Positions 1 to 35,268 of a DNA stretch of 35,268 nt are shown piece after piece. Numbering within the stretch: position 1 is the stretch's first letter; every line of letters starts with the position of its first letter. The position numbers and the translations under genes are program-made. The notes under the pieces are model-generated. The model did no database searches, had not been told where the DNA came from, and saw only the letters and a program-made list of their open reading frames with translations. This DNA is from Deltaproteobacteria bacterium (GTDB taxonomy: Bacteria > Desulfobacterota > Syntrophia > Syntrophales > Smithellaceae), in NCBI GenBank assembly GCA_025361065.1, contig JANYAY010000178.1:1-35268 (forward strand), given 5' to 3'.

Positions 1-141
1 TCTCTCTTTTCATTTATCCGTGCTAGTTTTCATAAAACTTTTGACACTACCGGAATAGACGCCTGCCTTTACTCCCAAACCAAATCCTATCTCTCTTTTC
101 ATTTATCCGCGCTAGTTTTCATAAAACTTTTGACACTACCG
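1..141. repeat. 52-base direct repeat, two copies (1-52 and 90-141)
   Basis: Positions 1-52 and 90-141 are identical except for one base (T at 21, C at 110). Each copy starts with TCTCTCTTTTCATTTATCCG and ends in TTGACACTACCG, and a 37-base unique stretch lies between them. The first copy touches the window edge, so more copies may lie upstream. The unit is longer than usual CRISPR repeats and no cas gene is in view, so I call it only a direct repeat. Confidence 0.85.
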
Positions 142-243
142 CCTCATTCGTTCAATTTCCACCGTTATAAGCGCAAATCATTCTAACATGAATGGCATGA
201 ATATCAACCAGGATGATTATCCAGTTATTCATAAATTAATTAT

Positions 244-258
244 TGCAACCAAGTTGCA
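244..258. promoter_or_regulatory. Putative Zur operator 1, upstream of the regulator gene
   Basis: TGCAACCAAGTTGCA is a perfect 6-3-6 inverted repeat centred about 27 bases before the start codon of the Fur-type regulator. An identical copy sits just before znuA at 709-723. The surrounding bases are AT-rich and could hold the promoter. The layout fits autoregulation by a Zur-type repressor. The motif and its duplication are seen directly; the binding protein is inferred from context. Confidence 0.7.
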
Positions 259-277
259 TTATTGGTAAGTAACAACA

Positions 278-745
278 ATGCCTCCAGATGTAAAAGACAA
301 AGCTACTTTGCATATATTACAAAAGTCAGGGCTTTCCAAAACGCCGCAACGGCTCGCTGTTTTAAATATTTTAATGAACACTGTTGTGCCGGTTAATATT
401 AAAAGCATAAGGCAGGCATTGGAATCGAAAATCAGTATCAATCGAGTAACAATCTATCGTATATTGTCTTTATTCAAGCAACACATGATAATAAGAGAAA
501 TAACTTCACCCGGCGGCAACAATTATTTTGAGTTGGCAACAATGAAAAACCCTGTGCATCCGCATTTTCTCTGCCGGAAATGCGCAGCGCTTTCCTGTCT
601 GGAACCGCTTACTTTTTCACAAGCCAATCACTGGCTCACCCCGGACAAAGATTATAGTATTGAAAACATCGAGATCAATATTTCAGGACTTTGCGCCAGT
701 TGTCGCAATGCAACCAAGTTGCAAAAGAGATCGGTTAAACAATGA
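278..745 (+). CDS. zur: Fur-family zinc-responsive regulator (Zur-like)
   Basis: A 155-residue Fur-family repressor. The N-terminal half is a winged helix (residues about 10-75) with the family motif TPQRLAVLNIL and a recognition helix around RVTIYRIL. The C-terminal half carries HPHF at 94-97 and two CxxC pairs (C99/C102 and C139/C142), the structural zinc site of Fur, Zur and PerR proteins. Its stop codon overlaps the znuA start (ATGA at 742-745), so it is translationally coupled to a zinc ABC transporter. That linkage points to Zur rather than iron Fur or PerR. A 15-base palindrome upstream (244-258) recurs at the end of this gene (709-723). No clear ribosome binding site precedes the ATG. 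The family is certain; zinc specificity is inferred from neighbours. Confidence 0.85.
   Translation: MPPDVKDKATLHILQKSGLSKTPQRLAVLNILMNTVVPVNIKSIRQALESKISINRVTIYRILSLFKQHMIIREITSPGGNNYFELATMKNPVHPHFLCRKCAALSCLEPLTFSQANHWLTPDKDYSIENIEINISGLCASCRNATKLQKRSVKQ
709..723. promoter_or_regulatory. Putative Zur operator 2, inside the zur 3' end, before znuA
   Basis: An exact second copy of TGCAACCAAGTTGCA lies within the last codons of the regulator gene, 18 bases before the znuA start. It suggests that znuACB has an extra, separately repressed promoter or an internal roadblock site. The palindrome is seen directly and the function is inferred. Confidence 0.65.
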
Positions 746-1689
746 GAAAAAACATGCCTTCAAAAAAGATTTTAATCTATCTTCTCCTATTGCTGCCTTT
801 AATTTTCTCCTGTCAGAATTCCCGGGAAACCGCACACCCGGATAACAAACTGCTGGTAATTGCCACAATTTTTCCCCTTTATGACTTTGCCCGTAATATC
901 GGCGGCGATAAAGTTAAGGTAAGTATGCTGCTGCCGCCGGCAACTGATACCCATAATTTTGAATTAAAACCGGATGATATAATAAGAATCAGCAAAGCGG
1001 ATTTATTCCTTTATGTAAATATGGAAATGGAGCACTGGGCATATAAAGTGATTGCCGCAACTTCATCTAACAACAAACTGCTCCCCGTGGAAACAGGCAG
1101 CGGCATTATCATGTTGCCTGTTTCCGGCAGTGATGGTGAAGAAGATCAGCATTCCTCCAAATTCGATCCGCATATATGGCTTGATTTCAATAATGCCCAG
1201 AAAATGGCGGATAACATTGCCGCCGCTCTCGTCAAAATTGATTCACGGAACAGCGATTATTATTTAAAAAACGCCGCCGGATACAAAAACAAATTGGCGG
1301 CTTTGGACAATAAATTCCGTACCGGATTAACCGGATGCAAAAGCCGGACAATATTGCATGCCGGACATTGGGCGTTTGCATATCTCGCCAATAGATACGG
1401 CTTAAAATATTATTCTGTTTATAATGTATCGGCCGATTCCGAACCGGAACCACAAAAAATCATGGCGCTGATTCAACAAATTAAGGATACAAAAGCGCCC
1501 TATATTTATTCCGAAGATTTAATTAACCCCCGCCTGGCCCAAACAATTGCCCGGGAAACAGGGGCCAGTCTTCTCAAGCTCAATAACGGACATACAATCA
1601 GCAAGGCGGAAATGGCAGATGGTGTTTCTTTTCTATCACTCATGGAAGATAATCTGGTTAATTTAAAGAGGGGCATGCAATGCCGGTGA
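742..1689 (+). CDS. znuA: Zinc ABC transporter substrate-binding lipoprotein ZnuA
   Basis: A 315-residue cluster A-I (ZnuA/TroA) metal-binding protein of a zinc, or possibly manganese, importer. The N-terminus is a hydrophobic signal ending in LIFSC (C24), consistent with a lipoprotein. Candidate metal ligands are H71 in the PPATDTH motif, H144 in FDPHIWLD, H206 or H209 in HAGHW, and E258 or D259 in SEDLINPR. The His-rich loop typical of many ZnuA proteins is reduced to a short acidic stretch around residues 130-138. The ATG overlaps the stop of the Fur-type gene, and the 3' end overlaps znuC by 10 bases. A second in-frame ATG at 754 is an alternative start. Confidence 0.9.
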   Translation: MRKNMPSKKILIYLLLLLPLIFSCQNSRETAHPDNKLLVIATIFPLYDFARNIGGDKVKVSMLLPPATDTHNFELKPDDIIRISKADLFLYVNMEMEHWAYKVIAATSSNNKLLPVETGSGIIMLPVSGSDGEEDQHSSKFDPHIWLDFNNAQKMADNIAAALVKIDSRNSDYYLKNAAGYKNKLAALDNKFRTGLTGCKSRTILHAGHWAFAYLANRYGLKYYSVYNVSADSEPEPQKIMALIQQIKDTKAPYIYSEDLINPRLAQTIARETGASLLKLNNGHTISKAEMADGVSFLSLMEDNLVNLKRGMQCR

Positions 1690-2420
1690 ATATAATCAGT
1701 ACTGAAAAGTTATCCTTTTGTTACAACGGCATAGAAGTTCTGCAGAACATTTCCTTTGCCGTGCAAAAGGGTGATTATCTGGGAGTAGCAGGGCCAAACG
1801 GTTCCGGCAAAAGCACTCTGATTAAAAATATTCTGGGCATCTTACAGCCCGCGCAAGGAAATATACATCTCTTTGGTCAGCCTCTGGCTGATTTTCGCAA
1901 GTGGAATAAAATCGGTTATTTGCCTCAGCGCCTGGCCGTTCTGAATACTCACTTCCCTGGTACTGTCCGGGAAATTGTTCAGTTGGGGGTCGAACGTAGA
2001 GGAAATTTCCCGGGCATCAAACAGGTGCTCCAGACAATGGATATCGAACATCTTTCCTCCCGCTTGATCGGTGAGCTTTCCTACGGAGAACAGCAAAGAA
2101 CTATGCTCGCGAGGGCTCTAGCCGGAAACCCCGAGCTACTTATTTTAGACGAACCAACTACTGCTCTTGATCCGCAAACGAGAGATAACTTTTACCGTCT
2201 CACCCAGGAATTAAATCGTCACCAGGGAACAACCATCATCCTCATCACCCATGACACCGGAGTCTTAGGCAACTATGCCCGGCATCTTCTCTATCTGGAT
2301 AAAAAAGTTATTTTTTCCGGAACATTTGAGGATTTCTGCAACTCACCGGACATGGCTGGTTTTTTCGGGATGGCCAGTCAGCACATTATTTGCCATCAAC
2401 ACGACAGGAGTAATCTTTAA
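1680..2420 (+). CDS. znuC: Zinc ABC transporter ATP-binding protein ZnuC
   Basis: A 246-residue ABC ATPase that would power metal uptake with ZnuA and ZnuB. It shows the Walker A motif GPNGSGKST near residue 40, the signature LSYGEQQR, the Walker B segment LLILDEPT, and the switch histidine in ITHD. The start ATG lies inside the end of znuA, with an AGAGGGG ribosome binding site just upstream. znuB begins directly after its stop codon. ZnuC, TroB and MntB are closely related; zinc is preferred because of the Zur-like regulator. Confidence 0.9.
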   Translation: MPVNIISTEKLSFCYNGIEVLQNISFAVQKGDYLGVAGPNGSGKSTLIKNILGILQPAQGNIHLFGQPLADFRKWNKIGYLPQRLAVLNTHFPGTVREIVQLGVERRGNFPGIKQVLQTMDIEHLSSRLIGELSYGEQQRTMLARALAGNPELLILDEPTTALDPQTRDNFYRLTQELNRHQGTTIILITHDTGVLGNYARHLLYLDKKVIFSGTFEDFCNSPDMAGFFGMASQHIICHQHDRSNL

Positions 2421-3251
2421 GTGAGCCTCGGTGAAATATTAAGTTTCGCATTTGTTCAGCGCGCCATACTGGCAGGAGTGCTCATTGCTGCAGTTTGCTC
2501 CGTCCTGGGAGTATTTCTTGTTTTACGTCGCATGTCCTTGATTGGCGACGGCCTCGCCCATATAACTTTTGGCAGTGTCGCCGTGGTACTGTTTATCGGT
2601 ATAAGTCCCCTTTACATTACTCTGGCTGCTTTACCATTGGTGATGCTTTCCTCCCTGGTCATTCTCCGACTTACCCATTCCAAAAAGATTCAGGGGGATG
2701 CAGCAATCGGCATTGTTTCCTCGATGGGCATTGCCGTGGGTATAGTTCTGGCAAGTTTGTCCGGAGGGTATAATGTTGATCTATTCAGCTATCTTTTCGG
2801 TAATATTCTGACTGTTAATCAGACAGAGCTTCTTCTGTCTTTCATAATTTTTCTAATTGTCGTAGGTTGCGTGATTTTTTTCTACCATGATCTTTTCGCC
2901 GTTACTTTTGATGAAGAACTGGCCCAAAGCATGGGGATTAATACAAGAAGAATAAATATCCTTCTGTTTATTTTAACGGCGGTGGCTGCTGTTTTAGCCA
3001 TGAAAGTTACAGGTATAATGCTGGTTTCCGCGATGTTGATCCTACCGCCCTTGACTTCCCTCCAACTGTCTATCAGCTTCAGAATGACGATTTTTGTTTC
3101 TGTAATCTTCTCTATCCTGTCCGTAATCTGCGGAATTATCTTTTCTTTTTTATTGAACTTGCCGGCGGGAGGAACTATAGTAATCTTCAATGTAATCTTT
3201 CTTCTGATCATTTTCGGAATAAGCCGTTGCAAAAATATCTTGCGCAAATAA
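2421..3251 (+). CDS. znuB: Zinc ABC transporter permease ZnuB
   Basis: A 276-residue polytopic membrane protein of the ABC-3 permease family, forming the channel of the metal importer. It has about eight hydrophobic segments. Recognisable family stretches are RRMSLIGDGLAHITFGSVA near residue 36 and the conserved GIMLVSAMLILPP near residue 200. It starts at GTG immediately after the znuC stop, with AGGAGT upstream, so znuA, znuC and znuB form one transcription unit. Confidence 0.9.
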   Translation: MSLGEILSFAFVQRAILAGVLIAAVCSVLGVFLVLRRMSLIGDGLAHITFGSVAVVLFIGISPLYITLAALPLVMLSSLVILRLTHSKKIQGDAAIGIVSSMGIAVGIVLASLSGGYNVDLFSYLFGNILTVNQTELLLSFIIFLIVVGCVIFFYHDLFAVTFDEELAQSMGINTRRINILLFILTAVAAVLAMKVTGIMLVSAMLILPPLTSLQLSISFRMTIFVSVIFSILSVICGIIFSFLLNLPAGGTIVIFNVIFLLIIFGISRCKNILRK

Positions 3252-3374
3252 TTGCAAAAAGGGCATAAGGAGCCCCAGTGAAATAGAGAAAAAGCAAAGG
3301 TCTTGCCACCCTTTATTGGTGGTAATTTCGTAAAGGCTCCAAAATAAATATTGGCCGTACCGGGGTGAATTACA

Positions 3375-4322
3375 GTGGCTCAAATCAAATATTATTTTAG
3401 CCGACCTCTCATTCTTTTCTTGCTTGCAGGGATGACCGGCTGGATCTTACCTCAGGGTGCAGATATCGGCTCCATGCTGACCCTGCCCGCATTGACCATT
3501 ATTCTGACAATTTCTTTATTGCGAATGCCGCGCGGTTTTTTTCGTAAGCCAGGTCCGCTTGTCTATCCGGCAATCTGGGGCAATATTATGAATTACTTTA
3601 TTCTGGGAAACTTTATCATTTGGTCAAGCATCTTCCTGATCCGCGATGAAAATCTGTGGGTCGGCATGGTTTTAATTGCCGCTGTTCCCCCTGCTGTATC
3701 TATATTGCCTCTGAGTAAACTATTCCGGGCGGAAATAAAAGCTTCTTTTGCCGGCCTGGCCGGCGCTTATTTGGGAGCAATTTTTATAGCACCTTTAATA
3801 GGCATAGGATTTCTCAAATATATCCCCTGGAATTATTACGGCATCATTCTCCTCGTTTTGGAATTAATCGTTCTACCTCTCATCCTATCGAGAATTGCTG
3901 TAGATAAGGACTGGGACAAAATTCTTGAGCCTTACAAGGAAATAATAAATGACTGGTGTACCTTCATCATCTTCTATGCATTATATGCAAACAGCCGTTA
4001 TCTGATCTTCCGCCGTCCGTTGGATTTGCTTTTCATTGCAGTAATCGCCTTTGCCAGCACTTTTTTGCTTGGTTATGCCATTGAGAAAATTTGTGTTTTT
4101 TATCGAGTCCCTCCAGAAAAAATCATATCTGTGCTTCTTCTGGGTACATTAAAAAACTACATATTGGCCGGCGGAATAGCGCTGGCTGTTTTTAATAAAC
4201 AAGCCGCCTTTCCGGCAATAGTGTTTATTCTTTTTATGTTCATTTACGAACTTGGGCTGAAAATCAAAATGAAAACTATCAATGCTATTCAACCCGTTGA
4301 AGAAACCAATAAGAATAAATAA
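3375..4322 (+). CDS. BASS-type (bile acid/Na+ symporter-like) membrane transporter, substrate unknown
   Basis: A 315-residue integral membrane protein with about nine to ten hydrophobic segments. It resembles the bile acid:sodium symporter/arsenite permease superfamily, with a mid-protein stretch AAVPPAVSILPLSK and a later crossover-like segment LLLGTLKNYILAGGIALAVFN that fit this fold. The C-terminus is short and charged. It starts at GTG with GGGGTGA upstream, 123 bases after znuB. It lies on the same strand as the zinc operon but with a gap, so it may be cotranscribed or separate. No substrate can be assigned from the sequence. Confidence 0.6.
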   Translation: MAQIKYYFSRPLILFLLAGMTGWILPQGADIGSMLTLPALTIILTISLLRMPRGFFRKPGPLVYPAIWGNIMNYFILGNFIIWSSIFLIRDENLWVGMVLIAAVPPAVSILPLSKLFRAEIKASFAGLAGAYLGAIFIAPLIGIGFLKYIPWNYYGIILLVLELIVLPLILSRIAVDKDWDKILEPYKEIINDWCTFIIFYALYANSRYLIFRRPLDLLFIAVIAFASTFLLGYAIEKICVFYRVPPEKIISVLLLGTLKNYILAGGIALAVFNKQAAFPAIVFILFMFIYELGLKIKMKTINAIQPVEETNKNK

Positions 4323-4384
4323 TTGACAAAATCAAAGTACAACCTATTTTAAACAAAATAACGAGAAAAGGAGATTGAATTATT

Positions 4385-4975
4385 ATGGCTATCAGCTTAC
4401 CCGCATTACCATATGGCAAGGATGCTTTGTCACCTTTTATCAGCGCTAATACTCTTGATTTTCATTACGGCAAACATCATAAAGCTTACGTTGATAATTT
4501 AAACAAACTGATTGAAGGAACCGATCTGGCCAATATGTCTCTGGAGGAAATTATTAAGATCACCGCTAAAGATACAGCAAAAACCGGTATCTTTAATAAT
4601 GCGGCCCAGGTCTGGAACCACTCGTTTTACTGGCAGTGCCTCAAAGGAAAAGGAGGAACTCCTGCCGGACCCATTGCCAAGAAGATAGACGATACCTGGG
4701 GAAGCTATGAAAAATTCGCCGAAGAGATGAAAAACGCGGGCATTACCCAATTTGGCAGCGGCTGGATTTGGCTGGTGCAAGATGGAAAAGATTTGAAGAT
4801 ACTAAAAACAGCCAATGCCGATACACCACTGGCGCATGCGCAAAAGCCGTTATTGACAATTGATGTCTGGGAGCATGCTTACTATTTGGACTATCAAAAC
4901 CGTCGCCCGGACTACCTGACCGCCGTAATTCAAAATTTGATTAATTGGGATTTTGTTAACGCAAATTTAAGCTAA
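4385..4975 (+). CDS. sodB: Superoxide dismutase, Fe type
   Basis: A 196-residue Fe/Mn superoxide dismutase, which removes superoxide in the cytoplasm. The four metal ligands are visible: H27 (FHYGKHH), H79 (VWNHSFYW), D160 and H164 (DVWEHAYYLDYQNRRPDY). The NNAAQVWNHSFYW segment and overall length match iron-type SodB. It has a strong ribosome binding site (AAAAGGAG) and is followed by a clear terminator hairpin. An Fe-SOD is common in anaerobes that meet oxygen now and then. It stands alone between the transporter and an oppositely oriented gene block. Confidence 0.95.
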   Translation: MAISLPALPYGKDALSPFISANTLDFHYGKHHKAYVDNLNKLIEGTDLANMSLEEIIKITAKDTAKTGIFNNAAQVWNHSFYWQCLKGKGGTPAGPIAKKIDDTWGSYEKFAEEMKNAGITQFGSGWIWLVQDGKDLKILKTANADTPLAHAQKPLLTIDVWEHAYYLDYQNRRPDYLTAVIQNLINWDFVNANLS

Positions 4976-4998
4976 AAGAGATAATTAGATTAAATTAG

Positions 4999-5029
4999 AA
5001 AGGGGGCGTTTTTACAAAAGCCCCCTTTT
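4999..5029. terminator. Bidirectional intrinsic terminator between sodB and the HU/IHF gene
   Basis: AAAGGGGGC and GCCCCCTTT pair around a 12-base loop. A T-run ends the right arm, and the A-rich left arm gives a T-run on the other strand. It sits between convergent genes and can serve both. Confidence 0.85.
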
Positions 5030-5050
5030 ATATTGCAGACAAATCCGGCG

Positions 5051-5332
5051 CTAACTTTTTTTATCTACTCTGTCTTTTAATTCTTTTCCCACTTTAAAGA
5101 AAGGCAGCTTCTTGGGATCTACCTTGATTTTAGTACCTGTTTTGGGATTTCTTCCGGTGTAAGCCTCATAATTCTTAACTACAAAGCTGCCGAACCCTCT
5201 TATTTCGATACGGCCACCTTTTTTTAGTTCATCAGTGAAACCTTTAAAAACAAGATTAACTACATCAATGGCCTTTTTTTCCGTTAAGTTCAGCTTTTGG
5301 CTCAAAGCTTCAATAAGACCCGATTTGTTCAT
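5051..5332 (-). CDS. HU/IHF family DNA-binding protein
   Basis: A 93-residue nucleoid protein that bends DNA as a dimer. It has the family signature GFGSFVVKNYEAYTGRNPKTG, shared here over residues about 46-66, and a basic beta-arm. The arm and tail (PFFKVGKELKDRV) look more like integration host factor than the second HU gene at 8630-8902. The start is set by AAGGAGG seven bases upstream. IHF-beta-like is plausible, but subtype cannot be settled by eye. Confidence 0.9.
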   Translation of the reverse strand: MNKSGLIEALSQKLNLTEKKAIDVVNLVFKGFTDELKKGGRIEIRGFGSFVVKNYEAYTGRNPKTGTKIKVDPKKLPFFKVGKELKDRVDKKS

Positions 5333-5447
5333 AGAACCTCCTTAAGACTATTTACAATTTACACCTTTCAATCATCAGATTGATGAAACAGGTTTATTTT
5401 ATATGGGCGTAACTATTATTTATTTTCTAACGATTGTCAAGAAAATT

Positions 5448-6179
5448 TTACCTGCCCTCGATTACAAGATTATTCAGTAATTGACCGATCTCTTTTTTGG
5501 TTAAATAACGCCAGGAACCTTCTTTGAGATTACTGAGCGTGACGGCACCTATGGCTTCCCGAACCAACCTTGCAACCCGATGGCCGACCGCTTCAAAACC
5601 CCTGCGGATTATTCTGTTTTTTCCTTCCCGCAGAGTAAGCTTAAGCCAACAGCTTTTATCATTGAATTTTTCTATTTGCATATTTTCCGGTTTAAAGATT
5701 CCATCTTCCAGCTTGACTCCCTTGGCCAGTTGCTTCATTTCATCTTTGCTCAGGCGCCCTTGAATTTTAACACGATAAACTTTGGGTAATTGGAAACGCG
5801 GATGCTGCATTTTCTGGGCGAAATCTCCATCGTTGGTCAAAAGCAAAAGCCCTTCGGAATCATAATCCAGACGCCCGACAGGATAAACCCTTTCCGGAAC
5901 ATCGCTGATCAAGTCGACAACCGTCGGCCGATGCTCCGGATCAGACAATGTGGTAACGTACCCGGCCGGCTTGTGCAAAATAATATAAATCATTGCTTTG
6001 TCGACCGAAATTGTTTTACCGTCAACCCGGATAATATCCTTGGCAGCATCAGCCTTTACTCCCAGTTCACGCACTACAACATCATTGACGCTCACACGAC
6101 CGGCAATAATCAACTTCTCCGCATGGCGCCGCGAGTCAACACCGGCTGCCGCAATAATTTTTTGCAAACGTTCTTTCAT
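5448..6179 (-). CDS. rluB: rRNA pseudouridine synthase, RsuA/RluB family
   Basis: A 243-residue pseudouridine synthase that probably modifies 23S rRNA. The N-terminal S4-like RNA-binding domain (MKERLQKIIAAAGVDSRRHA) is followed by the catalytic domain with the signature PVGRLDYDSEGLLLLTNDGD around residue 100, which contains the catalytic aspartate. The gene overlaps the scpB stop by four bases, so it is coupled to the chromosome segregation genes. This scpA-scpB-rluB order is widespread in bacteria. RluB is preferred over RsuA or RluE because of the neighbours. Confidence 0.88.
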   Translation of the reverse strand: MKERLQKIIAAAGVDSRRHAEKLIIAGRVSVNDVVVRELGVKADAAKDIIRVDGKTISVDKAMIYIILHKPAGYVTTLSDPEHRPTVVDLISDVPERVYPVGRLDYDSEGLLLLTNDGDFAQKMQHPRFQLPKVYRVKIQGRLSKDEMKQLAKGVKLEDGIFKPENMQIEKFNDKSCWLKLTLREGKNRIIRRGFEAVGHRVARLVREAIGAVTLSNLKEGSWRYLTKKEIGQLLNNLVIEGR

Positions 6180-6754
6180 GTATCAGAGTATTCCTCAATA
6201 AGTTCCGGTTCCGTCACTGATTCGGGTTCCTTTTGTTCGCTTATTTCCTTCAATTCCCGAAGTGTAGGTAATTCAGATAGATCTTTCAGATTGAAAACTT
6301 CCAGAAATTTTTTTGTTGTACCGTAAATAATCGGTTTTCCCGGCACATCTTTACGCCCGACTATGCGAACAAGTTTTTTATCTAAAAGACCCCGCAGCGG
6401 TGCACTGACATCCACCCCGCGAATATCTTCGATTTCCGCTTTAACAATGGGCTGCCGGTAAGCAACAATTGCCAGCGTCTCCAGTGCCGCCGGTGATAAA
6501 GAAGCGGATTTTGTTCCCTTCAATTTCTTTACCCAGGGGCTCAGTTCCGAACGGGTGCGAAATTGAAACCCTCCGGCAACTTCCACAAGACAAATACCGC
6601 TCTGGCGTTCATTATATTCAACAATTAACTGTTCGATGGCTTTTTTAACTTCCGCTTTCTCCACATTTTCCAGAATTACACAGATTTTTTCCAAAGCCAA
6701 CGGCGCTTCGGAAGCTAAAATCAGGGCTTCAATGATTGCTTTGAAATTTTCCAT
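6176..6754 (-). CDS. scpB: Segregation and condensation protein B
   Basis: A 192-residue ScpB, the winged-helix partner of ScpA and SMC in chromosome condensation. Family features include the N-terminal EALILASEAPLALEKI, the central SPAALETLAIVAYRQPI and DIRGVDVSAPLRGLLDKKLV, and a C-terminal YGTTKKFLEVF. It follows scpA with no gap and overlaps rluB, forming a tight three-gene unit. The last 25 residues are acidic and not conserved. Confidence 0.93.
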   Translation of the reverse strand: MENFKAIIEALILASEAPLALEKICVILENVEKAEVKKAIEQLIVEYNERQSGICLVEVAGGFQFRTRSELSPWVKKLKGTKSASLSPAALETLAIVAYRQPIVKAEIEDIRGVDVSAPLRGLLDKKLVRIVGRKDVPGKPIIYGTTKKFLEVFNLKDLSELPTLRELKEISEQKEPESVTEPELIEEYSDT

Positions 6755-7498
6755 TTATGACTCCACAGCCGGAAATATCCGGATTACTCCAAAAGCTGAT
6801 GTTTGATACGCTTTAACCATCTTCATCTTAATCAATTCCAGTACTGCCAGGAAAGTATAAATAATGCGCCGGCGATCGATTCGTTCTCCCAACAATTCTT
6901 CAAAGGTAAGATTTTTTTCGCGGGTCAGCCGCTCCATCACGTCATTGATTATATCAGTGAGCGACATCTTTTCCAGATCAATTTCTAAAAGCTCTTTTTT
7001 ATCGATGCGGGAAACCAGACGATGAAAAGCTTCAATTAGTTCAAAGACATTAACTTCAATCAGTTCATCCTCATCCTCAGTTGACTTCTCCACCTTATCA
7101 TCTATCGGTGCCGAGCGCGCAAATACATCCCGCTCCAAAAGAGGCCGCCCTGAAAGAGCAGTTGCCGCTTCTTTAAAAGTCTGATATTCCAAGAGTTGTT
7201 TGACCAGTTCGGCGCGCGGATCTTCCTCGCTCTCCTCATCCGAAGGCTCATCCGGAACAGGCAAAAGCATCTTTGATTTGATATGAATAAGTGTGGAAGC
7301 CATAACCAGGTATTCCCCGGCCAAATCAAGATTAAGTGATTTGATTATTTTGAGATATTGCAGATACTGCTCGGTAATCAGAGCTACGGGGATATTATAA
7401 ATATCAATTTCATTTTTCTTAATCAGATACAGAAGCAGATCGAGCGGACCCTCAAAAATATCCAATTTAATCGCATAGTCTGTTGTTTCGTCGGTCAA
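6755..7498 (-). CDS. scpA: Segregation and condensation protein A
   Basis: A 247-residue ScpA, the kleisin subunit that bridges the SMC dimer. The N-terminus has the hallmark FEGPLDLLLYLIKKNEIDIYN region (residues 15-35) and a hydrophobic IPVALITEQYLQYL helix. An acidic linker follows around residues 80-95. The C-terminal winged helix contains the family segment FLAVLELIKMKMVKAYQ. The best start is a TTG at 7498 with AGGGAA upstream, because no ATG or GTG precedes the conserved N-terminus. Confidence 0.92.
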   Translation of the reverse strand: MTDETTDYAIKLDIFEGPLDLLLYLIKKNEIDIYNIPVALITEQYLQYLKIIKSLNLDLAGEYLVMASTLIHIKSKMLLPVPDEPSDEESEEDPRAELVKQLLEYQTFKEAATALSGRPLLERDVFARSAPIDDKVEKSTEDEDELIEVNVFELIEAFHRLVSRIDKKELLEIDLEKMSLTDIINDVMERLTREKNLTFEELLGERIDRRRIIYTFLAVLELIKMKMVKAYQTSAFGVIRIFPAVES

Positions 7499-7525
7499 AA
7501 TAAAATATTCCCTGTTTGTTTTATT

Positions 7526-8515
7526 TTATATTTTAACTGCCACGCGGACTTCTTCCATGGTCCGGCAGGCAATCTTCGCAGCTTTCTCGTTGCCTGCGGC
7601 GATAATTGAGTTAATTTCATCCATGTGATTAGCGTAATAATCCCTGCGTTCATGCACAGGCGCCAATGCTTCGGCAATGCACGAGGCCAGCATTTTTTTA
7701 CAATCAGTACAACCGATTGACGCTTTACGGCAACCGGCATCTATTTCTTTTACCGTCTCCGGTGTAGAGTATAAGCCATGAAAAGTAAATACATTGCATA
7801 TTTCCGGATTTCCCGGATCGCTTTTTCTCATTCGTTGCGGATCAGTGAACATGGATGATATTTTTTCGGACAATACTTTGCCGCGATCACTGATATAAAT
7901 CGAATTATCATAGGACTTGCTCATCTTTCTTCCATCAATACCCAGCAACTTGGGCACACTGGTTAAAAGTGGCTCCGGAATCGGGAATATTTCCGCATAA
8001 AGAAAATTAAAACGGCGTGCTATCTCGCGGGTGAGTTCAACATGAGGCAGCTGATCTACTCCCACGGGCACACCGTAAGCCTTGTACATAATAATATCGG
8101 CTGCCTGCAGCACCGGATAACCCAAAAAACCAAAAGTAGATAAATCCTTATTGGCCAGTTCAGTTTTCATTTCCTTGTAGGTGGGATTACGTTCGAGCCA
8201 GGCAAGCGGTGTAATCATCGACAGCAGAAGGAAGAGCTCCGCATGTTCTTTAACGGCTGACTGGACAAAAAGAGTACTCTTTTGCGGATCAAGGCCGACG
8301 GCCAGCCAGTCAATTACCATATCGAGTGTATTATCTTTGATACCTTCTGTGGTGCTGTATTCACTGGTAAAGGCGTGCCAATCAGCCACGAAATAAAAGC
8401 ACTCATATTTTCCGCTGTTTTGCAATTCCACCCAGTTTCCTAAGGCCCCGTGTAAATTGCCCAGATGTAATTTTCCTGTCGGCCGCATTCCGCTGAGAAT
8501 TCTTTTTAGTGTCAA
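7526..8515 (-). CDS. trpS: Tryptophanyl-tRNA synthetase
   Basis: A 329-residue class I aminoacyl-tRNA synthetase charging tRNA-Trp. It shows the HIGH-type motif (HLGN at 17-20), the tryptophan-pocket region with VGVDQLPHVELTREIARRFN, and the KMSKS loop at 197-201. The length is normal for bacterial TrpRS. It begins at TTG with AAGGAG nine bases upstream; no upstream ATG fits. It is followed by scpA after 27 bases, so they may share a transcript. Confidence 0.96.
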   Translation of the reverse strand: MTLKRILSGMRPTGKLHLGNLHGALGNWVELQNSGKYECFYFVADWHAFTSEYSTTEGIKDNTLDMVIDWLAVGLDPQKSTLFVQSAVKEHAELFLLLSMITPLAWLERNPTYKEMKTELANKDLSTFGFLGYPVLQAADIIMYKAYGVPVGVDQLPHVELTREIARRFNFLYAEIFPIPEPLLTSVPKLLGIDGRKMSKSYDNSIYISDRGKVLSEKISSMFTDPQRMRKSDPGNPEICNVFTFHGLYSTPETVKEIDAGCRKASIGCTDCKKMLASCIAEALAPVHERRDYYANHMDEINSIIAAGNEKAAKIACRTMEEVRVAVKI

Positions 8516-8562
8516 AACAAAAAACTCCTTACAAATATTCGTTCGATTAGACGATTATAATG

Positions 8563-8608
8563 CACTAAGGCCTCCGATTGTTTATTCAATAATGCGGAGG
8601 CCTTAGTG
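8563..8608. terminator. Long hairpin between HU and trpS, likely terminator
   Basis: A perfect 14-base stem (CACTAAGGCCTCCG at 8563-8576 with its complement at 8595-8608) encloses an 18-base loop. It lies 21 bases past the HU stop on the minus strand and before trpS. There is no good T-run, so it may be an mRNA-end or attenuator hairpin instead of a classic terminator. Confidence 0.6.
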
Positions 8609-8629
8609 GGATGATGACTTATTAATTTA

Positions 8630-8902
8630 CTATTTTACTTTGTCGGACAGAGCCTTACCAGCTTTGAATTTTACTACTTTTTTCGCGGGAATCTTGATTG
8701 CTTTACCAGTCTGAGGATTCCGGCCTTCTCTTGCTTTTCTTTTTACTACGGAGAATGTACCAAATCCCACGAGGCCAAGCTTTCCACTCTTTTTGAGCTC
8801 TTTGGTAACTGCCATAACGTAGGCATCCAATGCCAGTGCACCTGCTGCTTTGGTTATACCTGCTTCATTTGCCATAAAACCGATTAATTCCGCTTTTGTC
8901 AT
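8630..8902 (-). CDS. hup: HU family DNA-binding protein
   Basis: A 90-residue HU-type nucleoid protein. It starts MTKAELIGFMANEAGITKAA and carries the signature GFGTFSVVKRKAREGRNPQTG, then the C-terminal IPAKKVVKFKAGKALSDKV typical of HU. It is clearly a different paralogue from the HU/IHF gene at 5051-5332. An AAAGGGGGG ribosome binding site lies upstream, and a long hairpin follows the stop. Confidence 0.93.
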   Translation of the reverse strand: MTKAELIGFMANEAGITKAAGALALDAYVMAVTKELKKSGKLGLVGFGTFSVVKRKAREGRNPQTGKAIKIPAKKVVKFKAGKALSDKVK

Positions 8903-9203
8903 TCTTTAAAACCCCCCTTTCATAAAAATAAGCTTTTGATTTTATAATCAACCGCTTTCCGCGGCCACTACTCAAATCCGGCATCAAGCTCTTAAATCCG
9001 CTTCTTATCACAACCAACAAGGGCAATATCTACACAAATTTATATTTTCTTAACCTGGCTCAATCCCGCTTGGTTCCTGGACTGGAAAGGTTTGTTTTGC
9101 TTCAAACTGGCGCTACGCCTAACATAAAATAATTTAACAATCAAGAAAAAAGTTGTTTTTACTGAACAATTTTAGTCTTCAAAAGGATCCGAAGCTGCCG
9201 TAT
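8903..9203. other. Non-coding gap between HU and yeiH, with FNR-like palindrome
   Basis: No gene is seen in these 301 bases. TTGATTTTATAATCAA at 8936-8951 has TTGATT/AATCAA arms, resembling a CRP/FNR-type site but with six instead of four bases between the TTGAT and ATCAA cores. It lies 34-49 bases upstream of HU and could be part of its promoter. Nothing else stands out. Confidence 0.4.
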
Positions 9204-10307
9204 TTATCCCATCCCAAAGAACATAATCAGGCTCAAGCTGGCGATCGACAGCACAGCTGAAATGCACAGGCCTAAAGCGAAAGGCTTGAGGCCAATTCTC
9301 AGTACAACCTGAAGCTCCGTACCCAAACCGACGCCGGCAAGAGCGGTGAGAATTGCGAACTTTGCTATCTCATCGAAAGCCTTAAGTATTGACGCAGCCA
9401 TAGGCAATGTGCCGGGTCGATTGATGTCCTGCGGCAGGATACCGGCGCTGATGCCCAAAGTACGTATGAGCGACATGGTCAGAAAGCCAATGACGAACCA
9501 GGGGATCAGAATTCCTTCGCGCGGAACACTCGACGGCAATAAGTCATCGCCTACCGTCTTCTTGTTCATGAGCAGTCCGATCAAGATGATGAGAGGCGCC
9601 ATGATGGTATTACGCGTGAGCTTCACAATTGTGGCAACATTCAATGCGATTTGGCTATGGGCGGCGCCTACGGCCACAACCTGCGATGTATCATTGACAG
9701 CGGTGCCGGCCCATAGACCGAATGCGGTATTGCTGAGTCCCAGAATCTGCCCGATAATCGGGTAGGTGATGACTGCAATCAGGCCAAAGAGCGTGATGAC
9801 AGCAATCGCAAAGCTGACTTCCTCCTCTTTTGCCCCGATGGCGGGAGCAGTTGCTACGATGGCGGTATTGCCGCAGATCGAGGTTCCGACTCCGATAAGC
9901 GCCGTGAGGCGGGGAGGAATTTTAAACAGGCGGCCGATAATGTAGGCTGTGGAAAGCGCGACAGCAATACATGTAAAAACAAGCAGCATGGCCGCTCCGC
10001 CGGTGGCCACAACATCCTGCAGACTCAAGCGCAAACCCAGCAGAATAATTCCCAGACGCAATACATGTTCCAGTGCGAATTTGATTCCCGCTTCACAGCT
10101 CGCGGAAACACTGAAAGCGTTACGGATTAAAAGACCGAGCAAAACAGCTATTAAGACATCACTGATCGCCTTATTAAACATCGGCCCCGGAATTATTTGA
10201 TGCAAAAGCCTGGCGACAAGGGCAACACCGATTGCCAAAAGCAGGCCTTTCAATATGGGACCCGATCCTCCGGTGATCTTTTCCCCTTTGCTGATTAACA
10301 AACTCAT
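9204..10307 (-). CDS. yeiH: YeiH/UPF0324 family putative sulfate (sulfite) exporter, short form
   Basis: A 367-residue membrane protein of the putative sulfate exporter family (UPF0324, YeiH) with about ten hydrophobic segments. The family motif GVGTSICGNTAIVATAP and the later AGTAVNDTSQVVAVGAAH are present. Members are often found beside sulfonate-degradation genes, where they are proposed to export sulfite or sulfate; transport has not been firmly shown for most. Start ATG with GGGAGA upstream. It is divergent from a second, longer family member at 10849. A 40-base sequence 81-120 bases upstream of its start recurs before the yeiE-like gene, implying shared control. Confidence 0.85.
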   Translation of the reverse strand: MSLLISKGEKITGGSGPILKGLLLAIGVALVARLLHQIIPGPMFNKAISDVLIAVLLGLLIRNAFSVSASCEAGIKFALEHVLRLGIILLGLRLSLQDVVATGGAAMLLVFTCIAVALSTAYIIGRLFKIPPRLTALIGVGTSICGNTAIVATAPAIGAKEEEVSFAIAVITLFGLIAVITYPIIGQILGLSNTAFGLWAGTAVNDTSQVVAVGAAHSQIALNVATIVKLTRNTIMAPLIILIGLLMNKKTVGDDLLPSSVPREGILIPWFVIGFLTMSLIRTLGISAGILPQDINRPGTLPMAASILKAFDEIAKFAILTALAGVGLGTELQVVLRIGLKPFALGLCISAVLSIASLSLIMFFGMG

Positions 10308-10387
10308 GATTTCTATCTCCCAGTGATATAAAAAGTGCTGTTTATGCTGCTACCCCGGCAGGGACTCGTTTTTCCGGCTTTTATTTC

Positions 10388-10427
10388 TTGCACTATATAT
10401 GCTTTTAATGATAAATAATAATTCATT
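10388..10427 (+). promoter_or_regulatory. Shared 40-base operator-like site, copy 1 (upstream of yeiH)
   Basis: This stretch matches the reverse complement of 13621-13660 at 37 of 40 bases. It includes TGCACTATATATGC and an AATGA-N11-TCATT inverted repeat, which fits the T-N11-A style of LysR-family sites. One copy lies before yeiH and the other before the yeiE-like gene. The match is directly seen; LysR binding is inferred. Confidence 0.65.
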
Positions 10428-10752
10428 ATTTTTACAATAACCATCAGCATAATTAATGGCGGCATACCTCGAGGGACATACAACAGTTTGATCTTTGTTA
10501 CCCTGATGCCGGATGCCTCTGCATAAAACCTGAATTCTTCAGGTGAATCATAAATCAAGTACGTGCCCGTTTCCACCTATACAGATATGCTAACTGAATA
10601 TCCCTAGGGGGAGCTCCATGACCTTTCTTGAGACTTCGCTATTCAGCTGGAAAATCAATTCTGCTCCTGCGAAAAATTATTTTTCTGTGTCCCTTCCTGA
10701 TCCCTGCAATATCATGATAAATGTTTTTAAAATCATAAAAAGATTATATTTT

Positions 10753-10767
10753 AAGGACATAGTCCTT
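10753..10767. promoter_or_regulatory. Palindrome upstream of the long YeiH-type gene
   Basis: AAGGACATAGTCCTT is a perfect 6-3-6 inverted repeat, 82-96 bases before the start codon. Its GACATAGTCC core also occurs in the dsrA promoter at 13842-13851. It could be an operator or a short hairpin. Confidence 0.4.
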
Positions 10768-10848
10768 TTCATTATCTATCAAAAAAGGGGGTGAAATTTT
10801 TACTGATAATTTTTCATGATTTCAAAATCAATAAAAATGGAGGTCTTT

Positions 10849-12294
10849 ATGAGCAGCAAGCATAATCTTTTCAAGACCGAGGACTGGTGGTCCGTTTGGC
10901 TGGGTTTCTTTATTTTCATACTATCGCTGGGATCTCTTTTGGGTCTTGATCTCTTAGGATGGGCCGTAACACCTAAAGTGTGGATGAATATTACAAAATC
11001 CCTAGCCCCCGCATCCAAGGCCTACGCGGGACTCAATCCGCTGGCATCAATCATTTTAACTTTCCTTGCCGTTATGGGAATACTCATTATTGGGGCAAAA
11101 GCCCTTGGTTATAACTTAAAGAAATTTATCTATGGTTTTACAATTATTTTCTGGTTAACATATCTGTGCACTATCCTTGGACATTATGCCGTAATTGCCG
11201 CCCAAACACCCGGCGAACTGAAAAGTTTCAAACTCGACTGGTCGTTGAAGCTGACTGGTGAGGCCGGATTGATTCTCGCCCTGCTTGTCGGCCTCTTTAT
11301 CGGCAACTTTATGCCGAAATTTGCGGAATCTCTAAAAGAGGCGGCCAGGCCGGAATGGTTTATCAAAACAGCCATAGTAATAATGGGAGTAGGGCTCGGA
11401 GTGAAATCTGCCGAGCAGCTGGGTCTGGCCACATCGATGATGTTCCGGGGGCTTTGCGCCATCGTGGAAGCCTACCTGATCTATTGGGCTGTTGTCTATT
11501 TAATCGCTAGAAAATATTTCAAGTTCAGCCGTGAATGGTCCGCGCCGCTTGCTTCCGGCATATCCATCTGCGGCGTCTCCGCAGCCATTGCGACCGGCGG
11601 AGCCATCCGCGCCCGTCCGATAGTTCCTATCATGGTTTCCTCTCTTGTTGTAATTTTTGCAGTAGTTGAACTTATAATACTTCCCTTTGTGGCAGCAGAG
11701 TTTCTTCAAAACCAGCCCCTTGTTGCCGGCGCCTGGATGGGTCTTGCCGTTAAAACTGACGGAGCGGCTGTGGCCAGCGGCCAGATAGTGGAATCTCTTA
11801 TATACGCAAAGAATGCTGCCCAGGGCATAAATTATCAACCGGGATGGGTTGTAGGCACAGCCACGACAGTTAAAATATTTATCGATATCTTCATCGGAAT
11901 ATGGGCGTTCATACTTGCCGTAATCTGGACCACGAAGATCAATCCTAAAAAGGGTGAGAAAGCACAGGCCGGAGAAATATGGGATCGTTTCCCCAAATTC
12001 GTCATCGGCTATTTCGTAACTTTTCTAGTCATGCTCGCAATCGGGCTTAACTGGCCGGAAGTTAAGTCAAAAATATCACTCTCCAGTTCCGAAACCGACG
12101 TCTTTCGGAAACTCTTTTTCGCCATGACTTTCTTCTCCATCGGAATGGCTTCGAACTTCAAGAAACTCTGGGAAGAGGGCATTGGAAAACTGATGCTGGT
12201 TTATGTCATATCCTTATTCGGTTTCATCATTTGGATAGGACTGATAATCTCATGGATATTCTTCAATGGTGTATTGCCGCCGCTTATTAAATAA
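10849..12294 (+). CDS. YeiH/UPF0324-related putative sulfate exporter, long form
   Basis: A 481-residue polytopic membrane protein. Its middle part carries the same family motif as YeiH (SGISICGVSAAIATGGAIRA) and an AWMGLAVKTDGAAVASGQIV stretch aligned with the YeiH AVNDTSQ region. About 130 extra N-terminal residues add hydrophobic segments, making it longer than classic YeiH. Likely role: export of sulfite, sulfate or a related anion across the inner membrane; this is inferred from family and neighbours. I chose the ATG at 10849 because GGAGG lies six bases upstream; in-frame ATGs at 10816 and 10837 are less likely. A 52-residue membrane protein follows after 23 bases with its own ribosome binding site. 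Confidence 0.82.
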   Translation: MSSKHNLFKTEDWWSVWLGFFIFILSLGSLLGLDLLGWAVTPKVWMNITKSLAPASKAYAGLNPLASIILTFLAVMGILIIGAKALGYNLKKFIYGFTIIFWLTYLCTILGHYAVIAAQTPGELKSFKLDWSLKLTGEAGLILALLVGLFIGNFMPKFAESLKEAARPEWFIKTAIVIMGVGLGVKSAEQLGLATSMMFRGLCAIVEAYLIYWAVVYLIARKYFKFSREWSAPLASGISICGVSAAIATGGAIRARPIVPIMVSSLVVIFAVVELIILPFVAAEFLQNQPLVAGAWMGLAVKTDGAAVASGQIVESLIYAKNAAQGINYQPGWVVGTATTVKIFIDIFIGIWAFILAVIWTTKINPKKGEKAQAGEIWDRFPKFVIGYFVTFLVMLAIGLNWPEVKSKISLSSSETDVFRKLFFAMTFFSIGMASNFKKLWEEGIGKLMLVYVISLFGFIIWIGLIISWIFFNGVLPPLIK

Positions 12295-12317
12295 TTCATT
12301 ATTAAAGGAGTTCTCTA

Positions 12318-12476
12318 ATGGCTGATGTTAAAATTAAAGATGAAATAGAAAAAATGGAATATGAACCGCTGCTGCCTATTGAAAAAAAATTGATAGCCTG
12401 GAGTCTTATCCTCGGAGTGGTTCTGTTAGTCGGGCTGGTATGGGTAAGTTATACATTTTTCCCCGCCGGTCATTAA
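12318..12476 (+). CDS. 52-residue single-span membrane protein, function unknown
   Basis: A short open frame reading MADVKIKDEIEKMEYEPLLP at its N-terminus, then a basic IEKK and one hydrophobic segment (residues about 25-45, ILGVVLLVGLVWVSY), ending FFPAGH. It has a proper ribosome binding site (AAAGGAG ending eight bases before ATG) and starts 23 bases after the long YeiH-type gene, so both are probably cotranscribed. The charged N-terminus followed by one membrane span suggests an accessory subunit or regulator of that transporter. I do not recognise the family. The start, spacing and membrane-like composition make it a credible gene. Confidence 0.7.
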   Translation: MADVKIKDEIEKMEYEPLLPIEKKLIAWSLILGVVLLVGLVWVSYTFFPAGH

Positions 12477-12482
12477 TGATTA

Positions 12483-12569
12483 TGGTTCCGGATTGGAACC
12501 GCAATACGGCAAACCGTTTATCGTCCTCGGCTAAGGAAGATGATTGCGAAATTTTGGAAGCAATCATCT
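12483..12569. terminator. Two hairpins after the small membrane protein, probable terminator
   Basis: GGTTCC-GGATT-GGAACC is followed by AGATGATTGC (12538-12547) pairing with GCAATCATCT (12560-12569). Both lie between the convergent transporter unit and the yeiE-like gene. Neither has a long T-run. Confidence 0.45.
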
Positions 12570-12693
12570 CCTTTCCGGGGAGATATCTAAGTTGCTGAAT
12601 CATACTTCATTATAATAGCGAGAGTAATACGGAAACTTTTCCGACAAAATTATTGCCGGCAACGCAATGTTTGACCATCAGTGCCTGAGCGCC

Positions 12694-13584
12694 CTATCTG
12701 TTTTCGTCCAGAATGGAAAGGAAAGCTTTCAGAAGTGCCGTGTTGTATTCACCGTTTCTGGTCAGGATGATCAGATTTCTGCGTAAATCAAGCGCGGTGT
12801 TTACTTCTATAAGCCACTCATGAGAGAGCTCTCTGGCTACTGCCATTCTGGAAAGACAACTTACTCCCAAGCCTGCTTCAACTGCTTTCTTGATTGCCTC
12901 CGTGTGCCCAAGCTCCATGGAAATGGTGAAGTTGATGTCTTTCTTCTGGAGCGCAGATTCAAATATCTCCCTGGTTCCGGATCCCTTTTCCCGCATGATC
13001 CATTGCGCCTGTTCCAGCATAGTCTTGGATACTTTTTTTTGCATCGTCCAGGGGTGGCCTTTCCCGACGATCACGACAAGTTCATCACTCCGCCAGGGTG
13101 CTGTGTGCAGCGAACCTGCATGGAGAGGTCCTTCGATAATTCCCAGGTCGAGTTCTCCGGATTCTACTGCCTGTTCGATCTGGCTGGTATTACCCACCTG
13201 AAGCAGGGACTTGGCTCGAGGATAATGCCGCGTAAACTCCGCAACCATGGCGGGCAGAAGATAGTTGCCAACCGTCGTACTTGCTCCTACTTTCAATACA
13301 CCTATCGGTTCTCCTACGGATTCGATTAGCAGATGCTCTATCGTACTGACTTGTCGCAACACGTCCTGCACTCGCGATAAAATCAGGCTCCCCCGGTCAT
13401 TGAGCAGCAAGCGTCTGCCACATCGTTCAAAAAGAGGCCCGTTGGCAAATTTCTCCAATTCTGCAATAGCCATACTGACTGCCGATTGGGTAATAAATAA
13501 CTCTTCACCAGCCTTCGTTACATGCTGGCTGGCGGCGACCTTTTCGAAGATTTCCAACTGCCTCAGGGTAATTTTCATGCGCAT
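12694..13584 (-). CDS. yeiE: LysR-family regulator, YeiE-like
   Basis: A 296-residue LysR-type regulator. The N-terminal winged helix reads ITLRQLEIFEKVAASQHVTK and QSAVSMAIAELE. The effector domain matches E. coli YeiE in several segments: ASTTVGNYLLPAMVAEF, WIMREKGSGTREIFE and MELGHTEAIKKAVEAGLGVS. In enterobacteria yeiE is the neighbour of yeiH, and YeiE has been reported to respond to sulfite; here too it sits with YeiH-type genes and beside dsrAB. It is divergent from dsrA, with 363 bases between. An internal ATG at 13578 is an alternative start, and no clear ribosome binding site is seen. Likely targets are the two transporter units, its own promoter and perhaps dsrA. Confidence 0.85.
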   Translation of the reverse strand: MRMKITLRQLEIFEKVAASQHVTKAGEELFITQSAVSMAIAELEKFANGPLFERCGRRLLLNDRGSLILSRVQDVLRQVSTIEHLLIESVGEPIGVLKVGASTTVGNYLLPAMVAEFTRHYPRAKSLLQVGNTSQIEQAVESGELDLGIIEGPLHAGSLHTAPWRSDELVVIVGKGHPWTMQKKVSKTMLEQAQWIMREKGSGTREIFESALQKKDINFTISMELGHTEAIKKAVEAGLGVSCLSRMAVARELSHEWLIEVNTALDLRRNLIILTRNGEYNTALLKAFLSILDENR

Positions 13585-13620
13585 CCAATCATAAATAGTA
13601 ATGATGCTATTTATAAATAT

Positions 13621-13660
13621 ATTGAATTTTTATTTATCATTAAATGCATATATAGTGCAA
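13621..13660 (-). promoter_or_regulatory. Shared 40-base operator-like site, copy 2 (upstream of yeiE)
   Basis: Read on the minus strand, this matches 10388-10427 with three mismatches. It lies 37-76 bases before the yeiE-like start, the position expected for LysR autoregulation. It carries GCATATATAGTGCA on the plus strand. Confidence 0.65.
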
Positions 13661-13729
13661 ACAAAAATTCTCAGTGCAGTCATTGCGTAAGAAGCAAGAA
13701 ACATGCGTAATATCGTCGGCAAAACAAAT

Positions 13730-13779
13730 GATTAGCGCACATACCACCGGATAAAATGGTTAAGGTAATAGCGCTAATC
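13730..13779. promoter_or_regulatory. Spaced inverted repeat GATTAGCGC ... GCGCTAATC
   Basis: Perfect 9-base arms at 13730-13738 and 13771-13779 are 41 bases apart start to start, about four helical turns. This could be a pair of operator half-sites bound on one DNA face upstream of dsrA, or a hairpin. Only the repeat itself is seen. Confidence 0.35.
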
Positions 13780-13839
13780 GGGAAAGTTTATCAGAAATAA
13801 GTTTGGTTTGTTTAAGTTATTGGTTATATTGAATCGCTC

Positions 13840-13868
13840 TTGACATAGTCCGTCAAAAGAGTTGTACT
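13840..13868 (+). promoter_or_regulatory. Putative dsrA promoter
   Basis: TTGACA (13840-13845), a 17-base spacer, then TGTACT (13863-13868) resembles a sigma-70 promoter about 80 bases before dsrA. The -35 box starts a TTGAC-N7-GTCAA inverted repeat, so a regulator could compete with polymerase here. Confidence 0.5.
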
Positions 13869-13947
13869 AAATAACATTGCGGTATTCTAAAATAATTTAC
13901 TCAAACGCTCCTAAACTATTATAATCGCCCGTAAAGGAGGTAAAATT

Positions 13948-15156
13948 ATGGAGAAATCAAAAACACCCCTGCTCGATCAATTGGAAGGGGGCAAATGGCC
14001 CAGCTTCGTAAAGGACATGAAGCAGGCCGCCGAAAAAAGTCCCATGGCGAAAGATCTCATTTCGCAACTGGAGCTCTCTTACAAGGAAAAGATCGGCCAC
14101 TGGAAGCACGGCGGCATAGTCGGTGTTAAGGGTTACGGCGGCGGCGTCATCGGACGCTATTCCGACCGTCCCGACCTGTTCCCTGCAGTTCAACATTTTC
14201 ACACAATGCGGGTTAATCACCCGACGGGATGGTTTTACACAACGAAGGCTCTGCGAAAACTATGCGATATCTGGGACAAGCACGGCAGCGGCCTTACCAA
14301 TATGCACGGTTCCACCGGAGATGCAATCCTTCTCGGCATGAAGACTGATCAACTGCAGCCCTGTTTTGATGACCTATCCGATTCGGGGTTTGACCTCGGA
14401 GGTTCCGGCTCCGCCCTTCGAACGCCCAGCGCCTGTGTCGGGCCGGGGAGATGCGAATGGGCCTGTATCGACAGCCTCGATATCTGCTACAATCTAACCA
14501 TGAATTACCAGGGCAAGATGCATCGGCCCATGTTCCCGTACAAGTTCAAGATAAAAGTATCAGCCTGTCCCAACGACTGCGTTGCCTCTATCGCCCGATC
14601 GGATTTCTCCATCATCGGCACCTGGAAAGGGGTTATCCGGATCGATCAGAAGGAAATAGACGCCTATGCCGCATCAGATCTCGACATCCAGAAGGAGGTT
14701 TGCGATCTGTGTCCGACAAAATGCATGGAGTGGGACGGCAAAACATTAAAGATACATGACGGGGACTGCAATCGCTGCATGCACTGCATCAACCTTATGC
14801 CCAAGGCGCTCCGTCCCGGCAAGGAAAAAGGCGCCACCATCCTCGTCGGCGGGAAGGCTCCTATTCTCGAGGGCGCCCTTCTTTCTTCCGTCATCGTTCC
14901 CTTCATGAAACTCGAACCGCCCTACACGGAATTAAAGGACCTTATTGACCGCATTCAGGACTGGTGGGACGAACATGGCAAGTCCCGGGAAAGATTAGGT
15001 GAACTGATCAAACGTCTGGGCATGAGAGTATTCCTGCGGGCCGTTGGCTTGCCCGCTGTTCCCCAGATGGTCAAGGCCCCGCGGTCTAATCCCTATGTGT
15101 TCTTCTGGCCCGAGGATATCAAAAAACCCGATGAAATCGCTAAGGAGGTTAAGTAA
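13948..15156 (+). CDS. dsrA: Dissimilatory sulfite reductase alpha subunit
   Basis: A 402-residue DsrA. With DsrB it forms the cytoplasmic enzyme that reduces sulfite with electrons from DsrD-stimulated turnover and loads sulfur on DsrC. The siroheme-associated 4Fe-4S ligands follow the family pattern C163-x5-C169 and C207-x3-C211 (CVGPGRC, CPNDC). A ferredoxin domain near 255-280 has CPTKC and CNRCMHC. Conserved stretches [20 protein letters not shown] and [13 protein letters not shown] are intact. It is about 35 residues shorter than well-known Desulfovibrio DsrA (437 residues), lacking part of the N-terminal segment (before residue 42) and a loop before the ferredoxin domain (around 240-250). 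AAGGAGG precedes the ATG. dsrB follows after one base, coupled by its own ribosome binding site. Confidence 0.97.
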
Positions 15157-15157
15157 A

Positions 15158-16219
15158 ATGGCAAAAACAGATATCGGTCCCCCTGATTATAAAACAATGC
15201 TGCCGCCCGTTATTCAAAGAAATTACGGGAAATGGCTGTACCATGAAATTCTCAAACCGGGCGTGCTCATGCATATAGGGGAATCCGGTGAGGCGCTTTA
15301 CACTGTGCGCGCCGCATCGCCCCGGCTGCTCTCTACGGATCATATACGCGAAATCTGCGATATTGCGGAAAAATACTGCGATGGCTATCTGCGCTTTACA
15401 AGTCGCAACAATATTGAGTTTCTTCTGGACGACAAGGACAAAGTCGAGCCGTTGATTGCGGAATTAGCCGTCCGCAGTTACCCTGTTGGCGGCACCGGGC
15501 ATTCCATATCCAATATCGTTCATACCCAGGGCTGGGTACACTGTCACACACCGGCCACTGATGCCTCCGGCCCGGTCAAGGCATTGATGGACGAGATTTA
15601 CGATTATTTCATCACCTCGACACTGCCTGCCCACGTCCGGATCGCCCTGGCCTGCTGCCTGAATATGTGCGGCGCAGTTCACTGCTCCGACATCGCCATT
15701 CTCGGCATTCATCGTACAGTGCCCAAGGTGGACAACAGCCGCGTACCGAATGTGTGCGAGATTCCTTCTACGGTGTCCTCCTGTCCGACAGGCGCCATCC
15801 GGGGTGACATGAAAAACAAGACGGTCACCGTCAACGATGAGAAGTGCATGTACTGCGGGAACTGCTACACCGTCTGCCCGGCAATGCCGATTGCGGACCC
15901 CGATAATGACGGGATATCTATCTGGGTTGGCGGAAAGGTTTCCAATGCCCGGAGCGCCCCCAAATTTTCCAAGCTGGCGATTCCGTTTCTGCCCAACAAT
16001 CCGCCGCGCTGGCCGGAAGTCGTTGATGCTGTTAAGAACATCATCGAGGTATATGCAAGCCATGCCAAAAAGCATGAGCGGATGGGTGAATGGATCGAAC
16101 GCGTCGGCTGGGAGAGGTTTTTCAGCCTGACCAAGATTCCCTTTACGGATATGCATATCGATGATTTCGATATGGCAACGGAGACGTTTAGGACATCAAC
16201 GCAATTTAAATGGGGGTGA
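15158..16219 (+). CDS. dsrB: Dissimilatory sulfite reductase beta subunit
   Basis: A 353-residue DsrB, the subunit carrying the catalytic siroheme in known enzymes. The cluster ligands fit the family spacing C129-x36-C166-C167-x3-C171 (ACCLNMCG). The ferredoxin domain has CPTGAI and [12 protein letters not shown]. Start is the ATG at 15158 because AAGGAGG lies 9-15 bases upstream, inside the end of dsrA; the open frame itself extends further upstream but out of the conserved region. The dsrD start follows the stop by two bases. Confidence 0.97.
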
Positions 16220-16221
16220 GC

Positions 16222-16446
16222 ATGAGCGACGACTTAAAGGCCCGGATTACCGCAGCATTCAAAGATAAATCCAAGGGCGACAAGAAAATGTTTTACATCC
16301 GGGATGTTGTTAAATGGTTTCCCGGCGATGATCGTCATGCCGTGCAGAATACCGTACAGGAACTCTTAAACGAGGATATTCTGAAGTACTGGTCGAGCGG
16401 CAGTTCAACTTACGTAATGCTGGCGGAATTCTTTCCGAAGGAGTAA
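16222..16446 (+). CDS. dsrD: DsrD, small winged-helix activator of sulfite reductase
   Basis: A 74-residue DsrD. The family-defining C-terminal LKYWSSGSSTYVML is present, preceded by a helix pair typical of its winged-helix fold. DsrD is found in organisms that use DsrAB in the reductive direction and has been shown to stimulate sulfite reduction by DsrAB. Its presence argues against a sulfur-oxidising role for this locus. I chose the ATG at 16222 because GGGGGTG lies just upstream; an in-frame ATG at 16210 inside dsrB is possible. Confidence 0.95.
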   Translation: MSDDLKARITAAFKDKSKGDKKMFYIRDVVKWFPGDDRHAVQNTVQELLNEDILKYWSSGSSTYVMLAEFFPKE

Positions 16447-16474
16447 CGGGCATGCGCAGGACAGGTGGCAGATT

Positions 16475-17920
16475 GTGCATCAGTCGTATCCTCGCCTGAT
16501 CATAGCCGCCCTGAGGGGTGGAGCAGGGAAAACGGTAATATCCGTCGCTCTGGCTGCGGCCTTGCAGAAGCGGAAAATTGCCGTTACCCCCTTTAAGAAG
16601 GGCCCGGACTATATAGACAGTGCCTGGCTGGCCCTGGCGTCACAGAAAGTCTGTTATAATCTGGATACATTTCTTATGGGTCCCGACGAGGTAGTGCGGT
16701 CTTTTACAGCTCATGCTTCCGCCAATGCCCTTTCTTTGATTGAGGGAAACCGGGGGCTCTATGACGGTGTCAACGCCGCCGGGGATTACAGCACGGCTGA
16801 GCTGGCCAAGCTTCTCCTCGCGCCGGTCATTCTGGTTATCGACTGTGACAAGATCACGCGTACTGCAGCGGCCCTGATTCTCGGATGCTGTCACCTGGAT
16901 CCGGCTGTTGATATTCGGGGCGTTATTCTCAGCAGAGTAGGCAGCCGCCGCCATGCCGAGGTGATCAAACAGTCCATAAAGGATTATTGCCACCTTCCGG
17001 TTTTCGGCACAGTGCCGCGGATGAATGATCTTCCGTTTACGGAGCGACACCTGGGATTGATTCCCCCTCAGGAACACTGCGGCAGACAAGAGGCATTAAA
17101 CCGGGCGGCAGCCATCGCTGAAGAATATCTGGATATCGAGGGGCTTATCCGGGTGGCCGAAAGCGCCACGCCCTGGCCGGCGGATAAGTATTTACATATC
17201 GTCAATAAGGATAGGACTTCTCAGGAACCCGTGACGATCGGTGTGCTGAAGGACAACGCTTTCCAGTTTTATTATCCGGAAAATCTGGATGCCCTGGCCG
17301 CAAGAGGAGCTAAAATTGTCGAGATAAGTGCGCTTGCGGCAAAGGCACTGCCCGAGATTGATGCCTTGTACATCGGTGGAGGGTTTCCCGAAACACAGGC
17401 GGCGGGCCTGGCCGCCAATGAAAGCTTTCGCTCTTCTTTGCATAAAGAGGCGGAAAAGGGACTCCCGATTTATGCCGAATGCGGAGGCTTTATGTATCTG
17501 GGTGAGTCACTGACTATCGGCGGAAAATGTTATCCGATGGTCGGCGCCCTGCCGGTTCACTTCGGCATGGAGACACGTCCTCAGGGGCATGGCTATGTGG
17601 AATTGGAAGTTGATAAGGAAAATCAGTTTTTCCCCGTCGGCGCCAAGGTGAAAGGTCACGAGTTTCATTACGGCAGGATCATTTCTGCCAAGAAGAAAGA
17701 GGACACTTATACCGCTTTTCATATTCTGCGGGGAACGGGCATGGGCCGGGAAAGAGACGGAATGGTCCGGAAAAACATTCTGGCCGGTTTCACCCATCTT
17801 CACGCTCTAGGAACACCAATGTGGGCGGAAGCAATGATCGGTGCCGGCAGTCGTTATCATAGAGAAAAGCAAAGAAATAAAGCTGTTATCGGACTTAAAA
17901 GTGCAAAAGAGAGAAGATAG
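16475..17920 (+). CDS. dsrN: DsrN, CbiA-like glutamine-dependent siroheme amidase
   Basis: A 481-residue member of the cobyrinic acid a,c-diamide synthase (CbiA) family. In dsr operons this protein is called DsrN and is thought to amidate siroheme to the siroamide form bound by DsrAB. The N-terminal P-loop domain reads ALRGGAGKTVISVALAAAL (residues 12-30), with DYIDSAWL and EGNRGLYDG nucleotide and substrate motifs. The C-terminal glutaminase domain has the nucleophile C336 in AECGGFMYL and a histidine in GHEFHYGR. It starts at GTG with AGGTGG upstream, 28 bases after dsrD. A cobalamin role is the alternative, but the placement between dsrD and dsrC favours DsrN. Confidence 0.92.
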   Translation: MHQSYPRLIIAALRGGAGKTVISVALAAALQKRKIAVTPFKKGPDYIDSAWLALASQKVCYNLDTFLMGPDEVVRSFTAHASANALSLIEGNRGLYDGVNAAGDYSTAELAKLLLAPVILVIDCDKITRTAAALILGCCHLDPAVDIRGVILSRVGSRRHAEVIKQSIKDYCHLPVFGTVPRMNDLPFTERHLGLIPPQEHCGRQEALNRAAAIAEEYLDIEGLIRVAESATPWPADKYLHIVNKDRTSQEPVTIGVLKDNAFQFYYPENLDALAARGAKIVEISALAAKALPEIDALYIGGGFPETQAAGLAANESFRSSLHKEAEKGLPIYAECGGFMYLGESLTIGGKCYPMVGALPVHFGMETRPQGHGYVELEVDKENQFFPVGAKVKGHEFHYGRIISAKKKEDTYTAFHILRGTGMGRERDGMVRKNILAGFTHLHALGTPMWAEAMIGAGSRYHREKQRNKAVIGLKSAKERR

Positions 17921-18022
17921 CGGGCAAAATAATTATCATCTTCAAAGACACTAATCCCAAGTCTTGGCAAAGAATGATGAAAATAAAAAATGAATATTGA
18001 ATTTTGAAGGAGGTACAGAGAA

Positions 18023-18343
18023 ATGGCACAAATCGAATTAGCGGGAAAAACCTATGAAGTTGATGAAGACGGATTTCTGCAGGAACTGGACAAATGGAGT
18101 GAGGAATTTGCCCAGGCTTACGCTCATACTGAAGACATCGAGGGAACATTAACCGAAGAACATTGGAAGGTAATCAATTACCTGCGCAATTATTTTCAGC
18201 AATTTGGCATTGCCCCCATGATTCGTAAAATCTGCAAGGACCTTGGTATCGACATGACGAAACTCTATGAATTATTTCCCACCGGACCGGCAAAAGGCGC
18301 TTGCAAACTGGCCGGACTTTCAAAACCTACGGGATGCGTGTAA
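18023..18343 (+). CDS. dsrC: DsrC, sulfur carrier protein
   Basis: A 106-residue DsrC/TusE-family protein. It ends in GACKLAGLSKPTGCV, with both conserved cysteines (C94 and the penultimate C105, ten residues between). Having both marks true DsrC, which forms a trisulfide with sulfite-derived sulfur on DsrAB that is later reduced at DsrMKJOP. GAAGGAGG lies upstream. A 102-base gap after dsrN may hold a separate promoter, as dsrC is often highly expressed. It is often unlinked to dsrAB, so its position here within the cluster is worth noting. Confidence 0.97.
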   Translation: MAQIELAGKTYEVDEDGFLQELDKWSEEFAQAYAHTEDIEGTLTEEHWKVINYLRNYFQQFGIAPMIRKICKDLGIDMTKLYELFPTGPAKGACKLAGLSKPTGCV

Positions 18344-18420
18344 TACCGGCTCTTAAGTCCAGAAACAATTTTTTGTTGGCAAAGCCTGCCTTGGCACCAC
18401 TTTGCCGCAATTTAACGTTT

Positions 18421-18484
18421 CGTCATTCCGTGCAAGCTTAGCGCGACGAAGAGCCTGCCCCGTACTTGATACGGGGGAATCCAG
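18421..18484. repeat. REP-like palindromic repeat
   Basis: Begins CGTCATTCCG and ends GGGGGAATCCAG, with CCCGTACTTGATACGGG forming a stem (18459-18476). A related CGTCATGCCGGACTTGATCC...TCCAG unit is at 34895-34924. Such bounded palindromes are common intergenic repeats. Confidence 0.6.
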
Positions 18485-18499
18485 TATTTTCAGTAAGTT

Positions 18500-18580
18500 C
18501 TGGATGCCGATTCGCGTGACCTTTAGGTTATTCATCGGCATGACACTATTGATAGCGCTTTTGATATTATGACACAGTCT
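18500..18580 (-). repeat. 81-base dispersed repeat, copy A
   Basis: Its reverse complement begins AGACTGTGTCATAAT and ends CGCGAATCGGCATCCAG. It aligns without gaps to 34954-35034 on the plus strand, at well over 80 percent identity by eye. The two copies are inverted relative to each other and enclose the second MK pair, dsrMKJOP and the whole xsc operon. Confidence 0.8.
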
Positions 18581-18739
18581 CATGCGCCGGGCAGGCTGTT
18601 CACTGTTGTGAACTCCATTAGACTAAGCGAGGATTACGACACAGCCAGGAATACCGGGAAACCTCCTTCCTCGCAGGCTGTATATCATCTGAGAGAGGGA
18701 AAAGTTATAAGATACCCCGTCTAAGAAAAGGAGAACGTC

Positions 18740-19678
18740 ATGGGAACGCTGATTATCGTTCTGACATATATAGCCTACGTGTTGATCGTCACGATCTACA
18801 CGATTAAGGTCAGGAAATGGCTAAAGATGCCGCCGCATATTCGCTGGGATCTCTACCCTGTGATTCATGAGAAGCATTACCGTTACGGCGGTTCCTACTA
18901 TGAAGAGCAGGAATGGTGGACCAAGCCGCGTCCGAAGAACCGCTGGCGGAGTCTTCTGTATTCGCTCAAAGACAATTTTTATATGGGCGAATACTATAAA
19001 AAGAATCCGCTTTACTGGCTGTTTCTTCTGCCGTGGCATTTGAGTTTCATTTTTATCATCGCGTTCCATATCCTCTGCTTTTTCGCTGCTGTATCTATGG
19101 CTTGCGGGTTAGAGATCGGCGCCTCGTCAGCCAGCCTGTCAGGCCAGTCGTTTTATTATATTCTGCTTGTGACCGGAGGCTTTTCCTTCATTGCCGGCAC
19201 CTGCGGCAGCCTCGGAATGATCTTCATCAGGCTTTACGACCGGTCTTTGCGAACCTTCTCCATGCCGATGAATTTCTTTAATTATATCTTCTTTCTCATT
19301 GTCTACGGAAGCGGCCTTATCGCCTGGCTGGCCTTTGATCCGACCCTTGATGAATACAGAACTTACTGGCTGGGACTGATCACTCTGTCCGCTCCGGCCC
19401 TCCATCCGATGACACTTCTCCATATCGTTTTGTTCGATCTCTTTCTCATTTATCTGCCCTTTACCCGTTCCACACATTACATCACCAGGATACTGGCTTA
19501 CTTCTTCATCCGCTGGGACGATGAACCGAATCAGCGGGGCAGTAAGATGGAGGGGCAGATTATCGAACTTCTCGGGCAGAAAGTTTCCTGGGGTGCGCCG
19601 CATATTGCCCAAGGGAAAAGTTGGGCGGAAGTGGCCACAGAACCGGGTTTTATCGCCATAAAAAAGGATAGTAAATGA
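18740..19678 (+). CDS. Cytochrome b-type membrane subunit, DsrM/TmcC-like (second copy)
   Basis: A 312-residue membrane protein of the nitrate reductase gamma/DsrM/TmcC superfamily. It has one span at residues 3-23, then a soluble stretch with RWDLYPVIHE and GGSYYEEQEWW typical of TmcC/HmeC-like proteins, then about four more spans. Candidate heme b ligands are H100 and H110 in the second span and H222 and H228 in the fifth. It likely passes electrons between the quinone pool and the HdrD-like partner encoded next, which starts four bases before this stop. It is distinct from dsrM at 21279. No tmcA or tmcD is in view. A strong AAAGGAG precedes the ATG. Confidence 0.8.
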   Translation: MGTLIIVLTYIAYVLIVTIYTIKVRKWLKMPPHIRWDLYPVIHEKHYRYGGSYYEEQEWWTKPRPKNRWRSLLYSLKDNFYMGEYYKKNPLYWLFLLPWHLSFIFIIAFHILCFFAAVSMACGLEIGASSASLSGQSFYYILLVTGGFSFIAGTCGSLGMIFIRLYDRSLRTFSMPMNFFNYIFFLIVYGSGLIAWLAFDPTLDEYRTYWLGLITLSAPALHPMTLLHIVLFDLFLIYLPFTRSTHYITRILAYFFIRWDDEPNQRGSKMEGQIIELLGQKVSWGAPHIAQGKSWAEVATEPGFIAIKKDSK

Positions 19679-21279
19679 ACAGGTTAATTAAAATTGAAGA
19701 TTTCAGCAGTTGCCGCGAACAATTGGTGGAAATTGATCCGGCAGAACTGATCCCCCTGCCTCCGCCTTATGATAAAATAGAGAAGCCGCCGATCCGCAAG
19801 CTCACGGACGATCAGCTAAAGCGCATGGATGCATCCCTCGACGGGGTCGTCGCCATCGGCCTTCCCCCCCCTTCCGGCCCTGAAGAAGAAAAAGCATTCA
19901 TCGACAAATTTCTGGCCGGGCTTGCGAAACTCTTTACGGTGGAAAACAACTGGACATTTCTGCAACCGCTTGTCCATACGCTGGAGTATTGCGTGAAGTG
20001 CCAGATCTGCTCCGACTCCTGTCCGACATACATCGCCAGCGGCAAACAGGAGATATATCGACCGACAATGCGTCCGGAAATTCTCCGGCGGATCATCAGC
20101 AAGTACATCAAGAAGGAGAACTCTCTCGTCAGAAAGTTCAAGTCCAGCGATATCGATCTCACCTGGCAGACATTAGCCCGCCTGGCGGAGCTCGCCTACC
20201 GGTGCACACTTTGCCGCCGCTGCGCTCAGGTCTGCCCGATCGGTTGCGACAATGCCCTGATCAGCAGAGAGATAAGAAAGATATTCAGCCAGGAGATGGG
20301 TATCGCCCCCAAGGAGATTCATGAAAAGGGGTCCGTTCAGCAGCTCAGGGTCGGGTCATCAACGGGGATGACCTCCGCTGCGCTGAAAAACATACTGGAA
20401 TTTGTGGAAGAGGAGATAGAAGAGAAAACGGGCCGGAAGATCAAAATTCCGCTGGATAAAAAAGGCGCGGATATGCTGATCATTCACAATGCCGGCGAAT
20501 TCATGGCCTGGCCGGAAAACCTGGAGGCCTTTGCCATTATTCTGGATGCTGCCGGCGTCGATTACACCCTCTCCAGTGAGATTGCCGGCTATGACTCCGT
20601 CAATTACGGTGTCTGGTATGACGACTTCCAGTTCGCCCGCGTCGCCATCCTTCAGTCCCAGGTGGCCAGGGCATTGGGAGTCCGGAAGATCTCTCTGGGA
20701 GAATGCGGCCATGCCCACAAGGCGGGGATTGTCATCGCCGACCGTGTGCTCGTAGGCGACCTCAACATCCCCCGCGAAAGCACTCTGCCGCTCCTGGAAG
20801 AAATTGTCATGAGCGGTAAAATCAAGCTCGATCCGGGCCGCAATAATTTCCCCGTAACGCTGCATGATCCGTGCAATATGGTCCGGCTCATGGGAATCGT
20901 CGAGCCGCAAAGACGCATCTTGAGAAAAATCGCCCCGCAGTTTCGGGAAATGACACCCCATGGAGTGGAGAATTACTGCTGCGGCGGGGGCAGCGGCTTT
21001 GCCATCACCCAATCAACAAACTTCCCCGACTGGCGTAATGCCGTCTCCGGACGGATGAAGTTCAAACAGATACTGGAAGCCTTTCAGGATGTTCCGGGAC
21101 CGGAGGTGAAGAAGTACGTTTGCGCCCCCTGCTCGAACTGCAAGGGACAGTTTCGCGACATGTTTGAATATTACGGGGCCTGGAAAAAATCCGGCATCAT
21201 GTATGGCGGATTGGTGGAATTAATCGTCAATGCCATGGTCGACATTGAAAAACCATTTCATCAGTGGGAGTGGCATTGA
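19675..21279 (+). CDS. HdrD/DsrK/TmcB-like iron-sulfur subunit (second copy)
   Basis: A 534-residue protein with two 4Fe-4S ferredoxin motifs (C106, C109, C112, C116 and C177, C180, C183, C187) and two CCG-type cysteine-rich domains in the C-terminal half (LGECGHAHK, LHDPCNMVR, YCCGGGSG, CAPCSNCKG). CCG domains bind the catalytic cluster of heterodisulfide reductases, so it may reduce a disulfide or trisulfide partner such as DsrC. It forms a pair with the preceding cytochrome b by a four-base overlap, and its stop overlaps the dsrM start. It is clearly related to, but divergent from, dsrK at 22274, with a different N-terminus. Confidence 0.85.
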   Translation: MNRLIKIEDFSSCREQLVEIDPAELIPLPPPYDKIEKPPIRKLTDDQLKRMDASLDGVVAIGLPPPSGPEEEKAFIDKFLAGLAKLFTVENNWTFLQPLVHTLEYCVKCQICSDSCPTYIASGKQEIYRPTMRPEILRRIISKYIKKENSLVRKFKSSDIDLTWQTLARLAELAYRCTLCRRCAQVCPIGCDNALISREIRKIFSQEMGIAPKEIHEKGSVQQLRVGSSTGMTSAALKNILEFVEEEIEEKTGRKIKIPLDKKGADMLIIHNAGEFMAWPENLEAFAIILDAAGVDYTLSSEIAGYDSVNYGVWYDDFQFARVAILQSQVARALGVRKISLGECGHAHKAGIVIADRVLVGDLNIPRESTLPLLEEIVMSGKIKLDPGRNNFPVTLHDPCNMVRLMGIVEPQRRILRKIAPQFREMTPHGVENYCCGGGSGFAITQSTNFPDWRNAVSGRMKFKQILEAFQDVPGPEVKKYVCAPCSNCKGQFRDMFEYYGAWKKSGIMYGGLVELIVNAMVDIEKPFHQWEWH

Positions 21280-22271
21280 TGCTTATGAAGAACCTCGGAA
21301 TATCGATTGTCGCCGTTGTTATACTCATTGCTCTACCCGCTTTAGCATCCGTGCAGGGATACAACTTTTTTCTGACGGTCTTCCCTTATGCCGCCTTTGC
21401 GGTTTTCCTCGGCGGATTTATCTACCGGATGGTTAAATGGTGGATAATTCCTGTTCCGTTCCGAATTACGACGACTTGCGGGCAGCAAAAATCCCTCCCC
21501 TGGATTAAGCAAAGTCCCTTGGAAAACCCCGCCGGTTTTTGGGGTGTAGCGGGAAGGATGGCGCTCGAGATTTTCCTGTTCCGGTCGCTTTTTCGGAACA
21601 CCAGCGTGGAAATATCAGGCAAACGGCCTGTTTACGGCAGCGCCAAATGGCTCTGGTTTTTTGGTCTCGTCTTTCACTGGTCCCTTTTAATTATAGTATT
21701 GAGACACCTGCGCTTTTTCATCGAACCTGTCGCTCCCTGGATTGCCGGCCTTTCGGCACTGGACGGCTTTTTCGAAATCGGTATTCCGGCCCTTTACTTA
21801 AGTGACTTCGCAGTTCTCGCCGGACTGTCGGTTTTGTTTCTGCGACGGGTGATCATTCCCCGGGTGCGTTATATTTCTCTGCCGGTTGATTATTTTGCCC
21901 TGCTGCTGATCCTGGGAATTGTGGTGACAGGCCTGCTCATGAGACACTTCTTTTCCACCGATCTTCTGGCGGTAAAAAGTATCGTGCTGGGATGGATTAC
22001 ACTGTCACCTGTTGTTCCCGCCGGAATAGGCATATTTTTTTACATCCACCTTTTCTTAGTTTTTACACTGATGGTCTGGTTTCCTTTCAGTAAACTCATG
22101 CATCTGGGCGGTGTCTTCCTCAGCCCCACCCGCATCCTGGCAAACAACAACCGTAGGGAACGGCACATCAATCCGTGGAATGCTCCCGTCAAAGTCCATA
22201 CCTATGCGGAATACGAAGATGAGTTTCGGGATAAAATGAAGGCCGTTGGCCTGCCGGTGGATAAGGAGTAG
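21279..22271 (+). CDS. dsrM: DsrM, cytochrome b membrane subunit of DsrMKJOP
   Basis: A 330-residue DsrM. It has a cytoplasmic segment PFRITTTCGQQKSLPWIK and a region FGLVFHWSLLIIVLRHLRFF with histidines fit for heme b, then further spans with VTGLLMRHFF and FFYIHLFLVF. It carries electrons between menaquinol and DsrK. The start is taken at 21279, where the previous stop TGA overlaps ATG and GGGAG lies about nine bases upstream; an in-frame ATG at 21264 would extend it into the previous gene. DsrK begins two bases after the stop. Confidence 0.93.
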   Translation: MLMKNLGISIVAVVILIALPALASVQGYNFFLTVFPYAAFAVFLGGFIYRMVKWWIIPVPFRITTTCGQQKSLPWIKQSPLENPAGFWGVAGRMALEIFLFRSLFRNTSVEISGKRPVYGSAKWLWFFGLVFHWSLLIIVLRHLRFFIEPVAPWIAGLSALDGFFEIGIPALYLSDFAVLAGLSVLFLRRVIIPRVRYISLPVDYFALLLILGIVVTGLLMRHFFSTDLLAVKSIVLGWITLSPVVPAGIGIFFYIHLFLVFTLMVWFPFSKLMHLGGVFLSPTRILANNNRRERHINPWNAPVKVHTYAEYEDEFRDKMKAVGLPVDKE

Positions 22272-22273
22272 AC

Positions 22274-23875
22274 ATGTCGCAAGCCAAGATACCCAAACCT
22301 GATGAATTGATCAATATCGAATACCGCCCGCCCCCAACCGGCTGGATGGATACGCAGGTGAACTTCCGCCCGGGAACCTGGAGCTACAGCGGCGCCGCCA
22401 AAAACCTGACCTATCTGGATCTTCCCAACCCCAGGGTTTGGCAGCCCACAGACGAGGATTGGAAACTGCCGGAAAATTGGCAGGAAATCATTCTCGCGGG
22501 AATGAAGGAGCGGCTGGAAAAATACCGTTCCTTCCGTCTGTTCATGGATATTTGTGTCCGTTGCGGCGCCTGCGCGGATAAGTGCCACTTCTACATTGGC
22601 TCCGGTGATCCCAAGAACATGCCGGTCGTGCGGGCGGAGCTTTTGCGTTCCGTTTACCGGCGTTATTTTACCCAATCGGGAAAGCGCTTAGGATGGCTGG
22701 TCGGCGCCCGGGACCTGACGGTGGATGTCCTCAAGGAATGGTTTTATTACTTCTACCAGTGCACGGAATGCCGCAGGTGTTCAGTGTATTGTCCCTACGG
22801 AATCGATCAGGCGGAAATCACCATGATCGGCCGCGAACTTCTCAATCTGGTCGGATGCAACATCAATTGGGTGGTCGAACCGGTGGCCAATTGTTTCCGG
22901 ACCGGGAATCACCTGGGTATTCAGCCCGGTGGTATCAAGGATATGCTGGAATTTATCGCCGACGATATCTTCGATAGGACTGGTGTACGTATTGAAGTCC
23001 CGATTAATAAAAAAGGCGCTGATATCCTCTTCGTCACGCCTTCGGCGGACTATTTTGCCGATCCGGGAACCTACACCTGCATGGGCTATATGATGCTCTT
23101 CCATGAAATCGGCCTGAATTACACCTTCAGTACCTATGCCTCTGAGGGTGGTAACTTCGGTCTCTTTACGTCCCATGAGATGATTAAGCGTCTGAATGCG
23201 AAGATCTATGCCGAAGCGAAACGTCTGGGGGTCAAGTGGATTCTGGGCGGGGAGTGCGGACACATGTGGCGGGTCATTCATCAGTATATGGACACGATGA
23301 ACGGCCCGGCTGAATATCTTTCAGAGCCTGTTTCTCCCATTACGGGCACGCGTTTTGCAAATGCCCGTTCCACCAGGATGGTACACATAACGGAATTTAC
23401 CGCCGACCTGATCCGCCAGGGCAAGCTGAAACTCGATCCCCGAAGAAACGACCACATCAGGCTTACTTTCCATGATTCCTGTAATCCTGCGCGGGCCATG
23501 GGGCTCTTCGAGGAACCAAGATATATAATCAATAACGTCTGTAACCATTTTTATGAAATGGCCGAAGATACAATCCGGGAGAAAACCTTGTGCTGCGGCG
23601 CCGGAGCCGGTCTGGGCAATGATGAAAACATGGAAATGCGTATGCGGGGCGGAATGCCCAGAGCCATGGCCGTTCGGGATGTCGTAAAAAAGCATGCCGT
23701 GAATCGCCTGGGATGCATCTGCGCCATTGACCGGGCGACGCTTACTTCCCTTATGGACTACTGGGTGCCGGGAATAAAGGTCATGGGTGTCCATGAACTA
23801 CTGGCAAACGCTCTGATCATGAAGGGTGAGAAAGAGCGAACAACGGATATTCGCGGAGAATCTTTAATAAAATGA
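22274..23875 (+). CDS. dsrK: DsrK, HdrD-like catalytic subunit of DsrMKJOP
   Basis: A 533-residue cytoplasmic iron-sulfur protein. Two 4Fe-4S motifs are at C94/C97/C100/C104 and C163/C166/C169/C173. CCG-domain cysteines follow in GGECGHMW, FHDSCNPARAMG and LCCGAGAG, where the special cluster acting on the DsrC trisulfide is thought to sit. The PPPTGWMDTQVNF N-terminus is typical of true DsrK. It is followed by dsrJ with a four-base overlap. Confidence 0.95.
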   Translation: MSQAKIPKPDELINIEYRPPPTGWMDTQVNFRPGTWSYSGAAKNLTYLDLPNPRVWQPTDEDWKLPENWQEIILAGMKERLEKYRSFRLFMDICVRCGACADKCHFYIGSGDPKNMPVVRAELLRSVYRRYFTQSGKRLGWLVGARDLTVDVLKEWFYYFYQCTECRRCSVYCPYGIDQAEITMIGRELLNLVGCNINWVVEPVANCFRTGNHLGIQPGGIKDMLEFIADDIFDRTGVRIEVPINKKGADILFVTPSADYFADPGTYTCMGYMMLFHEIGLNYTFSTYASEGGNFGLFTSHEMIKRLNAKIYAEAKRLGVKWILGGECGHMWRVIHQYMDTMNGPAEYLSEPVSPITGTRFANARSTRMVHITEFTADLIRQGKLKLDPRRNDHIRLTFHDSCNPARAMGLFEEPRYIINNVCNHFYEMAEDTIREKTLCCGAGAGLGNDENMEMRMRGGMPRAMAVRDVVKKHAVNRLGCICAIDRATLTSLMDYWVPGIKVMGVHELLANALIMKGEKERTTDIRGESLIK

Positions 23876-24276
23876 AATTAAATAATATCGGAAAAATAGT
23901 TGCCGGAATTGTGATCTTCATTGTCCTCGCCACTTTCTTCTTCTGGTATGGTACGGGAAAATCATCTTCCCTGCCTCAGCCTAGCCTGGATACGCCAGCT
24001 ATTGCGCAAATGAAAGAAAAACGCTGCGTGGAAGACAAAGCATTTATGAGCATAAACCACATGAAGCTGCTCCATAACTGGCGCGACAGCGCCGTCCGGG
24101 AAGGGAATCGTAATTATACGGCAAAAAACGGCAATGTTTATAAGATGAGTCTGTCCGGCACATGTCTTGAGTGCCACAGCAACAAGGAACAATTCTGTGA
24201 CCGTTGCCACACCTATGTGGCGGCCAAGCCCGCCTGCTTCAGTTGTCACAGCATTCCCGCGGAGGTAAAAAAATGA
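23872..24276 (+). CDS. dsrJ: DsrJ, membrane-anchored triheme cytochrome c
   Basis: A 134-residue periplasmic cytochrome held by one N-terminal span (residues 7-27). Three CxxCH heme sites are at 98-102, 109-113 and 122-126 (CLECH, CDRCH, CFSCH). C52 in KRCVED is in the position of the cysteine proposed as an unusual distal heme ligand in DsrJ. It overlaps dsrK and dsrO by four bases at each end, consistent with one complex. Confidence 0.95.
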   Translation: MKLNNIGKIVAGIVIFIVLATFFFWYGTGKSSSLPQPSLDTPAIAQMKEKRCVEDKAFMSINHMKLLHNWRDSAVREGNRNYTAKNGNVYKMSLSGTCLECHSNKEQFCDRCHTYVAAKPACFSCHSIPAEVKK

Positions 24277-25061
24277 CGCCCAATCGCCGAGATTTTCTGA
24301 AAATTGCGGGGATGTCAACTCTATCACTGATAGCGCCGGCTATTCTCAGACCGGCCTTCGCCAAAGAGAAGCTGAGCATACCCGGTGCGAAAACAAACCA
24401 AACATCTTCTTCGCAGCAATTGAAGGGGAAGCGTTGGGCCATGGCGGTTGATTTTGCCAAGTGCCGCCGAGGCTGCGTTGATTGCATTGCCGCCTGTCAT
24501 GAAGTGCACAACGTTCCGCAATTTGGCAACCCCAAGGACGAGATCAAATGGATCTGGCGAGAAAAGTTTGCCGCTATCTTCCCCAGTGAAAGCCATCCTT
24601 ATCTTCCGGAGTCACTCCAGAGGCAGGGAATACCGGTTCTTTGCAACCATTGCGCCAATCCACCCTGTGTCAAGGTCTGTCCGACGAAGGCGACATTTAA
24701 GCGCGCGGACGGCATAGTGATTATGGATTACCACCGTTGCATCGGCTGCCGGTTTTGTATGGCTGCCTGTCCCTACGGGGCCAGAAGCATGAATTACCGT
24801 GATCCCCGTCCGTTTATCTCCAAAATTAATCCCGATTTCCCGACGCGTACCAAGGGCGTCGTGGAGAAATGCAACTTCTGCGAGGAGAGATTGGTGCAGG
24901 GAATTCTTCCGGCCTGTGTAACGGCCTGCAAGGAAAAAGCCCTGGTTTTCGGGGATATGGAAGATCCAAAAGCGGAGATCCGGCTTCTTCTGAGTAAACA
25001 TTTTAACCTGCGGCGCAGGGCGCATTTAGGAACTGAGCCGCAGATTTATTATATTGTATGA
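24273..25061 (+). CDS. dsrO: DsrO, periplasmic ferredoxin-like subunit
   Basis: A 262-residue iron-sulfur protein exported by the Tat pathway: the N-terminus has NRRDFLKIAG followed by a hydrophobic stretch ending around PAFA (residue 30). Several 4Fe-4S motifs are present: CRRGCVDCIAAC, CNHCANPPCVKVCP, CIGCRFCMAACP and CNFCEERLVQGILPAC. It belongs to the NrfC/HybA group. The ATG at 24273 is preferred because it gives the Tat signal and overlaps the dsrJ stop as ATGA; the frame is open further upstream. Confidence 0.95.
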   Translation: MTPNRRDFLKIAGMSTLSLIAPAILRPAFAKEKLSIPGAKTNQTSSSQQLKGKRWAMAVDFAKCRRGCVDCIAACHEVHNVPQFGNPKDEIKWIWREKFAAIFPSESHPYLPESLQRQGIPVLCNHCANPPCVKVCPTKATFKRADGIVIMDYHRCIGCRFCMAACPYGARSMNYRDPRPFISKINPDFPTRTKGVVEKCNFCEERLVQGILPACVTACKEKALVFGDMEDPKAEIRLLLSKHFNLRRRAHLGTEPQIYYIV

Positions 25062-25068
25062 GGATATT

Positions 25069-26226
25069 ATGCTCGAAAAAGCTCTGAGAGGCAGCCGCGG
25101 ATACTGGATGTGGATTATTTTCTTAGTGGCCGTAACCGCCAATGGATTCTTCTTTTACTGGCAACAGCTCAATTATGGTTTAGGCATAACCGGAATGAGC
25201 CGCGATGTTTCCTGGGGGCTCTATATCGCGCAGTTTACTTTTCTTGTGGGGATTGCCGCATCGGCCGTCATGCTCGTGTTGCCTTATTACCTCCATGACT
25301 ACAAAGCTTTCGGCAAGATCACCGTCCTGGGCGAGTTTCTGGCTGTTTCGGCTGTGATCATGTGCGTGACGTTCGTTTTTGTTGATCTCGGTCAGCCCTC
25401 ACGAGTCATGAATATTTTTCTCCATCCCGCCCCGACTTCCATCCTTTTCTGGGATACAATCGTTTTGAGCGGCTATATGCTGATTAATATTATTACCGGC
25501 TGGGTTGTTCTGTCCTGTGACCGCAAAGAAGTGCCGCCGCCCGCCTGGGTAAAGCCGCTCATCTACCTGTCTATTCCCTGGGCTGTCAGCATCCATACAG
25601 TCACTGCATTTATCTATGCCGGCCTTCCCGGAAGAAGTTTCTGGCTGACGGCGATTATGGCCCCCCGGTTCCTGGCTTCCGCTTTTGCCTCCGGTCCGGC
25701 TTTGCTGATCATCTTCTGCCTGATTCTGAAAAAATACGCCGGCTTTGATGCCGGGAAGACCGCGATTCAGACGCTCGCCAAGATTGTCGCCTATGCCCTG
25801 GCCGCAAGCATCTTCTTTGTCCTGGTCGAGCTGTTCACAGCTTTTTACGGCGGTCTCCCGGAGCATGAAGCGCATTTCCGTTATCTCTTTTCCGGCCTGC
25901 ATGGCCATCATAACCTTGTCCCCTGGATGTGGACATCCGCTGTGCTTGCCTTCGGCGCACTGGCGGCGCTGATCTATCCACGGGCGCGGAATAGCGAACC
26001 TGTCCTGGTTGCGGCCTGTGCAGCGGTTTTCCTTTCCCTCTGGATCGAGAAAGGACTCGGTCTGGTCGTGACGGGTTTCATTCCTTCGCCACTCGAAGCT
26101 GTAACCGAGTATGTTCCGACGGGGCCGGAGATGGCCATTGCACTTGGTGTCTGGGCGGGTGGGTTCCTGATTTTGACCCTGCTTTACCGGATTTTCGTCG
26201 CTGTGCGCCAAGAAGAAAACAGTTGA
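25069..26226 (+). CDS. dsrP: DsrP, NrfD-family integral membrane subunit
   Basis: A 385-residue polytopic membrane protein of the NrfD/PsrC family with about ten spans, the likely quinone-interacting partner of DsrJ and DsrO. It has the family-style N-terminus GYWMWIIFLVAVTANGFFFY and later the GLPGRSFWLTAIMAPRFLAS region. The ATG at 25069 follows GAGGAT; a TTG at 25054 that overlaps dsrO is less likely. It is the last gene of the dsrMKJOP unit. Confidence 0.93.
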   Translation: MLEKALRGSRGYWMWIIFLVAVTANGFFFYWQQLNYGLGITGMSRDVSWGLYIAQFTFLVGIAASAVMLVLPYYLHDYKAFGKITVLGEFLAVSAVIMCVTFVFVDLGQPSRVMNIFLHPAPTSILFWDTIVLSGYMLINIITGWVVLSCDRKEVPPPAWVKPLIYLSIPWAVSIHTVTAFIYAGLPGRSFWLTAIMAPRFLASAFASGPALLIIFCLILKKYAGFDAGKTAIQTLAKIVAYALAASIFFVLVELFTAFYGGLPEHEAHFRYLFSGLHGHHNLVPWMWTSAVLAFGALAALIYPRARNSEPVLVAACAAVFLSLWIEKGLGLVVTGFIPSPLEAVTEYVPTGPEMAIALGVWAGGFLILTLLYRIFVAVRQEENS

Positions 26227-26407
26227 TCGGAACTATTCGATGCACCCCGCAGAACTTCTTTGGAGAACTCCTAAATTAAGCGGGGAGATCATCATTGGCA
26301 GGAAGACTTTCCCAAATCTTCTTGATCAACCACCTTGCAACAATCTGTCGAGGTATGAAATGAACGACATTATATCGCGAGCGAGCTCACGAGAATTAAC
26401 GCTCGTC

Positions 26408-26421
26408 CCGCGTGAGCGGGA
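26408..26421. terminator. Short GC-rich hairpin after dsrP
   Basis: CCCGC and GCGGG pair around GTGA. It lies 180 bases after dsrP and has no T-run, so a terminator role is only possible. Confidence 0.35.
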
Positions 26422-26523
26422 TTAAATCCGACAACGCACCTCCACCACCATCAACTGTTTCGTTGCTCCAATGCTTCCATCGCTCCGATGCTGTTTTCAG
26501 GTTAATAATTATGTTAATATTTC

Positions 26524-26552
26524 TTGACATATTTCAATTAAATAGTACTATT
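26524..26552 (+). promoter_or_regulatory. Putative ackA-xsc promoter with overlapping palindrome
   Basis: TTGACA (26524-26529), a 16-base spacer and TACTAT (26546-26551) form a promoter-like pair. The perfect palindrome AATAGTACTATT (26541-26552), extendable with mismatches, covers the -10 box, which suits a repressor operator. The genes downstream suggest sulfonate-responsive control, but no dedicated regulator gene is next to it. Confidence 0.5.
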
Positions 26553-26597
26553 CAATAAAAGTGCTCTATTTAAACAGGGGTTGTTTGGGCTCTGATT

Positions 26598-27809
26598 ATG
26601 AAAATTTTAGTCCTGAATTGCGGCAGTTCATCATTGAAATACAAGTTGTTTGATATGGAGAGCCAGGAAGTCCTGTCCCAGGGTCAGGCAGACCGCATTG
26701 GCATGCCCGACGCTCTGTTCCGGCACGAAAGAAAAGAACAGAAGACATTTTTAGATAAAACACCTCTCTCGGATCATCGTGAAGCGGTAAATGCTCTGCT
26801 TGCTTTTCTCGGAGACGCTAAACAGGGGATTCTGGCGGATATGAGGGATATCGGCGGTGTCGGACACCGGGTAGTCCACGGGGGAGAACATTTTCAGACC
26901 TCCGTTATCGTGAATCCCGCAATACGGGAAACCCTCGAGGACACCAAGAAACTGGCGCCATTGCATAATCCGCCTAACCTGATGGGAATTGATGTCTGCA
27001 CGGGGCTCATGCCCGGCGTACCTCAGGTGGCCGTCTTTGACACGGCTTTCCACCAGACCATGCCTGAATATGCCTACACCTACGCAATCCCTTACCGCTA
27101 TTATAAGGAAGACCATGTCCGGCGCTACGGTTTCCATGGCATTTCTCACCGGTATGTGGCCAACCAAACGGCAAAGATCTTACAACAGAAACTGGAAGAT
27201 TTGAAGATAATTACCTGTCATCTCGGAGCGGGCTCCAGTCTTTGCGCCGTTTCTTCCGGAAAATCGCAGGATACTTCCATGGGTTTTACGCCTCTTTCGG
27301 GTCTCGTCATGGGCACGCGATGCGGCGATATTGATCCGGCCCTCGTTTCCTTCCTGGTGGAGAAGGAACAAGTCCCCCTTTCTTCGGTCATGGAAATTCT
27401 CAATCGGCAGAGCGGTGTTTTTGGCATTTCCGGGATCTCCCCCGATTTTCGTGATCTGGAAGAAGAGGCCCGCCGCGGAAGTAAGCAGGCTCACCTGGCG
27501 CTAATGGTCTATGCCTACAGTGTGGCCCGCGGTGTTGGTTCCCTTATCCCGGCTGCGGGCGGTCTGGACGCTCTCGTCTTTACCGCGGGAATCGGCGAGC
27601 ACTCCTCGGCAATGCGCCGGCGGATTTGTGAATTTCTTTCCTGGATAGGCATTGTTCTGGATGAAGAGAAAAATGTGGACAGCACCGTCGAAGGAGTTAT
27701 TTCCCGTGAAGCTGCAAAGGTCAAAGTTCTCATCGTTCCCACCGATGAAGAAAAAATGATCGCTCAGGAGACGCGGGAGGTTTTAAAAAAACAATCAATT
27801 AGACATTAA
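26598..27809 (+). CDS. ackA: Acetate kinase
   Basis: A 403-residue acetate kinase, converting acetyl phosphate and ADP to acetate and ATP. It has the N-terminal motif LVLNCGSSSLKYKLFD, then VGHRVVHGGE, FDTAFHQTMP, YGFHGISHRYV, CHLGAGSSL, TRCGDIDP and a late GGLDALVFTAGIGEHS, all typical. It is followed by xsc after 21 bases. Xsc produces acetyl phosphate, so this pair gives substrate-level ATP directly. In many aerobic sulfonate degraders pta (phosphotransacetylase) lies near xsc instead. Confidence 0.96.
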   Translation: MKILVLNCGSSSLKYKLFDMESQEVLSQGQADRIGMPDALFRHERKEQKTFLDKTPLSDHREAVNALLAFLGDAKQGILADMRDIGGVGHRVVHGGEHFQTSVIVNPAIRETLEDTKKLAPLHNPPNLMGIDVCTGLMPGVPQVAVFDTAFHQTMPEYAYTYAIPYRYYKEDHVRRYGFHGISHRYVANQTAKILQQKLEDLKIITCHLGAGSSLCAVSSGKSQDTSMGFTPLSGLVMGTRCGDIDPALVSFLVEKEQVPLSSVMEILNRQSGVFGISGISPDFRDLEEEARRGSKQAHLALMVYAYSVARGVGSLIPAAGGLDALVFTAGIGEHSSAMRRRICEFLSWIGIVLDEEKNVDSTVEGVISREAAKVKVLIVPTDEEKMIAQETREVLKKQSIRH

Positions 27810-27830
27810 ACATGAATGGAGGTTTGAGAA

Positions 27831-29588
27831 ATGAAAAAAGTTAAGATGACGCCCAGTGAGGCGATTGTGGAAACTCTGCTTGCAGAGGGTGTGGATCATG
27901 TTTGCGGCATTGTCGGTTCGGCATTTATGGATATGCTCGATCTCTTCCCGGCTGCGGGAATCAAGTTCATCCCCGTGCGCCATGAACAAAGCGCCGCCCA
28001 TATGGAAGACGCCTATTGCCGCATTTCCGGGCGCTGCGGTGTTGTCACCGGCCAGAACGGCCCCGGCATTACCAATATGGTTACTTCCGTGGCGGCAGCG
28101 AACATGGGTCACACCCCTCTCGTGATTATTTCCCCATCGGCGGGAACACCCACCATCGGATGGGACGGCTTTCAGGAGTGCGATCAGATGTCCGTCTTTA
28201 AGGCCGTTACGAAGGCTGTCGTCCGTGTTCCCCATCCCAAGAGAGCCGCCGACTGCCTGAGAACGGCTTTCCGCATTGCTTACGCCGACCGGGGCGCCGT
28301 CCTGTATGACATCCCCCGTGATTATTTTTACGGAGAACTCGAAGATACAATTCTGAAGCCCTCCCAGTACCGGGTGGACGCCCGGGGATGCGGTTCCCGG
28401 GATCAGCTGGACCGGGCCGCCGAACTTCTGGCCAAAGCCAAAAATCCCGTGATTGTCTCCGGCCGCGGTGTGGTTGATTCCGACGCGCTGGACATCGTCC
28501 AAGCCATTGCCGAGCACCTGACGGCGCCTGTGGCGGTCACCTATCTGCACAATGATGCCTTCTACGGGAACCATCCGCTCTCCGTCGGACCCATCGGCTA
28601 TATGGGCTCCAAGGCGGCAATGAAGACCCTGGCCAAAGCCGATGTCGTGCTCGCCATCGGCACGCGCCTGTCCGTCTTCGGCACCCTGCCCCAATACGAT
28701 ATCAACTATTTCCCGGATAATGCCAAGATCATTCAGATCGACATCAATCCGAAACATATTGCCCGGACCCATCCCATCGAGGTGGGGATCATTGGTGATG
28801 CCAAGGAAGCCACCGTGGAAATCTTAAAGCGCCTGAAGTCGGCGGACAAACGCAAGCCGGACACCAAACGTCTGGAAGCGGTAGCCAAGGAAAAGAAGAA
28901 ATGGGAAAAGGAGATTGTTGATTTAGCCATGGTCAAGGGCAATCCGATGAATCCCCGCCGGGTCCTCCTGGAAATGTCCAAAATACTGCCCGACAATGCC
29001 ATTGTCACCACCGATATCGGCAACGTCGCCTCTACGGCCAACAGCTACCTCAAATTCAACCGGTCGCGCCGGCATATTGCCGCCCTGACTTTCGGGAATA
29101 CCGGTTTTGCCTATCCGGCAGCTCTGGGCGCTCAGATCGCCGCCCCCAAAGATCCGGTTATCGCCATTATCGGCGACGGCGCCTGGGGGATGAGCCTCCA
29201 TGAAGTCAGCACCGCCGTGGAGCACAACCTGCCGGTTATCGCTTGTGTTTTCCGGAACATGTGGTGGGGAGCGGAAGCCAAAAACCAGGTGGATTTCTAT
29301 AACAACCGTTTCATCGGGGTGGACATTCCCACACCGGTGAGCTTTGTGCCCGCCGCCAAGGCCCTGGGAGCCGTGAGCCTCCAGATCAGCCGACCCGAAG
29401 ACATCAAGGAAGCCTTGAATGCCAGCATCAAGAGCCGCAAACCCACCGTTCTGGAATTTTTAGTGGACGGCAAGCAGTTGGCCCCGCCCTTCCGCAAAGA
29501 TGCACTGGCACTGCCGACGCGCTTTTTGCCGAAATATGCTCATCTTGATCACCACAACTGGTACAAAGGAGGCATCGATGATTTATAA
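27831..29588 (+). CDS. xsc: Sulfoacetaldehyde acetyltransferase (ThDP-dependent)
   Basis: A 585-residue enzyme of the ThDP family with Pyr, middle and PP domains. Xsc converts sulfoacetaldehyde and phosphate to acetyl phosphate and sulfite. The catalytic glutamate is E52 ([13 protein letters not shown]), and the ThDP-magnesium motif is G448-D449-G450 through N476. Segments that recall Xsc more than acetolactate synthase are [48 protein letters not shown] and near the end [11 protein letters not shown]. The length also fits Xsc. GGAGG precedes the ATG, and the dehydrogenase gene overlaps its end by 11 bases. Family placement is strong; enzymatic activity is inferred. Another acetolactate synthase-like function is the main alternative. 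Confidence 0.86.
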
Positions 29589-30417
29589 AGACTTGCAAGG
29601 AAAAACAGCTATAGTAACGGGAGCGGGGAAAAAAACCGGCATTGGCTACTCCATTGCGGAAAAACTTGCCTCCTGCGGCGGCAACGTCATCATTGCCGAT
29701 CTGGGAAAAACACCCTCACCGGGAGAGTCGTTGCAATCAGCGACTGGAGAAGAAATGGATGATATTGCCGCCGAACTGGCAAAAATGCATGGCATCAGGA
29801 CACTGGCCGTGGCCGTCGATGTGACGGACAACAAGGCCATCGGGGCAATGGTTACAACCATAACAAAAACCTTTGACCACATTGATATTCTTTGCAACAA
29901 TGCGGGGGCATCCTTTGGCGTCCCGAATACGGTTTTGAGTTATGACGAAGCGGCCTGGATCAAGACGATTGATGTAAATCTGTTTTCCGTCTTCCGCCTA
30001 TCGCGGGCCGTCATTCCCCTGATGGCGGGCAAACCTGCGGCCATCATCAATACGGCCTCCCGGGCCGGCAAGGTGCCGCCAATTTTCAACAGTGCTTATG
30101 CCGTGGCCAAGGCCGGTGTTATCATGCTGACCAAGACCATGGCCAAAGAACTGGGCGCGGCGGGAATCCGCGTCAATGCGATCTGCCCGGGGCAGATCGC
30201 CACGGATTTGGAGAAATGGCGGTTCGGCCTGGAAGCGTCGTTTTTCGGCACGACGATTGAGGAGCGGGAAAAGGAAATGTGCAAGACAATTCCTTTGGGA
30301 TATATCGGACCACCCCGTGAAGCTGCTGATTTAGTTCTTTTTCTGGCTTCCGACGCCTCGCGGTATATTACCGGACAGGCCATCAATATCGATGGCGGCC
30401 AGTGTATGGAATTATAG
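29578..30417 (+). CDS. Short-chain dehydrogenase/reductase
   Basis: A 279-residue SDR oxidoreductase. The nucleotide motif [10 protein letters not shown] is at residues 14-23, NNAG at 107-110, and the catalytic set S161, Y174 and K178 (SAYAVAK). D41 after the second strand suggests NAD preference. The last residues DGGQCMEL are typical of the family. It overlaps the end of xsc and starts after an AAAGGAGG site. In this operon it could oxidise a hydroxylated sulfonate (isethionate, sulfolactate or dihydroxypropanesulfonate). Only the family is certain. Confidence 0.85.
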
Positions 30418-30454
30418 TGAAACGAAACAACCAACCATTTTAGGAGGAAAGTTC

Positions 30455-32152
30455 ATGGAGAAAATTATTGGCGGCCGGTTGGCCGCAGAAGCGCTCTTAG
30501 AGCGGGACATAGATTACATTTTTACACTTAGCGGCGGGCATATTACCCCTATCTACCAATTTCTGGAAAATTCCCGCATCACTCTTTTCGACACGCGTCA
30601 TGAACAGGCGGCCGTCTTTATGGCCGAGGCCTGGGCAAAGATGACCCGTAAGCCCGCCGTAGCCATGGTGACGGCAGGGCCGGGATTCACCAATGCCCTG
30701 TCCGGCATTGCCAGCGCAAGGCTGTCCAACACTCCGGTGATTCTCATTTCCGGTGTTGTGGGTTTGGATGCTTCCGAGAAACTCGATCTCCAGGATATGG
30801 TCCAACAACCCGTAATTGCACCGATGGTTAAGAAGGCTCTGACCTGCCAGGTTGCAGAACGCATCCCGGAATATATCGATATGGCTTTCCGCATAGCCAT
30901 GAGTGGACGACCCGGCCCAGTCTACCTGGAGATACCCTGCAATCTGCTCAATGCCACAATTGATCCGTCCAAAGTCAAGAAGCCGCACACGATGATCACA
31001 TCCAAACCCGTTGACCGGGAAAACACTCAAAAGGTTGTTGACCTTCTGCAGGCGGCGAAAAATCCCATCGTCATCGCCGGCAGCGGCGCCTGGTATGACG
31101 ATGCCGGCGCGGAACTCATTAAGTTTGTTGAAAACGCAGGAATTCCCGCCTTTACGTCAGGTATGGCACGGGGTATTATTTCCGACACCCATCCCCTCTG
31201 TTTTGAATCCTCCATGGCCATACGCCCGAGTGGGTGCCTGATGGCTGATTTCAGCACTGATCTGGTCCTTTTCCTCGGCGACAGTTTGAGTCTCTTCTAT
31301 ATGTTTGGGGAAATTTTCCCGTCTTCCGCCAAGTTCATTCAGGTGGACATCGAACAAAGCGAGATCGGACGCAACCGCACCGTCGATCTGGGCATCGTCA
31401 GCGACATCAAATCTTTTCTTACAGAATTGAATGGAATTCTGCAGGAGAAGGCCATCGGCGCCACCCTCCGGAAGCAATTCGAACCCTGGGTAGAAATTGT
31501 CCGGAAGGCGGACAAGGACGGCAAGGAACAGGCCAAATCCCTTTGGGAATGCAAAACCCTGCCCATACACCCCATGCGGCTGGCCAGAGAGGTCAACGAT
31601 TTCATGAATCGGGAGGATGATATAGTCATCGCCGACGGCGGAGATACCTGCACCTGGATGGGTATGACTCGAACAGTCGTCAAGGGCGGAACCTATCTGG
31701 ATTATGGCCTTTATGGATGCCTGGCGGTGGGACTTCCCTATGCCATTGCGGCAAAACTAAAGAATCCGGATAAACGTGTTCTCGCCATCATGGGTGACGG
31801 CTCTACCGGTTTCAATTTCATGGAATATCATACCGCCATCCGCAAGAATGTTCCGATTGTAGTGGTAATCGGCAACGACCAGGCCTGGGGCATGATTATG
31901 CACAGCCAGCAGTTGCGCCTGGGACACAATATCCCCAACGGAACGGAACTGGGCTGGGTAGATTACCATAAGATGGTGGAGACCATGGGAGGCTTCGGCA
32001 TTTGCGTGGAGAGGCCGGAAGATATCCGGCCGGCTCTGGAGGCGGCTTTTGCTTCCGGGAAGACGGCCTGTGTCAATGTCAAGGTCGATCCTACCATTAT
32101 CAGCCCGGGCAGCGTGGCCCTGGCGAATATTGGCGGATACAAATGCGAATGA
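30455..32152 (+). CDS. Second full-length ThDP-dependent enzyme, acetolactate synthase/lyase-like
   Basis: A 565-residue three-domain ThDP enzyme. The activating glutamate is E50 (DTRHEQAAVFMAEAW) and the ThDP-magnesium motif is G447-D448-G449 followed by VVIGND. The N-terminus LSGGHITPIYQFLE resembles 2-hydroxyacyl-CoA lyases and acetolactate synthases, not Xsc. It is not the small two-subunit type of sulfopyruvate decarboxylase (ComD/ComE). Given its place after xsc and the dehydrogenase, it may form sulfoacetaldehyde from a C3 sulfonate, by decarboxylating sulfopyruvate or cleaving a ketol. TAGGAGGAAA precedes the ATG. Substrate is unknown. Confidence 0.75.
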   Translation: MEKIIGGRLAAEALLERDIDYIFTLSGGHITPIYQFLENSRITLFDTRHEQAAVFMAEAWAKMTRKPAVAMVTAGPGFTNALSGIASARLSNTPVILISGVVGLDASEKLDLQDMVQQPVIAPMVKKALTCQVAERIPEYIDMAFRIAMSGRPGPVYLEIPCNLLNATIDPSKVKKPHTMITSKPVDRENTQKVVDLLQAAKNPIVIAGSGAWYDDAGAELIKFVENAGIPAFTSGMARGIISDTHPLCFESSMAIRPSGCLMADFSTDLVLFLGDSLSLFYMFGEIFPSSAKFIQVDIEQSEIGRNRTVDLGIVSDIKSFLTELNGILQEKAIGATLRKQFEPWVEIVRKADKDGKEQAKSLWECKTLPIHPMRLAREVNDFMNREDDIVIADGGDTCTWMGMTRTVVKGGTYLDYGLYGCLAVGLPYAIAAKLKNPDKRVLAIMGDGSTGFNFMEYHTAIRKNVPIVVVIGNDQAWGMIMHSQQLRLGHNIPNGTELGWVDYHKMVETMGGFGICVERPEDIRPALEAAFASGKTACVNVKVDPTIISPGSVALANIGGYKCE

Positions 32153-32224
32153 GCCGCAAACACGGCATCCGCCGGCAAGAGAAAAAAGACGCAATGAGAT
32201 AACCCGACAAAAGGAGGAGTCCCC

Positions 32225-33511
32225 ATGAGTGAAGTACCTGCAGCCAAGGAATACAAGTTGTCCAAGCGTAGTTCCTACTACATTTTTACCCTGCTGTTTC
32301 TCCTGTATTTCTTCGATTATGTTGATCGGACAGTTGTCACATCTCTGGCACCCTTCATTAAAGTGGAGTGGGGTCTGACAGACGCCCAGACCGGTCTGCT
32401 CATGTCAGTTGTCTACTGGTCTATCGTCGCCTTCGTCTTTCCTGTTTCGATCATTGTGGACCGCTGGAGCCGGAAAAAGACGATCGGCATCATGGCCCTT
32501 CTCTGGACCGCCGCAACGGTCGCCTGCGCTTTCACCAGGACATTTCCCCAGTTGCTTATGGCCCGCTCCGCCATCGGGATCGGCGAGGCCGGATATGCTC
32601 CCGCCGGCACGGCCCTGATTTCCGGTTTGTTTCCTCCGGAAAAACGCTCCCGCATGATGGGATTCTGGAATATGTCCATTCCCCTAGGTATTGCCATCGG
32701 CATTGGCCTCGGCGGTTTTATAGCTACACACTGGGGCTGGCGGCATGCCTTCGGCGTAGTGGCCCTTCCCGGGGCAATTGTCGCCATCCTTTTTTTCTTC
32801 ATCAAGGACTATAAAACGGTGGAGTTGACCAAAGGCGATGCCGGACAAACAAACGCCAAGATGAACAAGATGGATATTGCCAGGAGATTTATCCGCACCC
32901 CCTCGCTGATATTGACTTATATCGGGTTTATCGGTTGCGTCTTCGCCAGCAATGCGGTCATCTTCTGGCTTCCCACTTTTTTTCACCGGACCACAGGCAT
33001 TTCCATCGCCGATGCCGGCATGAAAACGAGCGCACTCATGTTACTGGCAATAGTCGGCCTTCCTCTGGGAGGATGGCTGGCCGATATGTGGTTTAAAAAA
33101 CGTCCGAATGCCCGACTGCTGTTTCCTGCGCTAACCGCTATCCTCGCCGCCAGCTCAATGTTTATCGCTTTTTCTTTCCTGGAGGGGAAAGCGCAATACA
33201 TGGTTCTTCTGTTACATGGCGTTCTGGCCAGTGCTTATGCCCCGGCGGCTATTACTGCCACGCAGGAAGTCATTCATCCGGGCCTGAGGGCCGTTTCCTA
33301 CTCCCTGTGTGTCATTGTTCAGAATCTTCTGGGGGCGTCTCTGGCACCGATTGTCATAGGCGCGATTTCCGATAGTTATGATATCAAAGTTGCGATGTCT
33401 GTTGTCCCCATCGCCCTCGTAATATCGGCGCTGGCATTTTTTGCCGGATCTTATTATTACAAAAAAGATTTGAGCAGGGTGGAAAAGGTTGCCCTGGAAT
33501 GCGAAAGCTGA
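32225..33511 (+). CDS. MFS transporter, probable organic anion (sulfonate) importer
   Basis: A 428-residue major facilitator with about 12 spans. It has a motif-A-like loop DRWSRKK after the second span and a related ADMWFKKRP in the second half, and a conserved GIGEAGYAPAGTALISGLFP in the fourth to fifth span region typical of spinster/anion-symporter-like members. A long cytoplasmic loop separates the halves around residue 200. AAGGAGG precedes the ATG. It lies within the xsc run, so import of the sulfonate substrate is a reasonable but untested guess. Confidence 0.82.
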   Translation: MSEVPAAKEYKLSKRSSYYIFTLLFLLYFFDYVDRTVVTSLAPFIKVEWGLTDAQTGLLMSVVYWSIVAFVFPVSIIVDRWSRKKTIGIMALLWTAATVACAFTRTFPQLLMARSAIGIGEAGYAPAGTALISGLFPPEKRSRMMGFWNMSIPLGIAIGIGLGGFIATHWGWRHAFGVVALPGAIVAILFFFIKDYKTVELTKGDAGQTNAKMNKMDIARRFIRTPSLILTYIGFIGCVFASNAVIFWLPTFFHRTTGISIADAGMKTSALMLLAIVGLPLGGWLADMWFKKRPNARLLFPALTAILAASSMFIAFSFLEGKAQYMVLLLHGVLASAYAPAAITATQEVIHPGLRAVSYSLCVIVQNLLGASLAPIVIGAISDSYDIKVAMSVVPIALVISALAFFAGSYYYKKDLSRVEKVALECES

Positions 33512-33548
33512 AGGGTGAAATGATTGCAGGAATGAAAGAGAGAAAAAT

Positions 33549-34571
33549 ATGAAAGCAGTCGTTTTTCGTCAGGGGAGGGGTTTAGTTTATGAAGATGTCC
33601 CCGATTACAAGACAGGAACTGATGAGGTGCTGGTTCGGGTAGCCAATACGGGCTTCTGCGGTTCCGATCATTCTCTGGTCAAAGGCGGATTGGTGCAGGA
33701 CGGTTATATCCTTGGTCACGAAATCAGTGCCGTCGTCGTGGAAAAAGGAGCCAAGGCCTACGGCCCGGCTCTGGGAACCCGTGTTTGTATCCGTCCGACG
33801 TATTGCGGAACTTGCGCCAATTGTCTTTCCGGCAGACAGCACCTCTGCCGGACCGGCCGGCGAACCGCGGGAATCGGCGACTTACCCGGTGGCTTTGCCC
33901 AGTTTGTCAAAGTCTATCCGCAGATGCTGATTCCTATCCCGGCAGGAGTGGATTCGCGCAATGCCGCGCTGGCGGAGACCTTTGCATCCGCCCTGCACGC
34001 CATCAATTGTACGGGAGATCAGAAGGGTTCCGCTCTGGTGATGGGAGGAGGACCCATCGGACTTTCCGCCGTCGCAATTCTTAAAATTCTCGGTTATAGT
34101 CCCATTGTGCTCTTCGAGCCGGTGAAGGCAAAGAGAGACATAGCCCTCCTCTATGGAGCCGAACATGTATTCGACCCGCGGGAAGAGGATCTCAACTCGC
34201 GGGTTATGGCGCTTGTTCCCGGTGGGTTTGATAAAACGTTCGAATGTTCCGGTGTAACGGCCAATGTCAGCCGCGCGATCACTCTCGCGGCTGACGGGGG
34301 ACAGGTATGTGTTGTGAGCGTTATCTTCCAACCGCTGGAGATCGCCGAGCCCTATCTCATAAATTTCAAGGAAGTGCGCCTGACGGCTTCCATCTCCAAT
34401 ACGCACCAGGAAAACATCCAGTGCCTCAACTGGATGGCCAAGGGCATTCTGGACGCCCGACCGCTCATCTCTGATGATGAACCTCTGGAGCGTTTGCCTG
34501 CCGTTTACCGGGAGAGAATCGATACCGGTCTGGCCGTGAAAGTGATGCTCCGGATTGGCGAGGAATTCTAA
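33549..34571 (+). CDS. Zinc-dependent medium-chain dehydrogenase
   Basis: A 340-residue MDR-family dehydrogenase. Catalytic zinc ligands are C37 (FCGSDH) and H57-E58 (GHE). Structural zinc cysteines are C86, C89, C92 and C100 (CGTCANC...C). The nucleotide motif GGGPIGLS follows near 168, and an acidic residue (LFEPVKAKRD) after the next strand favours NAD. It could oxidise a hydroxyl group of the sulfonate or reduce an aldehyde. The pairing of an SDR and an MDR with an MFS recalls the HpsO, HpsP and HpsU set for dihydroxypropanesulfonate, though this is only an analogy. The ribosome binding site is weak. Confidence 0.85.
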   Translation: MKAVVFRQGRGLVYEDVPDYKTGTDEVLVRVANTGFCGSDHSLVKGGLVQDGYILGHEISAVVVEKGAKAYGPALGTRVCIRPTYCGTCANCLSGRQHLCRTGRRTAGIGDLPGGFAQFVKVYPQMLIPIPAGVDSRNAALAETFASALHAINCTGDQKGSALVMGGGPIGLSAVAILKILGYSPIVLFEPVKAKRDIALLYGAEHVFDPREEDLNSRVMALVPGGFDKTFECSGVTANVSRAITLAADGGQVCVVSVIFQPLEIAEPYLINFKEVRLTASISNTHQENIQCLNWMAKGILDARPLISDDEPLERLPAVYRERIDTGLAVKVMLRIGEEF

Positions 34572-34585
34572 GGGACAGGCGTAAT

Positions 34586-34834
34586 ATGTCGGAACGATAC
34601 GAACTGATTTATGGCTTTGTGCATTGCCGCGGCAAGACCACCTATTCCGCCGGATACGCGGACACCCGGGCCGAAGCGGAGGCGTGGCTCAAGAAAAACC
34701 GGGAGACTCCGTCACGAACCGTGAAAGTGCCTCCCGAAGATCCCATTCGTTACTGTCCGGCAGCCATATGCCCCTTAAAGCGGCAGAAACCGTGGTTTGA
34801 TATTACAATTTCGCAAAAGCCGGAAGAATCATGA
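34586..34834 (+). CDS. Small conserved-looking hypothetical protein
   Basis: An 82-residue protein that I do not recognise. It has several charged residues, a central ADTRAEAEAWLKKNRE helix-like stretch and cysteines at 14, 57 and 62 (CPAAICPLK). It begins 14 bases after the dehydrogenase stop with AAGGGA upstream, so it is likely the last gene of the operon. No signal peptide or membrane span is seen. Confidence 0.6.
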   Translation: MSERYELIYGFVHCRGKTTYSAGYADTRAEAEAWLKKNRETPSRTVKVPPEDPIRYCPAAICPLKRQKPWFDITISQKPEES

Positions 34835-34894
34835 TACCGGACTGCCGGGGCGAAGTACAGGAGGATTAAATTGTGCCGTCAATAGAAACCAACT

Positions 34895-34924
34895 ATCGTC
34901 ATGCCGGACTTGATCCTGTATCCA
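34895..34924. repeat. REP-like repeat unit
   Basis: CGTCATGCCGGACTTGATCC, followed by a partner arm ending TCCAG. It is the same style as 18421-18484 and lies next to the second 81-base repeat, so the two units travel together. Confidence 0.5.
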
Positions 34925-34953
34925 GTCCTATTTATTATGGATTCCCGCCTTTG

Positions 34954-35034
34954 AGACTGTGTCGTAATCGCAAAAGTGCTATCAATAGCGTCATGCCGAT
35001 GAATACCATGAAGGGCACGCGAATCGGCATCCAG
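34954..35034 (+). repeat. 81-base dispersed repeat, copy B
   Basis: Begins AGACTGTGTCGTAAT and ends CGCGAATCGGCATCCAG. It aligns gap-free with the reverse complement of 18500-18580. Its first 15 bases recur at 35053-35067 and, inverted with one change, at 35241-35255, so this repeat shares an end motif with the element after it. Confidence 0.8.
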
Positions 35035-35052
35035 ACGTCGTCCCGGCGAAAG

Positions 35053-35255
35053 AGACTGTGTCGTAATAGGATAAATTGCCATTTTGTGTCCTCCGCTGGC
35101 GGAGGTGTCACGAGGTGACGGAGGTGGACTAAGGAGTGCCAATGTGTAACTTATTAATATTACAGCCACTTAAAAAACATCCACCCCCTTGCCCCCGCCA
35201 GCGGGGGACAATACGAATAGACTGCAATCAGCATCTGTCAATTGCGACACAGTCT
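35053..35255. mobile_element. MITE-like element with 15-base terminal inverted repeats
   Basis: AGACTGTGTCGTAAT (35053-35067) and its inverse ATTGCGACACAGTCT (35241-35255) bound 203 bases and differ at one position. Inside are two mirrored hairpin modules: CCTCCG-CTGG-CGGAGG on the left and CCCCCG-CCAG-CGGGGG on the right. It encodes no transposase. The ends also match motifs at 34954-34968 and 18566-18580. A non-autonomous mobile or structured repeat is likely; the identity is not established. Confidence 0.55.
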
Positions 35256-35268
35256 CGAAAGTCGGGAA

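Follow-up and report, generated by a model that had tools for sequence, protein, structure and literature searches.

A ThDP-dependent enzyme of 565 residues, encoded beside the gene for sulfoacetaldehyde acetyltransferase (Xsc) and directly behind a complete dsr cluster, is, among proteins of solved structure, most closely related to benzaldehyde lyase (BAL), its engineered form formolase, and the 2-hydroxyacyl-CoA lyases (HACLs), and its predicted assignment as a C-C lyase of the BAL/HACL type is reasonably supported by sequence comparison. The leading, if tentative, reading is that this lyase would make sulfoacetaldehyde for Xsc from oxidized 2,3-dihydroxypropane-1-sulfonate (DHPS). The window, the whole stretch of 35,268 nucleotides that was analyzed, corresponds to contig C83 in a Smithellaceae (Syntrophales) metagenome-assembled genome that spans 3.95 Mb and is 97% complete.

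The ThDP Gene and Its Operon

The gene lies at 30455-32152 on the forward strand. Its longest reading, 30392-32152, would encode 586 residues; the start at 30455 (MEKIIGGR...) is taken as the right one because the orthologs align from that Met. The protein matches TPP_enzyme_N (PF02776, 3.8e-33), TPP_enzyme_M (PF00205, 1.5e-31), and TPP_enzyme_C (PF02775, 4.3e-34), and with all three TPP domains it is therefore full length rather than a short ComD/ComE subunit. Fifteen orthologs are 62%-92% identical to it over the full length, which rules out a chance ORF; the gene is genuine and full length. The TPP domain set (N, middle, and C) places the enzyme in the pyruvate oxidase (POX) family, as do its catalytic Glu (E50, within RHEQ) and a GDG...N motif for ThDP at 447-474, both of which are invariant in the 15 orthologs. 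The initial annotation had described a second, distinct, full-length ThDP enzyme in the xsc operon, with all catalytic motifs and neither Xsc nor of the short ComD/ComE type. Each of these points was borne out: the single chain has a middle domain, is 25% identical to the adjoining Xsc, and scores 229 bits with PRK07525 (cut-off 620), and TIGR03457 (Xsc, cut-off 676) is not among its 25 best NCBIfam models.

The operon is a tight run in the order ackA-xsc-SDR-ThDP-MFS-ADH, all on the forward strand. Acetate kinase, which forms ATP from acetyl phosphate, is encoded by ackA (26598-27809; TIGR00016, 478 bits, cut-off 293), and xsc (27831-29588) scores 839 bits with TIGR03457. Next are an SDR oxidoreductase of 279 residues (29578-30417; adh_short_C2, PF13561), the ThDP gene, an MFS transporter of the organic-anion type (32225-33511; nearest model the galactonate transporter TIGR00893, below cut-off), and the operon's second oxidoreductase, a Zn-dependent medium-chain dehydrogenase (ADH; 33549-34571; PF08240 and PF00107), whose best PDB match is 4ej6, followed by threonine and idonate dehydrogenases. 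By ORF coordinates, the gaps are 21 bp (ackA-xsc), 37 bp (SDR-ThDP), 72 bp (ThDP-MFS), and 37 bp (MFS-ADH), and xsc and the SDR gene overlap by about 11 bp. This close spacing from ackA to the ADH gene makes a single transcript plausible. In other genera, as judged by reading of the sequences, the place of the MFS transporter is taken by a BASS-type or DASS-type transporter.

Upstream of the operon and on the same strand lie dsrA (13948-15156) and dsrB (15044-16219), which encode dissimilatory sulfite reductase (TIGR02064 and TIGR02066, above cut-off), a gene for a cbiA/cobB-type a,c-diamide synthase (16475-17920; PRK01077, above cut-off), dsrC (18023-18343; TIGR03342, above cut-off), and dsrMKJOP (21264-26226; NCBIfam DsrM, DsrK, DsrJ, DsrO, and DsrP models). 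The canonical dsrMKJOP is directly preceded by an extra dsrM-like/dsrK-like pair (18740-19678 and 19675-21279; NCBIfam DsrM and DsrK models). No AprA was found over the cut-off in the genome, and sulfite, not sulfate, is therefore the probable input of the Dsr system. Two relatives of the YeiH-type putative sulfate exporter, at 9204-10307 (reverse strand) and 10816-12294 (forward strand), both below the cut-off of TIGR00698, sit just ahead of the LysR-dsr region. Several relatives have dsrP and ackA separated by a gene for a 565-residue FAD/NADH oxidoreductase, CoA-disulfide reductase-like by eye (L023 2308-4005, L024, L032, L036, and L048), which is absent from the window.

Conservation and Linkage to xsc

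The 38 ThDP loci compared come from two overlapping collections, usually with a single locus from each genome. An SDR ortholog is found in 37 of them, and in 35 it directly precedes the ThDP gene in the same orientation; the SDR is thus a near-obligate partner of the ThDP gene. This pairing is stronger than that with xsc. Among 155 Syntrophales genomes, 52 carry the ThDP enzyme, 27 carry xsc, and 25 carry both (Fisher p 2e-12, ignoring common descent), with the two genes on one contig in 23 of the 25. The xsc linkage, whose conservation in other genomes the initial annotation had proposed to check, is conserved: the enzyme is found in 25/27 xsc genomes. In about half of its own genomes (27/52), however, xsc was not detected, so the association with xsc is not a strict one. 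On Desulfobulbaceae contig L030, the gene immediately ahead of that for a ThDP enzyme with 62% identity encodes a divergent Xsc, and in genome G008 another divergent Xsc lies 4.7 kb from the ThDP gene.

The xsc-less orthologs bear on what the enzyme may cleave. The enzyme might be a lyase for some other α-hydroxy carbonyl: a different sulfonate, such as 4-deoxy-4-sulfoerythrulose (split into sulfoacetaldehyde and glycolaldehyde), or an anionic diol that bears no sulfonate. The link to xsc would then be a recruitment particular to certain lineages. This reading is rather unlikely, although it survives better than the alternatives considered below. It would account for the xsc-less genomes of families f2 and f14, in which the SDR-ThDP pair is kept among other neighbors, and for the ThDP-SDR pairs on Variovorax and Rhodococcus plasmids. 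R257, R406, and H491, moreover, are conserved in both the xsc-linked and the xsc-less subgroups, which suggests an anionic substrate in both; these residues are candidate anion contacts. Against it stand the presence of the enzyme in nearly all xsc genomes and two residues, 87 and 417, that track xsc. Position 417 corresponds to His415 of BAL in the PDB alignment. The Y417 group is defined by this residue itself, so the independent fact is that Y417 occurs in every sampled xsc genome and in L030; the xsc-less subgroup carries N87/S417. Only positions 20, 87, 197, 417, and 543 cleanly separate the f2/f14 xsc-less sequences from the Y417 group, and L030, which has Xsc, matches the xsc group at 87 and 417 only. 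Six Y417 genomes have no detected xsc, which could reflect incomplete assemblies or loss. As most xsc-less orthologs differ at the position of BAL His415, substrates probably vary, and some orthologs probably serve other substrates.

In genome G001, the only detected xsc stands apart from the SDR-ThDP genes, which counts against the leading reading; in the region L050 957-4788 it follows genes for a class III aminotransferase and an FAD-dependent, sarcosine oxidase-type dehydrogenase of 809 residues. These neighbors suggest entry from taurine or N-methyltaurine, and this single case fits a supply of sulfoacetaldehyde by exchangeable modules. A PLP enzyme of the sphingosine-1-phosphate (S1P) lyase family also recurs beside xsc or the SDR-ThDP genes (L026 6481-7983, reverse strand; L027; L029; L045; L050 14638-16086; L088 5693-6922). 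The L026 protein matches solved S1P lyases at E 1e-121, and that of L088 was assigned by eye; such an enzyme might cleave sulfonolipids (capnoids) to taurine.

Relationship to Known ThDP Enzymes

The best NCBIfam model for the ThDP enzyme is PRK05858, "acetolactate synthase," at 418 bits against a cut-off of 587. Scores with the biosynthetic AHAS model TIGR00118 (286 bits, cut-off 538), the HACL model NF058623 (338 bits, cut-off 600), and the OXC model are likewise below cut-off. A PDB sequence search returned BAL and formolase as best matches (E 3e-78), followed by actinobacterial HACL (AcHACL) and relatives (5e-74), ahead of acetolactate synthase (4e-53). An AlphaFold model derived from 15 close orthologs was only fair (pLDDT 66.8, pTM 0.54), and the Foldseek result obtained with it is for that reason taken as support only: except for a ThDP "HKA synthase," all of the top 50 matches were 2-hydroxyacyl-CoA lyases/synthases, with AcHACL at the top, BAL, or formolase, and no AHAS or pyruvate decarboxylase was among them. 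In a tree with reference proteins, the enzyme falls among BAL, AcHACL, and IlvG-like sequences, away from Xsc and from the genome's AHAS-like paralog C70. Another paralog in the genome (L002 1501-3135, on contig C173) is 41% identical, keeps the SGGH motif, and lies in another context.

The match to BAL (PDB 2AG0) and the engineered formolase (4QQ8), the best among solved structures, extends over residues 2-556 with near-equal numbering. BAL and the ThDP enzyme have in common His29, Glu50, Thr73, Gln113, and a WGxxxHxQ helix, but they are distant homologs overall, about 31% identical when aligned by Foldseek. The aromatic-acyloin pocket of BAL, which we take to consist of A28, Y397, H415, A480, and F484 (numbering checked against the PDB alignment), is replaced by G28, C399, Y417, M480, and S484. 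Whereas BAL acts on aromatic acyloins, the context of the ThDP enzyme is that of an anionic substrate.

Active Site and Alternative Reactions

G28, H29, E50, T73, and Q113 are invariant in the 15 orthologs, and H29 and Q113 are also kept in the other Syntrophales sequences of the tree, except for the divergent L098, which has Ser at position 29. G28/H29/T73/Q113 align with G43/H44/T88/Q128 of AcHACL, which bind the substrate carbonyl and the neighboring (acyl Cβ) hydroxyl, directly and through water (PMC13327070). At the Q128 site, HACLs, BAL, SAAT, AHAS, and POX carry Gln, OXC carries Glu, and the 2-oxoacid decarboxylases that form aldehydes carry His or Leu (PMC13327070, Table 1). Gln113 in the ThDP enzyme therefore favors an α-hydroxy carbonyl substrate over sulfopyruvate. 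It is not proof against decarboxylation, because AHAS and POX carry Gln yet decarboxylate.

A single-chain sulfopyruvate decarboxylase is accordingly an unlikely identity for the enzyme. In that case, the SDR or the ADH would form sulfopyruvate from sulfolactate, and decarboxylation to sulfoacetaldehyde would fall to the ThDP enzyme in place of ComDE. Indeed, no match to ComD (TIGR03845) was found in the genome, although Xsc needs sulfoacetaldehyde, and in the classic route, as encoded on a Leisingera plasmid, HpsNOP occur together with ComDE. One protein of the Ldh_2 family, to which ComC belongs, is encoded elsewhere in the genome. Besides Gln113, the nearest relatives argue against such a role, as they are lyases that act without CO2 release.

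Cleavage of sulfolactyl-CoA to sulfoacetaldehyde and formyl-CoA, as in AcHACL, is more doubtful. In its favor, AcHACL ranks second among the solved relatives, the G43/H44/T88/Q128 set is common to it and the ThDP enzyme, and sulfoacetaldehyde would again be the product, the aldehyde leaving first. The operon in the window, however, contains no CoA ligase or CoA-transferase that could activate the substrate, and the score with NF058623 is far under its cut-off. The ThDP enzyme also has a shorter, BAL-like C terminus without the OXC-type extension, and Glu493, which protonates the carbanion in AcHACL, is replaced by Ile481; human HACL2 likewise has Ile at this position, so that Glu493 is not universal.

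An identity as acetolactate synthase, which automatic annotation would assign from the best-scoring model PRK05858, is very improbable and was rejected on the model cut-offs and on the tree, in which the enzyme does not group with C70; nor are ilv genes present among the neighbors scanned (ackA, xsc, SDR, MFS, ADH, and dsr genes). The mycobacterial protein P66947 presumably belongs to the PRK05858 group. It has itself been given as a putative HACL (PMC13327070), which also speaks against the synthase.

Proposed Pathway from DHPS to Sulfide

The chemistry, substrate, products, and direction that we infer for a C-C lyase of the BAL/HACL kind are as follows. The transporter would import DHPS, and the SDR and the Zn dehydrogenase, perhaps one per enantiomer, would oxidize it to an α-hydroxy carbonyl sulfonate, either 3-sulfolactaldehyde or its ketol isomer 3-hydroxy-2-oxopropanesulfonate. 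The ThDP ylide would attack the substrate carbonyl, and His29 and a water held by Thr73 and Gln113 would accept the proton of the neighboring hydroxyl. The carbonyl-carbinol bond would then break to give sulfoacetaldehyde and a one-carbon aldehyde, formaldehyde. Xsc would convert sulfoacetaldehyde to acetyl phosphate and sulfite, AckA would make ATP, and DsrAB would reduce the sulfite. Against this scheme, the release of two free aldehydes should be thermodynamically unfavorable and would have to be pulled, and no dedicated formaldehyde-oxidizing gene was identified in the operon.

The initial annotation had offered two hypotheses, decarboxylation of sulfopyruvate and cleavage of the ketol, either of which would be a new entry to Xsc. 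The closest relatives and the active-site set point to C-C cleavage, with decarboxylation less likely, and a new entry is plausible. The ketol is not required, since both it and 3-sulfolactaldehyde would yield sulfoacetaldehyde and formaldehyde by BAL-type cleavage, and the aldehyde is chemically the cleaner substrate. On chemical grounds, attack on the aldehyde carbon of sulfolactaldehyde would be preferred because sulfoacetaldehyde then leaves first. With the ketol, the carbanion formed on ThDP beside CH2SO3- would be the one from which Xsc itself eliminates sulfite, and a separate Xsc would be less needed.

The known enzymes HpsO and HpsP are reported to oxidize the C3 hydroxyl of DHPS to sulfolactaldehyde (PMC11131964). 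The products of hpsO, hpsP, and hpsU are a PF13561 SDR, a PF00107-PF08240 MDR, and an MFS transporter (PMC11382572), and the operon's SDR, Zn dehydrogenase, and MFS transporter match this family make-up. Identification of the SDR and ADH as HpsO and HpsP was nevertheless not supported: their identity to HpsO/HpsP-type proteins encoded on plasmids is 29%-36%, no higher than that to other SDRs and MDRs. The references were a Leisingera hpsN-hpsO-hpsP-comDE cluster and a Klebsiella cluster; the other hisD-bearing plasmid regions examined were not hps clusters. As the SDR and ADH are not orthologous to HpsO and HpsP, DHPS is a substrate that we infer.

The Roseobacteraceae route from DHPS through sulfolactate and sulfopyruvate (HpsNOP, SlcD, ComDE, and Xsc) has in common with the operon the Xsc end point and an SDR, an MDR, and a transporter. 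In contrast, the genome studied here lacks ComDE, has one HisD homologue only and therefore no separate HpsN, and has an anaerobic Dsr sink. In the sulfonate respiration of Bilophila and Desulfovibrio (IslA, HpsG), sulfonate-derived sulfite is likewise reduced by Dsr, but there the C-S bond is cleaved by a glycyl radical enzyme and here by Xsc; none of the five glycyl radical enzymes in the genome reaches the HpsG/HpfG (sulfopropanediol dehydratase) cut-offs.

Implications for Sulfonate Metabolism

DHPS is reported to be a globally abundant organosulfur compound (PMC11131964). The DHPS-to-Xsc routes that we found described run via sulfolactate and sulfopyruvate, and the HpsN-Xsc route has been found only in Alphaproteobacteria (PMC11382572). 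No ThDP lyase linked to sulfoacetaldehyde was found in the literature searched. It is possible, and is proposed here with caution, that the ThDP lyase splits oxidized DHPS into sulfoacetaldehyde and formaldehyde, giving a DHPS-to-sulfide route that needs neither HpsN nor ComDE nor a glycyl radical enzyme. If true, entry through a C-C lyase would be an extra step in sulfonate metabolism and the natural counterpart of the engineered formolase reaction, and it would caution against the annotation of such genes as acetolactate synthase. It would also explain what feeds the Dsr cluster in Syntrophales without AprA and would supply sulfonate-driven sulfide production in these uncultured anaerobes by a means not described before.
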